DNA from: Actomonas aquatica
GTDB lineage: Bacteria; Verrucomicrobiota; Verrucomicrobiia; Opitutales; Opitutaceae
Assembly (NCBI RefSeq): GCF_019679435.2
Contig: NZ_CP139781.1
Coordinates: forward strand, 5,080,001-5,144,000
Length of the DNA stretch: 64,000 nucleotides
Reading direction: 5' to 3'
Part shown: piece after piece, positions 1-64,000 of the stretch
How the letters are laid out: every line of letters begins with the position of its first letter
Numbering within the stretch: position 1 is the first letter of the stretch
The notes under the pieces: generated by a model
Told to the model about the DNA's origin: nothing
Databases searched by the model: none
What the model saw: the letters and a program-made list of their open reading frames with translations, nothing else
Translations under genes and position numbers: made by a program

Positions 1-1
1 G

Positions 2-697
2 GCGCATCGGCCGCGGCTGCTGCTGGTGGAGGACAATGCCGACATGCGGGCCTACCTGCGCATGAACCTGGATCCCTACTACACCGTGAGCGAAGCGGTG
101 GATGGTCAGGAAGCTTGGGAGGGGTTGGAGGGATATGCGCCGGAGATCATCGTTTCGGATGTGATGATGCCGCACGTGGACGGTCTGGAACTGTGCCGAC
201 GGCTGAAAGGCTGCGCGCGTTGGCGGGCGGTGCCGTTGGTGCTGCTCTCGGCCAAGGGCTCGGTCGACCATCGGGTGGAAGGACTGCAGGCGGGGGCGGA
301 TGATTATCTGGCGAAGCCGTTTTCGGTGGCGGAGCTGTTGCAGCGGCTGCGGTCACGGGTGCCGTGGGGGACGGAGGAAGCGGTCAACGGCAGTGCGTGG
401 CGCGAAAGTCTGGAGGCCTGTCTCGCGGCCCATCTGCGGGAGCCGGATTTTGATGTCACGGCAATGTCGCGACATCTTGGATACAGCGAGCGGCAGCTAC
501 GGCGGCGGGTGCGCGAGCATTTTGGGCAGTCGCCGGCGGAGCTGCTGTTGCGGCGGCGGTTGGAGAAGGGGCGGGAGCTGATCGCCACCGGTCGCCTCAA
601 CACGCGGGCCGAAGTGGCGCACGCAGTGGGATTGTCGCCGGGATATTTTTCGCGGCGCTACCGGCAGGCGTTTCGCGAGGTGCCGGTGGCGGGTTGA
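2..697 (+). CDS. Hybrid two-component regulator, C-terminal part (receiver + AraC HTH), cut by window edge
   Basis: Only the 3' end is present; the frame is open to the window edge, and the residues before the first GTG (RPRLLLVEDNAD) already belong to a receiver domain. The receiver covers about the first 115 visible residues, with the phospho-acceptor Asp in IIVSDVMMP and the conserved Lys in YLAKPF. It is followed by an AraC-type helix-turn-helix (about residues 130-228; SRHLGYSERQLRRRVREHFG, then VGLSPGYFSRRYRQAF). A receiver joined to AraC HTH at the C-terminus is typical of hybrid two-component systems that sense polysaccharide fragments in Bacteroidetes and Verrucomicrobia. The sensor and kinase parts would lie upstream. 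The link to the nearby carbohydrate genes is inference. Confidence 0.85.
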   Translation, partial: AHRPRLLLVEDNADMRAYLRMNLDPYYTVSEAVDGQEAWEGLEGYAPEIIVSDVMMPHVDGLELCRRLKGCARWRAVPLVLLSAKGSVDHRVEGLQAGADDYLAKPFSVAELLQRLRSRVPWGTEEAVNGSAWRESLEACLAAHLREPDFDVTAMSRHLGYSERQLRRRVREHFGQSPAELLLRRRLEKGRELIATGRLNTRAEVAHAVGLSPGYFSRRYRQAFREVPVAG

Positions 698-704
698 AGT
701 TGGG

Positions 705-1505
705 TCAGGCGGCCTGGGTTGGTGCCGGGCGGCGGCACCAGAGCGCGAGGCCGAGGCCGGCGAGGCCAAGCAGTGTGGCGTAGGTGGTGGGTTCCGGCAC
801 GGCGGAGGTGCTCAGATGAAGCATGGAGGTGTCGAAGGTGCCGGTTTCGAAGGTGAAGATGCGCACATCGTCGATGAAGCCTTGGAAGAGCTCGAGGGAG
901 GCATTGTTGCCAGCAATCAGCAGGGCTCCGCCGACCAGATCGAAGCTCTGGGATGAGGCCGAGAAGTTGGCATTGCCGTCGAGGTAACCGGTGAGCGCGC
1001 CGTTGTCCCATACGACGGCGACGTGGTGCCAGGAGCCGGCCTCGATGATTCCGACCGGGTTGAGGGCGATACCGCCGCGGAGCACGTCGATGGTGTTGCC
1101 GTTCAAGTAGAGGCCGATGCCGTTGGTGCCGGAGTTGCCGTTGTAAACGATCATCTGACCGGTCGTGGTGTTGGAGGCATTGATCCAAGCCTCCATGCCG
1201 AAGCTGGCGCTGCTGGAGAGCGAAGTGTCGAGGGCCCCGCTGTAATAGTTGGAACCGTCAAATTGGTAGGAAAGGGACGACGCGCTCCCGCGGGTATTGG
1301 AGGAAAAGGTGCCGCCGCTGCCGGCCTCGGACAGGTCGGTGCCGGTGGCACCGGAGTCAATGAGCGTGGAGCTGAGCGCGTCTCCGGCGGAGGCGGTGTC
1401 GGCCTCGCCGCCCGCGAAGTGGTGCACCACGACCTGAGCAGGGGCGGTGAGCGTGAGCAGGCAAAAAAGCGGGATGACGAAACGAGGCGCGGCGAAGGAA
1501 TTCAT
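705..1505 (-). CDS. PEP-CTERM sorting domain protein with LamG-like domain
   Basis: 266 residues with an N-terminal signal peptide (FVIPLFCLLTLTAPAQ). The middle (about 75-225) is a LamG/concanavalin-like fold, with FGMEAWINAS, SWHHVAVVWDNG, GYLDG and FIDDVRIF. The C-terminus has the tripartite sorting signal VPEPTTYATLLGLAGLG, a hydrophobic helix and basic CRRR-like residues. PEP-CTERM proteins are processed by exosortase and anchored or exported with exopolysaccharide; no exosortase gene is in this window. The start is preceded by a C/T-rich tract (TTCCCTCGCCC) rather than a Shine-Dalgarno. The gene converges on the regulator at 2-697 with an 8-base gap. Ligand unknown. Confidence 0.85.
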   Translation of the reverse strand: MNSFAAPRFVIPLFCLLTLTAPAQVVVHHFAGGEADTASAGDALSSTLIDSGATGTDLSEAGSGGTFSSNTRGSASSLSYQFDGSNYYSGALDTSLSSSASFGMEAWINASNTTTGQMIVYNGNSGTNGIGLYLNGNTIDVLRGGIALNPVGIIEAGSWHHVAVVWDNGALTGYLDGNANFSASSQSFDLVGGALLIAGNNASLELFQGFIDDVRIFTFETGTFDTSMLHLSTSAVPEPTTYATLLGLAGLGLALWCRRPAPTQAA

Positions 1506-1617
1506 GGGCGAGGGAACGGGGGAATCCGAACAAGTCGGTCACCCTGTTTCCTGCCGCGGGCCCTGCCGGGTTCGAGCGGCGATTGACGAGTGGAGGCTCT
1601 GAATTGACCAGCGGGAC

Positions 1618-2169
1618 TCAGGCCCGGGTCGACGTCACCGGGCTCTTGATGAACTTGGCGAGGACGAGGCCGATGACGATGCTTCCGATGGTGAGGTAGG
1701 CGAGTTCGCTGAGCTGCCAGTCCATGGACTTGTGCCACCAGATGGTGTCGCTGATGCGGGTGGCGAAGGCGGCGGTGAGGCCGACGAGGGTGACGAAACC
1801 GACGCGGGCACCGTAGCCGCTCTTTTTGCAGATTTGTTTGAGCAGGAAAGCAAGGAGCAGCGCGTAGCCCCAGCCGTGGAGGAAGCCGCCCACCATGAGC
1901 ATCGGGTCCATGGGTGTAAGGCCCTCGCGCTGGATGTGCACGGTGGCGACGGGCCCGCGGGTCATGAGTTCCTGAGCTTCTTCTATGTTGCCCATGGCGG
2001 GCACGAAGTAAGTGCCGTTCTCAGGGAAACTGGCGAGCAGGGCCGGGCCCACATCGGAGGGCGTGGATTTGAGCACAGAGCCGGGGACCCCCAGCACGGT
2101 GTAGAAGACGGCGCCCCATATGAAGAAGGCGAGGGCGGCGAGGAAGGAGCCGAGCAGGACGGATTTCAT
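1618..2169 (-). CDS. Small integral membrane protein of unknown function
   Basis: 183 residues from the start MKSVLLGSFLAALAFFIWG. An upstream extension in the same frame (to 2274) is Pro-rich and unlike protein, so the inner ATG is preferred. There is a hydrophobic N-terminal segment (SVLLGSFLAALAFFIWGAVFY). A loop with FPENGTYFVP follows, then further membrane helices near MLMVGGFLHGWGYALLLAFLL, VGFVTLVGLTAAFA and LAYLTIGSIVIGLVLAKF. This gives about four to five membrane segments. It resembles the small uncharacterised membrane proteins common in Verrucomicrobia, and I do not recognise a defined family. The first hydrophobic segment could be an anchor or an uncleaved signal. Function not assigned. 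Confidence 0.7.
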   Translation of the reverse strand: MKSVLLGSFLAALAFFIWGAVFYTVLGVPGSVLKSTPSDVGPALLASFPENGTYFVPAMGNIEEAQELMTRGPVATVHIQREGLTPMDPMLMVGGFLHGWGYALLLAFLLKQICKKSGYGARVGFVTLVGLTAAFATRISDTIWWHKSMDWQLSELAYLTIGSIVIGLVLAKFIKSPVTSTRA

Positions 2170-2430
2170 GGGTAGAGGGAGGGTTGCGGGTAACGGGTAT
2201 GAGGCAGGCGGCGGAGCGCGGACGGGGCAAGGCCGCGGGGCGGGCAGACCGGTTGTGCAGTCGATTAACAGCAATGCTTAACGCAGAGCGACGGGAGGGC
2301 AGCAGCGCTTGGGGGGCGCGGGAACAGACGAGGTGGCCGCGAACGAGGGGCGCCCCTCCGACGTCGCTCGCGCCTCGCGCGCCTCGCGGGTTTCGCGCCT
2401 CTCGCTTGTTCGCGGCGTCGGCGCGTCCTC

Positions 2431-2453
2431 AAATGTTCGTAATACGAACATTT
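2431..2453. promoter_or_regulatory. Perfect 23-bp palindrome, candidate operator 1
   Basis: An 11-1-11 perfect inverted repeat centred on 2442, with core ATGTTCGTAATACGAACAT and one extra A/T pair on each outer side beyond the AT flank. It lies upstream of the DUF1826 gene and between divergent genes. An odd-centred palindrome of this size fits Fur-family operators. DUF1826 genes are known to associate with zinc homeostasis (COG0523/Zur context), so a Zur-type operator is the leading inference. It is not a LexA box: the Verrucomicrobia consensus has four bases between TGTTC and GAACA, and here there are seven. Confidence 0.6.
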
Positions 2454-2482
2454 GGGGTAGGTTGCTCCTTAAAATAGTCCCG

Positions 2483-2501
2483 ATGTTCGTATTACGAACA
2501 T
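2483..2501. promoter_or_regulatory. Perfect 19-bp palindrome, candidate operator 2
   Basis: A 9-1-9 perfect inverted repeat, ATGTTCGTATTACGAACAT, centred on 2492. It is exactly 50 bases, about five helical turns, from the centre of the first palindrome. It is the same word with the central base complemented, meaning the same site read from the other strand. The spacing puts both sites on one face of the helix, as expected for cooperative binding. The nearest start downstream is the DUF1826 gene at 2580. Confidence 0.6.
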
Positions 2502-2579
2502 GTGATTTGAGGCATTGCGGTGGTTGGTGGAGGGAAATTGAGGGTGGAGTAGGCGGGGGAAATGAGGTGTGGCTGGGGG

Positions 2580-3299
2580 ATGTCGTTTTCTCATCCGTGG
2601 TCCGCTTTTGCCGAGGTGCAGGTGGTGAACAGCTTCGCCGAGCTGGTGGCGACGCCGTTTGCGGGGGCGGTGAATGCCTTGTGCTGGCCGCGGGAACTGG
2701 CGGGCGACTTCGGCGAAGTGGTGGCGCAGGTGGTCGCACTGGGGGGCGGCGATGACATCACGACGCTGGATGAGGAGGACCTGATGGCGCTGTCCTTGGG
2801 AGCTCGAGGGCGGGAGGCGCGGGCGGTGTTGATCGAGGACCTGCGGCGGCTGACGCAGCACGGCTTGCAGCCGTCGCTGGACTGTTTTGGTCGACTCACT
2901 CGGGACGAGTCGGGCGGGCCGGTGAGCACCGATGTGCAGTCATGGCACGTGGATGCGGCGCCGGTGATCGTGGATACTTACTTGTGCAGCTACACGACGG
3001 CGTCGAGCGAAGGGCTGCGCACGGCGGACGCGTTGTTGTGCACGGAAATCCCGGCGGTGCGGGCAGCGTTGTTGGCCGAGTATGGGGGGGCGGATGACGA
3101 CGGGTTTCGGGCCTACCTGCGGGAGCAGTATTATGATTTACACTACGAAGCGGCGGCGGGGGCGGTGCCGTTTGCTTTTGGGTTCGGCAACATGTGGCGC
3201 ATCGCGAATCAGTGTCCGGGGAGTCCGGTGCCGCCTTGCGTGCACCGCGCGCCGAGTCCGCCGGCCGGGGCGCCGCCGCGATTGCTTTTGATCAGTTGA
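2580..3299 (+). CDS. DUF1826 domain protein, probable zinc-homeostasis associated
   Basis: About 239 residues from the ATG at 2580. An in-frame ATG at 2562 would add six residues (RCGWG); the start is uncertain, but a GAGG lies 13 bases upstream of 2580. DUF1826 hallmarks are the central VDAAPVIVDTYLCSYTTAS and the ending with PPCVHRAPSPP then APPRLLLIS, matching the family's closing HRSP and RLLLxLD patterns. Cys and His residues are frequent (DALLCTE, NQCPG, PPCVHRA). The family has no proven biochemical role; in other bacteria it is often Zur-regulated and neighbours COG0523 metal-chaperone GTPases. Here two strong palindromes precede it, which supports metal-responsive control. The family assignment is from motif memory only. 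Confidence 0.7.
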   Translation: MSFSHPWSAFAEVQVVNSFAELVATPFAGAVNALCWPRELAGDFGEVVAQVVALGGGDDITTLDEEDLMALSLGARGREARAVLIEDLRRLTQHGLQPSLDCFGRLTRDESGGPVSTDVQSWHVDAAPVIVDTYLCSYTTASSEGLRTADALLCTEIPAVRAALLAEYGGADDDGFRAYLREQYYDLHYEAAAGAVPFAFGFGNMWRIANQCPGSPVPPCVHRAPSPPAGAPPRLLLIS

Positions 3300-3446
3300 G
3301 GTTGGGAGGCCGACGGGCAGGAGGCGGACGGGCAGGGCGACGCGGCCGGGGACGTCCGCGTCCACCTAGGGACACGCCGACGGGTCGGGTCGGGGTGGTA
3401 ACGGGTCGACGGCGGGGCGGGGTTCTGGCATGGGATTTATCCCGTC

Positions 3447-3761
3447 ATGTCGAAATCCAAAGTGCCTTCCTCCCTGCCGCCGGCGATGGCGAATGCGACC
3501 GCGTTTATTCAACTCAATGTGCCTTGGTCACAGAACGCGGAGTCGGGCGGTTGGATTCGCTTCGAAGTGAAAACGGCGACTGGGGCGAATCACTTTTATG
3601 TGGTCGAGACGCTGTCGCTCTCGGCGTGGGACATCAAACGCAACACGGGCGTGGGTGCGTGGCGCACGCTGTTTGTGCCGGTGCCGCAGGGGTATACGAT
3701 CGTGTGTGACGCACAGCGGGGAGACGTTGAGGTGATCAAATTCGAATACCTGCCGGCCTAG
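3447..3761 (+). CDS. Small hypothetical protein
   Basis: 104 residues, mostly beta-like with alternating hydrophobics (IQLNVPWSQ, WIRFEVKTATG, FYVVETLSLSAWDI, WRTLFVPVPQGYTIVCDA, VEVIKFEYLPA). There is no signal peptide or membrane segment. It is complete, with an ATG start after ATCCCGTC and a TAG stop. The composition suggests a single small beta-sandwich or barrel domain. The 147-base spacer upstream (3300-3446) is very GC-rich, with repeated GACGGGC words and no clear gene. I do not recognise a family. Confidence 0.55.
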   Translation: MSKSKVPSSLPPAMANATAFIQLNVPWSQNAESGGWIRFEVKTATGANHFYVVETLSLSAWDIKRNTGVGAWRTLFVPVPQGYTIVCDAQRGDVEVIKFEYLPA

Positions 3762-3800
3762 GGATTGCGGGCTGGCACGGGGTGCGCCGGAGTGGAGGGC

Positions 3801-4487
3801 ATGCCGAGTTCCGAAACCCTAGCTCACCGCGAGTTGAAGCGCCTGGCGCTGGAATGGGCGCGGGAGCAGGGCTTGGCCATCGCGGCGGCGGAGGTGCGGG
3901 TGCCCAAGAGCGGTTACCGGGCGGATGTGGTCGCGATGGGGCGGGGGGCGGAGGCGAAGACCGCGGTGTTTGAGTGCAAGCAGGCGCGGGCGGATCTGTT
4001 GAAGGATGCGCATGACGACGGGGCGACGCGACAGAAGCTGGCGGCGTTGTTGCAGCGACGGGAGGAGTTGGAGGCCTTGATCGGCGCGCATCGGCCGGAC
4101 TTGCGGCGAGGCGAGTCATTGTTTCCTGAATACGACGCCTGGGATTTCAGCGGGTTGGAGCACAAGGCCTATCACGACCTGTTGGCGGAGATCGCGACGG
4201 TGCAGGGACGGGTGATCGCGGGGACCAAATTCTCCAAGATGCTACGCTATCGCAGCGCGGATTTTCTCTACCTCGTGGTGGAGGACGACATCTTCGCCGA
4301 GGCGGAGATTCCGGCGGGCTGGGGGCTGTTGGTGCGGGTGGGCGAGGCGCTGGAGTTGCGGCGGGCGCCGGTGGCTTTGGAGGCGGGGGCGGCGCAACGG
4401 CGGGCGTTGTTGGAATCGATCGCGTTGAAGGCGACGCGGGCCTTGGAGCCTTTGCCGCGTCCGCCGGAAAAAGCGGCGGAGGAGTGA
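3801..4487 (+). CDS. PD-(D/E)XK nuclease-like protein (MmcB-like)
   Basis: About 228 residues from MPSSETLAHRELKRLALEW; an earlier ATG at 3765 adds 12 residues of low quality. The N-terminus carries the restriction-endonuclease-like core: an initial helix (HRELKRLALEWAREQG), then GYRADVVAM with the metal-binding Asp, then AVFECKQARADLL with the E-x-K pair. This layout matches MmcB/PD-(D/E)XK proteins involved in DNA repair. The middle (about 70-130) is charged and helical and may be an insertion. Later, SADFLYLVVEDDIF and GWGLLVRVGEALELRRAP resemble the closing strands of the family. Nuclease activity is inferred, not shown. It is followed closely by a convergent tRNA gene. Confidence 0.6.
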   Translation: MPSSETLAHRELKRLALEWAREQGLAIAAAEVRVPKSGYRADVVAMGRGAEAKTAVFECKQARADLLKDAHDDGATRQKLAALLQRREELEALIGAHRPDLRRGESLFPEYDAWDFSGLEHKAYHDLLAEIATVQGRVIAGTKFSKMLRYRSADFLYLVVEDDIFAEAEIPAGWGLLVRVGEALELRRAPVALEAGAAQRRALLESIALKATRALEPLPRPPEKAAEE

Positions 4488-4504
4488 CGCAAAGCGCGCC
4501 GGCC

Positions 4505-4579
4505 TGGTAGCCCCGCTGGGAATCGAACCCAGATTAACGGTTTAGGAAACCGCGGTTCTATCCATTGAACTACGGGACC
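4505..4579 (-). tRNA. tRNA-Arg (anticodon CCU)
   Basis: Read on the minus strand, a full cloverleaf folds. The acceptor stem is GGTCCCG with CGGGGCT (first pair a G-U wobble) and discriminator A. The D stem is GTTC/GAAC. The anticodon stem GCGGT/ACCGT has loop TTCCTAA, giving anticodon CCT. The T arm is CTGGG-TTCGATT-CCCAG. The 3' CCA is encoded in the genome (4505-4507 on this strand). It reads AGG arginine codons. No tail-to-tail attachment duplication was seen next to it. Confidence 0.95.
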
Positions 4580-4716
4580 ACAGCCGGTGCGGAGACTTAC
4601 GGGCGAGTGAGGTGGCGACAAGCGCAGATGCGGAGAGAAACGCCGGCGTATGACCGGGGAAAGGACCCGATGGATCTGCTTGTGGATGGGGGCGGCGACG
4701 GGCAAAAGGTCTACCC

Positions 4717-5214
4717 ATGCGCAACGCGTGGATCAAATGGGGCACCCTCGTCGTGGTGGGGATGGGGGTTCTGGCGACGGTGGGTTGCCGGTCCTTCGCT
4801 CCGTCGACTTCGCATTGGTCCGAGGCGGAGACTTTGGCGGAGAATGATCGGGTGCCGCGCGAGTTCCTGTCGCAGAACTACGGTTCAACGTGGTTGCGCA
4901 TTGCTGACATTCGCTACGATGCGGCGGTGTGGTTGGCGGGATCGGTGGACACCGAAGGCGGGGTGCATTTTCACCGCACGTTGGAGGACGTGGTCGACGC
5001 GCGCCATCTGCAGCTTGCGCGCTCTTTGCTGCCGGCGGTCGAGTTGCCTCGCTCTGCGGTGGGGGAAATCCGCGGCCGTGCTGAGGTGCAGATGTTCTTC
5101 TACGAATCCGATCGGGCGCAGACCGATGTGCTAATCGTCGCGTGGCGGAAACAGCGAACCCCTTACGGAGAAAGTCGGGGCAAAAACTTTTTCTGTCGGA
5201 TGGTGACGCTGTAA
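4717..5214 (+). CDS. Putative lipoprotein of unknown function
   Basis: 165 residues. The N-terminus MRNAWIKWGTLVVVGMGVL is a signal peptide ending in a lipobox-like LATVGC, so Cys24 is the likely lipidated residue. The mature part is hydrophilic with mixed alpha/beta character (WLRIADIRYDAAVWLAGS, GGVHFHRTLEDVVDARHLQLAR, AEVQMFFYESD, DVLIVAWRKQR). No recognised catalytic motif. It lies between the tRNA (opposite strand) and the heparinase-like gene, with which it converges 30 bases away. Function unknown. Confidence 0.65.
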   Translation: MRNAWIKWGTLVVVGMGVLATVGCRSFAPSTSHWSEAETLAENDRVPREFLSQNYGSTWLRIADIRYDAAVWLAGSVDTEGGVHFHRTLEDVVDARHLQLARSLLPAVELPRSAVGEIRGRAEVQMFFYESDRAQTDVLIVAWRKQRTPYGESRGKNFFCRMVTL

Positions 5215-5243
5215 TTCGAGCGCGTGCGGCGCGGCGAAGTCGG

Positions 5244-7250
5244 TTAGCCGATCTCGATGGTGGGGGCGAAGGGGCCGGGCGTGAGGCGAGCGCGGAAGGT
5301 GTCGGCGGTGAGGGTCCAGGTGCCGTCGGCGGAGGCGGCCTCGAGTTTGGGCGGGAGGGCTTCGCCGGCTTTGCGGGCGGCGAGGACCGTGACGACGTGA
5401 TGGCTCAGCGCGGCGGGGGCATGCACTTCGACGCAGGGAAAGTCGCCGGTTTCGGGCAGGACTTCCAAGCGGGCGAGGCGGGGCGTGGCGGAGGCGGCGG
5501 AGGACGCGACGAGGCCGTGCAGGGAGGCGGCGGGGCGGTCGAGGCGGAAGCGGGGGCCGTCGACGCTGAGGCGGGCGGCGCCGTCGGCGTTGTCGGGGTA
5601 AAAACGGGCGTCGAAGGTTTGTTCGTGGTAACGCAGTTGGATCTGGTCGAAGACCACGATCACGTCGGGTTTGGCGAAGATGACGGTGCGCAGGACCTGC
5701 TTGGCGGATTCGTTGACGACGCCGTAGGCCGCGGTGGCATCGCTGGTCCACCAGATGTGGCCATCGTGGTCGGCGTAGGCGATGAGGTTGGCGTAGGCGA
5801 GGCTCTCGTTGGTGCCGTGTTCGCCATCGACGTAGTGGTGGCCGCGACCGTCGAGCAGCACGCCGTTGTGGCCGCGGGTGAAGCGCATTTTCCAGCCATC
5901 GGTGCGGCGGTCGTAGGCGGCGCCGAGGTGGTCGTGGAGGAGGCGTTCACCGTGGATTTTGTAGATGAAGTGATTGCGGTCGGCGTGTTCGTGATTGGCC
6001 GGGGCGCCGCTCTTGAAGGCGAGGACGGCGTCGTCGGGCTGCCAGCCGCTGCGGCAGAGGACCCAGTTGAGGTCGTTGCGGTGGTTGAGCAGGCGGTCGG
6101 GGAGCGGCGCGGTGAGGACGTCGGGACGATACCAGAGAAAGTCGTAGAACCAACGCGGTTGCGCGGCGTAGGTGGCGAGGGTGCCGGCGTAGGGCGTGCC
6201 GGTGATGGTGCCGACTTCGCACACCCAGCCGGGAAACGCGCTGCCGCGGGCGTCGCTGAAGTTGACGATGTCGGCGCCGCCGTCGGGCGTGCGGCCGAGT
6301 TGCATGGTGAGCACGTAGTCGAGCATGCCGTCCCAGTTGACCGCTTGATCCCAGTCGACGTCGCCGACCAAGCGGCGGTGCGCGACGATGAAGGGCATGG
6401 CGGTGCGCATGGAGTAGTCGAGGTAGCTGAGGCCTTCGAAGTAGCTGCCGTCGGCGGAGAAGAGTTGGAGGAAACGGCGGGTGCTGGCGACGGCGGTGTC
6501 GAGCCATTGCTCGGCGCGCGGATCGTGTCCGCGCAGGGCGAGGGCGCCGAGACCGAGGGCACCGGTGGGGGCGGAGCGGAGGTTGTTGGCGCCGAGGATT
6601 TCGGGCCAGCGCTCCATGGTGAGGTCATAAAAATCGGCGTGCGCGGTGTCGAAGTCCCAGCCCTTCACGGTCTCGGGGTGGTCCATGTCGTTGACGGTCG
6701 CGAAGCAGGCGGCGCAGCCCTTGTCGGCGATGGCTTGGAGGAGGCGTTGATCGAGCTCGGGCGAGATGGCATCGCCCAACACCTCGCGGGCGTAGAGCAG
6801 GCGCACGGTGGAGTAGGAGGCGCGTTGGATGCCGAGCACTTCCTCGCCGCCGTCGCGGAAGTAGTCCCAATGCGGGCGTGCGATGATGCGCTCGATGGCG
6901 TCGAGCAGGGTGGCTTCGCGGGTGGGCGTCGGCTCCACCAATTGCACGGTGAGTGCGTGTTCGAGGGCGGTGAGCACGGTGGCGAAATCGCGGACTATGT
7001 TGCCCGAGTTTTCGAAGGTATCGAGGGCGGTCGGAATCGCGTCGGGGGCCTCGGCCTGCCAGGCGGCGTAGAGGGGTTGCAGGAGCGGGGTGCGGGTGTT
7101 GGCGCGGATGCGCGGCAGGTCGGCGGGGGCGAAAAACAGGTGGCTCGCGGAGCCGGGGGAGGACTCGGGCGCGGCCCAGGTGAAAGAGCGGGACAGCAAG
7201 GCGCCAGCAAAGGAGGCACCACCCAGACGGAGCATTTCTCGGCGAGTCAT
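5244..7250 (-). CDS. Heparinase II/III-family polysaccharide lyase, Tat-exported
   Basis: 668 residues. The N-terminus MTRREMLRLGG then ASFAGALLSRSFTWAAP is a twin-arginine signal, implying folded export. The first half (about 35-390) is the alpha/alpha-toroid lyase domain, including SASHLFFAPADLPRIRANT and FEGLSYLDYSMRTAMPFI. The second half begins with the beta-sandwich marker NHEHADRNHFIYKIHGERLL, the family's H-x-H-A-D pattern. Family members cleave uronate-containing polysaccharides such as heparan, alginate or related glycans by beta-elimination; the substrate here is not determined. Unsaturated products would suit the GH105-type hydrolase at 12109. It is divergent from gspG. Confidence 0.8.
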   Translation of the reverse strand: MTRREMLRLGGASFAGALLSRSFTWAAPESSPGSASHLFFAPADLPRIRANTRTPLLQPLYAAWQAEAPDAIPTALDTFENSGNIVRDFATVLTALEHALTVQLVEPTPTREATLLDAIERIIARPHWDYFRDGGEEVLGIQRASYSTVRLLYAREVLGDAISPELDQRLLQAIADKGCAACFATVNDMDHPETVKGWDFDTAHADFYDLTMERWPEILGANNLRSAPTGALGLGALALRGHDPRAEQWLDTAVASTRRFLQLFSADGSYFEGLSYLDYSMRTAMPFIVAHRRLVGDVDWDQAVNWDGMLDYVLTMQLGRTPDGGADIVNFSDARGSAFPGWVCEVGTITGTPYAGTLATYAAQPRWFYDFLWYRPDVLTAPLPDRLLNHRNDLNWVLCRSGWQPDDAVLAFKSGAPANHEHADRNHFIYKIHGERLLHDHLGAAYDRRTDGWKMRFTRGHNGVLLDGRGHHYVDGEHGTNESLAYANLIAYADHDGHIWWTSDATAAYGVVNESAKQVLRTVIFAKPDVIVVFDQIQLRYHEQTFDARFYPDNADGAARLSVDGPRFRLDRPAASLHGLVASSAASATPRLARLEVLPETGDFPCVEVHAPAALSHHVVTVLAARKAGEALPPKLEAASADGTWTLTADTFRARLTPGPFAPTIEIG

Positions 7251-7473
7251 GGGTCCATGGGGTTGGGCCCTGGGGCGCGGCTTGTAAATGACGGTCGGCC
7301 CGGGGCTTAAACTTTCATTTTCTTTCAGTCGCCTGGCCCGGTGTAACGGGGGCGGTGAGCGCGTGGTGGAGCGGGCCGGTGAAACTTTTGTGACGCGGGG
7401 GCGTCTGGAGGGAATAGGCTGTTCGAGGCGTGTCTCGACAATACCTGTTCTCCTTCCTTACCTCTCGTTTTCC

Positions 7474-7914
7474 ATGACTTTCTCCGATCGTTCCTCCCGT
7501 CTCCGTTCCGCTGCCACCAAGGGTTTCACGCTGCTCGAAATCATGGTGGTGCTCGCCATCCTCGGTCTGCTCGTCGCCGTGCTGGTGCGTAATGTGGGCG
7601 GCGACCTGTCGCGTGGTCAGGAGTCGGCGGCGAAGCTGTTTGTGACCGCGACGATGGAGAGCCCGTTGACGGCTTATCGTATTGATACCGGCAACTACCC
7701 GACGACGGCGCAGGGTTTGGAGGCTCTGATCACCAACCCGGGCAACGTGAAGGGCTGGCGCGGGCCGTATCTCGACAAGCTGGCGCTCGATCCGTGGCAG
7801 CAGCCCTATGAGTATCGTTTCCCGGGCCAGAAGAATAAGGGCAAATACGACCTGTTCTCCAAGGGGCCCGATATGACGGCGGGCAACGACGACGATATCG
7901 GTAATTGGGAGTGA
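7474..7914 (+). CDS. gspG: Type II secretion major pseudopilin GspG
   Basis: 146 residues from MTFSDRSSR. The frame is open further upstream, but the start after TCTCGTTTTCC places the prepilin cleavage motif 14 residues in: KGFTLLEIMVVLAILGLLVAVLV, cut after the Gly. The C-terminal half is classic GspG: GNYPTTAQGLEAL, GPYLDKLALDPWQQPYEYR and KYDLFSKGPDMTAGNDDDIGNW, the calcium-binding loop. GspG builds the periplasmic pseudopilus of the T2SS. It is separated from the other pseudopilin genes by about 5.8 kb holding two CAZyme genes, which is unusual because gspG normally precedes gspH directly. Confidence 0.93.
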   Translation: MTFSDRSSRLRSAATKGFTLLEIMVVLAILGLLVAVLVRNVGGDLSRGQESAAKLFVTATMESPLTAYRIDTGNYPTTAQGLEALITNPGNVKGWRGPYLDKLALDPWQQPYEYRFPGQKNKGKYDLFSKGPDMTAGNDDDIGNWE

Positions 7915-7958
7915 GTTGAGGTAGGCCGAGCGCTGGCTGGCGGAGGGGCAGGTTGAGA

Positions 7959-8023
7959 CGGCAGCTGAAGCAGCCGCTACGATCTGAGAGGCAGCATGGA
8001 ACGGCCGAGACGGCCGTTGCTAC
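7959..8023. repeat. Two REP-like hairpins with GTAG foot
   Basis: Hairpin one (7959-7980) is CGGCAGCTGAAGCAGCCG followed by CTAC. Hairpin two (8000-8023) is AACGGCCGAGACGGCCGTT followed by GCTAC. Read on the minus strand, each is GTAG followed by a stem-loop, the arrangement of REP elements mobilised by RAYT (TnpA-REP) transposases. The stems differ but the foot is the same. The intergenic stretch 7915-8259 contains these, further GC-rich hairpins and the purine/pyrimidine repeat at 8091; no gene was seen. Confidence 0.6.
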
Positions 8024-8090
8024 ACCAGGACGGTGTGGTGGCCGGTGCGTGTGCCGGCCGTGGGACAGGCGTCGGCGGTCTCAGGGAAAG

Positions 8091-8222
8091 CCTTCTTTCT
8101 CTTTCGTCTTTATCTTTATCTTTATCTGACGACGCGGAGCGTCGCGATGGGCGGTGGGGAGATGGCGGCTCGGCTCGGCGCGGCGGGGAGAAAGAGAAAG
8201 ATAAAGAATAAAGAGAAAGAGG
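8091..8222. repeat. Dispersed purine/pyrimidine hairpin repeat, copy 1
   Basis: A T/C-rich arm (TTTCTCTTTCGTCTTTATC and further CTTTATC units) leads to TGACGACGCGGAGCGTCG, then a GC-rich middle, then an A/G-rich arm (GGGGAGAAAGAGAAAGATA, AAGAATAAAGAGAAAGA). The arms are imperfectly complementary, so transcript or single-stranded DNA could form a long hairpin with a small internal one (CGACGC-GGA-GCGTCG). A near-identical copy lies at 13384-13512 and a partial copy at 21106-21145. Confidence 0.75.
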
Positions 8223-8259
8223 TGGGGCCGACGGGGATGCACGAAAGTGCGCGATTCGG

Positions 8260-11200
8260 TTAGCGGTTGAGCCAGAGGAGGGGCTGGGTGACGGCCATGT
8301 TGCGGCGGACTTCGAGGTTCGTCGGGTCGGGGTCGAGCTGTCGCCAGAGTTTTAAGTAGTCGGGGCGGCCGAGGCTGGCGCCGCCGAGCAGGAGGGCCGG
8401 TTGCCGGACGGGCCATGTGGTGAAATGGGCGACGTCGGCCGGATAGGGCCAGGCTTCGCGATCGGCGAGGTAGGGGGCCATGAAGGCCACGGCGGCGGCG
8501 ACGCTGCGTCCGTCAGGCAACGACCACTCCCAGAGGTTTTGTTCGGGCGTGCTGAGCAGCTCGGTGAGCAGGGCGACGTTGTCCAATTGGAAGATGGCGT
8601 AGCCGTAGGGTTTGGTGCGGACGAGTTCGCGCGGGAAGGAACCATCGGGCGCGAGTTGGCCGGGGAGGAGCACGGTGGTGAACTCGGTGCGGGCGCGGTC
8701 GAGCGCGGTGGTTTCGCCGGTGAGCGTGGCGAAGGCGGCGACCTGCAGCCAGTAGGCGACGCTGTGGTTGTTGAGGGTGGTGGCTTCGTCGCGACCGTTT
8801 TTCGAGGTGAGCATCCAGGCGAGGTAGTCGGCGAACCACTGGCGCGTCGCGTCGAGGGCGGGACTCGCGGGCAGGACGCGGGCGGCGAGAGCGACTTCGG
8901 CGAGGTGCAGTGTATCGATAATGCCAATACCGCGGCCGGGCGTGACGCCGGGGATGGCCTGGGCGAAGCGCAGGTGCGGATTCATGCGCGTGGCCGGATC
9001 GACGAAAAAGGCGTGCAGCTGCGCGGTGGCGGCGGCGGCGTAGCGGTCGTCGCCAGTGAGGTCGTAGGCGGCGGCGAGGGAGGCCACGTGGTTGCGCAGT
9101 TCGCGCATCATCAGGCGGTGGGCGAAGAAGGCGTCGGGGTTGCTCTCGCCATCGCGGCGCACGTAGGGCAGGCCGTCGGCCGTGTGGGGGTTGGGCCACC
9201 AGTAGTCGCCCATGGAGAGGAAGTCGCCGGGCTGGGCACCGGCGGTGATGGCGTGGTCGGGCAGGGCGACGCTGCGGAAGTTGATCGGCGCGGCGGCGAG
9301 GGCGGCGTCGGCGAGACGCAGGATGCGCTCGCGGTCGATCGTGGCGACGAGCTCGCGGGTCGCGGCGGGGGAGAGGGGGCGGCTTACGACGTGATCGGGG
9401 CCGGTGAGATGTATCAGCGAACTGGGGACGCCGGGGATTTCGGCGGCGGCGCTGACCACGGCGCGGCCGGCGGGCGGGAGCTCGATTTCGATCTCGGCGC
9501 GGCCGTTGGCGAACTGCACGCGGCGGGAGGCGCGGGCGAGGCCGAGGTCGGCGATGAGGCGGCCGTCACCGGCGTGGTTCCAGCGCACGAAGTCGCGGTT
9601 ATCGAGGCAGACGACGCCGTTGGCATCGAGCAACTCAACCTGAATGCGGGCGCGGCCGGGGGCGGTGGCGGGCAGTTCCTGCAGGCGCAGGTGATGAGGG
9701 GCGCCCCACGCGCGGGTCTCGTTGCGGAAGGTGAGCTCGTCGGTGTGGGTGGTGCCATCGGCGGCGGTGCCGACGGCGCGCACGTGGTTCATGCCGGGCA
9801 GGAATTTGGCCGACCAGCGCAGGCCGGCGGCGGGGAAGTCCTGGGCGTCACGGGTGCGTTTGCCGAGGGAGGTGCCGTTGAGCCAGAGTTCCACCTCGGT
9901 GCAGTTGGAGTAGACCTTGAGCCAGCGGGTGGCGTCGGGTTTGCCCCAGCGGACCGGCCAGGAGTGCCCGTAGATGCGGAGCATGGGTTCGGTGGACCAA
10001 TAGGACTGGTAGACGTAGAAAATCTCCTTGGGGGTGAGGTCGCGTTCGACGGCGCCCTTTTGGTTGACGAAGGGCACGGGGTTGTCGGGGCGCAGCGGAG
10101 TGGAGAAGTCCTTGAAGGGCCACATGGCGGTGCCGGTGAGCCAGGGCATGTTTTCCTGCTCCTTGAGGTGCCAGTCGACGAGGTCGGCAATGTAGGTCTC
10201 GGACCAGTCGCCGTCCTTGGAGGCGCGGGCGGCGCCGCCGATGCTCATGAAGTCGAGTCCACGCTCGTCGGCCGCGCCGGCGGTCTCGAGGTCGCGCAGC
10301 GGGATGTAGGGATCTTCGGCGTGGCGGCCGGCGTGGGAGTCGCCGCCCCACTCGACGTGGAGGAAGTGGGGCACGCGTTCCATCTCCTTGCGTGAGACCT
10401 CCTGGTATTCGACGAACTTGCCGCGATACCAACCGGCCCAGATGGAGGGGGAATAGACGTCGACGATGTCTTTGCAAAAATCGCAGCGACGGATGGCGGT
10501 GACGCGCGACGGGTCGAGCTCGTGGGAAAGGTTGTGCAGCTCGCGCATGTAGGTGCGGATCTTCTCCTCGTCGAACTCGGCGAAGTCGCCGGGCCAGTCG
10601 TTCTCGTTGCCCATGCCCCAGAGGACGACGCTCGGGTGGTTGAAGTGTTGGTCGATCATGGCGCGCAGCATGGCTTTGCCCTGCGCCTGGTAGGCCTCAG
10701 CGCCGAGACCACCGCGGCACCACGGAATCTCTTCCCAGACCACGAGGCCGAGCTCGTCGCAGAGCTCGAGGATGCGGCGCGACTGTTGGTAGTGGCCGAG
10801 GCGGATGAAGTTCACGCCCATCTCCTTCATGAGGCGCATCTCGCGCTCCTGCAGGTCGGGGGTCATGGCGGCGGCGAGTCCGGCGTGGTCCTCGTGGCGG
10901 TGGGTGCCGCGCAGGAGGAGGCGTTCGCCGTTGAGTTTGAAGGGACCTTTTTCAACGAACTCGAAGGTGCGCAGACCGAAGCGCGTCCAGACGTGGCTGG
11001 TGGAGCCGTCGGGCGCGGTGGCGGTGACGTCCACGCCGTAGAGGTGAGGGGAGTCGGGCGACCAGCGGTGGGCGTCGGGCAGGACGATGGTGGGCAGGGA
11101 TTGGAGATCGGTCGAGGGCGCGAGGGACTGCTGAAGTTCGGCCGCGGTGGAGCCGTCGGGGGCGACGATGCGGACGGCGAGGTGGTGGGACGCGTTGGCC

Positions 11201-12030
11201 GGATCGGCGGCGATAAAACGCAGGCGCAGATCGAGCGACCATTGGCCGGAAGTGGCATCAAAGGTCGGCGCGGCGTGGACGCGGGCGAGGCCGGCGGCGG
11301 GCAGGTAAACGAGGTGCACCGGACGGTAGATGCCGCCGTAGAGGTTGAAGTCGCTCAGGTCGGAGGGCATGGCCTCGAGCACGCGGGAATTGTCGGCGCG
11401 CACGGCGAGCGGGATGCGGCCGGCGGGGATGCGGTAGTCGGCGGCGGGCAGGTCGGGCAGGGCGCTGGCGCGGTAGGCGGCGACGGCGGCGGTGATGTCG
11501 ACGATGAACTCGTCGTAGCCGCCCTCGTGGGTGTCGACGAGTTGGTCGCCGATCCAGATCTGGGCGCGTTGGCCGACGCCCTCGAAGTGGAGCAAAGTGC
11601 GGCCGCCCGGGTGGGGGTTGGCGATGTCGAGGGTGGTGCGATACCAGGCCGGGCCCTGGTAGTAGGGCACGTCGGGGTCGACGGCGTCGGTGGCGTTGTA
11701 GCTGTGGGGCAGGGTGACCTGCGACCAGACGGGGAGTTGGAGGGCACGGCTGTCGCTGCGCAGGGTTTCCCAGATGCCGCCGAGGTCACCGCGCACGAAG
11801 TCCCAGCCGGAGGTGAGGGTGGTTTGGTCGGCGAAGTCGCGGGGCGGCGTGGTTGCGGGGATCGCGATGGAGGCCGCGGAGGACGGTGTCGCGGCGGCGA
11901 GCGAGGGGGCGGATGCGGCGCTCAGCCCGAGGAGGGCGAGGGCGAGGAGGAGGGAGAGGCGGGGGGCGAAAGACCGTGGGAACCGGGCACGCGGCAGCAC
12001 AGAGGGGGAGGGCATGGGGTCGGGGTTCAT
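8260..12030 (-). CDS. GH2 glycosidase fused to C-terminal alginate-lyase-like domain, secreted
   Basis: About 1,256 residues from MNPDPMPSPSVLP; an alternative start 33 bases upstream is less good for the signal peptide (LSLLLALALLGLSAASA). Residues about 50-380 hold the GH2 sugar-binding and Ig-like domains. The TIM barrel (about 385-700) has HRHEDHAG, NFIRLGHYQQSRRILELCDELG, the acid/base Glu in WGMGNENDW (E476) and the probable nucleophile in HVEWGGDS (E560). From about 900 to the end is an alginate-lyase superfamily domain (PF05426-like): GDYWWPNPH, then ATTLNNHSVAYWLQ with the NNH motif, then DGSFPRELVRTKPYGYA. Two catalytic activities in one chain are therefore likely. A beta-linked, uronate-containing glycan is the inferred substrate. 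It is divergent from the GH105 gene across 78 bases. Confidence 0.82.
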   Translation of the reverse strand: MNPDPMPSPSVLPRARFPRSFAPRLSLLLALALLGLSAASAPSLAAATPSSAASIAIPATTPPRDFADQTTLTSGWDFVRGDLGGIWETLRSDSRALQLPVWSQVTLPHSYNATDAVDPDVPYYQGPAWYRTTLDIANPHPGGRTLLHFEGVGQRAQIWIGDQLVDTHEGGYDEFIVDITAAVAAYRASALPDLPAADYRIPAGRIPLAVRADNSRVLEAMPSDLSDFNLYGGIYRPVHLVYLPAAGLARVHAAPTFDATSGQWSLDLRLRFIAADPANASHHLAVRIVAPDGSTAAELQQSLAPSTDLQSLPTIVLPDAHRWSPDSPHLYGVDVTATAPDGSTSHVWTRFGLRTFEFVEKGPFKLNGERLLLRGTHRHEDHAGLAAAMTPDLQEREMRLMKEMGVNFIRLGHYQQSRRILELCDELGLVVWEEIPWCRGGLGAEAYQAQGKAMLRAMIDQHFNHPSVVLWGMGNENDWPGDFAEFDEEKIRTYMRELHNLSHELDPSRVTAIRRCDFCKDIVDVYSPSIWAGWYRGKFVEYQEVSRKEMERVPHFLHVEWGGDSHAGRHAEDPYIPLRDLETAGAADERGLDFMSIGGAARASKDGDWSETYIADLVDWHLKEQENMPWLTGTAMWPFKDFSTPLRPDNPVPFVNQKGAVERDLTPKEIFYVYQSYWSTEPMLRIYGHSWPVRWGKPDATRWLKVYSNCTEVELWLNGTSLGKRTRDAQDFPAAGLRWSAKFLPGMNHVRAVGTAADGTTHTDELTFRNETRAWGAPHHLRLQELPATAPGRARIQVELLDANGVVCLDNRDFVRWNHAGDGRLIADLGLARASRRVQFANGRAEIEIELPPAGRAVVSAAAEIPGVPSSLIHLTGPDHVVSRPLSPAATRELVATIDRERILRLADAALAAAPINFRSVALPDHAITAGAQPGDFLSMGDYWWPNPHTADGLPYVRRDGESNPDAFFAHRLMMRELRNHVASLAAAYDLTGDDRYAAAATAQLHAFFVDPATRMNPHLRFAQAIPGVTPGRGIGIIDTLHLAEVALAARVLPASPALDATRQWFADYLAWMLTSKNGRDEATTLNNHSVAYWLQVAAFATLTGETTALDRARTEFTTVLLPGQLAPDGSFPRELVRTKPYGYAIFQLDNVALLTELLSTPEQNLWEWSLPDGRSVAAAVAFMAPYLADREAWPYPADVAHFTTWPVRQPALLLGGASLGRPDYLKLWRQLDPDPTNLEVRRNMAVTQPLLWLNR

Positions 12031-12108
12031 AATTATTCCGGGGCAAAACCTTGCGTTCGTCATAGCGGAGTCAGTAGAAAAATTCGAAATTGAAAGCCGG
12101 TTTCATAT

Positions 12109-13224
12109 ATGAATATTAATGCCCCTGCCCCCACTCGTGTTTCTTCGGTTTCTTTTGGTCGTCTGCGTGCGCGACTGTGTCTGATGGCGCTGGGTCTGTG
12201 GCTCGGCGCGGCGAGTGTGAATGGGGCAGCGGAGACGACGGACGCGGTGATGCGTCGGGTTTTCGACTGGCAGGTGGCGAATCTCTGGAGCACGCAGCAG
12301 CCGGTGGAGCATCGGTGGGGTCCGCGGGGATGGGTGCACGGGGCGTTTATGACCGGCGTGATGGAAGCTTACCGCAGCACGGGCGATGCGGCGTATTTGG
12401 ACTACGCGGTGGCGCGGTCGGAGGGGAACGGCTGGGAATTGGGACCGCGACTGGAGCATGCCGACGATTATGTGATCGGGCAGACTTACCTGGAGTTGCA
12501 TGCGATGGGCGTGGCGTCGGCGGAGTTGGGACCGTTGCAAGCGCGGGTGGATGAACTGTTGGCGGATGAGCACGTGGGGCGGGAGCTGTGGTGGTGGTGT
12601 GACGCACTTTACATGGCGCCGCAGACGCTGGCGAAGTTGGCGGCGGAGACCGGGGAGGGGCGTTATCTGGAAACGATGGACGCGTGGTATTGGGACACGC
12701 ATGCCCTGCTTTATGACGAAGCGGAGGGGCTGTTTTTCCGCGATAAGCGCTTCCTCGATCCGGAGGATGGGAAGAAGGTCTTCTGGAGTCGGGGCAACGG
12801 CTGGGTGATCGCGGGCTTGGCGCGTTTGCTGGATGTATTGCCGGCGGAGCATCCGACGCGGGCGCGATATCTGGCGTTGTATCGCGAAATGGCGGCGGCG
12901 TTGGTGAAGGTCCAGCCGGCTGACGGACTGTGGCGGGCGAATCTGCTGCACCCGGAGGCCCCGCATGGGGAGGCGAGCGGCAGTGCGTTTTTCTGCTACG
13001 CGCTGGCGTGGGGCATCAATCAAGGGGTGCTCGACGCGGCGGAATATCGTCCGGCGGTGGAGCGCACGTGGGCGGCGTTGCTCGAGTGCGTCACGCCGGA
13101 GGGCAAGCTGGGCTGGGTGCAGCCGATCGGTTTTGCGCCGGACGAGTATGATGGGACGACCTGGCAGGAGTATGGCGCCGGGGCGTTCTTGGCGGCCGGG
13201 TCACAGGTGCGGTTGTTGGAGTGA
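12109..13224 (+). CDS. GH88/GH105 unsaturated uronyl hydrolase, secreted
   Basis: 371 residues with an N-terminal signal (LRARLCLMALGLWLGAASVNGA). It is an alpha/alpha-barrel enzyme related to YteR/YesR: GWVHGAFMTGVMEAYRSTGD, HADDYVIGQTYLELH with the catalytic-type Asp, WWWCDALYMAPQTLAKLA, KVFWSRGNGWVIAGLARLL and GSAFFCYALAWGINQGVLD. The family hydrates the delta-4,5 unsaturated uronic acid left by polysaccharide lyases, releasing the next sugar. This fits the lyase-type domain of the divergent neighbour and the heparinase-like gene upstream. Rhamnogalacturonan-type substrates are typical, but the exact substrate is unknown. There is no Shine-Dalgarno before the ATG (TTTCATATATG). Confidence 0.87.
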   Translation: MNINAPAPTRVSSVSFGRLRARLCLMALGLWLGAASVNGAAETTDAVMRRVFDWQVANLWSTQQPVEHRWGPRGWVHGAFMTGVMEAYRSTGDAAYLDYAVARSEGNGWELGPRLEHADDYVIGQTYLELHAMGVASAELGPLQARVDELLADEHVGRELWWWCDALYMAPQTLAKLAAETGEGRYLETMDAWYWDTHALLYDEAEGLFFRDKRFLDPEDGKKVFWSRGNGWVIAGLARLLDVLPAEHPTRARYLALYREMAAALVKVQPADGLWRANLLHPEAPHGEASGSAFFCYALAWGINQGVLDAAEYRPAVERTWAALLECVTPEGKLGWVQPIGFAPDEYDGTTWQEYGAGAFLAAGSQVRLLE

Positions 13225-13338
13225 TTGAGGCCGCGCGCGTGGCGGTGAGGGGCGTGCCTGAGAGGTAGGGGGCTGTGAGGCAGGGCGTTTTTTAACGCAA
13301 AGAGCGCGAAGGACGCAAAGGAAGGCGGTGGGGAGATG

Positions 13339-13356
13339 GGGCTGGCGAGCCAGCCC
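13339..13356. repeat. Perfect 8-bp stem hairpin
   Basis: GGGCTGGC-GA-GCCAGCCC lies downstream of the GH105 gene. It sits in the gene-free stretch 13225-13708, which also holds a fragment with CGCAAAGAGCGCGAAGGACG and the large repeat at 13384. It has no T-run after it, so it is not a standard terminator. I see no gene in this 480-base stretch beyond a 20-codon open frame at 13638. Confidence 0.5.
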
Positions 13357-13383
13357 GTTAAAAGGGGAGCCGCTAGGGTCAGG

Positions 13384-13512
13384 CTTCTTTCTCTTTCGTC
13401 TTTCTCTTTATCTTTATCTTTATCTGACGACGCGGAGCGTCGCCAGGCGCGGTGGTGGGGAGGTGGCGGCGCGGCGGGGAGAAAGAGAAAGATAAAGAAT
13501 AAAGAGAAAGAT
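13384..13512. repeat. Dispersed purine/pyrimidine hairpin repeat, copy 2
   Basis: Near-identical to the copy at 8091-8222 and in the same orientation: a T/C-rich arm, then TGACGACGCGGAGCGTCGC, a GC-rich centre and an A/G-rich arm (GGGGAGAAAGAGAAAGATAA). It has one additional CTTTCTCTTT-type unit in the left arm and a shorter centre. The two copies form a direct repeat flanking the GH2-lyase and GH105 genes, exactly between gspG and gspH. Confidence 0.75.
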
Positions 13513-13708
13513 AGGAGGGGCGGGGGGGGGGCTGGAGGCGGGGTGAAACCTTTGGGCGGTGGGGGGCGTCGTAGAGGGGGTGCGCTGGTTGAGGCCTTTC
13601 TCGACATCGGCCGGGGCGCGAAACTTACTGCTCGCTCCATGTCTCTTCCTGCCCGCCCCCACTGGACGAATCGCTCGGCTTTCACGCCGCGGGGCTGACG
13701 CTGCCATC

Positions 13709-14239
13709 ATGCTTTCCGCGTTCCCGGCCAGTTCCCGTCCGTCCCGTGTCCGTCGTGGCTTCACGCTGCTGGAGATCATGGTCGTGATCGCGTTGATCGG
13801 TTTTCTGGCGGCGGTGCTGGCGGTGGGCGCGTCGACGATGTTGCGCGAACGCAAGGTGCTGCCGGAGGACGTGGCGTGGGAGGCAATTCGCAAGGCGCGG
13901 GAGTTTGCCCTGCTGCACGAGACCGAGGTCTGGCTGAGCTGGGACAATGAGGAACGGGTCTTCCGGGCGAGCACGGCGGCGGGTTCGGAGACCTTTCCGG
14001 TGCCGGAGGAGATGGACTTTGATCTCGAATTTTTGGGCACCAGCAAAGGCGGGCGCACCATCATGATCGGGGGGCGTTTGCTGGAGGCAGGGCCGATCGA
14101 CGGCGTGCGGTTTTTTGGCGACGGCACCTGCACGCCGTTTCGCGTGCAACTCGTCGAACGCGGCGTGGATCCGACGATTCTGGAGGTCGATCCGTGGACC
14201 TGCGCACCGGTGCTGCGCAACAAGGAGGACGGTTTCTGA
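13709..14239 (+). CDS. gspH: Type II secretion minor pseudopilin GspH
   Basis: 176 residues from MLSAFPASSRPS; the open frame extends upstream, but this ATG places the prepilin motif at residue 17 (RRGFTLLEIMVVIALIGFLAAVLAV). After the hydrophobic helix, a region with VLPEDVAWEAIRKAREFALLH and beta segments (EVWLSWDNEERVFRAS, VRFFGDGTCTPFRVQLVE) fits the GspH/FimT family. It is a minor component of the pseudopilus. It starts a tight cluster gspH-I-J-K-L-M: its stop TGA overlaps the next ATG as TGATG. Confidence 0.85.
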   Translation: MLSAFPASSRPSRVRRGFTLLEIMVVIALIGFLAAVLAVGASTMLRERKVLPEDVAWEAIRKAREFALLHETEVWLSWDNEERVFRASTAAGSETFPVPEEMDFDLEFLGTSKGGRTIMIGGRLLEAGPIDGVRFFGDGTCTPFRVQLVERGVDPTILEVDPWTCAPVLRNKEDGF

Positions 14240-14715
14240 TGTCGGCCGTGCGACGCAGAAACGACGCGGGGTTCACCCTGCTGGAAGTGATGGCGGCGAT
14301 GGTCATCGTGTTGATGGCGGCGATCGTGTTGGCCGGCGCATACATGAACGTCTTGCAAGGTTACGCGCACGCGGAACGGGCGACGCGGGTGAATGCCGAT
14401 GTGGCGTTTGCGCGGGAGATTCTGTTCCACATCGCCGACTTGGAGCAGGTGGAGGAGGGCGGCGATTTTCAGACGGCTGATGGGCGCAACGTGGAGTGGC
14501 GGGCGGTGGTATTACCGACCAACGTGGCCGACCTGTTTGACGTGCGTTTCGAAGTGCGGGTGCAGGGGGACGCGCAGCACGACGATGAGGAAGTGGTGGA
14601 GGAATTTCGCTTGCTGCGGCCCACGTGGTCGGAGGACGACGAGCGCGACAAGTTGCGTGAAGAGTCGCGGCAACGCATCGAGGAGTTTCTGCGGGATCGG
14701 GAGGCGCGACGATGA
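14239..14715 (+). CDS. gspI: Type II secretion minor pseudopilin GspI-like
   Basis: 158 residues from MSAVRRRNDAGFTLLEVMAA, with the prepilin cleavage site after Gly11 and a hydrophobic helix (MVIVLMAAIVLAGAY). The rest contains ATRVNADVAFAREILFHIADLE and a charged C-terminus. The assignment to GspI rests on the order H-I-J-K and the GFTLLEVMAAM signature typical of GspI; the soluble part is divergent. It overlaps gspH by 1 base and gspJ by 4 (ATGA), suggesting coupled translation. It would form part of the pseudopilus tip. Confidence 0.8.
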   Translation: MSAVRRRNDAGFTLLEVMAAMVIVLMAAIVLAGAYMNVLQGYAHAERATRVNADVAFAREILFHIADLEQVEEGGDFQTADGRNVEWRAVVLPTNVADLFDVRFEVRVQGDAQHDDEEVVEEFRLLRPTWSEDDERDKLREESRQRIEEFLRDREARR

Positions 14716-15356
14716 GACGGCGCGGTGGTTTTACATTGCTGGAGCTGATGGTCGCGCTGGCGCTGGTGGCGCTCGTGATCGTGGGGCTCAACACCTTCAT
14801 TTTTTCGATGAGTGAGCTGTGGGGGCGCGGGCGGGATCAGCGGCTCTTCGATCAGCACGTGCGGGCGGTGACGCGGTTTTTGGAGCAGGAGTTGCGGGGA
14901 GCTTCGCTGCCGCCGGCGGTGGGGATCGGGCAATACGCGGTCGAAGCGGCCGAGGTGGAGGTTGAGTTTGGTCGGCGGGCGGAGCTGATCACCTTTGGGC
15001 TGCGCGAAGGCAGTCGGATTCTGGAGTGGCCGGAGCGGCCGTTGCCAGACGTGTGGTGCGCGTTGGAAGTGCGCCGCGACGAGGGGTTGGTGCTGTATTG
15101 GCAGTCGGCGTTGGAGGAGGACTTCGACAATGAAGCGCCGCGCGAGATGGTGCTCACGCCGCTGGTGACGAAGCTCAGTTACGATTATTACGACGCGGAG
15201 TTTAATCGGTGGGAGACCGAGGAGCTGCTGCAACGCGGCGACGACCGCGAGTTGCTCACGCCGACGCGCTTGCGGCTCACCTTCACCTACAAAGACCGCG
15301 AGGTCGAAACCCTCGTGCGCCTGCCTGCGCTGGGCAAAGGCCTGCCGGCATTCTGA
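14712..15356 (+). CDS. gspJ: Type II secretion minor pseudopilin GspJ-like
   Basis: 214 residues. The start MRRRGGFTLLELMVALALVA has the prepilin motif at residue 6 and a hydrophobic helix. Downstream, AVTRFLEQELRGASLP is the R-x-x-x-x-L-x-x-x-L-R type helix expected in GspJ, followed by beta-rich LITFGLREGSRILEW, VWCALEVRRDEGLVLYWQS and LVTKLSYDYYDAEFNRW. It ends with RLRLTFTYKDREVETLVRL. Position and length match GspJ. It begins inside the stop of gspI and is followed after 3 bases by gspK. Confidence 0.85.
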   Translation: MRRRGGFTLLELMVALALVALVIVGLNTFIFSMSELWGRGRDQRLFDQHVRAVTRFLEQELRGASLPPAVGIGQYAVEAAEVEVEFGRRAELITFGLREGSRILEWPERPLPDVWCALEVRRDEGLVLYWQSALEEDFDNEAPREMVLTPLVTKLSYDYYDAEFNRWETEELLQRGDDRELLTPTRLRLTFTYKDREVETLVRLPALGKGLPAF

Positions 15357-15359
15357 GGT

Positions 15360-16592
15360 ATGGACACGCCACGCCTCAGTTCAGACTCGGCAAGGTCGCG
15401 ACCGCGAACGCGCGGATCGGTGCTCGTGATCGTGCTGGTGACGATCGTCTTCGCGACGACGGCGCTGCTGCTGTTCATGGAGAAAGCCAGCACCGATTTG
15501 ATGGTGCCGGTGCGCGATGCGGATCGGCTGCGGTTGCGGCAGGAAGCCTACTCGGCGATGGAGACCACGCTGGCGGTGTTGGTGGATTTTAAGGAAGCGC
15601 TGGGCGGATTGCACAGTCCGGCGGAAGGTTGGGCGGAGCCGCTGGAATGGATTGGCTACGAGCCACCGGAAGGCATGGAGGTGGAGGTCATCTTCGAGGA
15701 TGAGAGCGGCAAAATTTCCATCTCGCGGCTGGATTTCCAAACGCTCTACGACCTCTTCATCAACTGGGGGCGCACGGAGGACGAAGCCGAGTTGTGGGCG
15801 GATGCGCTGATGGGGTGGATGCACGAGGATTACGAACCGCGCTCCTTCAACGCGCCTGAGGCCGACGACTATGAGCGCGGCGAGATGCCCATCGTGCCAC
15901 CGGGTCGGCCGATCCGCAGCTTTGGCGAGTTGCGTGCGATCGATGTGATCCGCGAGGAGTGGTTCGACGAGAACGGGTATCCGAACGAGCACGGGCGGCG
16001 GTTTGCGGCGGCGGTGTCGTTGTTTGATTTTGCCCGCACCAATGTGAACTCGGCGCCGGGTCAGGTGCTCGGCGCGATCGGGCGCTACGACCTGCAGCAA
16101 CAGGAAATGATGGAGGACTATCGGCGCGGCGCGGGCGTTTATCGGGGCAACGGCAACGGCTACTTCACCTCGACCGACGAGTTGGAAGGCGTGTTTGGCA
16201 GCTCGGCCGGGGGGCAGGATTTTGGTGTGGAGATTCAGGCCTTGCGCGTGATGGTCACGGTCAAACAGGGCGTGAGTTCTTATCGACTCACGACGGTGAT
16301 TTCGCCCAGCGGCGGGGCGCGGATCTTGGCAGGAGATCCCTTGCCGCGCAAAGAATCGGACCTGCAGCAGGGCGGGCCTGGCGAGGCCGAGGCGGCGGAG
16401 GATGCCACCGATACGGCGGGCGAAGGCGGTGGCAGCTCCAGCGGTCAACGCCACTCGGCGGCGGAACTGGCGGCGGCCGAAGGCGACGAATCGGAGATCC
16501 CTGATATCGAGTATCCCTTTACACTGTTGGAGATTCGCGAGATTGATGCCCCGCCGTCCTTGGCGGAAGCTGGCCGCTCGCCGGAGATATAG
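15360..16592 (+). CDS. gspK: Type II secretion pseudopilus tip protein GspK
   Basis: 410 residues. GspK type: no standard GFTLxE, but RTRGSVLVIVLVTIVFATTA after a basic leader, as in GspK where the fifth-position Glu is missing. The soluble part has EDESGKISISRLDFQTLYDLF, DEAELWADALMGWMHEDYE and the diagnostic FARTNVNSAPGQVLGAIG. Family proteins cap the pseudopilus and bind calcium. The C-terminus has a Gly/Ser/Glu-rich linker (AEGGGSSSGQR-like) and a further tail (EYPFTLLEIREIDAPPS) beyond the core, longer than usual. It lies in the gspH-M operon. Confidence 0.87.
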   Translation: MDTPRLSSDSARSRPRTRGSVLVIVLVTIVFATTALLLFMEKASTDLMVPVRDADRLRLRQEAYSAMETTLAVLVDFKEALGGLHSPAEGWAEPLEWIGYEPPEGMEVEVIFEDESGKISISRLDFQTLYDLFINWGRTEDEAELWADALMGWMHEDYEPRSFNAPEADDYERGEMPIVPPGRPIRSFGELRAIDVIREEWFDENGYPNEHGRRFAAAVSLFDFARTNVNSAPGQVLGAIGRYDLQQQEMMEDYRRGAGVYRGNGNGYFTSTDELEGVFGSSAGGQDFGVEIQALRVMVTVKQGVSSYRLTTVISPSGGARILAGDPLPRKESDLQQGGPGEAEAAEDATDTAGEGGGSSSGQRHSAAELAAAEGDESEIPDIEYPFTLLEIREIDAPPSLAEAGRSPEI

Positions 16593-16596
16593 ACCT

Positions 16597-17793
16597 ATGC
16601 CCTCTCTTTCCTCACGCTTTTCGGTTCTGAAGACGCGACCACGCTCGGTCGTGTTGTTGCCGGACCATCGCTTCTTCGTGCGTTCGGTGCCGGTCTCGCG
16701 CGACGTCGAAGCGGGCACCGAGCGCGAACAGATCGAGCTCGCCCTCGAAGCCATGGCGCCGTTCCCGCTCAGCCAGCTCTACTGGGGCTACTGGACCAAG
16801 GCCGGCTGCGAGCGCGCGCTGGTATTTGCCGCCTACAAAAAACGTTTCACCGCCGACGCGACCGAGGACTGGGCGGAGGCCGAATGGGTGGCGCCGCGTT
16901 TCGGCGCGCTGCTGGCGAGCGAAGCGCCGGCTCCGGCCACGACGTGGATTTTGCGCAGCGACGAAGGGCTGACCGCGCTGCACTTTGGCGATGAGAGTGG
17001 CGTGCCGACCCGCGTGACGTCGGTGGAGCTGAGCGACGAAGCGACCGAGACCCAAATTTCCGCAGCCCGCGAACACCTCATCAAAACCTGCGGCGGTAGC
17101 CGCAGTGTGGAGGACATCGACGAACTCGAAGTGGATCCCGGTCAACCAGGCGACGACGCGCTCGACATCCGCCACGGCGCGGCGAAGGCCGAGTTGAGTC
17201 TAGACCGCGCGCAACGTCTCGACGTGCGCGACCAGGACGAGCTCTCGGCGCGGCGACGGGCGCGGGTGCGCGACACCTGGGCGTGGCGCACGGTGGTGGC
17301 GGCGCTGGTCGTGCTGCTGTTGTCGGCGCTGGGCGAAGCGACTTTATTTGGATTGGAACTGTGGCAAAAAGGCCGCCGTGCGCGCGTCGCCGCGCAGACG
17401 CCGATTGTGAACGAAATCGAGACGGCGGAGCGGCTCGCATCGCGCATCGAAGAACTGCGCACGCAGCGCCTGCGGCCTTTCGAAATGATCGCGCTCGTGG
17501 ATCAGCCGCGGCCGGAATCGATCGTGTTTTTGGAGACGCGGGCGATCGGGCTCTACACGATGGAAATCGAGGCCGAGACCGACAATCAGGCCGACGTGAA
17601 TGTTTACATCAACGCCCTGCAGCAGCTGGCCGGCACGGAGTCGGTCGAGTCGCTCGGGCTCAATGCGCGCGGCGCGCGGGCGACGCTCACGCTGCGGGTG
17701 AATTTCTCGCCGGACGCCTTCGATACGGCGGCGCCGCCGCCGCCCGAGGAAGCGATGCCGCCGCCGGCGAGTGAAGAGGAGGTGTCGGTATGA
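16597..17793 (+). CDS. gspL: Type II secretion inner-membrane protein GspL-like
   Basis: 398 residues from MPSLSSRFSVLKTRPRSV, following gspK by 4 bases. The N-terminal cytoplasmic part (about 1-225) has VVLLPDHRFFVRSVPVSR and REQIELALEAMAPFPLSQLYWGY, an actin-like fold remnant as in GspL/PilM. A single membrane segment follows (about 229-250; VVAALVVLLLSALGEATLFG). The periplasmic part contains a coiled stretch (IVNEIETAERLASRIEELR) and a ferredoxin-like segment (YTMEIEAETDNQADVNVYINALQQL), like PilN/GspL. The tail is Pro/Glu-rich. The assignment leans on position and topology. It would link the GspE ATPase to the membrane platform. Confidence 0.75.
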   Translation: MPSLSSRFSVLKTRPRSVVLLPDHRFFVRSVPVSRDVEAGTEREQIELALEAMAPFPLSQLYWGYWTKAGCERALVFAAYKKRFTADATEDWAEAEWVAPRFGALLASEAPAPATTWILRSDEGLTALHFGDESGVPTRVTSVELSDEATETQISAAREHLIKTCGGSRSVEDIDELEVDPGQPGDDALDIRHGAAKAELSLDRAQRLDVRDQDELSARRRARVRDTWAWRTVVAALVVLLLSALGEATLFGLELWQKGRRARVAAQTPIVNEIETAERLASRIEELRTQRLRPFEMIALVDQPRPESIVFLETRAIGLYTMEIEAETDNQADVNVYINALQQLAGTESVESLGLNARGARATLTLRVNFSPDAFDTAAPPPPEEAMPPPASEEEVSV

Positions 17794-18320
17794 GAGCTTG
17801 GTTCATGGGCAAACACGCCCGGGAAAAGTTTTTGTTGCTCGGCCTGTTGGTCGCCGCGGCGGTGCTGTGGGCGAATGATCTGACGCAGCGGCTCGGCACG
17901 ACGGCGCGCGAAGTGACGGTGCTCTCGAGCAACCTCCAGACGCAGCAGCAGTGGTTGGACAACCGCGAGCGCATCGAAGCCGAAGCGCGGGCCGCGGTGG
18001 AGGATCTCGACAGCTCGCGCACCTTCAACAGCGTGGCGCTCTCGGCAGAGTTGAGCACGATCGCGGAGCAGACCGGCATCGCGGAGACGTTGCGTTCCAG
18101 TGCGGCCGGCACGCAGCAAACGGCGCAGTTCTCGGTGCACCAAGTGGAGCTCACGCTCACGCGGGTGCCGTGGGAAAATCTTCTGCAGTTTTACGAAGCG
18201 CTGTCGCAGCGCGCGCCCTACATCAGCATCGAGCAGTTCCGTTTGTTTTCGGTGCGCAGTGATACCTCGTTGCTGAATGCGCAGTTGCTCGTATCGTCGG
18301 TCGAAATCACGACCCCTTAG
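17790..18320 (+). CDS. gspM: Type II secretion protein GspM-like
   Basis: 176 residues. The start overlaps the gspL stop (ATGA). There is one N-terminal membrane segment (KFLLLGLLVAAAVLWANDL), then a coiled coil (REVTVLSSNLQTQQQWLDNRERIEAEARAAVEDL) and a small ferredoxin-like domain (AQFSVHQVELTLTRVPWENLLQFYEALSQRAPYISIEQ). This topology matches GspM/PilO, partner of GspL. The sequence is divergent, so the name rests on topology and position. Confidence 0.72.
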   Translation: MRAWFMGKHAREKFLLLGLLVAAAVLWANDLTQRLGTTAREVTVLSSNLQTQQQWLDNRERIEAEARAAVEDLDSSRTFNSVALSAELSTIAEQTGIAETLRSSAAGTQQTAQFSVHQVELTLTRVPWENLLQFYEALSQRAPYISIEQFRLFSVRSDTSLLNAQLLVSSVEITTP

Positions 18321-18800
18321 ATGGCAGGACGATCATCCAACATACCGGCCAGCGTGGAACCCACTGCCGCCCAATGTCAGGCGGCGGCGGAAGCGTGTGC
18401 CTGCTTCAACATTCGCCGCACGGCGCGGTTGGTGACGCATGTGTATGACGAAGCCTTGGCACCGCTGAAGGTGAGCTCGGGGCAGTTTGTGATCCTGCTG
18501 GCTGCGCGCATTCTCGACGCGGGCACGATGCAGGAGTTGGCGGAGGCGGTGTCGCTGGACCGCTCGGCGCTGTCGCGGTCGTTACGACCGCTGGTGGCGC
18601 GGGGGTTGTTGAGCATCAACGTGGGGCAGGATCGCCGACGGCGCGAAGTGTCGATCACGGCAGACGGCATGCAGCTCTTGGCCGACGGGGCACCGCATTG
18701 GCAGCAGGCGCAGGATCGCATGCAAGCGGCGCTGGGCGGCAACGGATTTGAGGGTCTGTTGCGGATGAGCAAAGACAGCTTCGCGGCGTTGTCGGCCTGA
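18321..18800 (+). CDS. MarR-family transcriptional regulator
   Basis: 159 residues; the ATG starts directly after the gspM stop with no gap, so co-transcription is likely. The winged-helix core has CACFNIRRTARLVTHVYDEALAPLKVSSGQFVILL, TMQELAEAVSLDRSALSRSLRPLVARGLL (recognition helix) and the wing DRRRREVSITADGMQLL. MarR proteins usually respond to small molecules and repress nearby genes. Whether it controls the secretion genes is unknown; it is unusual to find one at the end of a T2SS operon. A Cys pair near the N-terminus (CACF) could be redox- or metal-sensitive, which is speculative. Confidence 0.85.
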   Translation: MAGRSSNIPASVEPTAAQCQAAAEACACFNIRRTARLVTHVYDEALAPLKVSSGQFVILLAARILDAGTMQELAEAVSLDRSALSRSLRPLVARGLLSINVGQDRRRREVSITADGMQLLADGAPHWQQAQDRMQAALGGNGFEGLLRMSKDSFAALSA

Positions 18801-18912
18801 GGGTGCGACGTGGGCCCGAGGCGGGGCACTGAGGCAAGCGGTTGGCGATTCGCGGAAAAGAGACCTTGCGGCGGCACCAACACGGCCAACGGTGGTCTGC
18901 CTTCCTCCATCC

Positions 18913-20976
18913 ATGAAACGCCCCGAATTTCGCTTCGCCCTCCTCTCAGCAGCCCTCGCGCTGGCCACCGGTTTGACCGCTCAGGATCGTCCGCTGCCGA
19001 CTGGCGCCGTGCCCGTCGTCTCCTCCGCGATCCCTGATCAATCGGGTCAAGTGGGTGGTGCCACGGTCTCCGTCGACCTGCGGGAGCATCTTGATCTGAA
19101 CACGGAGCGCACCGGTTTTGTGCGCTTCGATACAACCTTTGGTAAGCTCGACGTGGAGCTGTTGCCGGATCACGCGCCGCTGAACGCGGCCAACTTCCTG
19201 ACCTACGTGCGGGCAGGGCACTACGATGGCACCATCATTCACCGCACGGCGTTTTTTGATGCGCAGGACAACCTGCCGGAGATCGTGCAGGGCGGCGGTT
19301 ACACGCCGGAAAACCCGCCGCAGTATAAAACGCCCAACGATCCGGTGGTCTTGGAATACAGTCACCCCAACGAGCGGGGCACCCTGGCCGCAGCGCGCAC
19401 GCAGGTCGCCGATTCCGCCACCTCGCAGTGGTATTTCAACACGTCGGACAATACCACGGGTCTCGGCCAAACTGACGGCCAAGGCGGCTACAGTGTGTTC
19501 GGCAAGACGGTGGGCTCCGGTATGGCGGTTGTGGATACGATGGGCCTGGTGAACACCTTTGCCTACAATACCATTCTGACCGATTTGCCGTTGCGTTTCT
19601 TCAGCGGTGGTCCGCTGACGGAGCAGAACTTCGTTAACATTTTTTCGGTTTACGAAGTGCCGCTCTACCCGGCGGCGGCGGGCGATGAGGCCGTGCTCAA
19701 TTTCAGTGCGACCAGCTCCGATGAAAGCGTCGTGATGGTGACCGTCGATGGCTCAAACCTCATTCTGACACCGGTGAGCGCCGGCAATGCCACCATCACC
19801 GTAGCGGCGGAAACCATCAGTGAGGATCGGGTGGAAGACAGCTTTGTCTTCGCGTCGACGGGTCTGGGAATCGCGCAGCAACCGCAGAGCCAGGATGTGA
19901 GCGCGGGGGCGAGTGCGACCTTCACGGTCGATGCTCCGGCGGCCAATGGCACCAACACCTACCAGTGGTATGTCTTCCGTTCCGGGATGGCGGAGCCGGC
20001 GGTGATCGCGGGTGCAACCGGTGCGTCCTACACGGTGAACAACGTGCAGGCGGCCAACATGGGTGCTTACTTTGTGCGGGTGACCAATGGCGGTGACACG
20101 GTGCAGTCCGACGCCGCTCTGCTCACGCTCACGGGCGGCACCAGCCGCCTCTCCAATCTCTCGACCCGCGGTCGGATTCCGGCCGGTGGCTCGCTCACGC
20201 CGGGCTTCGTGCTGACGGGCGACGGCAACAAGCCGCTCGTGGTGCGAGCGGTGGGACCGACCCTGATCGACTTCGGCCTGACGGCCGGCTTGTTGGACCC
20301 GACGATGGACATCATCCCGCAGGGTCTGAGTGAATCCGTCGTAAGCAACGACAACTGGGGCGACGCGGCCAACGCGGCGACCTTGGTGACGACCAGCAAC
20401 CAGTTGGGCGCGTTCCCGCTGACGGCGGCCTCGCTCGACGCGGCTCTGCTGACCGATGTGGCGTTGCCCAACAGCAACAACAACCGCGGCTACACCGTGC
20501 GTATCCAGTCCACGGATGCGGCGGCCTCGGGCATCGCCCTGGCGGAGGTTTACGATCCGGAAGCACTGGGGGCGGCGACGCGCCTGGTGAATGTGTCGGC
20601 GCTCGGTTACTCGGGCACCGGTGATGACGCACTGGTCCCGGGTTTCGTGATCGAAGGTTCGGGGGCCAAGACGATGTTGATCCGCGTGGTGGGTCCGTCC
20701 CTGGAGCAGTTTAACGTGGGGGGGCGCATGGCTGATCCGCGCCTGACGATCGTGCCGCTGCAGCAAAGCTTCGCGGTGGCGGCGAACGACAACTGGGGTG
20801 GCACCGATGCGCTCAAGACGGCGTTTGGCACGACGGGCGCGTTCAGCTTTTCCGGTGACGCGTCGCTCGACGCCGCGGTGCTGGTGCGGTTGCCGCCGGG
20901 TGGTTACACCGTCGTTGTGGCGGGCGCGGCGGGTGGCACCGGTCAGGTGCTGGTCGAGGCCTACGACGTGCAGTGA
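18913..20976 (+). CDS. Secreted cyclophilin-type peptidyl-prolyl isomerase with Ig-like domain
   Basis: 687 residues from MKRPEFRFALLSAALALATG, with a signal peptide and pyrimidine-rich leader CTTCCTCCATCC. A cyclophilin domain spans about residues 70-220: GFVRFDTTFGKLDVELLPDHAP, NFLTYVRAGHYDGTIIHRT, GGGYTPENPP, SHPNERGTLAAART, SQWYFNTSDNT and YSVFGKTVGSGMAVVD. A linker is followed by an Ig-like domain (about 310-410; TYQWYVFRSG, NMGAYFVRVTN). The C-terminal half holds two copies of a beta-rich unit (RLSNLSTRGRIPAGGSL, LVVRAVGPTLIDFGL; LVNVSALGYSG, LIRVVGPSLEQF) common in secreted Verrucomicrobia proteins. It could help fold exported proteins; the link to the adjacent T2SS is inferred. Confidence 0.83.
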   Translation: MKRPEFRFALLSAALALATGLTAQDRPLPTGAVPVVSSAIPDQSGQVGGATVSVDLREHLDLNTERTGFVRFDTTFGKLDVELLPDHAPLNAANFLTYVRAGHYDGTIIHRTAFFDAQDNLPEIVQGGGYTPENPPQYKTPNDPVVLEYSHPNERGTLAAARTQVADSATSQWYFNTSDNTTGLGQTDGQGGYSVFGKTVGSGMAVVDTMGLVNTFAYNTILTDLPLRFFSGGPLTEQNFVNIFSVYEVPLYPAAAGDEAVLNFSATSSDESVVMVTVDGSNLILTPVSAGNATITVAAETISEDRVEDSFVFASTGLGIAQQPQSQDVSAGASATFTVDAPAANGTNTYQWYVFRSGMAEPAVIAGATGASYTVNNVQAANMGAYFVRVTNGGDTVQSDAALLTLTGGTSRLSNLSTRGRIPAGGSLTPGFVLTGDGNKPLVVRAVGPTLIDFGLTAGLLDPTMDIIPQGLSESVVSNDNWGDAANAATLVTTSNQLGAFPLTAASLDAALLTDVALPNSNNNRGYTVRIQSTDAAASGIALAEVYDPEALGAATRLVNVSALGYSGTGDDALVPGFVIEGSGAKTMLIRVVGPSLEQFNVGGRMADPRLTIVPLQQSFAVAANDNWGGTDALKTAFGTTGAFSFSGDASLDAAVLVRLPPGGYTVVVAGAAGGTGQVLVEAYDVQ

Positions 20977-21011
20977 GGCTGACGCGCAGGCGTATTTAAA
21001 ATGATAGGACG

Positions 21012-21047
21012 AAGACCGCGGAGGGATCCGCGGTCTTTTTTATTTTT
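21012..21047 (+). terminator. Rho-independent terminator of the cyclophilin gene
   Basis: An 11-bp perfect stem AAGACCGCGGA / TCCGCGGTCTT with GGGA loop is followed by a run of T (TTTTTTATTTTT). It begins 36 bases after the stop codon. It is the clearest terminator in the window for the plus strand. Confidence 0.93.
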
Positions 21048-21105
21048 GGTGGAAGGGGAGGGGGAAGGGCGCGCGCGGGAGGGCGGAGGGGCAGGAGGGG
21101 CAGGT

Positions 21106-21145
21106 GGGGGAGAAAGATAAAGATAAAGAATAAAGAGAAAGATGG
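21106..21145. repeat. Partial copy 3 of the purine-rich repeat arm
   Basis: GGGGGAGAAAGATAAAGATA followed by AAGAATAAAGAGAAAGATGG. It matches only the A/G-rich right arm of the repeats at 8091 and 13384; the left arm and centre are absent. It sits between the cyclophilin gene and gspF, so copies lie at both internal breaks of the T2SS cluster. Confidence 0.65.
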
Positions 21146-21168
21146 GGGGGCGGAGGGGCAGCGTTAGC

Positions 21169-21268
21169 GCGAGCAAGCTCGCGGCCTACGTGGAGGGTTC
21201 GGCCGCGCACTGTAGGCTGCGAGCCCTGGTCGCCTCTGGCGCCGCCGTAGGCGGGTAAACTTGCTCGC
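21169..21268. repeat. REP-like cluster with GTAG feet
   Basis: Three units. 21169-21189 is GCGAGCAAGCTCGCGG then CCTAC (minus orientation). 21212-21233 starts GTAGGCTGCGAGCC. 21247-21268 starts GTAGGCGGGTAAACTTGC. Opposed units share GTAG feet, like BIMEs. They fill the gene-free stretch 21048-21300 between the terminator and the gspF stop. Confidence 0.6.
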
Positions 21269-21300
21269 GCTGCGTCGGCCCGGGCGGGCTGCGCCGGCCT

Positions 21301-22578
21301 TTACATGCTGAAGCTGCTGCTCAGGGAGAAGATGGCGCTGACCATGGCGTAGGCGATGAAACCTACAAAAACGAAGACGCTGAGCAGCACGCCGCTGGCG
21401 AGGACCTTGGTGAAGGTGTTGAGCTGACCGCTGATCTTTTTGCGGTAGGTCACGGCCATCTTTTTGAGCGAGGGCACGACGTTGCCGGTGTTTTCACCGA
21501 CGGCGAGTTGGTCGAGCACGAGGTCGGGGAAACAGCCGGTGCCGGGCAGGGCCTGCGAGAGCGATTCACCCTCGAGGATACGATCCGTGGCCTCATCAAA
21601 GGCGCTGCGGTGGACGCGGTTTTGGATCTGCTTTTCGGTCATGCGCAGGGCTTCGGCGGTGGTGATGCCGTTTTCCAGCAGCACCGAGAGGGTTTGGCTG
21701 AAGGCGAGCACGGTCTGGCTCTGGGCGAAGTCGCCGAGGAGCGGCATACGCAACAACCAGCGGTCGCTCACGGCGCGGCCGGCTTCACTCACCCGCCAGC
21801 GCCAGAGGGACAGGCCGAAGAAGATCACGGCGCCGATGACAATGAGGCCGTATTTGAGCGCGAACTCGGAGACCGCGACGAGGATGGCGGTCGACCACGG
21901 CAGGTCGCCGCCGAGGGCATCAAGCAGGGTCTGCAGGCGGGGCAGCAGGAAGAAGAGGAAGAACAGGATCACGCCGGTGGCGACGACCGTCATGAAGATC
22001 GGGTAGGCGAGGGCGTTGCCGAGTTGCCGCTGCATTTCCCGCTGTTCGGAGAGATGCTCGATGATGCGGTTGAGCGTGTCGTTGAGGTTGCCGGTGGCTT
22101 CGCCGGCCTGGATGAGGTTGACGGTGGATTCGTCGAAGACCTGCGGGAAGTCGACCAGCGCGCGGGAGAGGTTGGCGCCTTCGGAGAGGCGTTCCCAGAC
22201 CTCGGTGCTGAGGCCCTTGAGCACGGGATCCTTGAGGCGGGTGGCGAGCAGGCGGATGGCTTCACCGGCGGAGAGACCGCTGGAGGTGAGGTCATACACG
22301 GCCTGAAGGAAGGGCAGGCGATGCTTGCGGGTAAACTTGATCTTGCCGGCGTGACGGGAGCTCGACGGCGACGGGGGCGTGTTGGTGGAGGTAGCCGGTT
22401 TGCCGGGCTTCGGCTTCTTGGCTTTGCGCGGGGCGGCGCCGGTGCGCTCGTCGAGCTTGATCGGGCGCAGTCCGCGAGCCTGCAGGCGGCGCAGCGCGTC
22501 CTTGCGCGACGGCGCTTCCAGCTCGTCGGCGACGGCCTGACCGGAACGGTCGCGGGCGGTGTAGGCGAAACGCGGCAT
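21301..22578 (-). CDS. gspF: Type II secretion inner-membrane platform protein GspF
   Basis: 425 residues. The N-terminus MPRFAYTARDRSGQAVADELEAPSRKDALRRL is the typical GspF start. A Pro/Lys/Ser-rich linker follows (PRKAKKPKPGKP), longer than in most relatives. Two repeated T2SSF domains come next: LTSSGLSAGEAIRLLATRL with TVNLIQAGEATGNLNDTL, and VLLENGITTAEALRMTEKQI with QLAVGENTGNVVPSLKKMA. Three membrane segments are visible (IFMTVVATGVILFFLFFLLP, YGLIVIGAVIFFGLSLW, ASGVLLSVFVFVGFIAYAMV). It forms the membrane platform with GspL/M and GspE. The gspD-E-F cluster runs on the minus strand, opposite to gspG-M. Confidence 0.92.
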   Translation of the reverse strand: MPRFAYTARDRSGQAVADELEAPSRKDALRRLQARGLRPIKLDERTGAAPRKAKKPKPGKPATSTNTPPSPSSSRHAGKIKFTRKHRLPFLQAVYDLTSSGLSAGEAIRLLATRLKDPVLKGLSTEVWERLSEGANLSRALVDFPQVFDESTVNLIQAGEATGNLNDTLNRIIEHLSEQREMQRQLGNALAYPIFMTVVATGVILFFLFFLLPRLQTLLDALGGDLPWSTAILVAVSEFALKYGLIVIGAVIFFGLSLWRWRVSEAGRAVSDRWLLRMPLLGDFAQSQTVLAFSQTLSVLLENGITTAEALRMTEKQIQNRVHRSAFDEATDRILEGESLSQALPGTGCFPDLVLDQLAVGENTGNVVPSLKKMAVTYRKKISGQLNTFTKVLASGVLLSVFVFVGFIAYAMVSAIFSLSSSFSM

Positions 22579-22601
22579 CAGCGGAGAGGCAGGGCTTTTT
22601 C

Positions 22602-22714
22602 TTTAACCACGGATGGACACGGATGGCTTCGCCTACCGGCTACGCATCGGAATTGTTTATCAAAAGCTTGAAGCGGAACGTTAGTGACGCTCATCCGTGT
22701 CCATCCGTGGTTTA
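22602..22714. repeat. Long inverted repeat between gspE and gspF
   Basis: Left arm 22605-22625 begins AACCACGGATGG and contains the word GGATGGACACGGATG; right arm 22692-22712 is its perfect reverse complement over 21 bases. The 66-base centre is not a gene. Arms carry a repeated CACGGATGG-type word. This kind of ACCACGGAT-rich inverted repeat is dispersed in many Verrucomicrobia genomes (recollection). It lies within the 151-base gspE-gspF gap and could form a strong hairpin in the shared mRNA. Confidence 0.75.
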
Positions 22715-22729
22715 TAAAAGTCCGGTGGT

Positions 22730-24460
<1,731 letters not shown>

Positions 24461-24463
24461 GGC

Positions 24464-26509
24464 TTATTGATCCATCGGTTCGCCCTTGAGGACGCGCTCG
24501 GTTTCTTCGCCGATCTCGGTGGCGCGCAGCCGTTTCATGGCGTCGGCGTTGTCGATATCGGAGTGGGTCAGCACGACCGGGCGGAGGAAGAAGATGAGGT
24601 CGGTGCGCTGGTCGTCGCGGGAGCGGCTGCCAAAGATGTCGCTGATGATGGGAATGGGGCCGAAGCGGGTGCGGCCGCGGTTCTCCACCTTCTGCTGGAG
24701 GCCGCCGAGCACGATGATTTCGCCGCTGTTGACGGTGATGAAGGACTCGGCTTCGCGTTTGCTGATGACGGGCTGTTCGTTGCCGTCGACCTCGACGGTG
24801 TCGATCTGGCTGGAGACCTCCTGTTTGATCTCCATCTGCACGGAGCCGTTGGAACCGATGAGGGGTTTGACCTGCAGGGTGATACCCACCTCGCGGCTCG
24901 AAATGGTGGTGCGGCCGAAACCGCTGTTGACCGAACCGGAGTTGGTGGTGTCGGACAGGAAGCTGTTGATCGTGGGAATATCGCGGCCGACAAAGACGCG
25001 GGATTCCTTGTTGTGGGTCGTGACGATCGACGGGTTGGAGAGGATGTTGGCCTTGGTTTTGCGGCTGTCGTCAGAGGTGATGTTGACGATGGAGGTGAGG
25101 TCCCAACCGCTGAAGGTGGCGAAGCCGGAGGCGAGGGCGGTGGCGGCGTCGGTGGCGTCGCCGGCGAGTGCACCCACGCCACCAATACCGATGCGATCTC
25201 CGGTGGCGTTGAAGCCGACCAGTTTGCCTTGATCGACGACGAGGTTGAGCGAGCTGATGCCGGTCGAGTCGCGATCGGTGAGGGCGACCTCGGCGATGAC
25301 GACCTCGATGCGCACCTGGGCGAGCAGCACGTCGATCTTGTTAACGAGCTCTTTGATGAGGCGGATGTCCTCGACGGTGCCGGAGACGACGACGGCGTTG
25401 CTGCGTTCGTCGGCGAGCACGGTGACGAGCTCGGAGAATTCGTTGGTGTTGATGCCGGCGGCGTTCGCGGCGGCCTGAGCGGCGTTGTTGTTCGGCTGCG
25501 CGGGCTGGACTGTCTGCATGGCGGCGGTGCCGGTGCGGCGGGCGGACTCTGTGCGGGAGGCAGCTTGGTTTTGGCCGGAGACGAGCTGGCTCACGAGGGA
25601 GGCGACCTCGGTGGCCTCGGCGTGCTTGAGGGGGATGACCTCGTTGCGGGTGTTGGGGTCGGAGCGGACGTCGAGTTTGGCGATGAGTTTATCGAAGAAG
25701 GTGTGCAGGCGCGGGTCACTGATGACGACGATCTGGTTGGTGCGGTCGTCGGCGTTGAAGGTGGTGCCGGTGCCGAGTTGCTGCTGGGCGGGGCCCTGCA
25801 GGATGGTGCGCATCTTGTTGGCGAGGTCGGAGGCCTTGGCGTAGACGAGCGGGTAGAACTTGGGTTCGAGGGAGGCGACGTTGGGGCGGTCGAGTTGTTT
25901 GACCAGGATTTCGACGCGCTGGAGCGTGCTGATCGTGTCGGTCACGAGCAGGGCGTTGGACTGCTCGAAGGGCATGGCGCCGCCGAATTGGGCATTGAGG
26001 AGGTTGGCGATCTTGGCGGCGAACTGCTCCACGCGCACGAATTCGAAGGTGAAGAGTTTGGTGGCGACACGGCCGCTGGGCGGGAGGTTGAGGGTGCTGC
26101 CTTCGATGAGTTCGGGGGCCTCGATGCGGGCGGAACCGATGGGCACCACTTTCACGAAACGATCGCCGAGGGGGGCGATGGCGATGCCGTTCATGGCGAG
26201 GGTCGTTTCGATGGCGAGCAGGGCCTCGGCCGGGGTCATCGGTTGTTTGATGACGAGGGAGAAGGACTGCTGGGGCAGGTTGGAGGGACGGAGGACCTCG
26301 CGGCCGGTGAGTTGCTCGATGAGGCCGTAGGCGCCGTCGACCGGACCCTCGGGGATGTCGATCTCCTCAATGGTGTCCGTCACGATCGGGGTGAGCGACG
26401 GGCTGAGGCTGCTGGCGGACGGGGACTCGTTGGTCTGGGCCGGGGCGAGACTCGCGAGCGCGAGCAAGCCGGAGGCGAGGACGCCGAGGCGGAAGAAACG
26501 GGAAAGCAT
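24464..26509 (-). CDS. gspD: Type II secretion outer-membrane secretin GspD
   Basis: 681 residues with a signal peptide (FRLGVLASGLLALASLAPAQ). The N0 domain (about 45-120) has GAYGLIEQLTGREVLRPSNLP. N1-N3 repeats (about 130-400) include KLFTFEFVRVEQFAAKIANLL and VIPLKHAEATEVASLVSQLVSG. The secretin domain (about 440-660) has FATFSGWDLTSIVNITSDDS, KANILSNPSIVTTHNKESRVFVG and the signature VPIISDIFGSRSRDDQRTDLIFFLRPVVL split over the last third. A Gln/Asn/Ala-rich stretch near 330 is a linker inside N3. It forms the outer-membrane channel. No GspC or pilotin gene is seen nearby. Confidence 0.93.
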   Translation of the reverse strand: MLSRFFRLGVLASGLLALASLAPAQTNESPSASSLSPSLTPIVTDTIEEIDIPEGPVDGAYGLIEQLTGREVLRPSNLPQQSFSLVIKQPMTPAEALLAIETTLAMNGIAIAPLGDRFVKVVPIGSARIEAPELIEGSTLNLPPSGRVATKLFTFEFVRVEQFAAKIANLLNAQFGGAMPFEQSNALLVTDTISTLQRVEILVKQLDRPNVASLEPKFYPLVYAKASDLANKMRTILQGPAQQQLGTGTTFNADDRTNQIVVISDPRLHTFFDKLIAKLDVRSDPNTRNEVIPLKHAEATEVASLVSQLVSGQNQAASRTESARRTGTAAMQTVQPAQPNNNAAQAAANAAGINTNEFSELVTVLADERSNAVVVSGTVEDIRLIKELVNKIDVLLAQVRIEVVIAEVALTDRDSTGISSLNLVVDQGKLVGFNATGDRIGIGGVGALAGDATDAATALASGFATFSGWDLTSIVNITSDDSRKTKANILSNPSIVTTHNKESRVFVGRDIPTINSFLSDTTNSGSVNSGFGRTTISSREVGITLQVKPLIGSNGSVQMEIKQEVSSQIDTVEVDGNEQPVISKREAESFITVNSGEIIVLGGLQQKVENRGRTRFGPIPIISDIFGSRSRDDQRTDLIFFLRPVVLTHSDIDNADAMKRLRATEIGEETERVLKGEPMDQ

Positions 26510-26691
26510 GCGGAGGAAAGTGATCAGGTTGGCGAAATGGCCAGGAGGAGGCGGAATGTGAGTCCATCCCCGGGGTCATGTAAACTGAGATATGGCTCGC
26601 GGGGACAACACAGAGACGCACGGGAATCGAGAAAGTTGCGGGATTTTGGCACTTGCGGGCTGCGGGGGGCGAACGACAGCTTCGCCGACGT

Positions 26692-27780
26692 ATGGGCAAC
26701 GTGTTTGGCGAAGTATTTAAAATCTCCACTTGGGGCGAAAGCCACGGTCCGGCCGTAGGTGTGGTCATCGATGGTTGCCCGCCGCGCCTGCCCATCACGG
26801 TGGAGGAGATCCAGGCCGAGCTCGATCGGCGCCGTCCGGGCCAGAGCGACATCGTCACGCCGCGCAAGGAGGCCGATCAGGTGGAAATCCTGTCGGGCGT
26901 CTTCGAGGGGTTAACCACCGGCACGCCGATTTCGCTGCTGGTGCGCAACGCCGACCATCGCTCCAGCGCGTATGACGAGATGAAGGACAAGTTCCGTCCG
27001 TCGCACGCCGACTTCACTTACCAGAGCAAATACGGGATCCGCGATCATCGCGGTGGTGGCCGCAGCTCGGCGCGCGAGACCATCGGGCGGGTGGCGGCGG
27101 GGGCGCTGGCCAAGAAGTTGCTCAAGGGCGTCGAGGTGCGCGCCTTCATCACGCGCATTCAGGACATCGCGATGCCGGAGGCGGCCTTGGCGGAGTTTCC
27201 CAGCGCGGAGGCCGTGGAGGCGACCCCGGTGCGTTGCCCGCATCCGGAGACGGCGGCGGCGATGATCGAGCGCATCAAAGCGGTGCGCTCCGACGGCGAT
27301 TCGGTGGGCGGCGTGATTGAATGTCGCGTGCGGGGTCTGCCGGCGGGGCTGGGTGAACCGGTTTTTGATCGGCTCGAAGCCGATCTGGCGAAGGCGATGC
27401 TGTCGTTGCCGGCGACGAAAGGTTTTGAGGTCGGCAGCGGTTTTGGCGGCACCTTGCTGAAAGGCAGCGAGCACAACGACCGCTTTGAGAACCGCGACGG
27501 TCAGGTGCGCACGGCCAGCAACCGCTCGGGCGGTGTGCAGGGCGGCATCAGCAACGGCGAGGAGCTGGTCTTCCGCGTGGCGTTTAAGCCGACGGCGACG
27601 ATTTTGCAGAAGCAGGCCACGGTCGATCGTGACGGGCAGCCCACGGAATTGATGGGCAAGGGCCGTCATGATCCCTGCGTGGTGCCGCGGGCGGTGCCGA
27701 TCGTCGAGGCGATGGCCGCGCTGGTGCTGGTGGATCATTGGATGCGTCAGCAGGCGCAGAACGGGAGTTTTCCGCAGTGA
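26692..27780 (+). CDS. aroC: Chorismate synthase AroC
   Basis: 362 residues starting [19 protein letters not shown], the universal AroC N-terminus, which fixes the start although the frame is open 39 bases upstream. Other signatures: [95 protein letters not shown] and [21 protein letters not shown]. It converts EPSP to chorismate using reduced FMN, the last step of the shikimate pathway, in the cytoplasm. The stop overlaps the next gene's GTG. It is divergent from gspD across about 180 bases that hold both promoters. Confidence 0.97.
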
Positions 27781-28577
27781 GTGACGTGACTGACAAACCA
27801 CTGGTGTATCTTGTGCTCGGCGCGCCGGGCAGCGGGCGGCGCGAGATCGTGGCCGACCTGATCGAGAGCGGCGTGAGTGCTGATGACGTGCCGGTGGTCT
27901 TCACGGCGGCGGCCGAGGCGGAGCGAGGGATCGAAACTACGATGCCGCGCGGCGAAGTGGCGACGTGGCTCTGGGAGGAACACGAAGATTTTGCACCGAC
28001 GATGGCGGCGGTCTGGCCGGAGGCAGCGACGGTGGGGTTCTTCATTGTCGATGGCCTGCGCAACCCGGTGGATCAGATCGAAGCCTTCAAACCCTGGCTG
28101 GCGGGGCAGGGGCTGGAGTTGGCCCGGGTCGTGTGCGTGTTTCACTGCGCGCTGGTGGCGGAGCACGAGCGCCTGCGGGCGTGGTATGACGCCTGTGTGC
28201 ATTTTTCGGACATCGTCCTGCTCAACCGTCGCGAAGGTGTGGAGAACAAGTGGATCTCGGAGCTGCGCACGCGCTTCAGCAAATCCTACCTGCCGTGTCT
28301 GGTGGAGATGGTGAAGAAAGGCCGTGTGGCGAATCCGGCGCTGGTGCTCGACCTGCAGGTGAGGCGCTACTCGCACTGGTTTGACGCCGATGAAAACCCC
28401 TGGTCGGGCCTGGTCGACGACGACACGGAGATCATCATCGAAGATGAGGAGGATCCGAAGGGGCGCGGCAGTGCGGACGAGGAGTTGGATTTTGACGAAG
28501 AGGACACCTACCTCGCGCGCCACCCCAGCGGCTTGCGCAAAAAGGACATCCCGGATATTGCCAAGATTCTGAAATGA
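27777..28577 (+). CDS. P-loop protein translationally coupled to aroC
   Basis: 266 residues from GTG at 27777 ([19 protein letters not shown]), overlapping the aroC stop as GTGA; an ATG 39 bases upstream inside aroC is less likely. The N-terminus has a Walker A-like [15 protein letters not shown] where the usual Lys is replaced by Arg. Later, [17 protein letters not shown] and [19 protein letters not shown] resemble the Walker B-like and NKxD-like regions of the CobW/COG0523 fold. The C-terminus is acidic ([27 protein letters not shown]), then basic. It looks like a P-loop NTPase relative with a degenerate nucleotide site. Role unknown; pairing with aroC may be co-expression only. Confidence 0.65.
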
Positions 28578-28663
28578 CCCGCCGCGCCGGGCGGGCGAAA
28601 ATCGCGGCATCACCTCGGGAAATCACCGCGTGAGCAAAAAACGAGGCGAAATGGCTGGTGGAG

Positions 28664-28690
28664 AAAGTGATAGGTCAGTCCTCACTTTTT
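28664..28690 (+). terminator. Probable terminator after the aroC operon
   Basis: The stem AAAGTG-(AT)-AGG pairs with CCT-CACTTT around loop TCAGT, with a two-base bulge, followed by TTTTTG. It lies 87 bases after the stop of the P-loop gene and 114 bases before the giant gene. The bulge and short T-run lower confidence. The intergenic stretch 28578-28777 otherwise holds a GC-rich hairpin near 28580 and the palindrome at 28702. Confidence 0.5.
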
Positions 28691-28701
28691 GTCATTTCCG
28701 T

Positions 28702-28730
28702 TAGGTTTCCTAATTTAGGAAATCTACCTA
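28702..28730. promoter_or_regulatory. Palindrome upstream of the giant gene
   Basis: The inner sequence TTTCCTAATTTAGGAAA (28706-28722) is a perfect 8-1-8 palindrome; flanking TAGG(T) at 28702 and ACCTA at 28726 extend the inverted symmetry with a small offset. It lies about 50 bases before the first possible start of the 14.6-kb gene. It could be an operator or a leader stem-loop. AT-rich against a GC-rich background. Confidence 0.45.
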
Positions 28731-28777
28731 GCTGCTGGCGACTTGTGCCGGTGCGGTAGGGGCTCTTCCTTAGCCGC

Positions 28778-31700
28778 GTGTCGACTCACCTTGCTGCCTT
28801 TGTCGGCCGTGGCGCGCTGCGTCGTGGTCGAGTGACTACGTTTAAGCTCTTTGCAGGGCTGGCCTTGCTGCTGGGCCTTCTCGCCGGCCGTGCGACCGCG
28901 GTCGACCTCGACTTGGCCTTCGATGCCGACGTGCGGAAGTTTGGCTCGGGACGGGCCGTGGCGGTGCAGGACGATGGCAAGGTGCTCATCGGCGGGCAGT
29001 TTTCCTCCATCAACGGCTTCGCCCAGGCTGGGGTGACCCGGCTCAACGCCGACGGCAGCCGCGACACCGACTTCGATGTCGGCAGCACCCTGAACGGCAC
29101 GGTCACGGCGATCGTGGTGCAGCCGGACGGCAAGATTCTGATCGGTGGCTCCTTCACCGAATTCGCGGCCGGCACGCACAACCGCATCCTCCGCCTCAAC
29201 GCCGACGGGAGTCTCGACACCTCCTTCAACGCGGGCAGCGGCTTCAACGGTTCGGTGCTCGCCATGGTGCGGCAGGACGACGGCAAGGTGATCGTGGGCG
29301 GCGGCTTCACGACCTACAACGGCACGAGCCAGGCGCGCATTGTGCGTCTCAACACCGATGGCTCGATCGACACCGGCTTCAACCCCGGCTCCGGCGCCAA
29401 CGATTCCGTCTGGGATCTTGCCCTGCAATCCGACGGCAAGGTCGTCGTCACCGGCTCCTTTACCGCCATCAACGGCACGACGCGTAACCGCATTGCCCGG
29501 CTCAACAGCAACGGCTCGCTCGACACGGGCATCTCCTTCGGCACGGGCGCCAACTGGGGCATCTACGCCGTGGTGATCGACAACGATGGGGGCTTCGTGG
29601 TCGGTGGCGGGTTTTCGACGCTGAACGATACCACCCGGCGCAGTCTGGGTCGCTTCACCGCCAGCGGCGCTCTCGATACGGAGTTTGATCCCAGCAACGG
29701 CTTGAACGGTTTTGTGGCCGATCTGCAGCTCGACAGTGCGGGCCGCGTCGTGGTGGCCGGTGCCTTCACCGGCGTTTATGGTGACTGGGGCTCTTCGCTG
29801 CCGGGTCTGCTGCGGCTGCAGGGTGGGGCGGTCGATGAAGGTTTCTCGGTCGGGTATGAGGAACTGATCCTCACACGCTCGTCTTACGTGACCGCGATTC
29901 AGATCGCGCCGGGCGACCGCGTGGTGGCGGCGGGTCATTTCTACGATGCCGACTCGGGCAGCGCCGGCTATGTGCGGCTCGCCTCCTCCGGCGCCTTGGA
30001 CACGACGTTCACGCGTTCCCGTGGTCTGGAGGTCGCGCCGGCGGTGCGCACGCTCGTGCAGAGCAGCCAGGGGCGTTATTACGTGGGCGGTGACTTCGAC
30101 TGGATCGGCGGCGCGGCGCGGCAAAACATCGCCCGCTTCACGGCCGACGCAGCGATCGACACCAGCTTCAACCCCTCGACCTATTACGCGGCGATGGACT
30201 TCGACGGTCTGGTGACCGCGATCGTGGAGCGCAGCGATGGGCAGGTCTGGGCCTTCGGCACCTTCAGCCACGTGGCCAACTCGGCCGGCAGCACGACCTC
30301 CTGGGAATATGCCGGCGCGGTGCGTTTCGCGCCCTACGGCGACATTCAATCGAGTTACGATGGCAGCATCTCGGTCGAAGGCGGCTACGTGGGGCATGCC
30401 ACGACCGACTCCACCGGCCGCCTGATTCTGGCGGGCAACTTTACGGGCATCAACGGCACGGCCCGGGCTGGCGTCGCGCGCGTCAGCGAAACCGGCGTCC
30501 TCGACACGACCTTCGCGCCCGGCAGCGGTCCGGCGGATGGCAGCATTTCGGGCGTTGATGTGCTGTCGAACGACGACGTGCTCGTCTCCGGCTCCTTCAC
30601 CAATTTCAGCGGGGCGGGGGAGGCCTACCTCGTGCGCCTGAGTGCGACCAATGGCGCCGTCGACACGACCTTCGCGGGCAACACGGTTTTCAACGGCATC
30701 GTCAACAGCGTGGCCGTGCTGGCCAACGATCAGATCGTCGTGGGCGGCAACTTCACTTCGTCCGGCGGTTACACTGTCAATGGTATCGACCGACTGAATA
30801 CAGATGGCACCAGCGATCCCAACTTCCTGCCCGGCGCAGGCGCTGCGGGCACCTATCCCTACGTGTATGCGGCGCGCCCCGACAGCAGTGGCCGCATCGT
30901 GGTCGCCGGCACCTATACCTCGCTGCGCGGCGAGGCGCGTCCCGGCGGCCTGGGCCGCATGACGGCCAACGGACCGCTCGATCCGCTCTTCGACGACACG
31001 TCATTGGACGGTGGATACGCCTCCGATTCGCTCACGCTGCCGGATGGCAAGATCCTGGTGCGCGGCAGTTTCACCGGCATCAACGGCGAACCCCGCGTCG
31101 CGCTGGCCCGTTTCCATGGCGGCTGGGTGCTGCGCGGCGGACTCGACTCGGCTTTTGACGGGGCGCAACTGGCGACCAACACCGTGCGGGGCGTCCTGCC
31201 GGCGACCGATGGAGGTTACTGGATCTTTGGTGACTTCACGACCATCGCAGGCCAGACGCGCAACCGCATCGCCAAGCTCGATCGCTTCGGCCTGCTCGAT
31301 CCCAGTTTCGCGCCGGTCAACGGCTTCAACGGCAACGTCAACGGTGCCCGCTTGCTGGCCGACGGCGGCATGCTGGTGTGGGGGCAGTTCAGTTCCTATG
31401 AAGGCGCGGTTTCCTACGGCGTGGCCAAGCTGACGGCGACCGGAGCGCGGGATGAAAGCTTCACGCCGCCGGTGCTTAACGGAGCGGCGTTCACGGTGGC
31501 GCCCTACGGGGCCGATCAGTGGCTGGTGGGTGGCAATTTCTCCAACGCGGGCGGCACGGCGGCCGGTGGTTTGGTGCGCCTGAATGCCGACGGTTCCCGC
31601 GACACCTCATTGGTGGTGCCGAGTGGCACGGCGGGCACGGTGCAGGCGCTGGCGGTGAGCGACGCCGGGGCAATTTATGTCGGCGGCTCGTTCACGCAGT

Positions 31701-34700
31701 TTGCCGGTCAACCGGCGGCCGGTTTGGTGCGCCTGAGCAGCACTGGTGCGATCGACGAAACCTTTGCGCCGGGCGAGGGCAGTGCGGTGTGGGCGTTGCA
31801 TCTCGATGCCGACGGCGGGATCTGGGTGGGTGGTGACTTTGCCTCCTGGGACGGGACCGGACCGCGGGGCCTCGTGCGCCTGCTGGCCGATGGCAGCATG
31901 GACACCGACTTCATGGGCGGGCTGGGCTCCGGCATCTACAGCGGCGTGCGGGTGCTGTCGGCATTGCCCGATGGTCGCGTGTTTGTGGGCGGTCGCTTCA
32001 CGGCGCTCGGCGGTGGTGAACGTCGTGGTCTCGCGCGAGTTTATCCGAGCGGCACGATCGATCCGTATTTTGATATCGGTGAAGGTTTCAACAACGAGGT
32101 GATGGCGCTGACCCCGCTGGCCGACGGGCGGCTGGCGGTGGGCGGCAGCTTCACGCAGGTGCGGGGGGAGGCCCGCAATCGCGTCGCGGTGATTTATGCG
32201 GGCGACGATGCCCCGCCCTTCATCGCGGATGATGCGGTCATCACGCGTGAGATCGACCCGGGCGAGGACCTGACGCTCAGCTACGCGCTGATCGAAGGCA
32301 TGAGTTACCAATGGTATCGCGACGGGGTGCGGCTGCCGGAGGAGGTCGGCCACGAGTTGGTCATCACGGACGCTGGACTCGAGGACATCGGCCTTTACAC
32401 CGTGCGTTTCAGCAACGGCGCCGGCGAATACGTTAATGCCGGCACGCAGGTCATCGTGCGGCTGGCTCCGGCGGTCAGTAGTGCGCCGGTGAATACGGCG
32501 GTGGGCTACGGCGCCAACGCCACCTTTGCGGTGGGCGTGGTGGGTCCGGGACCGTTTACCTACGCGTGGTATCGGGACGGTGAGCTCATCGCCGGTGCCG
32601 ATGAAAGCACGCTCACGGTGGGTGATGTCGGCGACGGTGATTTTGGCGCGAGTTTTTATGCAGTCGTGACCAACGCCTACGGTTCCATCACCACCGGCGC
32701 GGTGTCGCTCGACTTCGATTCGACGGCGGTGCCGGGCGCGTTGCGTGAGGTCTACTCCGACGTGCTGCCACAAAACCAGTATGCGCGCGTCGCGCTGCGC
32801 ACCCCCGATGGTTCGACCTATCTCGGTGGTTCGGGTTTCCTCATTCGTCTGCGACCGGACGGTTCGGTGGATGACTCCTTCTCGACCAACTTCACGTCGC
32901 TCACGGTCGAGCAGATCGCGCTGCAGTCGGACGGCAAACTGGTGGTGGGCGGATACCTGTGGCCGGCCGGCGGCTCGCCGCAGGATCTGGTGCGTCTGCT
33001 GCCCTCGGGCGCGGTTGACCCGACCTTTGAGTCGCCGCGTTTCAATGGCGTGAGCGACATCAACGCCCTGCTGCTGCAGACCGATGGAAAGATCATTGTG
33101 GCCGGTCGTTTCTTCAGCATCGGCGGCGTGGATCGTCAGCATGTCGCGCGGTTCAACACCGACGGTTCACTCGACGAGGGTTTTGGTCCGAGCGATGACA
33201 CGGATGGGCCGAGCGACGAGATAGCTTCGGCCCAGCTCGACGGCGATAAGCTGATCGTAGCCGGCACGTTTGCGACGTGGGGCGGCACGACGGTGAACCA
33301 CCTCGCCCGCCTCAATGCCAACGGCTCGTTGGACACCAGCTTCGGTGGCGGCCTGCGCGCCAATGACGACATTGCCGAGATCATTCCGGCGCCGGGTGGC
33401 ACGTGGTTGATCCGCGGTGTGTTTACGACCTATGGCGGGGTGGCGCGCCCGAAGATCGCTCGCCTGTTGAATTCCGGTGCGCTCGATACGACGTTCAGTC
33501 CGGGGAGCGGTCCGGAATCCACCAGTTCCTTCAGCACCGGCAGCATCTCGGGCATGGCGGTGGAATCAAACGGTTCCATCGTCGTGGTGGGAGGCTTCAG
33601 CAGCTTCAACGGTTGGCCGGCGCAGAACAGCGTGCGGCTGACCTCCACGGGCGCGATCGACACCGAGTGGGCCACGCCGATCGGCACCTTTAGTTTCACC
33701 AACCTGTTGCAGTTGTCCGACGGCACCCTGTTGGCGGGCGGCACCTTCGATTTGGATTTCGATTCGACGACCGATTACGCGCGGTCGGTGCGGATTCTCA
33801 GTGGCGTTTATCCGCCGCAGGCGCCGGCGATCACCTGGCAGACCGAAGGTTACGCCAATGCTGTTGACGCGGGCAGCGTGCGGGTGCTCACCGCTCTGGC
33901 CAGCGGCCCGGGTGAGTTGCAATTCCAGTGGTATCGGGACGGACAACCGGTGATCGACAGCACGCTTGTCACCGGAGCGACGACGGGCCGCCTTTCGTTG
34001 CGCAGTCTGTTGCCGACGGATGCGGGGTCGTATGTCCTGCGCGTCACGAGTGCCGAGAACGGGTTCGTCGAATCGGCGCCGATCACGATTGATGTCGGTG
34101 CGGTGCCGACGGGCCTGGGCAGTGCCGATCCGACTTGGAGCGTCGATACGGCCGCCTTCGATCCGCATGCGTTCACCTACGGTCCTGACGGCTCGATTTA
34201 CTACGTCAGCGGACGTTCCGGCAGCGGTTATCAAGTCAACAAACTGAACGCCGACGGCATCACCGTGCCGTTGTCTGAGTTCAACCCGGGAGTCTCGGCC
34301 AACAACGTGATCCAAGCCGTGGCGCTGCAGTCCGACGGTAAGGTCGTGATCGGTGGCAACTTCGTCACGTTGGATGGCACCGATCGTCCCTACCTCGCCC
34401 GGCTTAACGCCGATGGCTCGCTCGACACCAGCTTCCAGTCGACGGTGGATGGCGCGGTGCGCTCGTTGCGGGTGCTGCCGGACAATCGCATTTTGGTCGG
34501 TGGTTCGTTCAATACCATCTCGGGCACGAGCCGACGCGGTCTGGCGCGCCTCAACGCCAACGGCAGCTACGACGCGTCGTTCGGTGATTATCACAACCTG
34601 AACTCGGTGTTGCAGGTGGAGCTGTCGAACGACGGCAGCCGCATCTTTGCGATGGGCACGAACTCCACCGCCGGTCGCATGGAACTCGTGCGTCTCGAAT

Positions 34701-37700
34701 CCAACGGCACGCTGAGCCCCGGGTTCAACACCATCTACACGCCGTTCAACCAGCTGAACTCCTTCGCCCAGGATGCCAGTGGCCGGATCTACGTGGGGGG
34801 CTACTTCACCAGCGTCTCCGACGTCACGGTGCGGGGCCTGGCTCGCTTGTCGGCCACGGGTGTCGTCGACACCAGCTTCGGTCCGGTGAATTCGGCGGGG
34901 CCGGGTGGCACGGTGACCGGCATTCTGGCGGCGCCGGATGGCTTCCTCTACGTGGCCGGCACCTTCGGCACGTGGGATGGTTTTGCCCTCGGCGGTCTGG
35001 TGCGTCTCGATGCCAATGGTCAGCTCGACCTCGCGTTCCCGGCCGATGGCTTGCAACGCGTGCGCTCGGTGAGTGAGGCGCGGTTGGATTGGACCGACAC
35101 GGGCAAGCTGCTCCTCGCCGGCGATTACAGCTATGCGCCGAAGCGCGGCTTTGTGCGTTTCAACGTCGATGGCGGACCCACCGGTGCGCTGCAGGTGATC
35201 GACGCGTCGGGTGATCGCGCGGTGGTGGAGGGCGTCGATGTGGCGCTCTATGCCCGCGTGGTCGGTGGCGGCCCGATTACCTATCAATGGAGTTTGAACG
35301 GCGTGGACCTCGTCGGCGCAATCGGCCCGCAGCTGTTGCTCGACAATCCGACCCAGGACCAGGCCGGCGTTTATACGCTCACGGCCACGAACGGTTTGGG
35401 CAGCGTGACTGCCGATATGACGGTCGGTTTCCTCGGCGCGGATCCGCTCTCGCCGATTCCGGGTATTGCGATGAACACCGGCATCGGCGGCAACGCCGCC
35501 GGCGTGACCAAACTGAGCGATGGCAGCCGCATCGTTTACGGCAGCTTTTCCTCATTTGAAGGCGTCACCTTGCGCGGCATTGCAAAGCTGAGGCCGGACG
35601 GCTCGCTCGACTCCAGCTTCAACAACAACCTGCCATTCAGCACGACCTCGGCGAACAACGTGTATCAGATCATCGAGGAACCGAGCGGCACGTTGCTGGT
35701 GCTCGGTCGCTATCTCTATCTGCCGGACAACAGTCGCTTGCTTGTCGTTCGCCTCAACGCCAACGGCACCCTCGCGCAGACCTTGGTGCAGGACGGCGAC
35801 CTCGGAAACTTCCGCCAGGCCTATGCCATCGCGCGCCTGGCCGACGGCGGCATTTTGTTGGCCGGATTCTTCGCCGAGTTCAAAGGCACCGCGGTCTCCA
35901 ATCTCATCAAGCTCCACGCCAACGGCACGCTCGACACCAGCTTCCTGCCGGGCGGCGTCGTGAGCACGGCCAACAACATCTTTGAAGATGCGAGTGGTCG
36001 TTTTTATGTGACCGGCACGTTCACGTCCATCGGTGGCCAGACCGTGCCACGCACCTTGATGATCCGCCTGAACGCCAACGGCACTTGGGACGAGAGCTTT
36101 GCGGTCACGGAACTCGCTTACTCGCCGACCCGCGTGGTGTTTGGTCCGCAGGGCGAACTCTACGCCTCGGGCAACCAGGTGCTCGCGACCATCGATGGTG
36201 AGGGGCAACGCCTCGTGCGCTTGTCGGCCGATGGCGCGCTCGATCGTTCGTTCAAGACCGAGTTCAGCAGCATCTACACGTTCGCGATGGATCCGTTGGA
36301 TCGTCTGGTGGTCGTCGGCCAGCTGCCGGTAGCCACCCCGAACACACGGCTCGCGCGTCTGCTCAACAACGGCTCCATCGATCGCTCGGTGGTGATGACC
36401 GGTAGCGCCACCTATCTTGAGCGTGACGGCGACAACCTGCTCATCCTCACCTCGGGCAACGTGAACAACGTCTACGTGCGCGGCATCTCCCTGCTCAACG
36501 CCGGTGGCGCCGAACCGTTCGCGTTGGTGGAGACGCCGCAGGGCGGCAACTACATCCCGGGCAACGCGGTGACGCTCGGTGTCGGTGTGCGCGGAGCCGA
36601 TCAAGCCACCTACCAATGGTATCACGACGGCGAGGTGATCGCCGGCGCGACGGACCCGGCGCTCTTCATTCCGTCGTTCGCCCCCAGCGATGCTGGCGCT
36701 TACACCCTCGACATCACGGTCGACGGGGAAACGTCGACCACCGATCCGGTCGATCTCACGGTGCGCTCCAACGCCGGCCGGGCCGGTGAGATTGATCTCA
36801 CCTGGGGTGTTGGCGGATCCGCCTACAGCCTCGGTGGGGTGGGCGAGGATGCCGCGGGCAATCTCTATGCGTTCAACTACAGCCCGGCCTCCGGTATCGG
36901 GGCGCGCGTCTTGGTCGCTTGGGACGAACTCGGCCAGGAACGCACCGACTTCACTCTCGATGCCCGCTTCACCAGCGGCACGGTGCGAGGTCTGTATGGA
37001 TTGCCGGACGGCAAGCTATTGGTGTTCGGCCAGAGCCTGCGCATCGACACCACCAACACGGCTATCGTGCGCCTGTTGGCGGATGGCACCATCGACTCCA
37101 CCTTCGATTACACCCGCTTCACCAGCCACAACATCATGCGCGTGACGCCGATGGAGGATGGCCGCCTCTTCCTACTCGGTTCCGGTCTGGCGGGCATCAA
37201 TGCCAACTTCGCCATCGTCGACACCGACGGCACGTTGGATGGCACCATGAACCCCATGACCGGCGTCTCGGTGTCCGATGCGGCCCCGGCCGGCGACGGC
37301 AAGTGGTGGGTGCGAGGCAACTACCTGTTGCCCGATTCCAACAACACGCGGGTCTATGTCTGGCGCATCAACGCCGATGGTTCCTTTGACTCGAGTTATG
37401 CCGGCCTGCGCGCCCGCTACAGCGAAAGCATTCAGTCCATCGCCGCGGCGCCCGACGGCGCGGTTTACGTGCTCAGCTACCATTACCCGAGCGGCCTGCC
37501 CAACGTCTACACCGTGCGCAAGCTGCTGCCCGACGGCACCTTTGATGCCAGTTTCAACACCAACCGCTTCGAAGGCACATCGGCCACCGCGCAGGTGCCG
37601 ATTGGTGGCATGGCCAGCGACTCGCAAGGACGCCTCGTGCTCACGGGCAATTTCCGCTCCTATGACGGGGTCGCCCGTAACCGCGTGCTGCGCCTCCTGC

Positions 37701-40700
37701 CGGACGGCTCCGCCGATCCGTCCTTCGTATCGGTTGGCACGGACGCGCCGACCGCTTCCAGCAGCTACCCGAATTTCCTCTTCATCGCCGAAACGGCCGA
37801 GCGGATCCTTGTCTTCCAACAGACGCTTTCCGGTTTTGGCAACGTGACGGATCGGTCTGGTCTCTATGCACTCCACAACGGCGAGATCGATCCGGCGGCG
37901 ACACCGGAGCTCACGGCTTCGGCGGCGGCTGTGGCGGCCTACGCTTATGAGCCGGTGAGCCTCGGGCTGCCGGTTTACGCTCCGGCGGATGCCACCGTGC
38001 AGTGGTTTAAGGACGGCAGCCCGATCGCCGGCGCCGTCAGCTGGGGACTGAGCTGGTGGGCCGTGCCGACCGAGGCGGCCGGCGCCTATCACGCGACGAT
38101 CACCACCGCCGGTGGTTCGCTGACCACGCCCAGCGTTTCGCTCTCCGTGGAGCGTCCGGTTTACAGTGGCGCCCTGAGCAGCAACAACGCCGGTGCGACG
38201 GTCGACAGCCGGATCGAGTTGACCGAGACGCTGCCCGACGGGCGCGTGTTTGTGGTCGCCCGTCACGGTGCCTTCGTGGACGGCGCGGGCCCTTATCAGC
38301 TCTTCTTCCTCAACCCCGACGGCACGCTGGATCACGGCCTGCCGACCACCCTGAACAACACGCAGGAAAATCGCTACGTCTACGCGGTGGAGATCGACGA
38401 CAACGGTCGCATCTACCTCGGCGGCCTTTTCACCACGGTCAACGGCCAGTCCCGCGCCAACCTCGTGCGTTTGCTGCCTGATGGCAGCATCGACTCGAGC
38501 TTCGCCATTGGCACCGGACCCAACTCTGCGGTGCGCGGCCTCGCTTTTGATGGGGACGGCAAGCTGCTGGCCGCCGGTCAGTTCTCGCAGTGGAATGGTC
38601 AGACCAGCCACAGCGGCACGAGCAACTCCCTGCGTTACCTCGTGCGCCTCAACTCCGACGGCTCGCTTGACCCGACGCTCGCGATGGGCACCGGCTTCAA
38701 CAACTACCTCTTCGACGTCGCGGTGGACGCCGAGGGCGGGATCCTGGTGGGCGGGTATCAGAATCTGTTCAACGGCTTCACGTCGCGCTACCTCTCCCGC
38801 CTCACCGCGGATGGATCGATCGATGCGCTCTTCAGCCCGGTCATCAACAACGTGGTGCAACGGATCCGGATCGAGCCGGAAACCGATCGCATCGGCATCC
38901 AGGGCACCTTCACTTCGGTCGATTCCACCGCGAGCCGCGGTTTCGCCTGGCTCAACGCGGATGGCACCCTGAACCAGGCCTTCAATATCCCGGTCAGCCC
39001 GTCGAGCCTCGATGTGGCGGCCGACGGTTCGGTGTATTACACCAGCGGATACTATCCCTACCGCATGCGTCCCGACGGCACGGCTGACTCCGCCTTCAGC
39101 GCCGGCAACAACACCCGCGGCTATTTCGAGGGGGAGAACAACTCGCAGGTCACACTGCGGGGCATCGCGGCCACGGGGAACCAAGTGCTGGTTTTCGGCG
39201 ACTTTGTCGAAGCGGGCGAAATCGAGCGCGTGGCGCTGGCCTGGTTGGAAGCGACCGACGGGGCCGAAGCGCAACCGCTGAGCTGGGTGTCGGCCCCGAC
39301 CAACATCAGCACGGTGCCCGGCGGCCGCGCCGTCTGGACGTCCCAAGTCTCCAGCACCGGCGGTGGCACGGTCACCTACACGTGGACCAAGGACGGCCTG
39401 CCTGGTCAGGTGCTCAGCACCGGCTCCAGTCTCTCGGTCAACAACGTCACCGCGGCCGACGCCGGCACCTATCGCCTCGTGGTCGACAACGGTCTGGCGA
39501 CGCTCACGGCCGTGGTGCAGTTGAGCGTGGGAGACGCGATCGGCTCCGGCCCGGGTTCACCACGGATCGACTTCTTCAGCGAACAGGCTGCCACAAATGA
39601 TCGCAGCGTGCTGCGTCTGCTGGACGGCAGCCTGCTGCTCGTCGGCGGGACCAGCATTCGCCGCGTCGACGCCTACGGTGCGACGGTCCCCGGCTACACC
39701 CCGTTGATCGCCGACAACCAGATCGTTGGTGCCGAGCAGGGCCCCGACGGAGCCCTCTATGTCTGGGGCTCGTTCGAAACCATCGGTGGCCATGCGACCG
39801 CCGGTTTGGCGCGATTCACCGCGAACGGCACGGTGGATACCGGATTTGTCTCGCCCTTCACGGGCCTCGGCGTGCCCGGCATTAATGCGGTGGCGCCGCT
39901 CGCGGCCGCCGGAGACGGACTCTACATCGTCTGGTCCGGCAATCTCGAGCTGGACGTGGCCGGCACTCCCACCCTGGGGCTGGCGCGCCTGCTGGGTAAT
40001 GGTGATGTGGATACGAGTTTCAACCCGAACGGCGGGGTCGAAGGCACGGTGCAGAGCATGCTCGTCCAACCCGATGGCCGCCCGGTGATTGTGGGCAACT
40101 TCACCGCCATCGGCGCCGCCTCCCGCAGCGGCGTGGCCCGCCTCAATGCCGATGGCAGTCTCGATACTTCCTTTAACAACATCGCGGTGTCCAACGTTCA
40201 GCGGATCCACCGTCTGCCCGACGGTCGTTTCCTCATCGGCGGCAGCTTTACCACCGTGGATGGTCTGGGCCGGCCGCGCCTGGCGCGGCTCGATGCCAAC
40301 GGCTTTGTGGACCAGAGCTTCGGTCCGCTTGGCTTCGACTTCAATAATGTTTACGCCTTCGCGGTGCGACCGGACGGTCGCATCGTGGTGGCGGGTTACC
40401 TCGGCTCGGGGGCGGCGATCACGACCCAAATCGCGCAGTTCCTGCCGGATGGTTCGTTGGACACGACGTTCGACAGTTCCTTTACCTACCAGCGAACCAC
40501 TGGCAGCTACAACCAGGCCAGCATCACCGATCTGGAGGTGTTGGCCAACGGTGACATTGCGGTGATGGGCAACCTGATCTTGATCAGCAACGAGGTCAGC
40601 CGCACGGGACTGGCACGCATTCATGGCACGCCGCTGGCGCCGGGCTTCTTCGGCGCGCCGCGCGGACCGCGTTCGGCAGGCGCCGAAGGCAGCGTGACCT

Positions 40701-43408
40701 ACACGGCCGATGCCTACGGTTCCGGCGCGCTCACGTATCAGTGGCGCAAGGACGGCACGCCGATCGACGGCGGGACGGACTCGACCCTCGAACTCAGCGC
40801 GCTTACCGCGGCCGATGCCGGCGATTACGATGTGATCGTCACCAGCGACCTCGGCAGTGCGACCAGCCCCGCGGCGACGCTGGAAATCGTCGCGCCGCCG
40901 ACGATCACCAGTGATCCGATCGACGTGGCGGTGCCGCTCGGCGAGCCCGCCAGCTTCGCGGTGGCTTACAGCGCCAGCGGTGTGGCGACGGTGCAGTGGT
41001 TCTTCAACGACGACCCGATCGTCGGCGCGACGGGTGACACCCTGAACCTCACGGCGGTCACCCTCGATGACGCTGGCGACTATACCGCCGCAGTCACCAA
41101 CGAGGTGGGCACGACGGTCAGCGCCTCGGCCACCCTCACGGTGCAGACCGCGCCAGAGATCTCGGTGGCGCCGGTGGGCGGCACCTTCGATCCGGCCGCG
41201 ACGGTGGAACTCAGTGTCGAAGCCACCGGCAACCCGATGCCGACGTATCAGTGGTTCAAGGACGGCGAGGCGATCACCGATGCGATGGCTGCGACGCTCA
41301 CTCTCACTGGCGTGACTCGCGCCGATGCCGGCAGCTACACCGTGACCGTCACCAACGTGGTGGACGCCGTGACCAGCGGGCCTGCTGTTGTGGTGGTGAA
41401 TTACGCGCCGGGGATCACTTCGCAGCCCGTCGATGTCGACGCGGTGGAAGGGGATCGTGTTGAACTGAGTGTGATCGCCGACGGTCTGCCGGCGCCGACT
41501 TACCAATGGTTCTTCAACGGCGGTGAACTCTTTGGCCGCACCGATGCGACTCTGGTGATCGATTCCGCCAACGCCGGGCACAACGGCTTCTACACGGTCG
41601 AGGTGACGAACGCCTTTGGCAGCGACACGAGCGATCCGGCCGAGGTCGTGGTGGCCTTTGCGCCGATCGTCATCAGCCATCCGACCGATACCACGGTGAA
41701 CGCCGGCAGCACGCTGGAACTGAGCGCGCAGGTGATCGGCTTGCCGACGCCGACGCTGCAGTGGCGCTTCAACGGCACGCCGATCGACGGCGCGACCGGA
41801 TCCACGCTCACGGTGCCGAACGCGCAACCGGCGGACGCGGGCAGCTACGACGTCGTTTACCAAAACAGCCAGGGCAGTGGCACCACCAACGCCGCGCTGG
41901 TGACGGTGAACTACGCGCCTGCCATCACGACGCAGCCGACTCCGGTTACGCTCAACGCCGGACAGGGCACGAGCTTCAGTGTGGCCTTCACCGGTCACCC
42001 GACGCCGACCGTGCAATGGTTCTTCAACGGTGAAGCGATTGCCGGCGCGACGGGTCCGTCGCTGGCGCTGAGCGACCTGCAGGCGGCCGACGCCGGCGAC
42101 TATCACGCGGTGGTGACCAATGCCCGCGGCAGCGCGACGAGTGATGTCGCCACGCTCACGGTGCAGACGGCGCCGGTCATCAATGAGCAACCGATCAGCG
42201 AGACGGTGAACCGCGGTAAACCCGTGAGCTTCACCGTGGTCGCCGAAGGTCTGCCGACGCCGACGTATCAGTGGCGCAAGGACGGCGCGCCGATCTCCGG
42301 CGCGACGGCGGCGACTTACGCCATCGCCGAAGTGCAGGCGGATGACGCCGGCAGTTACGACGTGGTCGTCACCAATGCGGTCGGCAGCGTCACCAGCGCT
42401 GCGGCGACGCTCACCGTCAACGTAGGTCCGGAGATCACGACCCAGCCGCAGGACGCGGTCGTGTTGGTGGGCGACGATGTCACGCTGAGCGTGAGTGCGA
42501 CCGGCGGCGATCCTTTGACGTATCAGTGGCGCAAGGACGGCACGCCAATCCCGGGCGCGACGAGTTCCACGTTCGAGTTGTTCGCGGTGACCGAGGACGA
42601 CCTCGGCGACTACGATGTGGTGGTGACCGATCCGGTTGACTCCGTGACGTCGAATGTCGCTCTGGTGGTCGTGGCCGAAGTCGTGGCGACGCACAGTGTG
42701 CGCGAAGGCGCCTACGTCCCGGGCGGCACGATCACGATCGATGTGGTGGTGGAATACAGCGCGGCGGTGACGAGTCTGCAGATGCCGGTGTTGCTGCCGG
42801 CGGAAGTGGGCGGCGAAGCCTGGAGTTACGTGAGTGGCTCGGGGGCACAGTTCTTCCCGGGTGGTGAAGCCAGCCTGTTTGCATCCTGGTCGGGCGGTGG
42901 CCTGCCGCAGAGCGCGTTCGACTTCAGCTACACGCTCAACGTGCCCAGCGCGGCGGCGGGAGACTACGAGTTGACCGCTTGGTTCAACATCGGGGTCGCG
43001 GGTGAGACCTTGCAGGACATGGTCACGCCGGATCCGCTCATGCTGACGAAAATGCCGGCGACGCATTCCGCCGACAGCGATGCGAACTTCGAGCTCAGTC
43101 TCAGCGAGCTGCTGCGGGTGATCGAACTCTACAACACGCGTCTCGGCACGGCTCGCACGGGTCGTTACGTGCCGGCCGAGGGCACGGAGGACGGGTTCGC
43201 CAGTGACCCGACGACGGCCGCCGGCACGCCGCCGGCGTTCACGACCTTCCACTCGGCCGACAGCAACCGCGACGGTGAGTTAAGCCTCAGTGAACTGCTG
43301 CGCGTGATTGAGCTCTACAACACGCGCGATGGCACCACGCGCACCGGTCGCTATCACGTCTCTCCGGGCACGGAGGACGGGTTTGCGGCCGGGCCGGGGG
43401 CCAACTGA
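28778..43408 (+). CDS. Giant secreted delta-60 propeller/Ig-like protein with EF-hand C-terminus
   Basis: 4,876 residues from GTG 28778; GTG 28832 would give a neater signal peptide (TTFKLFAGLALLLGLLAG). Delta-60 repeats follow (consensus-like QSDGKVVVGGSFT...LARLNADGSLDTSF, about 50 residues). Counting by eye gives 21 in about 40-1145, then six blocks of 7 at about 1320-1675, 1780-2135, 2224-2578, 2668-3038, 3128-3500 and 3593-3955, total 63. Single Ig-like domains (YQWYRDG, DAGSYTL) separate blocks, two after the first; eight tandem Ig domains fill about 3956-4635. A beta-rich domain (about 4635-4760, VPGGTITIDVVVEYS) precedes two EF-hand/dockerin-like repeats with DSDANFELSLSE and DSNRDGELSLSE. 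Probably a surface or extracellular binding protein; T2SS export is inference. No PEP-CTERM motif. Confidence 0.9.
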   Translation: MSTHLAAFVGRGALRRGRVTTFKLFAGLALLLGLLAGRATAVDLDLAFDADVRKFGSGRAVAVQDDGKVLIGGQFSSINGFAQAGVTRLNADGSRDTDFDVGSTLNGTVTAIVVQPDGKILIGGSFTEFAAGTHNRILRLNADGSLDTSFNAGSGFNGSVLAMVRQDDGKVIVGGGFTTYNGTSQARIVRLNTDGSIDTGFNPGSGANDSVWDLALQSDGKVVVTGSFTAINGTTRNRIARLNSNGSLDTGISFGTGANWGIYAVVIDNDGGFVVGGGFSTLNDTTRRSLGRFTASGALDTEFDPSNGLNGFVADLQLDSAGRVVVAGAFTGVYGDWGSSLPGLLRLQGGAVDEGFSVGYEELILTRSSYVTAIQIAPGDRVVAAGHFYDADSGSAGYVRLASSGALDTTFTRSRGLEVAPAVRTLVQSSQGRYYVGGDFDWIGGAARQNIARFTADAAIDTSFNPSTYYAAMDFDGLVTAIVERSDGQVWAFGTFSHVANSAGSTTSWEYAGAVRFAPYGDIQSSYDGSISVEGGYVGHATTDSTGRLILAGNFTGINGTARAGVARVSETGVLDTTFAPGSGPADGSISGVDVLSNDDVLVSGSFTNFSGAGEAYLVRLSATNGAVDTTFAGNTVFNGIVNSVAVLANDQIVVGGNFTSSGGYTVNGIDRLNTDGTSDPNFLPGAGAAGTYPYVYAARPDSSGRIVVAGTYTSLRGEARPGGLGRMTANGPLDPLFDDTSLDGGYASDSLTLPDGKILVRGSFTGINGEPRVALARFHGGWVLRGGLDSAFDGAQLATNTVRGVLPATDGGYWIFGDFTTIAGQTRNRIAKLDRFGLLDPSFAPVNGFNGNVNGARLLADGGMLVWGQFSSYEGAVSYGVAKLTATGARDESFTPPVLNGAAFTVAPYGADQWLVGGNFSNAGGTAAGGLVRLNADGSRDTSLVVPSGTAGTVQALAVSDAGAIYVGGSFTQFAGQPAAGLVRLSSTGAIDETFAPGEGSAVWALHLDADGGIWVGGDFASWDGTGPRGLVRLLADGSMDTDFMGGLGSGIYSGVRVLSALPDGRVFVGGRFTALGGGERRGLARVYPSGTIDPYFDIGEGFNNEVMALTPLADGRLAVGGSFTQVRGEARNRVAVIYAGDDAPPFIADDAVITREIDPGEDLTLSYALIEGMSYQWYRDGVRLPEEVGHELVITDAGLEDIGLYTVRFSNGAGEYVNAGTQVIVRLAPAVSSAPVNTAVGYGANATFAVGVVGPGPFTYAWYRDGELIAGADESTLTVGDVGDGDFGASFYAVVTNAYGSITTGAVSLDFDSTAVPGALREVYSDVLPQNQYARVALRTPDGSTYLGGSGFLIRLRPDGSVDDSFSTNFTSLTVEQIALQSDGKLVVGGYLWPAGGSPQDLVRLLPSGAVDPTFESPRFNGVSDINALLLQTDGKIIVAGRFFSIGGVDRQHVARFNTDGSLDEGFGPSDDTDGPSDEIASAQLDGDKLIVAGTFATWGGTTVNHLARLNANGSLDTSFGGGLRANDDIAEIIPAPGGTWLIRGVFTTYGGVARPKIARLLNSGALDTTFSPGSGPESTSSFSTGSISGMAVESNGSIVVVGGFSSFNGWPAQNSVRLTSTGAIDTEWATPIGTFSFTNLLQLSDGTLLAGGTFDLDFDSTTDYARSVRILSGVYPPQAPAITWQTEGYANAVDAGSVRVLTALASGPGELQFQWYRDGQPVIDSTLVTGATTGRLSLRSLLPTDAGSYVLRVTSAENGFVESAPITIDVGAVPTGLGSADPTWSVDTAAFDPHAFTYGPDGSIYYVSGRSGSGYQVNKLNADGITVPLSEFNPGVSANNVIQAVALQSDGKVVIGGNFVTLDGTDRPYLARLNADGSLDTSFQSTVDGAVRSLRVLPDNRILVGGSFNTISGTSRRGLARLNANGSYDASFGDYHNLNSVLQVELSNDGSRIFAMGTNSTAGRMELVRLESNGTLSPGFNTIYTPFNQLNSFAQDASGRIYVGGYFTSVSDVTVRGLARLSATGVVDTSFGPVNSAGPGGTVTGILAAPDGFLYVAGTFGTWDGFALGGLVRLDANGQLDLAFPADGLQRVRSVSEARLDWTDTGKLLLAGDYSYAPKRGFVRFNVDGGPTGALQVIDASGDRAVVEGVDVALYARVVGGGPITYQWSLNGVDLVGAIGPQLLLDNPTQDQAGVYTLTATNGLGSVTADMTVGFLGADPLSPIPGIAMNTGIGGNAAGVTKLSDGSRIVYGSFSSFEGVTLRGIAKLRPDGSLDSSFNNNLPFSTTSANNVYQIIEEPSGTLLVLGRYLYLPDNSRLLVVRLNANGTLAQTLVQDGDLGNFRQAYAIARLADGGILLAGFFAEFKGTAVSNLIKLHANGTLDTSFLPGGVVSTANNIFEDASGRFYVTGTFTSIGGQTVPRTLMIRLNANGTWDESFAVTELAYSPTRVVFGPQGELYASGNQVLATIDGEGQRLVRLSADGALDRSFKTEFSSIYTFAMDPLDRLVVVGQLPVATPNTRLARLLNNGSIDRSVVMTGSATYLERDGDNLLILTSGNVNNVYVRGISLLNAGGAEPFALVETPQGGNYIPGNAVTLGVGVRGADQATYQWYHDGEVIAGATDPALFIPSFAPSDAGAYTLDITVDGETSTTDPVDLTVRSNAGRAGEIDLTWGVGGSAYSLGGVGEDAAGNLYAFNYSPASGIGARVLVAWDELGQERTDFTLDARFTSGTVRGLYGLPDGKLLVFGQSLRIDTTNTAIVRLLADGTIDSTFDYTRFTSHNIMRVTPMEDGRLFLLGSGLAGINANFAIVDTDGTLDGTMNPMTGVSVSDAAPAGDGKWWVRGNYLLPDSNNTRVYVWRINADGSFDSSYAGLRARYSESIQSIAAAPDGAVYVLSYHYPSGLPNVYTVRKLLPDGTFDASFNTNRFEGTSATAQVPIGGMASDSQGRLVLTGNFRSYDGVARNRVLRLLPDGSADPSFVSVGTDAPTASSSYPNFLFIAETAERILVFQQTLSGFGNVTDRSGLYALHNGEIDPAATPELTASAAAVAAYAYEPVSLGLPVYAPADATVQWFKDGSPIAGAVSWGLSWWAVPTEAAGAYHATITTAGGSLTTPSVSLSVERPVYSGALSSNNAGATVDSRIELTETLPDGRVFVVARHGAFVDGAGPYQLFFLNPDGTLDHGLPTTLNNTQENRYVYAVEIDDNGRIYLGGLFTTVNGQSRANLVRLLPDGSIDSSFAIGTGPNSAVRGLAFDGDGKLLAAGQFSQWNGQTSHSGTSNSLRYLVRLNSDGSLDPTLAMGTGFNNYLFDVAVDAEGGILVGGYQNLFNGFTSRYLSRLTADGSIDALFSPVINNVVQRIRIEPETDRIGIQGTFTSVDSTASRGFAWLNADGTLNQAFNIPVSPSSLDVAADGSVYYTSGYYPYRMRPDGTADSAFSAGNNTRGYFEGENNSQVTLRGIAATGNQVLVFGDFVEAGEIERVALAWLEATDGAEAQPLSWVSAPTNISTVPGGRAVWTSQVSSTGGGTVTYTWTKDGLPGQVLSTGSSLSVNNVTAADAGTYRLVVDNGLATLTAVVQLSVGDAIGSGPGSPRIDFFSEQAATNDRSVLRLLDGSLLLVGGTSIRRVDAYGATVPGYTPLIADNQIVGAEQGPDGALYVWGSFETIGGHATAGLARFTANGTVDTGFVSPFTGLGVPGINAVAPLAAAGDGLYIVWSGNLELDVAGTPTLGLARLLGNGDVDTSFNPNGGVEGTVQSMLVQPDGRPVIVGNFTAIGAASRSGVARLNADGSLDTSFNNIAVSNVQRIHRLPDGRFLIGGSFTTVDGLGRPRLARLDANGFVDQSFGPLGFDFNNVYAFAVRPDGRIVVAGYLGSGAAITTQIAQFLPDGSLDTTFDSSFTYQRTTGSYNQASITDLEVLANGDIAVMGNLILISNEVSRTGLARIHGTPLAPGFFGAPRGPRSAGAEGSVTYTADAYGSGALTYQWRKDGTPIDGGTDSTLELSALTAADAGDYDVIVTSDLGSATSPAATLEIVAPPTITSDPIDVAVPLGEPASFAVAYSASGVATVQWFFNDDPIVGATGDTLNLTAVTLDDAGDYTAAVTNEVGTTVSASATLTVQTAPEISVAPVGGTFDPAATVELSVEATGNPMPTYQWFKDGEAITDAMAATLTLTGVTRADAGSYTVTVTNVVDAVTSGPAVVVVNYAPGITSQPVDVDAVEGDRVELSVIADGLPAPTYQWFFNGGELFGRTDATLVIDSANAGHNGFYTVEVTNAFGSDTSDPAEVVVAFAPIVISHPTDTTVNAGSTLELSAQVIGLPTPTLQWRFNGTPIDGATGSTLTVPNAQPADAGSYDVVYQNSQGSGTTNAALVTVNYAPAITTQPTPVTLNAGQGTSFSVAFTGHPTPTVQWFFNGEAIAGATGPSLALSDLQAADAGDYHAVVTNARGSATSDVATLTVQTAPVINEQPISETVNRGKPVSFTVVAEGLPTPTYQWRKDGAPISGATAATYAIAEVQADDAGSYDVVVTNAVGSVTSAAATLTVNVGPEITTQPQDAVVLVGDDVTLSVSATGGDPLTYQWRKDGTPIPGATSSTFELFAVTEDDLGDYDVVVTDPVDSVTSNVALVVVAEVVATHSVREGAYVPGGTITIDVVVEYSAAVTSLQMPVLLPAEVGGEAWSYVSGSGAQFFPGGEASLFASWSGGGLPQSAFDFSYTLNVPSAAAGDYELTAWFNIGVAGETLQDMVTPDPLMLTKMPATHSADSDANFELSLSELLRVIELYNTRLGTARTGRYVPAEGTEDGFASDPTTAAGTPPAFTTFHSADSNRDGELSLSELLRVIELYNTRDGTTRTGRYHVSPGTEDGFAAGPGAN

Positions 43409-43420
43409 ATGGCACCTTCC

Positions 43421-43468
43421 GCGGGCCACCTTGTCGCTGCGCTCCAAGGCAGCTACGAGGTGGCCCGC
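43421..43468. repeat. Hairpin just after the giant gene
   Basis: Arms GCGGGCCACCTTGT (43421-43434) and ACGAGGTGGCCCGC (43455-43468) pair with one mismatch around a 20-base centre that contains CTAC, making a GTAG foot on the minus strand. It starts 13 bases after the giant gene's stop. There is no T-run, so it is a REP-like element or mRNA-end structure rather than a classic terminator. Confidence 0.55.
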
Positions 43469-43549
43469 CGGGGCGACGGCGTTGCCGGGAATAGTTTCTG
43501 AAAACCAGTCCTCGGTTTGCGGGTCGGTGCAGGGTGTCTATTCTGCATC

Positions 43550-44923
43550 ATGTCCACGACTCAGGAAAACCAGCTTCCTCATATTGTCGTGCTCGGGGCC
43601 GGCTTCGGCGGCCTGAGCTTCGCGCGGTCATTCCCGACCACCAAGGCGCGAATCACGGTCGTGGACCGGCAAAACCACCACCTTTTCCAGCCCTTGCTCT
43701 ACCAAGTGGCGACCGCCGGTTTGGCGGCGCCCGACATCGCGCAACCCATTCGCACGATCCTGCGCGATAAACCCAACCTTGAGGTCCTGATGGCCGAGGT
43801 GACGGCGGTGGACGCCGAGAACCATCGTGTGGTGCTCGATGGCGGTGAGTTGCACTACGACTACCTCGTGGTAGCACTTGGGGGAAAGACCTCCTACTTC
43901 GGCAAGGACGAGTGGGCGGAGTATGCGCCGGGGCTTAAGTCGCTCGACGATGCCATGCGTTTGCGCCGCAACCTGCTGCTGGCCTACGAACGGGCCGAGC
44001 GCGAATCCGATCCGGAGAAACGCCAGGTGCTTATGACGACGGTCGTGGTGGGCGGCGGTCCAACAGGAGTGGAATTGGCGGGCTCGTTTGCCGATTTGGC
44101 CCAGACGGTCCTGTATCGAGATTTTGACCACATCGACCCGCGTGAGGCCCGTATCATTCTGGTGGATGGCGGCGATCGACTGCTAGGCAATTTTCCGCCG
44201 GAGCTTTCGGCCCATGCCGAAAAAACGCTGCGCGTTCGTGGCGTGGAGATTTACACCGGCACCCGGGTGACTGACGTGCGCGCTGGCGAAGTCGACTTTG
44301 GCGATCAGACCGTGCAGGCCGGCAACATCGTGTGGGCCGCCGGGGTGGGTGCGAGTCCGGTGACGGAGTCGCTCGGCGCCGAGCGAGATCGGGCGGGCCG
44401 CATCCTGGTGGAACCCGATTTCAGTGTGCCGGGACATCCGGAGATTTTTGCCATTGGTGACTTGGTTTCGCTTACCGACACCAAGGGCGTGAAGGTTCCG
44501 GGCGTGGCGCAGGGCGCGATGCAGGCGGGTGAACACGTGGCGAAAGCAATCGAAGGCGATTTGGATTTGAAGACCCTGCGTGAGCCCGGACTGCGACCGG
44601 CGTTCGCGTATTGGGATAAAGGTGACATGGCGACGATCGGGCGTTCGGCGGCCGTGGCGCGCATCGGCAAACTCAAGCTGCGCGGCTGGTTCGCGTGGGT
44701 GGCGTGGCTGGCGCTGCACTTGGCCTTCCTCGTCGGTCTGCGCAATCGCATCTCGGTGTTGATCCAATGGATCTATGCTTACTGCACCTACAAGCGCGGC
44801 GCGCGTATCATCATGGGCATGACACGGCTTGGCCCGCCCGGGCGGCAGTTGGACAAACCGCACCGCGAGACCGTGCCGGCGGCCGGGCGTGACCCGGAGC
44901 CGGTGGGAGCGGGCTCGCGCTGA
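43550..44923 (+). CDS. ndh: Type II NADH dehydrogenase (NDH-2)
   Basis: 457 residues from MSTTQENQLPHIVVLGAGFGGLSFA; the frame is open 33 bases upstream, but this ATG fits the FAD-binding start. The first Rossmann motif is GAGFGGL, then NHHLFQPLLYQVATAGLAAPDIAQPIR, typical of NDH-2. The second dinucleotide motif is TTVVVGGGPTGVELAGSFADL. The flavin-contacting segment HPEIFAIGDLVSL and GVAQGAMQAGEHVAKAI follow. The C-terminal part (LKLRGWFAWVAWLALHLAFLVGLRNRI) is the membrane-anchoring region. It oxidises NADH and reduces quinone without pumping protons, at the inner membrane. It is alone on this strand here. Confidence 0.92.
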   Translation: MSTTQENQLPHIVVLGAGFGGLSFARSFPTTKARITVVDRQNHHLFQPLLYQVATAGLAAPDIAQPIRTILRDKPNLEVLMAEVTAVDAENHRVVLDGGELHYDYLVVALGGKTSYFGKDEWAEYAPGLKSLDDAMRLRRNLLLAYERAERESDPEKRQVLMTTVVVGGGPTGVELAGSFADLAQTVLYRDFDHIDPREARIILVDGGDRLLGNFPPELSAHAEKTLRVRGVEIYTGTRVTDVRAGEVDFGDQTVQAGNIVWAAGVGASPVTESLGAERDRAGRILVEPDFSVPGHPEIFAIGDLVSLTDTKGVKVPGVAQGAMQAGEHVAKAIEGDLDLKTLREPGLRPAFAYWDKGDMATIGRSAAVARIGKLKLRGWFAWVAWLALHLAFLVGLRNRISVLIQWIYAYCTYKRGARIIMGMTRLGPPGRQLDKPHRETVPAAGRDPEPVGAGSR

Positions 44924-44972
44924 GGTGGTGCGGCGGTTCGACGCGTTCTTAGACGGTGCCATCCGGCGCAGC

Positions 44973-45036
44973 GCGACCAAGGTCGCGGCCTACAGTGCGG
45001 TAGCGAACGCGAAATGTAGGCTGCGAGTTTACTCGC
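44973..45036. repeat. Inverted pair of REP-like units (BIME-like)
   Basis: Unit one (44973-44993) is GCGACCAAGGTCGCGG then CCTAC. Unit two (45016-45036) is GTAGGCTGCGAGTTTACTC then GC. They face each other, each with a GTAG foot. They occupy the gap 44924-45075 between the convergent NDH-2 and cupin genes. Confidence 0.65.
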
Positions 45037-45075
45037 GTTGCGTTGCCTCTCCGCTCGACGCCTGGAGGAAGGTGC

Positions 45076-45453
45076 TTACAGCGGCCGGAGTTGGTCGGCG
45101 ATGCTCTTGGTTTGGGCGGTGGCGTTGTCGCCGGTTTGTTGTGTGCTCTTTTTTTCGATGAGCAGCACGCTGCACTCTTCGGCGGCGACGGGGTTGTGCA
45201 GCACGCCGCGCGGCACGATGCACATCTCGCCCGGGCCGAGGTCGACGCTGTGGTCTTCGAACTCGATCTTCAACCGGCCGTCGATGACGAGGAACAGTTC
45301 ATCTTCGTCGTCGTGTTTATGCCAGGTGAAGGAGCCTTTGAGTTTGGCGACCTTGGCGTAGTGGTCGTCGAGTTCACCGATCACGCGCGGCGACCAGTGG
45401 GCGTCGAGTTTGGCGACTTTGGCGCGCAGGTTGATGGCTTGGGCGGCGCTCAT
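45076..45453 (-). CDS. Single-domain cupin protein
   Basis: 125 residues from MSAAQAINLRAKVAKLDAHW. It is a conserved cupin barrel: FTWHKHDDEDELFLVIDGRLKIEF has the motif-1 H-x-H-x(5)-E pattern, and LGPGEMCIVPRGVLHNPVA is motif 2 with the second His. The metal ligands His, His, Glu and His are all present. The C-terminal tail (TQQTGDNATAQTKSIAD) is disordered-looking. Its ATG overlaps the stop of the upstream DJ-1-like gene (ATGA), so the two are likely an operon. Substrate unknown; such cupins often act on small metabolites. Confidence 0.82.
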   Translation of the reverse strand: MSAAQAINLRAKVAKLDAHWSPRVIGELDDHYAKVAKLKGSFTWHKHDDEDELFLVIDGRLKIEFEDHSVDLGPGEMCIVPRGVLHNPVAAEECSVLLIEKKSTQQTGDNATAQTKSIADQLRPL

Positions 45454-46043
45454 GAGGTGGAATTGGGCCAGGGGTATTCCATGTAGATGGCGGTGCGGCG
45501 GGCGGTGTCTTCGCCGTGGAGGCGGGCGACGAGGTGGAGCGAGGCGTCGATGCCCGCGCTGATGCCGGCGGCGGTGATGATCTTGCCGTTGTCGTGGAAG
45601 CGCTGCGCCGGGTCGACGGTCGCGTTGGGGGCGAGGTCGGTGAGCAAGTCGAGCGTCGAGTGGTGCGTGGTGACGGTGAGGCCGTCGAGGAGGTTGGCGC
45701 GGGCGAGCAGGAGGGCGCCGGTGCAGACCGAGAGGATGATCTCGGTGTGGTGGCGGGCGCGGTGCCGGATCCATTCGATGGTGGACTCCTGATGCAGGAG
45801 TTGGCGGGTGCCGGCGCCGCCGGGGATGATGAGCACATCGGTCGGGGGCACCGACTCGAGGGTGTGGTCGGGGATGACTTTGAGGCCGTTGCGGGCACGA
45901 ATGGTGCCCGCGGTCACGCCGACGGTGTGGACTTTGAAGAGGGCGTCTTGGTTGAGCTCGCGGGTGACGCTGAAGACTTCAAACGGACCGGCGAAGTCGA
46001 GCACCTCGACATCATCAAATAGCAGCAGAGCGATGGAACGCAT
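45450..46043 (-). CDS. DJ-1/PfpI-family protein (isonitrile hydratase-like)
   Basis: 197 residues. MRSIALLLFDDVEVLDFAGPFEVFSV is the typical start of AraC-amidase/isonitrile-hydratase-like DJ-1 proteins. The nucleophile elbow is IILSVCTGALLLARANLLDG, with the reactive Cys. TTHHSTLDLL and KIITAAGISAGIDASLHLVARL follow. There is no AraC DNA-binding domain, so it is the stand-alone enzyme type. Isonitrile hydratase activity is possible but many relatives differ. It is translationally coupled to the cupin gene. Confidence 0.85.
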   Translation of the reverse strand: MRSIALLLFDDVEVLDFAGPFEVFSVTRELNQDALFKVHTVGVTAGTIRARNGLKVIPDHTLESVPPTDVLIIPGGAGTRQLLHQESTIEWIRHRARHHTEIILSVCTGALLLARANLLDGLTVTTHHSTLDLLTDLAPNATVDPAQRFHDNGKIITAAGISAGIDASLHLVARLHGEDTARRTAIYMEYPWPNSTS

Positions 46044-46107
46044 GCGGGCGGAGCATGCGGAAAGCGAGCGACGCGGAAACGCTGAAAATCGGGTGAAGCG
46101 AATCGCC

Positions 46108-46479
46108 TCAGCGGTCCTTGAGGAGGCGCTTTACTTCGGCCAGGAGGTCGCTGAGGGGGGCGGTTTTGCTGATGTAGGTGGAGATCTTGTTGGAGAGGGT
46201 TTCGTTCACCGTCTGACTGTCGAAAAGGATACCGGTGAGCAGGATGACGGGGGCATCGGGCACGAGTTCGGCCATCTTTTCGACCAGTTCGAGTCCGTCG
46301 GATTCCTCGAGCTGGAGGTCGGTGATGATGAGGTCGGGCGGATCGGAGCGCGCGATGTTGAGGGCTTCGTGAGGGGTGCCGACGCCGGTAAAGCGATAGC
46401 CATGGGCTTCGAGCAACTCGCCGAGGAGCTCGCGAATGATGTCTTCGTCGTCGATGGAGAGGATGTGGTGGGCTTGCAC
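46108..46479 (-). CDS. Single-domain response regulator
   Basis: 123 residues, receiver domain only, starting at GTG (QAHHILSIDDEDIIRELLGELL). The acidic pair is SIDDED, the phospho-acceptor Asp is in LIITDLQLEESDG, the conserved Thr is in VILLTGILFD and the Lys in YISKTAPLSDLL. There is no output domain, so it acts through protein contacts or phosphorelay. It lies 34 bases after the CHASE3-PAS protein gene on the same strand, so the pair is probably one operon and one signalling unit. The start follows a pyrimidine-rich tract. Confidence 0.88.
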   Translation of the reverse strand: MQAHHILSIDDEDIIRELLGELLEAHGYRFTGVGTPHEALNIARSDPPDLIITDLQLEESDGLELVEKMAELVPDAPVILLTGILFDSQTVNETLSNKISTYISKTAPLSDLLAEVKRLLKDR

Positions 46480-46513
46480 GGGTAGGAGGAGGAAAGGGTG
46501 AGGAAGGGCGGAT

Positions 46514-47653
46514 TCAGGAACCAGTGGAAACGAGGTGAAGGGTGACGACGCCGCCCACGACCTTGTCGTTGTCGCGCAGGGGATAGAGCGAGAAGCGGAC
46601 CGGCACGGGGTCGCCGTTTTTATCTTTCAGCGCGGCGGGGCGGTCGCGCAGGTCCTGGCCGCTGCGCAGAGCGTCCTTGACGGGGTCGAGCAACGGAGCG
46701 CCGTCGGGCGGGGCATCGAGGGCCACGCAGTCGGAGAGTGGGCGGTCGACGAGGTCGGGCATTTCCAGGCCGGTGGCGCGCAGCACGGCGGGATTCACGC
46801 GGGAGATGTTGCGGGCCTTGGTGATGACGAGGACGAGCTCGTTGATGGAGTCGATGATGAGGTGGTTGTAGCGCAGCTGGTGACCAAGGGCCTGGTTTTT
46901 CCAGCGGCTCTCGAGGTTCTCGGCTTTGAGCTTGGTGTTGGCTTCGGAAAGCTCGGCGGTGCGTTCGGCGACGCGGGCTTCGAGGCGTTCGTTGTCGGAT
47001 TGGAGCAGCGCGGTGGCGCGACGGCGGGCGTTGAGGTCGTCGCGGATGAACCAGGCGGTGCCGAGGAGGATGAGCACGTTGAGGCTGGCGCCGATGAAGA
47101 GGGTGGTGCGGGACGTTTGATCGTAGGCGTAGGCCGCTTGGTCGCGTTGGTTGAGGGCTTCGATCTGTTGGGCCCGGATGTGATGGGCTTGGCGAAGGAG
47201 TTCTTGCAGGCCATCGGCGGCGGCGTCGCTGGTGAGCAGCTCCTGCACGGCGTCGTCCTCGCCGGCGCGTTGGTGGTTGAGCAGGTCACGGGCGAGCTGG
47301 GCGCGTTGACCGAGGGCGGCTTCGAGCGTGGCGATGTGGGCGGCGTTGGCCTCATTTGAAGCGGCGAGGGCTTTGGCGACCTCAACGTGTTCGGCGAGTT
47401 CGGCGAAGGCGTCGCGGTAGTCATCGCGCTGCAGCTCGCTGCGGGTGAGCAGGTAGGTGTGCAGGGCGCCCTCGGCGTGGCGGAGGGAGGCGACGATGCC
47501 GTCCACTTCGGTGATGAAGGCGTGGGTGTGGTTGACCCAGTCGGAGGCTTTGGCAGCTCGCTGGATGTTGCGCATCGAGACCACGACGACGCCGACGGAA
47601 AGCGCGGCAACGACGAGGAAGACGATGAGGATGGTGCGGAAGGTTCGGTCCAT
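46514..47653 (-). CDS. CHASE3-PAS membrane sensor without kinase domain
   Basis: 379 residues. An N-terminal membrane segment (TILIVFLVVAALSVGVVVVSM) is followed by a periplasmic CHASE3-type domain (about 30-185; HTHAFITEVDGIVASLRHAEGALHTYLLT). A second membrane segment is at about 188-205 (TLFIGASLNVLILLGTAWFI). A coiled coil (about 215-265; RLEARVAERTAELSEANTKL) leads into a PAS domain (about 268-378; NELVLVITKARNISRVNPAVLRATGLEMPDLV). The frame ends after the PAS fold with no HisKA or HATPase segment. It may signal through the adjacent receiver via another kinase. A complete kinase downstream of the stop was not found. Confidence 0.82.
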   Translation of the reverse strand: MDRTFRTILIVFLVVAALSVGVVVVSMRNIQRAAKASDWVNHTHAFITEVDGIVASLRHAEGALHTYLLTRSELQRDDYRDAFAELAEHVEVAKALAASNEANAAHIATLEAALGQRAQLARDLLNHQRAGEDDAVQELLTSDAAADGLQELLRQAHHIRAQQIEALNQRDQAAYAYDQTSRTTLFIGASLNVLILLGTAWFIRDDLNARRRATALLQSDNERLEARVAERTAELSEANTKLKAENLESRWKNQALGHQLRYNHLIIDSINELVLVITKARNISRVNPAVLRATGLEMPDLVDRPLSDCVALDAPPDGAPLLDPVKDALRSGQDLRDRPAALKDKNGDPVPVRFSLYPLRDNDKVVGGVVTLHLVSTGS

Positions 47654-47734
47654 TGCAGGAGGGGACAGAGGCGGGGCGAAGAAAACGCGATAGGAGAGGA
47701 AGCGGACGGAGGAGGGGAGAGAGGGAAGGGGAGC

Positions 47735-48391
47735 TCAGTTGACCAGCAGGTTGCTGGGAGGCGGGGGGGCTTTGCCGGGCGGGGGATCGTCGGCGGGGTC
47801 GGCGGTGCGCACCACGGTGGCGGTGATCACTTTGCGGTCGCTGACGTAGGTATAAACGAATTCGGAGGCGGAGGTCCAATTGGCGTTGAGGGAGTCGGCG
47901 ACCTTTTGGGCGATGGCGCGCAGGGAAGGTTTGGACTTGGTCAGGCGGAAGAAGACGGCGCGGTTGTTGTAGTCGAGATACACGCGCTCTTCGGTGACGT
48001 AGCAGACGGCGTGGGAGACCATGCCGGCGAGGCGCACGTGAATGAGGCGCGTTTCGTAGCCGTGTTTGGGCAGAAGGTGATCGGCGAGGATGGCGTAGTC
48101 GTCGCAGTCGCCGACGCGGTTGAGCAGGAACTGGTCGGGGGGCTGCACCTCGCGAAAGAGGCGATACTCAAAGTCCTCGAAGAAACTCGCGTAGCTCTTG
48201 GGGGTGAGGTCCGGGTGCCCGTCCAGTTCCTCGAGGGAGATCGCGGAGAGCGGCGATGTGGACCAGAGGGCCAACACCACCAGGAGGCCGCGGGTGCGTC
48301 GCGGGTGTCGGGATCCGCCCATGCGCGCAAGGTCGACGCAGCCACGGGCGGCGACGACGGCCAACCTACGCAGAATGCGGCGGGGCGTCAT
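47735..48391 (-). CDS. Transglutaminase-like cysteine protease-fold protein, secreted
   Basis: 218 residues; a basic leader then a hydrophobic segment (TRGLLVVLALWSTSPLSAIS) acts as signal or anchor. The core has the triad pattern of the transglutaminase fold: FLLNRVGDCDDYAILADHLL (Cys), GMVSHAVCYV (His) and RVYLDYNNRAVFF (Asp). Such domains cleave or link peptides or act as bacterial proteases; the small size suggests a single domain. The C-terminal tail is Pro-rich (DDPPPGKAPPPPS). Activity is inferred from the triad only. It lies on the same strand as the PAS protein. Confidence 0.7.
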   Translation of the reverse strand: MTPRRILRRLAVVAARGCVDLARMGGSRHPRRTRGLLVVLALWSTSPLSAISLEELDGHPDLTPKSYASFFEDFEYRLFREVQPPDQFLLNRVGDCDDYAILADHLLPKHGYETRLIHVRLAGMVSHAVCYVTEERVYLDYNNRAVFFRLTKSKPSLRAIAQKVADSLNANWTSASEFVYTYVSDRKVITATVVRTADPADDPPPGKAPPPPSNLLVN

Positions 48392-48514
48392 GAAGGAGAA
48401 TCGCTAGCAGTTATCGGACGGAATGACAGGGACGTATTCCCCATCGGTCACGGGGGGGGCGATTTGAGCCCCAATTGTAAAAAATTGCCGGATCGGTGGC
48501 TGCTGGGGAGGGCC

Positions 48515-49966
48515 TCAATCGGAGGTTTGGGCGCGGGCGAGAGTGCCGAGGGTGGCGATGGCTTGTTCGATGGTCTCGTTCCACGGCAGCCCGCAGTTGA
48601 TACGCAGGCAGTGGCGGTAGCGGTCGCGCACGGAGAAGAGGGGGCCGGGGGCAATGTTGATGCGGTGGCGCAGGGCGTCCTGGTGCAGCCGGACGGTATC
48701 GACGCCGGCGGGCAATTCGACCCAGAGCACGAAACCGCCCTGCGGTCGGCTGATGCGGGTGCCGGCGCCGAAGGCGCTTACGATGGCGGTGGAGAAGCGT
48801 TGCACCTGCTCGCGGTAGGCACGGCGGATGGAGCGCAGGTGATGGTCGTAACCACCGTTGCGCAGGAAATCGGAGAGCGTCTTTTGCAGGATGACGGGCG
48901 TGCCGACGGTGTTGGTGAACTTGAGGCGCCGCACGCGTTCGAGGTAGCGCCCCGGCGCGCACCAACCGACGCGGAGGGCCGGGGCGAGGGTCTTGCCAAA
49001 GGAGGAGCAGAGCAGGACGCGGCCATCGGTGTCCCAGGCCTTGAGCGGTTTGGGGCGGCGATCGCCCCAGTGCAGATCGCCGTAGACGTCGTCCTCGATG
49101 GCGGGCAGGTCGTGGGTGGCGAGCAGCTCGTAGAGGGCGGCCTTGCGGGCGTCGGGCATGCAGGCGCCGAGCGGGTTGGAGAAGGTGGGGATGAGCAGGA
49201 CCGCCTTGATGGGGCAGGTCTCGAGGGCGCGTTGGAGCGCATCGAGACAGATGCCGTCGCGCGGGTCGCTGGGAATTTCGATGACCTTGAGGCCCAGGGC
49301 CTGGGTGGTCTGGAGAATGCCGAAGTAGGTGGGCGTCTCGATGGCAATGGTATCGCCGGGGCGGGTGACTGCGCGCAGGGAAAGGTTGAGCGCCTCGGTG
49401 CAGCCGACGGTGATGACCAACTCGTCGTGATCGAGCGGCGTGCCGACCTGGAGGTAACGGCGGGCGATCTCGCGGCAGAGGGGCGGGTGCGAGGCATCCA
49501 TCGCGTAGCGACCGATGAGGGACGGATCGTCGCGGCCGGCGGCGCCGAGCAGGCGGGCGAGTTTTTTGGTCGGGAAAAGGCTGTGGTGCGGACAGGCGGC
49601 ACCGAGCGCGACGAAGTCAGGCTCGGCGGAAGCGTTGACCACCTCGGCGGCGAGGTCGCTCACGCCCACCTCGGAAGGGCGCGCCATGGGACGGGCCATG
49701 CGTGGCTCGGGCGCGAGCAGGCCGGGGCGGGAGCGGACGTAGTAACCGGATTGGGGACGGGCTTCGAGCAGGCCGCGGTTTTCCAAGACGGTGTAGGCTT
49801 GGATGACGGTGGCGATGCTCACGTCGCGTTGCAGGGCCATGCGGCGCACCGAGGGCACGCGCGAGCCGGGGCGCAGCGTGCCGCGCTCGATGAGGGTTTG
49901 CACGGAGTCGGCCAGCTGTTGGTAGAGGGTGAGAGCAGGGGTGGGGTTGGCGATGACGGCGGACAT
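48515..49966 (-). CDS. MocR/PdxR-type regulator (GntR HTH + aminotransferase fold)
   Basis: 483 residues from MSAVIANPTPALTLYQQLAD; the frame extends to a TTG at 50014. A winged GntR helix-turn-helix spans about 12-80 (LADSVQTLIERGTLRPGSRVPSVRRMALQRDVSIATVIQAYTVLENRGLL). The aminotransferase class I/II domain fills the rest: CTEALNLSLRAVTRPGDTIAIETPTYFG, TFSNPLGACMP, IEDDVYGDLHW and SSFGKTLAPALRVGW, where the Lys binds PLP. Such proteins sense PLP or amino-acid metabolites. Its target gene is not obvious here. A GTAACGG / CCGTTAC inverted pair lies just upstream. Confidence 0.88.
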   Translation of the reverse strand: MSAVIANPTPALTLYQQLADSVQTLIERGTLRPGSRVPSVRRMALQRDVSIATVIQAYTVLENRGLLEARPQSGYYVRSRPGLLAPEPRMARPMARPSEVGVSDLAAEVVNASAEPDFVALGAACPHHSLFPTKKLARLLGAAGRDDPSLIGRYAMDASHPPLCREIARRYLQVGTPLDHDELVITVGCTEALNLSLRAVTRPGDTIAIETPTYFGILQTTQALGLKVIEIPSDPRDGICLDALQRALETCPIKAVLLIPTFSNPLGACMPDARKAALYELLATHDLPAIEDDVYGDLHWGDRRPKPLKAWDTDGRVLLCSSFGKTLAPALRVGWCAPGRYLERVRRLKFTNTVGTPVILQKTLSDFLRNGGYDHHLRSIRRAYREQVQRFSTAIVSAFGAGTRISRPQGGFVLWVELPAGVDTVRLHQDALRHRINIAPGPLFSVRDRYRHCLRINCGLPWNETIEQAIATLGTLARAQTSD

Positions 49967-50016
49967 GGGGAGCGATGCGGCAGAGGCGAGAGGGAGCAAA
50001 GAGGCGTGGTCCAAGG

Positions 50017-50073
50017 GTAACGGACAGAGTTGGGGGCGGCCCAGTAGCAGTCGTTTGCAGTCTTGACCGTTAC
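50017..50073. promoter_or_regulatory. Inverted GTAACGG pair in the MocR/LuxR intergenic region
   Basis: GTAACGG at 50017-50023 and its reverse complement CCGTTAC at 50067-50073, centre to centre 50 bases. They lie between the start of the MocR-type gene and the divergent response regulator gene. MocR proteins often bind paired distant sites in their own promoter. Only 7 bases per half-site, so chance is possible. Confidence 0.35.
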
Positions 50074-50179
50074 AGTTGGTCGGTTGGCCGCCTTGCAGCC
50101 ATACAATTTTTGTTCACCGCGGAGGTGAGACCGCGCTTGCGCAAGATTACGTATCCCCCCTATCAATAACCCCGCCTCC

Positions 50180-50848
50180 ATGAGCGACGACGTTACAGAA
50201 GTCCCCGATTCTCCCCGTGTTATCCTCATCGAAGATGAGACGGTCTTTCGCCAACTCCTAAAGAGAGCGCTGGAAAAACGGAAGGGATGGAAGGATGTGG
50301 AAGACTTCTCCGACGGGGCGGCGGGATTGGCCGCGTGTTTGGAGAGTCCGCCGGATCTGTTGCTGGTCGATTTGCACCTGCCGGGTAAGCACGGTTTGGA
50401 GATCGTGCGGGAGTTGCGGCAGAAGACGCCGGATGTGCGCATCCTGGTGCTCACCGCGCATGCGGAGCCGAAGCTGCCGTCGCAGCTGATGGGGTTGGGC
50501 GTAGGGGGCTACGTTGATAAGACGGCGCCGTTGGCCTACGTGATTCAGGCCATTGATACGGTCATGGCCGGTGGAATGTTTTTTGCGTCCCACGTGCAGG
50601 CGGAGAGTGGCCCGGTCGCGGGAGGCGGTTTGCCGCCGGCGAGTGCCGCGCTGCCGTCTGTTCTGTCGGCGCGGGAATTGGAAGTCGCCCGTTTGGTGGC
50701 GGCGGGACGCTCCTCCAAGGAGATCGCGTCCGACCTCGATTTGAGCACCCGCACGGTCGAAAAGCACCGCGCCAACATCATGGAAAAGCTGGGCGTGCGC
50801 GAAGTCGCCAGCCTGGTGCGTTGGGTGCTGCAGAACGGGCTGGGTTGA
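50180..50848 (+). CDS. NarL/LuxR-family response regulator
   Basis: 222 residues. The receiver domain (about 13-130) has VILIEDETVFRQLLKRAL, the phospho-acceptor Asp in LLLVDLHLPGKHG, LVLTAHAE and YVDKTAPLAYVIQAI. A Gly/Ala/Pro linker is followed by the LuxR helix-turn-helix (about 160-218; LSARELEVARLVAAGRSSKEIASDLDLSTRTVEKHRANIMEKLGVREVASL). It is a DNA-binding output for an unknown histidine kinase; the hybrid kinase at 51891 is one gene away, but pairing is unproven. The start is preceded by CCCCGCCTCC, with no Shine-Dalgarno. Short AT-rich direct repeats (GATTTTTGAT-like) follow the stop. Confidence 0.92.
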   Translation: MSDDVTEVPDSPRVILIEDETVFRQLLKRALEKRKGWKDVEDFSDGAAGLAACLESPPDLLLVDLHLPGKHGLEIVRELRQKTPDVRILVLTAHAEPKLPSQLMGLGVGGYVDKTAPLAYVIQAIDTVMAGGMFFASHVQAESGPVAGGGLPPASAALPSVLSARELEVARLVAAGRSSKEIASDLDLSTRTVEKHRANIMEKLGVREVASLVRWVLQNGLG

Positions 50849-50900
50849 GGGATTTTTGATTTTTGATTCGGGATTCTCGATTGGGTGCGGGGGGCGCTGA

Positions 50901-51707
50901 TCACGGGAGCGTGATATTGCCGCGCAGGTAGGTGACGGCTTGGCCGGCGAGGCCGACGCGGTCGTCGCGCAGGTGGCACCAGAGTTCACCGCCACGGGCC
51001 GAGGTTTGGCGGGCGTGGAGGCTGTTTTGGCCTAACTTTGCGGCCCAATAGGGCACGAGCGTGCAGTGGGCGGAGCCGGTCACGGGGTCTTCATTGATGC
51101 CGGCGCGGGGGGCGAAAAAGCGCGAGACGAAGTCACAGTCGTCGCCGGGCGCGGTGACGATGACGGCAAAGGTGTCGCAGGCGGCGAGGCGGACGAAGTC
51201 GGGTTGCACGGCAGCGACGGCGGCTTGATCGGGCAGGACCACCACGTGATCGCGGGCGGCGCCGATCCACTCCGCGGATGGCAAGCCGAGTGCGGCCAGC
51301 AGGGCGGTGGCGGCGGGAGTGGTGGGATCTAGCGCGACCGAGGGACGGGCGGGGAAGTCGAGTTCCAAGCGGCCGTGGGTTTGGCGGGTCACGGTGAGTG
51401 CGCCGCTGGCGGTGCGGAAGGTGATTTGGGGGCCCACGGTGGCGAGCTCGTGGGTCAACACGTGAGCGGTGGCGAGGGTGGCGTGGCCGCAGAGATCGAC
51501 CTCGGTGGCGGGCGTGAACCAGCGCAGGTCATAGTGGTCGGCGGCGGTGCGCACGCAGAAGGCCGTTTCGGAGAGCCCGTGTTGCCACGCCATGCGTTGG
51601 AGTTGGTCATCGGGCAGCCAGTGGGGCAGGGGAACGATGGCGGCGGGGTTGCCGCCGAAGGGATGGGAGGTGAAAGCGTCGACCCAATAGAACGGTAACT
51701 CGAGCAT
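50901..51707 (-). CDS. PhzF-family epimerase/isomerase-like protein
   Basis: 268 residues from MLELPFYWVDAFTSHPFGGNPAAIVPL, the standard PhzF start (Asp and GGNPAAVV motif). It has MAWQHGLSETAFCVRTA with the conserved catalytic Glu region, YDLRWFTPATEVDLCGHATLATAHVL and GINEDPVTGSAHCTLVPYWAAKLG, the second-half repeat signature. The fold has two similar halves. The family isomerises small acids; most members, like this one, have unknown substrates. The upstream-open frame was rejected because of its Arg/Pro-rich content. Confidence 0.9.
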   Translation of the reverse strand: MLELPFYWVDAFTSHPFGGNPAAIVPLPHWLPDDQLQRMAWQHGLSETAFCVRTAADHYDLRWFTPATEVDLCGHATLATAHVLTHELATVGPQITFRTASGALTVTRQTHGRLELDFPARPSVALDPTTPAATALLAALGLPSAEWIGAARDHVVVLPDQAAVAAVQPDFVRLAACDTFAVIVTAPGDDCDFVSRFFAPRAGINEDPVTGSAHCTLVPYWAAKLGQNSLHARQTSARGGELWCHLRDDRVGLAGQAVTYLRGNITLP

Positions 51708-51890
51708 GGAACCGAGCACAGGGCGGGGCGCACGGCGCCGCAAGGCGAGGATGGGGTGTGCTGGTCGCCGAAGTGCTGTATTGCACGTCAGTTGCGGCAA
51801 TTGGCCACTAAAGGAGTCTAATCATTTGCACCGGTGTTTGCGGGCTGGACAGCGCCCGGTGCGCCCCTTGGGTAGGTATTTCTACTGGGC

Positions 51891-54800
51891 ATGTTATTGG
51901 CGTCGCTTAGCCGCAAGATCGGTCGATTTTACGCTGCAGGGCTCCTCCTGTTTTCCGCAGGCATGAGCCTGGCCCAACCTTCGCCGGATGGTGTGGCGGA
52001 GTCGACGCGAGTTGAACTGATCCTGACCGGGGAACCGGGCTTCCGCCAAGCGGGCTATTATGCGGCCCTGTGGAAGGGGTATTTTGCCGAGGCGGATTTG
52101 GACGTCGTGCTGCGGTATGCGGAAGAGGGCGAGGTGGTCGTGGACACGGTGTTGGTGGAGCCGGGGGTGTATGCGATCGGTGGGGAGGCATTCTTTGAGG
52201 CGCGGATGCGGGAGCTGCCGGTGGTGCTGTTGGCGGCGATCCAACAGGAAACCCCGCAGGCGTTGCGGTTGCGCGGCGACGGGGGACGAGGGGAGCGCGC
52301 CAGTTTGCTCGATCTGGCCGGGTCGGGAATCGCTTTGCGGCCGGGGGCGGAGTCGGCGCCGTTGCGGCGGATGTTGCGGCGCATGGGCGCGGGGGAAACT
52401 CAGGCCACTTGGTTGGATTGGCCGGATGGCACGGAGCCACCGACCGCCGCGCAGTGGGTGCAAGGGGATGTCTTTGAGGGCGACCTGGCGTGGGTGCGGC
52501 CGGCGGATCAAGGCGTGGTGGCGTTTTACGGTGACAGTCTTTTTGCGAGTGAAGCCGAGCTGGCCTATCATCCGCAGCGAGTAACAGCCTTGCGGGCCGC
52601 GGTGCTGCGTGGCTGGCGTAGTGCGTTGTCGGATACGGGGGGAATGATTGAGGAGATCATGCGCCACTCGAACGAAATCGGTTTGGAGCGGTCGCGGGCG
52701 AGTTTGTGGTATGAGGCCGAGATCGCGCGGGGCCTGATCAAGCCCGCCACGGTGGAGCTGGGCCAGGCGGAGACCGCGCGGGTGCAGGAGATCGGTCATG
52801 CCATGGTGGAATTGGGTTTGGTCGATGCGGCGTGGAACCTGCAGAACTTTCTCTATCGGCCGCCGGGCAGCGGGTTGCCGCGCTGGGTGTATGGCATCGG
52901 CATCGGCCTGGTGTTGGCGACGCTGGTGGCGCTGGGCGTGATCTGGTTTAACGTGCGGTTGCAGCGTCGGGTGCACGACAGCACGCGTCGTCTGCGCGAG
53001 TCGCAGGAACGTTATCGGGAGATGCTGCAGCACGCGCCGGTGGCGATCGTGGAGGAGGATTACAGCGGGGTGGTGGAGTGGATCCGGGAACGCCGCACGG
53101 AGGGGGTGACCGATCTGGCTGCATGGTTGGATACGCACCCGGAGGATGTGACCCGGCAGTATGAAAAAGTCTCGGCGGTGCGGGCGAATCGCGCGGCGCT
53201 GGAGCTGGTGGGGGTGGAGGATGTGGCTTCGTATGCGCGCTGTTTGGCGGCGAACAGCAATGAGAGTCTGCAGGTCGCTTTTCGAGAGGAACTGCTGGCG
53301 TTGTGGCGGGGGGATTTGGATGTGCAGGTGGAGATGTCCTTTGTGCGTGCCGACGGCACGCGCGGGCATGGACTGTTGCAGTGGACGGTGCCGATGGTGG
53401 GCGGCAAACCGGACTTCAGCCGCGTGTTGGTGGTGGTGACGGAGTTGACCGATTTGCGCCGGGCGGAAGACAAACTGCGCACCAGCGAGGAGCGTTTCCG
53501 CACCTTGTTTGAGAGCGCCATCGAGGGCGTATATGAGTCGACGCCGGAGGATGGTTTTGTGGCGGTCAATCCCGCCTTTGCCCGCATGCTGGCCTGTCGT
53601 TCACCGGAGGCCTTGTTGACCTGGGCGCGGGAGATCGGCGTGGGCAACCTGTATGTGGAACCGGGTCGCCGTCATGCCTTTTTGACGGCGTTGTCCGAAA
53701 GCGATGCGGTGCTGGATTTTGAGTCGGAGATCGAATGTGCCGATGGTTCCCACAAGTGGATCTCGGAGAACGTGCGGGCGGTGCGCGATGGGAAGGGCCG
53801 TCTGATGGGATTGCAGGGATTTGTCTCGGACATTTCGGACCGGAAGCGGTTTGAGCGCGAGTTGGGCGAGGAGCGCGAGCGTCTTTCGGTGACCCTGCGG
53901 GCCATGGCGGAGGGCGTGATCTCGACCGATGAGCGGGGCGTGGTCACCTTTGTGAACGAAGCGGCCGAAGCGCTCACCGGGTGGGCGGAAGGCGCGGCCA
54001 TCGGGCGGCGTTTGGGTGAAGTTTGCGTGTTGCGCCAGGAACGCACGCGAGCCGACGTGCCGGTGCCCTTTGATGCAGCCATGCGCAGTGCGACGGTGGT
54101 GGAGCTGCCGCGCTCGACCCAACTCGTCAACCGGGCCGGCGTGCCGCACCTGGTCGAGGGGCGCTGTGCGCCGATCCACGATGCGCGCAGTCGGCCGGTG
54201 GGCGTGGTGCTGGTGTTGCGTGACGTGACCGAGCGGGCGCGGCACGAGGCGGAGATGCAGCGCACGACCAAACTCGAATCGCTCGGCGTGCTGGCTGGTG
54301 GCATCGCGCACGACTTCAACAACCTGCTCACGGTGGTGCTCGGCAACCTGCATCTCGCGCGGCGGCGCTGCGAGGAGCTGCCCGATGCCTCCCGCTGGTT
54401 GAAGGACGCCGACCTGGCGGCGGAGAAGGCGCAGGGACTCACCCAGCAGCTGCTCACCTTCTCCAAGGGCGGCAACCCGCTGCGCTCGGCCGTGCGCCTC
54501 ACCGAGGTGGTGCGCGAGGCGATCACCTTTGCCCTGCATGGTTCCAAGGTGCGCAGTGAAACGGACTTTCCCGAGCGCTTGTGGTCGGCGGACGTGGACC
54601 GCGCGCAGATTGGCCAGGTGGTGCAGAATCTGGTGCTCAACGCGGTGCAGGCCATGCCCGAGGGCGGTGTAGTTAAAACTTCACTACGCAACCATCGTGA
54701 CGCGGGGGACCCGGTGCGATCGATCGCGGCTGGCGACTACCTGCAGTTGGAGATAACGGACAATGGATCGGGCATTCCGCCGGAGCATCTCGGCCGCATC

Positions 54801-55394
54801 TTCGATCCGTATTTCACCACTAAAAAAACGGGTAGCGGACTCGGTCTGGCCTCGGTGTATTCGATCATCAAACGCCACGCGGGCCACATCGACGTCTCCT
54901 CGGAGCTGGGTGAAGGCACGCGTTTCCGCATCCTGTTGCCGGCCTTGCCGGCCTCGCGCAGCAGCGTCGCCCGCGAGACGCAGGCAGAGCCCACCAAGCT
55001 CCAGGGCCGGGTGCTGTTTATGGATGACGAAGAAAACATCCGGCGCATGGCGGAAACCCTCATCGGTATGTTGGGTCTGCGCGTGACCACCGTCGAACGG
55101 GGCGAGGATGTGGTGCAGCAGTATTTTGAAGCCAAGGAAGCGGGCGATCCCTACGACGTGGTGATGATGGACCTGACCGTGCCGGGGGCGATGGGCGGTA
55201 AGGAGGCGATGGATGAACTGCTCAAACTCGATGCCAAGGTGAAGGCCATCGTTTCGAGCGGTTACTCCACCGATCCGGTGCTCTCCAATTTTGCTGATTA
55301 CGGTTTCACCGCCCGCGTGACCAAACCCTATCGCGCCGCCGACCTCGCGCGGGTGCTGCGCGAAGTGTTGGAAGGCGAAGCGATGGTGGAGTGA
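51891..55394 (+). CDS. Hybrid histidine kinase with periplasmic substrate-binding domain
   Basis: 1,167 residues. After a signal-like N-terminus, about 40-310 is an NMT1/THI5-type solute-binding domain (GFRQAGYYAALWKGYFAEADLDVVLRY). A membrane segment is at about 332-352 (YGIGIGLVLATLVALGVIW). Three PAS domains follow (about 375-520, 530-650, 665-780; FESAIEGVYESTPEDGF and AMAEGVISTDERGVVTFVNEAAEAL). The kinase core has the phospho-accepting His807 in GGIAHDFNNLLTVV, an N box (NLVLNAVQAMP), DNGSGIPPEHLGRIFDPYF and GSGLGLASVYSIIKRH. A C-terminal receiver has Asp1094 in VMMDLTVPG. It probably senses a small-molecule ligand directly in the periplasm. No output protein is adjacent except the response regulator at 50180. 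Confidence 0.92.
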   Translation: MLLASLSRKIGRFYAAGLLLFSAGMSLAQPSPDGVAESTRVELILTGEPGFRQAGYYAALWKGYFAEADLDVVLRYAEEGEVVVDTVLVEPGVYAIGGEAFFEARMRELPVVLLAAIQQETPQALRLRGDGGRGERASLLDLAGSGIALRPGAESAPLRRMLRRMGAGETQATWLDWPDGTEPPTAAQWVQGDVFEGDLAWVRPADQGVVAFYGDSLFASEAELAYHPQRVTALRAAVLRGWRSALSDTGGMIEEIMRHSNEIGLERSRASLWYEAEIARGLIKPATVELGQAETARVQEIGHAMVELGLVDAAWNLQNFLYRPPGSGLPRWVYGIGIGLVLATLVALGVIWFNVRLQRRVHDSTRRLRESQERYREMLQHAPVAIVEEDYSGVVEWIRERRTEGVTDLAAWLDTHPEDVTRQYEKVSAVRANRAALELVGVEDVASYARCLAANSNESLQVAFREELLALWRGDLDVQVEMSFVRADGTRGHGLLQWTVPMVGGKPDFSRVLVVVTELTDLRRAEDKLRTSEERFRTLFESAIEGVYESTPEDGFVAVNPAFARMLACRSPEALLTWAREIGVGNLYVEPGRRHAFLTALSESDAVLDFESEIECADGSHKWISENVRAVRDGKGRLMGLQGFVSDISDRKRFERELGEERERLSVTLRAMAEGVISTDERGVVTFVNEAAEALTGWAEGAAIGRRLGEVCVLRQERTRADVPVPFDAAMRSATVVELPRSTQLVNRAGVPHLVEGRCAPIHDARSRPVGVVLVLRDVTERARHEAEMQRTTKLESLGVLAGGIAHDFNNLLTVVLGNLHLARRRCEELPDASRWLKDADLAAEKAQGLTQQLLTFSKGGNPLRSAVRLTEVVREAITFALHGSKVRSETDFPERLWSADVDRAQIGQVVQNLVLNAVQAMPEGGVVKTSLRNHRDAGDPVRSIAAGDYLQLEITDNGSGIPPEHLGRIFDPYFTTKKTGSGLGLASVYSIIKRHAGHIDVSSELGEGTRFRILLPALPASRSSVARETQAEPTKLQGRVLFMDDEENIRRMAETLIGMLGLRVTTVERGEDVVQQYFEAKEAGDPYDVVMMDLTVPGAMGGKEAMDELLKLDAKVKAIVSSGYSTDPVLSNFADYGFTARVTKPYRAADLARVLREVLEGEAMVE

Positions 55395-55422
55395 CCGGAG
55401 GGCCGTCCGGCCGGGAGGAAGT

Positions 55423-55446
55423 GCCGAGGCTGGAAGCCTCGGCCAC
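55423..55446. repeat. REP-like hairpin with GTGG foot
   Basis: GCCGAGGCTGGAAGCCTCGG followed by CCAC; on the minus strand it reads GTGG followed by a perfect GC-rich stem around TTCC. It lies between convergent genes (kinase and Gfo/Idh/MocA). GTGG is the alternative REP foot recognised by RAYT-type enzymes. Confidence 0.6.
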
Positions 55447-55460
55447 AACCTGGTCGCCAC

Positions 55461-56522
55461 TTATTTGATACGGACTTCGCGGCCGGTGGCGGCGGACTGG
55501 TAGATGCCGTCGAGGATCTTTTGCACGGCCAGGGATTGGGCGGGCGTGACGTAGGGCTCGGCCTTGCCGAGGAGCACGTCGATGAAGTGGACCATGCGGT
55601 TCTCGTGCACCAGCGGGGTGGAGGCGGCGACCTCCTCGGTGATGTAACCCTGTTTGCCGGGGCGGATGAGGCGCAGCGGGTTGAGCATGATGCCGGCGTC
55701 GGTGCCGAAGACTTGCGAGGTGAAGAAGTCGTGCTGCGGCAGGTGGGCCGCCCAGGAGGCCTCGAGCAGCACGGTGCGGCCGCTCTTGAGTTTGATGAGT
55801 GCGACGGAAAGGTCGTCGACGTCGAAGGTGGCCTTCTTGTCGATCTCGCCCTTGCCCCATTTGCCTTCACCGCGACCGAGCGGGCCGAGTTTGGAGAAGG
55901 TCTGACCGGAGACCGCGGCGGCGTCGAATTCGCCCATGAGGAACAACGCACGGTCGAGGGCGTGCACGCCGATGTCGTAGGTGCAGCCGCCGCCGGCGAA
56001 TTGTTTTTGGGTGAACCAGGAACCGATGCGGGGGATGCCGCTGCGGCGGGTCCAGGCGGTCTTGGCGTGGTAAACGTCGCCGAGTTTGCCGTCGGTGATG
56101 AGCTTGCGTGCGGTCTGCACCTCGGGGGAGAAGCGCATGTTCTGGCCGACCATGAGGCGGACGCGACGCTTCTTGGCCTCGGCGATTAACTTGGCGGCGT
56201 CCTTGGCGTTGGTCGCCATGGGCTTGTCGATCATGAGGTGCTTGCCGGCCTTGAGGGCTTCGAGACCGACGGAGGCGTGCAGGTAGTTGGGCAGGGCGAC
56301 GGAAACGACGTCGATGTCGTCGCGCTTGAGCAGCTCGCGGTAGTCGGTGACGAGCGTCGGAATGTTATAGGTGTCGACGGCTTCCTGACCGCGCTCGGGC
56401 GAAACTTCGGCGAGGGCGGCGACGGTGGCCGCGGGGTGCTGTTGGAAGCTGCGAATGTGGTCGAGGCCGATGGCGCCGGCGCCGATCACGGCGACGTTGA
56501 AGGAAGATTTTTTCTTGGGCAT
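55461..56522 (-). CDS. Gfo/Idh/MocA-family oxidoreductase
   Basis: 353 residues. The Rossmann fold at the N-terminus is FNVAVIGAGAIGLDHIRSFQQHP. The family sequence LMIDKPMATNAKDAAKLI carries the conserved EKP-like motif, here DKP. Then VGQNMRFSPEVQTARKLI, GGGCTYDIGVHALDRALFLMG and a C-terminal beta-sheet domain. Members oxidise or reduce sugars, inositols or pyranosides with NAD(P). Substrate unknown. It is followed on the same strand, after a REP-like element, by no gene; upstream is the sugar isomerase at 56682, possibly the same pathway. Confidence 0.9.
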   Translation of the reverse strand: MPKKKSSFNVAVIGAGAIGLDHIRSFQQHPAATVAALAEVSPERGQEAVDTYNIPTLVTDYRELLKRDDIDVVSVALPNYLHASVGLEALKAGKHLMIDKPMATNAKDAAKLIAEAKKRRVRLMVGQNMRFSPEVQTARKLITDGKLGDVYHAKTAWTRRSGIPRIGSWFTQKQFAGGGCTYDIGVHALDRALFLMGEFDAAAVSGQTFSKLGPLGRGEGKWGKGEIDKKATFDVDDLSVALIKLKSGRTVLLEASWAAHLPQHDFFTSQVFGTDAGIMLNPLRLIRPGKQGYITEEVAASTPLVHENRMVHFIDVLLGKAEPYVTPAQSLAVQKILDGIYQSAATGREVRIK

Positions 56523-56594
56523 CTGGAGAGGGGAGGGATTTTCGATTTTGGATTCTCGATTTTGGATTGGGGCGGACCGAGAGGCAGGGTGAGC

Positions 56595-56615
56595 GCGAGC
56601 AAGCTCGCGGCCTAC
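56595..56615. repeat. REP-like unit with GTAG foot
   Basis: GCGAGCAAGCTCGCGG followed by CCTAC, identical to the unit at 21169-21189. It lies in the 159-base gap between the oxidoreductase gene and the sugar isomerase gene. No partner unit was seen. Confidence 0.6.
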
Positions 56616-56681
56616 ATGGTGGGGGCGAAGCCTGGATTAGGATTTAGTGATTGGGATTTAGGATTTCCCGCGCCGCGGGCC

Positions 56682-57419
56682 CTATGCTTGTCCCCAGGTC
56701 TTGAGTTGCTCGAGGGAGAGGCGGACGGATTCGAGCGGGTCGTGGTTGTATTTTTCCACTTCGATCACGTTCCACTGCACGGCGCCGATTTCGGCGGTGG
56801 CGGCGAAGATCGGGGCGAAGTCGACGGGGCCGCTGCCGATTTCCTTTTCGTCCTTCACGTGCAGGAGGCTGATGCGGCGGCCTTGCTCGCGGATGAATTC
56901 CACGGGGTCTTTGCCGCCTTTGTGGACCCAATAGACGTCGGCCTGGCAGCCGAGGTTGGCGGGGCTGGCTTCGTCGAGAATCCAATCGAAGACGCGGCGA
57001 CCCTCGACCTCCTTCATTTCCCAATCGTGGTTGTGGAAGTGGAGTTTGAAGCCGAGCGGGCGGAGGCGGGCACCGAGCTCGTTGAGCTCCGCGCCGATCT
57101 GGCGGCAGGCGGCGGCGCTGCGGTAGTGGGCGGCGGGCCAGGAGGGCACGATGAGATCGGTCGCGCCGCAGAGCAGGGCCTCGTCGACGACCTTGTTGAA
57201 GTCGGCCCGGAAGAGGCGGATGTTGAGGTGCATGCCGGAGACGACGAGGCCGGCATCGGCAATGGCTTTGGCGGCATCGGCGGGCTCGAGGTTGCCGAAG
57301 CCGGCGGTTTCGACGCCTTGGTAGCCCATCTTGGCGACCGCGGCGACGGTGCCGGCGAAGTCTTGCTGCGTGTGCTGGCGAACGGACCAGAGCTGGAGGG
57401 AAGTGCGGGGTTTGGCCAT
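56682..57419 (-). CDS. Sugar phosphate isomerase/epimerase (xylose-isomerase-like TIM barrel)
   Basis: 245 residues from MAKPRTSLQLWSVRQHTQQ. It is an AP-endonuclease-2/IolE-type fold: VAKMGYQGVETAGFG, GLVVSGMHLNIRLF, CGATDLIVPSW, KLHFHNHDWEMKEVEGRRVFDWIL with metal-binding His/Glu, NLGCQADVYWVHKGGKDP and ISLLHVKDEKEIG. Metal ligands typical of the family (Glu, Asp, His, Glu) appear at the expected order. It likely acts on a sugar or inositol intermediate. It lies next to the Gfo/Idh/MocA oxidoreductase, a pairing common in sugar catabolism. The N-terminal extension in the frame was rejected. Confidence 0.87.
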   Translation of the reverse strand: MAKPRTSLQLWSVRQHTQQDFAGTVAAVAKMGYQGVETAGFGNLEPADAAKAIADAGLVVSGMHLNIRLFRADFNKVVDEALLCGATDLIVPSWPAAHYRSAAACRQIGAELNELGARLRPLGFKLHFHNHDWEMKEVEGRRVFDWILDEASPANLGCQADVYWVHKGGKDPVEFIREQGRRISLLHVKDEKEIGSGPVDFAPIFAATAEIGAVQWNVIEVEKYNHDPLESVRLSLEQLKTWGQA

Positions 57420-57470
57420 AAGGTTGAAAAGCTGAGAGGTTGGCGTCTCGCGGGTCAACGGCCGGGGTCT

Positions 57471-60044
57471 TCAGTCCTGTTCGGTCGGCGTTGAATGTGA
57501 ACGTGAACGCTCGGCGTCGAAGGCGAGTTCGATCTGGTGGGAGTCGGTGGCGAGGCGGGCCTGGTGGCTGAAGTAGCGGTCGCTGAGCAGCTGGTCGAAA
57601 TCGAGCAGGCGTTCGGTCGTGGTGTCGATCGCGGTGCGCAGCGAGGCGGCGGAGGTGTCGCGTTTGGCGGTGGGCGGCGGCGCGGTTTCGTCGTCCTCGG
57701 AGGCAGCGGCGAAGTGACGGCTGAGGTCGAACTCGCGCAACTGGTCGAGGATGGCGCCGAGCAAGGTCTCGGGTGCGGTCTCTTCGCTCTGGTCGGTGAC
57801 GGAGCGGATGTAGGCGAGGCTGGCGCGGATCTGCGACAGGTTGTGCAGAATACTGCGGGGCGCCTCGGGCTGTTGGAGGAAGAGTTTGGCGACGAAGAGC
57901 GGTTGGCTGCGGGTGCGGAAGAGGCGGCGATAGGCGTCCTGCGAACCGAGCATGCGCAGGAGGGCGGAGAGCTCGGGGTTGTCGCGGTAGTGCAGGTGCG
58001 AATCGAGGGACGGTTCGTCGTTGAGGGAGTCGGCGGCGGCGACGAGCACGTGACGCAGGGTGGAGGTGGTGACGTGGGCGCGCTCGAGTTGTTGGCCGAT
58101 TTGCAGGAAGTGCCAACCGACGTCGTGCAGCATGGTGCGCGAGGCGGCGCCGAGGCAGGCGTTGACCTCATCGAGCACGGCGGTGATGGCCTGACCGGCG
58201 GCGCGAGCGCGTTGCGAACGGGCGCGGCGGGAGCGGCCGGTGGTGTCGGGTTGGGCGGCGAGTTCGCGCAGGGTTTCGTCGAGGCGAGTGAGCACGCTGC
58301 CGGCCTCGGGGCTCACGTAGTCGCGGAGCTGACGGGCGTTGTGGGCGGCGGCGGTGACACTGTTGATGAGCGAGCTGGGGTGGTTGCGGCCGAGGGTCAT
58401 GCGCCACAACAGGTCGTCGGTGAAGGTGGCGGTGGGGTTGGTGCGGGCGTTGATCTTGAGGTCGGAATGACCGGTGGCCTCGAGCAGGCCGCGCCAGAGC
58501 GGCAACCAGCGACGGCGGTCGGATGCGGAGATTTCCTCGAGGGCCACGTCGTCGAGGATGTGGAGCATGCGCGCGGTGGATTCGGCGCGCTCCAGGTAGC
58601 GACCCAGCCAGAAAAGGGATTCGGCGGCGCGGGAGCTGGGCAGGGTGGACTCGGCGTCGATGACGACGTTGGTCTCAAAGTCGGAGAGGCTGCCGGCAGT
58701 CTCGGCATCGCCGGTGAGCACGATGACATCGGCGCAGGGACCGACGCTGTCGCGCGGGTAGGGGCCGCGACCGATATTGATGATGCCGCCGGGCAGGACG
58801 GCGATGTCGTTGCCGCGGGCGAGGGTGAAGGCGCTGAAGCGGAAGGGCGTGTTGCGCTTGGCGGCGTGGGGCAGCGGGACGGATTCGAGGGTGGGTTGGG
58901 CGACCCAGGCGTGCGGCTGCTCACGCAGGAGGCGGGGCAGGGCGTTGTCCTTGATGCGCAGCGGCGCGCGGTCGGGCTGGCCGAAGCGCGGGGAGTGGGT
59001 GGGCTTCAGGTGCAGCGACTCGGCTTGGTCGATGATGGCATCGATCTGGTCGGTGTCGGAGCAGATGTAGGTCGGCGCGGAGGGCAGGAGCAGGCGCTCG
59101 CCGAAGTAGTAGCGGGCGAGGCGCGGCCAGTAGGCGTTGAGGGCGCGGTTTTCGGCGACACCGGCGCCGATGGCGTTGGCGACGACGACGTTGCCGGCGC
59201 GAATGCACTGCATGAGGCCGGGGATGCCGGCGGATTCGAAGTCGGTCGAGAAGACGACCGGGTCGATGTAGGCGTCGTTGAGGCGGCGGTAGATGACGTC
59301 GACGCGTTCGAGGCCGGCGACGGTTTTGAAATACACGTGGTTGTCGAGGACCAGCAGGTCGTCGCCCTGGGCGAGCCGCAGACCCATCTTGCGGGCGAGG
59401 AAGGAGTGCTCCGAGTAGAACGGGTAACGCGGGCCGGCGGAGAGGAAGACCATCGACGGGCGGGTGCGGCCAGCCGGGGCGAGGCTGCGCAGGGTGTCGA
59501 CGAGTTTGAGCGGAAAGTTGATGACCGAACGGTAGTCGGGCAGGGCGCGGTAGAAGTCGCCCACCTCCTGGGTGAGGAAACGGCGGTTCTGGACGGCGTA
59601 GCTGAGGCCGACGGGGGCATTGGTGTGGACGTCGGTGAAATGCCAGCCGTTGGCGGTCTTCACCAAGTCGAAGCGAATGAGGGTAGCTGGGGACGTGCGC
59701 TCGGGTTGGAGGCCGTGAGACGGGCGGCGGAAGTAGGGATCGGCGAGGGTGATCTCGGGCGGGACGAGTTCCTCTTTGAGGGCGCGTTGCTCGTGGTAGA
59801 GGTCGGCGAGGAAGGTGTTGATGAGCCGGGCGCGCTGCTGGATGGCGGCCTCGAGGACCTTCCACTCATCGGGCTGGATAATGAGCGGGGTGGGCTCCAG
59901 CTCCCAGAAGGCGCGGTCGGCATCGCGGTCGGAGGGGAACAGATCGGTCAGCCCGGCGTCGCGCACGGAGAGTTTCAGCCGGTTGCGCAGGGCGCGCAAT
60001 TGGGCGGGCGACGGATAGGGAAGCGTTCGGGAGCGCGGAGACAC
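57471..60044 (-). CDS. Circularly permuted ATP-grasp fused to alpha-E domain
   Basis: 857 residues from GTG. The N-terminal half (about 1-480) is the circularly permuted ATP-grasp type 2 domain (DUF404/407): GLTDLFPSDRDADRAFWELEPTPLII, HGLQPERTSP, GLSYAVQNRRFLTQEV and ARYYFGERLLLPSAPTYICSD. The C-terminal part (about 495-840) is the alpha-E domain (DUF403): AESLFWLGRYLERAESTARMLHILDD, SLINSVTAAAHNARQLRDYVS and VGWHFLQIGQQLERA. Elsewhere these are separate neighbouring genes with a transglutaminase; here they are one protein. The pathway is thought to make or modify a peptide, but the product is unknown. No transglutaminase is adjacent (one lies 9 kb away). Confidence 0.87.
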   Translation of the reverse strand: MSPRSRTLPYPSPAQLRALRNRLKLSVRDAGLTDLFPSDRDADRAFWELEPTPLIIQPDEWKVLEAAIQQRARLINTFLADLYHEQRALKEELVPPEITLADPYFRRPSHGLQPERTSPATLIRFDLVKTANGWHFTDVHTNAPVGLSYAVQNRRFLTQEVGDFYRALPDYRSVINFPLKLVDTLRSLAPAGRTRPSMVFLSAGPRYPFYSEHSFLARKMGLRLAQGDDLLVLDNHVYFKTVAGLERVDVIYRRLNDAYIDPVVFSTDFESAGIPGLMQCIRAGNVVVANAIGAGVAENRALNAYWPRLARYYFGERLLLPSAPTYICSDTDQIDAIIDQAESLHLKPTHSPRFGQPDRAPLRIKDNALPRLLREQPHAWVAQPTLESVPLPHAAKRNTPFRFSAFTLARGNDIAVLPGGIINIGRGPYPRDSVGPCADVIVLTGDAETAGSLSDFETNVVIDAESTLPSSRAAESLFWLGRYLERAESTARMLHILDDVALEEISASDRRRWLPLWRGLLEATGHSDLKINARTNPTATFTDDLLWRMTLGRNHPSSLINSVTAAAHNARQLRDYVSPEAGSVLTRLDETLRELAAQPDTTGRSRRARSQRARAAGQAITAVLDEVNACLGAASRTMLHDVGWHFLQIGQQLERAHVTTSTLRHVLVAAADSLNDEPSLDSHLHYRDNPELSALLRMLGSQDAYRRLFRTRSQPLFVAKLFLQQPEAPRSILHNLSQIRASLAYIRSVTDQSEETAPETLLGAILDQLREFDLSRHFAAASEDDETAPPPTAKRDTSAASLRTAIDTTTERLLDFDQLLSDRYFSHQARLATDSHQIELAFDAERSRSHSTPTEQD

Positions 60045-60185
60045 GATGGCGTAAAGGCGGAGTAGAGTGGCAAGCGGGGGCCGGATTCAAGCGTGGGCTT
60101 GCGGGCATTTTCCGCACCCCGGGAAGGGGCAATCTCCGTGGTTGCCAACGCAAGGGAATCGCGAAGGCTCTTTCGCTCACACATT

Positions 60186-61829
60186 ATGTTTAAGAAGATT
60201 ATTGCGGCGTTGCGCGGCACCAAGGCCAGCGCGTCCGATGCGCCGGCCCCCCAGAAGGGCAAATCCCCCTCCTCCTCCAAATCCTCCGCCCCCTCCGGCG
60301 AGCGCAAGCCGCGCTCCGAGGGCACTCAGGGCGATGCACCCAAGCGCAAGCGCGGCAACCGCGGTGGTCGCGGTGAAGGCGCTCCCGCCGGCGATGGCGA
60401 CCAGCAGGGTCAAGGTCAGCGTGAAGGCGGCCGGGGTCGTGGTCGCGGCCGGGGTGGTCGCGGTGGCCGGGATGGCGATCGCGGCGAGAAGCGTGGCGGT
60501 GGTCGTGAGGGTCGGGGCGGTCGCGGTGGTCGCGGGCGCGGCGAAGGCCGGCGCGAACGTCCGGAACGCGACGATTTTGAGCATCCGCGCAGCGAGCCGA
60601 TCAAGCCGGTGACGCCGATCGATATTCCCGCGCAGGATACGGAATTTTCCAAACTGGGCCTCAACGATGCGCTGGCCTACTCGGTGGCCGAGAAGGGCTA
60701 CGAGTCCCCGACCCCGATCCAGGCGCAGGCGATCCCGCAGGTGCTGGCCGGTCGCGACGTGATCGGTTCGGCGCAGACCGGCACCGGCAAGACGGCGGCT
60801 TTTGCGTTGCCCATCCTGCAACGTCTCGGGGCGCATGGCAAAATGCGCTGCCTCGTGCTCGAGCCGACCCGCGAGCTCGCGCTGCAGGTGGAGGAAGCGT
60901 TCCAGATGTATTCCAAATACACCGACCTCACCACGACGATCGTGTATGGTGGTGTTGGATACGGCAAGCAGCGCGAGGACCTGCGCCGCGGCGTGGACGT
61001 CTGCGCCGCGACCCCGGGGCGTCTGCTCGACCTCTTGGAGGACGGTTCCACCCACCTCAACGACATCGAGATCGTGGTGCTCGACGAGGTCGACCGCATG
61101 CTCGATATGGGCTTCCTGCCCGACGTGCGCCGCATCGTCGAAAAGTGCCCGCGCTCGCGTCAGACCTTGTTCTTCACCGCCACCCTGCCGCCTGAGATCG
61201 CCTCGCTGGCGGACTGGGCGCTGACCAATCCGGTGGAGGTGAAGATCGGTGTGCAGCGCAAGCCGGCCGAGACGGTGTCCCACGCGTTTTATCCGGTGGT
61301 GGCTCCGCAGAAGTTCAGTCTGCTGCTTGAGCTGATGAAGCGCACCGATTTCAAGAGTGTGATCGTCTTCACCCGCACCCGCATGGGCGCGGACCGCATT
61401 GCGCGGCAGTTGAAGAAGGAAGACCATACCGTCGGCGTGTTGCACTCGGACCGCAGTCAGCGTGAGCGCGTGGAAGCGTTGCAGGGCTTCAAGTCGGGCA
61501 AATTCGAAGTGCTGGTGGCGACCGACATCGCCGCGCGTGGTTTGGACATCGCGGGCGTGTCGCACGTGATCAATTACGACGTGCCGGAGAACCCGGAAGA
61601 CTACGTGCACCGCATCGGTCGCACGGGTCGTGCGCAGACCAGCGGTGACGCCTTCACCCTAGTGACCGAAGACGACGTGCGTTACGCGCGCTCGATCGAG
61701 CGTTTCATCGGTGCCGAAGTGGAGCGCAAGCGTATCGACGACTTCGACTACATCTACTCGGCCCTGTTTGACCCCAACGCTCAGCAGGCGGCCGCCCCGG
61801 CGGTGCGCAAGTCGCGCCTGCGCCGGTAA
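60186..61829 (+). CDS. DEAD-box RNA helicase with RGG-rich N-terminus
   Basis: 547 residues from MFKKIIAALRGTKASASDAP; the open frame starts 93 bases earlier. The first 135 residues are low-complexity: Ser/Pro/Lys, then a dense RGG/GRGRG stretch (about 55-125), an RNA-binding feature. The core has the Q motif (YESPTPIQAQAIPQ), motif I AQTGTGKT, Ia PTRELA, motif II as VVLDEVDRMLDMGFLPD (DEVD in place of DEAD), motif III as FTATLP (SAT replaced by TAT), motif V ATDIAARGLDI and motif VI HRIGRTGRA. It resembles RhlE. It probably remodels RNA. No Shine-Dalgarno is seen before the start. Confidence 0.93.
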   Translation: MFKKIIAALRGTKASASDAPAPQKGKSPSSSKSSAPSGERKPRSEGTQGDAPKRKRGNRGGRGEGAPAGDGDQQGQGQREGGRGRGRGRGGRGGRDGDRGEKRGGGREGRGGRGGRGRGEGRRERPERDDFEHPRSEPIKPVTPIDIPAQDTEFSKLGLNDALAYSVAEKGYESPTPIQAQAIPQVLAGRDVIGSAQTGTGKTAAFALPILQRLGAHGKMRCLVLEPTRELALQVEEAFQMYSKYTDLTTTIVYGGVGYGKQREDLRRGVDVCAATPGRLLDLLEDGSTHLNDIEIVVLDEVDRMLDMGFLPDVRRIVEKCPRSRQTLFFTATLPPEIASLADWALTNPVEVKIGVQRKPAETVSHAFYPVVAPQKFSLLLELMKRTDFKSVIVFTRTRMGADRIARQLKKEDHTVGVLHSDRSQRERVEALQGFKSGKFEVLVATDIAARGLDIAGVSHVINYDVPENPEDYVHRIGRTGRAQTSGDAFTLVTEDDVRYARSIERFIGAEVERKRIDDFDYIYSALFDPNAQQAAAPAVRKSRLRR

Positions 61830-61885
61830 GGGGTGGAGGTGTCGGGCTTAGTGCCGGCTCCAGCCTAAGCCGGCATTGCGCGAGA

Positions 61886-61992
61886 CGGCGGCTGAAGCCG
61901 CCGCTACGGCCGAGGGGCAGGCGTTAGCGCGAGTAAACTCGCGGCCTACAGTGCGGGGGCGGGAGCGGAATGTAGGCTGCGAGTTTACTCGC
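61886..61992. repeat. Cluster of REP-like units
   Basis: 61886-61907 is CGGCGGCTGAAGCCGCCG then CTAC. 61929-61949 is GCGAGTAAACTCGCGG then CCTAC. 61972-61992 is GTAGGCTGCGAGTTTACTC then GC, facing the second. All carry GTAG feet. Another hairpin precedes at about 61852. They fill the gap between the convergent helicase gene and the secreted protein gene. Confidence 0.65.
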
Positions 61993-62005
61993 GCTGCGTT
62001 GCCGC

Positions 62006-62539
62006 TCAGGACACCGGGGTGACGGTGATGGCCGGAGTCTCGACGGATTCGTCGAGCTCGGGGAAGAGGGTGCGCAGGAGGGCGGGATTCTGCTGCAGGC
62101 CGGAGCCGTCGAGGTATTTCCAGTCCGACTCCCCCTTGGTGCGGATGGCGATCATGAAGGACTGGGTGCGGAGCTTCTGACCCTGCATCTCCATAATGGC
62201 GGTGCGGGGCACAAAACAAAGTTCGTAGTCGCCCGCCGGATACAGCTCACCGGGCTCACCGGTGGTGGATTCGACGAAGCGGATGCCGGTTTGCTTGAGC
62301 ATGGCCAGGGCCTGCTCGGTGATCTGCGTAAACACCTCCTTGCTGCCGACCAGTTTGTAGATGCTGTCGTGGGTGTGCTCGATGAGGGCCGAGGCATCAC
62401 CTTTTTCAAAGAGGGTGAACATCGAGTCGATGTCGGCTTTGATCTGCGCGGTTTCGTCGGCGGAGGGTTTGGCGGCCCAGGTGGTGAGAGAGAGCGCGCA
62501 GAGGGCGAGCGTGAGGAGTGAGCGACGAAGGTTTTTCAT
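62006..62539 (-). CDS. Secreted hypothetical protein
   Basis: 177 residues from MKNLRRSLLTLALCALSLTTWAA, a clear signal peptide. The mature protein (AKPSADETAQIKADIDSMFTLFEKGDASALIEHTH) has the helix-rich start of NTF2-like/SnoaL-type domains, followed by mixed strands (IRFVESTTGEPGELYPAGDYELCFVPRTAI, QSFMIAIRTKGESDWKYLDGSG). Family not certain. Its start is preceded by CTCTCCATTCCCC. It sits downstream of the terminator at 62614 on the same strand. Confidence 0.65.
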   Translation of the reverse strand: MKNLRRSLLTLALCALSLTTWAAKPSADETAQIKADIDSMFTLFEKGDASALIEHTHDSIYKLVGSKEVFTQITEQALAMLKQTGIRFVESTTGEPGELYPAGDYELCFVPRTAIMEMQGQKLRTQSFMIAIRTKGESDWKYLDGSGLQQNPALLRTLFPELDESVETPAITVTPVS

Positions 62540-62613
62540 GGGGAATGGAGAGAGATGGATTGCGGGGGGGGCGGGGAGGGCGTGGCAAGCCAAGCCCCGA
62601 CACGCGGGCATAA

Positions 62614-62642
62614 AAAACCGGACGCAGGACGCGTCCGGTTTT
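62614..62642 (-). terminator. Strong hairpin terminator between two minus-strand genes
   Basis: A 12-bp perfect stem AAAACCGGACGC / GCGTCCGGTTTT with a 5-base loop. On the minus strand it is followed by a T-run (TTTTTTA), so it terminates transcripts of the coiled-coil gene at 62688-63845. On the plus strand it has only four T, so it may be partly bidirectional. Confidence 0.9.
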
Positions 62643-62687
62643 GGGACCGGAAGGCGAGCCGCCGAAGCGACATCGGCCGTGTCCGGC

Positions 62688-63845
62688 CTACTTTCCTCTG
62701 CCTTTGGCGGCGCCGGGCGGGCGCTGCTTGGCTCCGGTGATTTGGTCGATCAAGGCCCGTTGTTGGCCGGGATTGAGCTCGAGGATGGCGTTGACGAGGA
62801 CTTGTAGTTTGGCGGGTTCGGATTCGCCAGGTAGAACGACGCCGAGGGCGCTTTCCAACTGCGTGCGCGTGTCGCCGGTTGCGGTCAGTTCGAGTCGCAC
62901 GGCTGCCAGTTGAGCTTCGCTGGTGGCGAGCATTTCCAGGGTGGCGGCCAACTCCGCCTGGGCGGTTGCGAGATCGGTGTGGCATTGGGTCAACTCAGCG
63001 GCGGCGGCGTCGAGCGCGGCTTGTAAGGCGACGACGGCGTTTTCGAGGGCGGCGACGTTGGACGTCAGCGCCGCGTTGTCGGTTTCGAGGGCTTCGATCG
63101 TGGCGTCCAAGGTGGCGATCTCTGCATTGCTGGCGGCCAGCAGGGAGGTGGCCGTCGCCAAGGCGGCGGTGGTGTCGTCCAACTCGTTCTGCAAGCGGGC
63201 GGTGTTCGCCTCCAGTTCCGCGATTTGCGCCGCGTGAGCAGCCTGGATCAGGGCGTCTTCGCTGACCGCGGAGACCGTGAAGTCAGCGGTAATTTTTTGT
63301 TCGTATTCGACCCGAGGACTGGGGTCCCAGATCGTGATGTAGATGCTCGTGGGGGATGTGGTGAATTCGACCGGAGGCGAACCGTCGATGGGGATCTGGT
63401 CCGCGGTCGGTTCGAACTGGAAATTGAGATACAAAAAGCGATTGGCCGAATAGGTAACCAGTTCCATGAACTGACTCGACCAGATGAGCCGCATGTTGCT
63501 CGCGCGGTCCGGGGCGTCAGGGGTGTGAACGTAGGTGTAAATCGTCTGCCCGCTGGAGACATCTTTGACCACCAGCTTCGCGTCCGTGACTGCTTGGACG
63601 CTCCGGACCCCTCGGTATGCGCGTTCCGAGGGGTAGATTACGGAGGGACTCTCGGGATTGAAGGTTAGGGTGACGTCAAATTCGTAGGCGCCATCGATAA
63701 AGTGGGCGTGATACATGATGTTGGACGCCGAACTGAGGAGGGGGGAGATCAGGGCGAGTCCGAGCGACGCGAGTCGAACGGGGCGAAGAACGCGGTCAGG
63801 GCGAAGAGTCGCGAAGGCCGCAGCAATACGCTGCTGGATATTCAT
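62688..63845 (-). CDS. Secreted alanine-rich coiled-coil protein
   Basis: 385 residues. An N-terminal hydrophobic stretch (LASLGLALISPLLSSAS) is a probable signal peptide. Residues about 40-195 form a beta-rich domain (YHAHFIDGAYEFDVTLTFNPE, RFLYLNFQFEPTADQIPIDG, SPTSIYITIWDPSPRVEYEQ). Residues about 205-330 are a long Ala/Leu/Glu coiled coil (AQIAELEANTARLQNELDD, ATLDATIEALETDN, AALENAVVALQAALD). The C-terminus (RTQLESALGVVLPGE) ends in a basic Gly/Lys tail. Such coiled coils suggest oligomerisation at the surface. I do not recognise a family. Confidence 0.65.
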   Translation of the reverse strand: MNIQQRIAAAFATLRPDRVLRPVRLASLGLALISPLLSSASNIMYHAHFIDGAYEFDVTLTFNPESPSVIYPSERAYRGVRSVQAVTDAKLVVKDVSSGQTIYTYVHTPDAPDRASNMRLIWSSQFMELVTYSANRFLYLNFQFEPTADQIPIDGSPPVEFTTSPTSIYITIWDPSPRVEYEQKITADFTVSAVSEDALIQAAHAAQIAELEANTARLQNELDDTTAALATATSLLAASNAEIATLDATIEALETDNAALTSNVAALENAVVALQAALDAAAAELTQCHTDLATAQAELAATLEMLATSEAQLAAVRLELTATGDTRTQLESALGVVLPGESEPAKLQVLVNAILELNPGQQRALIDQITGAKQRPPGAAKGRGK

Positions 63846-64000
63846 GACAACGACAGGGGATGGGGTGAAAATGATCGCACGTCGCGGTGCGCCTCATTCG
63901 GCCTCTCCGCTAGCGATAACGGAGTCAGTTGGCGATCTCTATCGCGATGGGAGGATGTAATTAGATCCTTATAAGATCCATAAGAGCAGTGGTTTGTGGG
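63846..64000. other. Terminal intergenic stretch
   Basis: No gene is supported here. The stretch is more AT-rich toward the end (GATCCTTATAAGATCC near 63965, an inverted GATC-TTATAAGATC-like word), and may be the promoter of the coiled-coil gene or of a gene beyond the window. Confidence 0.4.

Follow-up and report, generated by a model that had tools for sequence, protein, structure and literature searches.

The stretch of DNA studied here comes from Actomonas aquatica (GCF_019679435.2, contig NZ_CP139781.1, positions 5,080,001-5,144,000 of the forward strand); it is 64,000 nt long and is referred to as the window, in whose coordinates positions are given. The genome itself is designated G000, with C1 as its main contig, and the genomes compared with it carry G numbers of their own. 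At the focus of the analysis (7,474-14,239), two enzyme genes lie within a T2SS gene cluster, and the surrounding features are as follows (strand given where one applies).

4505-4579, minus strand: tRNA-Arg (CCT), upstream of gspG
5244-7250, minus strand: heparinase II/III-like (oligo-alginate-lyase-like) gene (Pfam PF07940, PDB 3a0o), between tRNA-Arg and gspG
7367-7476, plus strand: P, the gspG promoter region, with TGAAAC, GCGTC and CTCGACA blocks and TCGACA 39 nt ahead of the ATG
7474-7914, plus strand: gspG, major pseudopilin (PF08334)
8089-8222: palindrome copy 1, full-length, T/A-rich, 40 nt beyond the stop of the fusion gene
8260-12063, minus strand: fusion of GH2 (beta-glucuronidase-like) and Alginate_lyase PF05426, 1267 aa (Pfam; PDB 6d7j, 3nfv)
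12109-13224, plus strand: GH105/GH88 unsaturated glucuronyl hydrolase-like gene (PF07470, PDB 4ce7), divergent from the fusion
13384-13512: palindrome copy 2, full-length, direct with copy 1, 162 nt beyond the GH105 stop, of unusual polarity
13533-13641, plus strand: P', putative duplicate of the gspG promoter region, with the ATG at 13639 as its end, 77% identical to P
13639-13698, plus strand: 19-codon ORF begun by the duplicated ATG; gspG homology of its codons not significant
13709-14239, plus strand: gspH, first gene of the detached gspH-I-J-K-L-M unit (TIGR01708 match below the cut-off, prepilin motif)
14239-18320, plus strand: gspI, gspJ, gspK, gspL and gspM in ancestral order, gspL and gspM assigned by position and congener-locus matches, not by Pfam
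18892-20976, plus strand: cyclophilin-Ig gene, in line with the T2SS operon and present in G001 and other relatives
21106-21145: lone palindrome arm at a convergent junction (arm match 21119-21142)
21301-26509, minus strand: gspF, gspE and gspD (Pfam)

The major pseudopilin GspG, the ATPase GspE, GspF and the secretin GspD of the T2SS are present, with Pfam matches above the cut-offs, and gspH is 54-61% identical to gspH of seven congeners. Set beside the T2SS operon gspG-H-I-J-K-L-M with its separate gspF-E-D genes, the cluster has its components and keeps the G-to-M order, but gspG is severed from gspH-M by 5.8 kb and does not lie directly before gspH. The initial annotation had described this separation by a GH2-lyase fusion and a GH105 gene, and both Pfam and the gene positions confirm it; the Pfam domains of GH2, of the PF05426 lyase and of GH105 all exceed the curated cut-offs. 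No integrase or transposase was found in the 19 frames scanned with Pfam between 2562 and 26509. GC content is 69.0% in the fusion, 64.5% in the GH105 gene and 65.2% in the window, and composition is uninformative on origin.

A survey of 76 genomes, including that of A. aquatica, recovered gspG in 73 and gspK in 72. Same-contig, same-strand gspG/gspK pairs number 65 and come from 64 genomes, the other 12 of the 76 having none. The two genes lie 1625-2430 bp apart in 64 of the 65 pairs, and A. aquatica alone departs from this spacing, at 7448 bp. Outside its own family, which has intact pairs, 25 families of the order were sampled; intact pairs occur in 15 of these, and the remaining 10 yielded no pair on one contig. 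The stretches compared from 20 relatives, the seven congeners included, leave no space for an insert between gspG and the genes downstream, and in six of the seven congeners the gspG stop is followed by the gspH start after 0-21 nt, as counted by hand from the sequences; in the seventh, G006, gspH has no clear start. Intact gspG-gspH junctions, which had been proposed as a check, are found in close and distant relatives alike, and the same split was looked for in distant relatives and not seen. Among the genomes measured the split is private to this species, and the earlier suggestion of an insertion into a once-intact cluster is supported.

A further break had been placed before gspF, marked by a partial copy of the palindrome. 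Here the lone arm is real (21119-21142), but the supposed break is a convergent junction common to relatives. In 13 of the 20 relatives gspF falls outside the stretch; among the seven in which it was seen, six (G001, G011, G013, G023, G046 and G047) have the G-to-M operon convergent with F-E-D, the arrangement found here, and G020 has the two consecutive on one strand. Since it is common to six of seven, the convergent junction is old, though not universal.

At the opposite end of the operon, 8 of the 21 scanned stretches carry a tRNA-Arg(CCT) upstream of gspG, a count that becomes 7 of 20 relatives when A. aquatica is left aside; the stretches of G002, G003, G005 and G007 end at contig ends close to the T2SS genes. 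From the tRNA to gspG there are some 70-250 nt in G047, G004, G006 and G029. In G001 the interval holds a DUF7948 gene and here the heparinase-like gene, which has no match at E ≤ 1e-3 in the relatives' T2SS stretches, and in G003 a GH2 gene lies upstream of gspG. Given how near the tRNA stands to gspG in G004, G006, G029 and G047, extra genes may collect there, and the 5' end of the T2SS may be a place where genes accumulate, a pattern drawn from few genomes. When a tRNA-Arg fragment was sought as attachment site, everything in the window beyond the tRNA itself scored at E 0.14 or worse.

The two inserted genes were not found in close relatives at the E-values given here, yet are present in other Opitutaceae. 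The fusion is absent at E ≤ 1e-60 from all seven congeners when the best candidates, up to eight per genome, are scored, the exception being a GH2-only match of 34% in G002, and at E ≤ 1e-60 the GH105 gene was likewise found in none of the seven. A search of 252 Opitutaceae genomes, A. aquatica included, in which up to two best candidates were scored per genome, returned at least 13 matching genomes at E ≤ 1e-250. Among the matches listed, the fusion occurs in 5 of the 251 other genomes (G011, G035, G200, G183 and G260, the last with a match that starts at residue 409, at a contig edge), and the GH2 part alone is matched in at least seven other genomes, again among up to two best candidates in each. 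A histidine kinase gene lies 3′ of the fusion in G011, G035, G200 and G183 (cut by the contig end in G183), and a LuxR-type response regulator comes after the fusion in G011, G035 and G200; in G260 the kinase is seen as a 95-residue piece only and no regulator was found. The GH105 gene belongs to the same gene run as the fusion in two of the five genomes, G011 and G035. Compared with these two loci, the fusion of A. aquatica is 67-68% identical over its full length and its GH105 gene 66-67% identical, whereas the enzyme genes are divergent here and co-directional there, and no kinase/regulator pair adjoins the fusion here. The best kinase match elsewhere in the genome, at C1:5310559-5312619, has one internal stop and is 42% identical to the fusion-associated kinase. 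An origin of the cassette from elsewhere in the same genome, with a kinase/regulator pair, was dropped on account of this low identity.

By sequence, the fusion matches a beta-glucuronidase (6d7j) and an alginate lyase (3nfv), and the GH105 gene matches an unsaturated 3S-rhamnoglycuronyl hydrolase (4ce7); because of these matches, the candidate substrate of the enzyme pair is likely to be a uronic-acid polysaccharide. T2SS substrates are usually encoded away from the T2SS genes, and the adjacency of enzymes and T2SS is therefore weak evidence for export.

Ahead of gspH, the sequence at 13533-13641 appears to duplicate the promoter region of gspG and is a putative promoter. The P and P' regions align with a local score of 90; 500 shuffles reach 60 at most, and gene starts elsewhere in the fetched stretches, 305 in all, 58 at most. 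For the non-coding promoter part only, the score is 69 against a maximum of 54, with 0 of 1000 shuffles as good, and 79 of 103 aligned bases (77%) are identical. A profile built from the gspG leaders of the seven congeners, and containing no sequence of this genome, detects the gspG leader at E 7.4e-19 and 13540-13786 at E 2.8e-11, the next match being at 0.8; the scan covered 424,530 of 6,109,182 bases, namely the window and stretches picked for holding palindromes, and gspH's own prepilin codons may contribute to the second match. A promoter-only profile ranks the same two places first (1.3e-5 and 0.0017; next 0.3), and the gspD-E-F unit has no match to the gspG leader profile. The most conserved blocks, TGAAAC, CGTC and CTCGACA, are largely invariant across nine aligned leaders, and TCGACA (at 13601 in P') stands ahead of the ATG by 38 nt in P' and in all seven congeners and by 39 nt in P. 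When all nine sequences are aligned together, P' shares 55% identity with P, which makes it no closer than the congener leaders (52-61%); the placement of P' in the tree of these nine leaders is unsupported. The 19-codon ORF does not resemble the first codons of gspG significantly (98 of 1000 shuffles as good), and nothing of the gspG body persists ahead of gspH. About 23% of the aligned positions are not the same in P and P', so their duplication would be old and its ends blurred.

Known dispersed palindromes of bacteria include the REP/BIME, ERIC and MITE-like elements. The palindrome beside the enzyme genes resembles these in being short, mostly intergenic, present at 46 loci and patchy among relatives, and differs in its arms of ∼33 nt, which are A/T-rich and built of AAAGA units, and in a strong bias to positions just 3′ of stop codons. 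That direct copies of one dispersed hairpin repeat lie beside the insert, as first described, is borne out, the copies being 81-84% alike. A 24-nt arm, searched at ≤3 mismatches, has five matches in the window (expected 0.00) and 55 in this genome. Arms were found in 17 of the 76 genomes (37 in G005, 34 in G004, 27 in G024, 17 in G034 and 10 or fewer in each of 12 others) and in none of the remaining 59. Copy 2 folds as DNA with a z-score of -8.6 and copy 1 as RNA with -4.9; the arm before gspF folds no better than chance (-1.03).

The 46 loci were counted in the fetched stretches of this genome, window included, which had been fetched because they hold copies. Thirteen of them lie between convergent genes, where such spacers make up about 10% of intergenic bases. 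A stop codon occurs within 60 nt on the arm-predicted side at 29 of 46 loci and on the opposite side at 5 of 46, with 9.6% for a random intergenic control. These counts use our own codon-model gene calls, from which GH105, gspI and part of gspJ were lacking; the missed genes were added by hand for the stop-codon polarity count, and the convergent-gene count, made without them, misclassifies copy 2 as divergent. Copy 1, beside the fusion, obeys the gene-end polarity, and copy 2 before gspH and the gspF arm do not. The palindromes are probably a dispersed gene-3′-end element, forming terminator-like or mRNA-end structures. Their location would fit a Rho-independent terminator; a terminator search placed one weak site over copy 1 and found 4 sites in the region, where shuffles gave 5.2. 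Along the chromosome their polarity is mostly minus below 3.25 Mb and mostly plus above 3.8 Mb (with exceptions, among them 4385047 and 4094492), which apparently reflects the direction of the genes.

Copies 1 and 2 are mutual nearest neighbours at 81% identity, with modest support (0.776), and they have the highest raw spacer score of 78 pairs, but only the fourth by z-score. Another direct sister pair, at C1:3901140-3904550, is 94% identical and 3.3 kb apart, with the likeness stopping at the element edges. Of two copies compared for synteny in all, the one at 3129355 sits where synteny is broken, and the genes on either side of the full copy at 3136585 remain collinear in G001, G006 and others; a palindrome copy thus need not mean a rearrangement.

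Of the genomes measured, none but this one has 5.8 kb with a divergent enzyme pair separating gspG from gspH, and gspH is here preceded by a copied gspG promoter region; we infer that one duplicating event made both the split and P'. The old P-gspG-H-I-J-K-L-M unit was probably divided by this event, leaving gspG and gspH-M as separate units with sister promoters. The ancestral unit would have been cut in the lineage of this species, either by homologous recombination that integrated DNA carrying P-gspG and the enzyme genes, or by a tandem duplication with subsequent loss of the second gspG, and the product would be P-gspG-enzymes-P'-gspH. With P' before gspH, the minor-pseudopilin and platform genes would not have lost a promoter of T2SS type, which could have allowed the secretion system to persist. 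The palindromes would have arrived with the DNA or settled later in the two new spacers, rather than acting as agents of insertion. No target-site duplication was seen, 7900-8092 sharing no word of nine or more bases with 13225-13386 or 13515-13715.

If P-gspG were foreign, gspG should have a history distinct from that of gspH-M. The nearest counterparts of gspG are those of G004 and G005 (77-78% and 75-76%); for gspH, J, K, L and M the nearest is G001, which G006 equals or follows for K and M, and for gspI it is G007. When the gspG alignment was first tested against the topology of gspH-M, the AU p was 0.026. The placement was not significant with protein (0.07), nucleotides (0.46) or codon positions 1+2 (0.11), and a foreign gspG was dropped. 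A more speculative version of the split by duplication, which we regard as possible though doubtful, has the cassette and the T2SS leader moving together: P-gspG and the enzymes would have integrated by homology at the resident leader, giving one regulon with two sister promoters, the tRNA-Arg/gspG end would be a landing site for carbohydrate-degradation genes in the genus, and the palindromes would be a mobile 3′-end element copying itself locally onto new gene ends.

The initial annotation had instead proposed recombination between the hairpin repeats, for example a circle entering at a repeat already present in the gspG-gspH junction, which would leave the cassette between direct repeats. 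The direct orientation and mutual kinship of the flanking copies, the raw spacer score, the existence of another close sister pair (3901/3904 kb) and the polarity of copy 2 are all in its favour. However, the repeat is absent from the junction in all seven congeners, whether sought by eye or by arm search, and six of them have only the 0-21 nt gap; it marks gene 3′ ends genome-wide, it occurs at 3136585 between collinear genes, and the gspF junction that had counted as a break is shared. Nor does such recombination account for P', and of the marks of a composite element, neither a repeat at the empty site, nor a target duplication, nor a transposase or integrase was found at the locus. The analysis does not support this mechanism, and we consider it improbable. 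Much the same low standing is given to an illegitimate insertion of the cassette after which gspH evolved or recruited a promoter separately, P-like because it answers to the same regulator or sigma factor. TGAAAC, CGTC and CTCGACA do look like functional promoter or operator elements, but the likeness of P and P' runs over about 105 bp, spacers too, with a matching distance from box to ATG, and neither the 305 other gene starts, none above 58, nor the gspD-E-F unit offers a comparable match.

It is also conceivable, although unlikely, that gspG is what moved: the enzymes would have landed between tRNA-Arg and P-gspG, a duplicate P-gspG would have arisen on their far side, and the old gspG would have been lost, with P' left behind. 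P' fits the leftover of an old gspG leader, and the tRNA-Arg/gspG interval is short in four relatives, with extra genes here and in G001 and a GH2 gene upstream in G003. Such a course requires a duplication and a loss that spared nothing of the gspG body, the gspG tree fails to separate a mobile copy, and the insertion hot spot rests on few genomes. That the split is ancestral and was mended in every other lineage is extremely improbable, with 64 of 65 pairs intact, from the family itself and from 15 of the 25 further families sampled in its order.

Gene-block evolution, including operon splitting and the entry of foreign genes into conserved operons, is the topic of an earlier study (PMC4481853). 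The split preferred here, by duplication, is like operon splitting of this kind in that a conserved block is broken by unrelated genes in one lineage, and differs in that the downstream half bears a copy of the promoter region of the upstream half. Among titles and abstract openings of the literature on palindromes in Opitutaceae and Verrucomicrobia, on the T2SS of Opitutaceae and on insertions into T2SS operons, no such arrangement appears. The locus offers a clean case in which foreign enzyme genes would have come to lie inside a secretion-machine operon, which need not have been silenced by them, the second promoter copy being a testable trace of the event. It also carries a caution: an insertion bordered by direct repeats need not have been caused by them; those of this family mark gene ends genome-wide.

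Some further features of the window and genome may be recorded. Other REP-like palindromes lie at 7980-8060, 21166-21247, 44970-45051 and 61926-62007, some with a GTAG-type edge by eye, and Y1_Tnp has nine matches in this genome. A related-looking sequence at the PPIase-gspF junction of G001 was set aside, its fold not being significant (z -1.27). Adjoining palindrome copy 2, periodic AACGCAAAGAGCGCGAAGGACGCAAAGG-type sequence occupies 13280-13330 and presumably resembles another dispersed motif. Finally, a very long open frame of about 4,800 codons (our own gene calls) extends over 28865-43408 and contains repeats spaced 153 and 255 nt.
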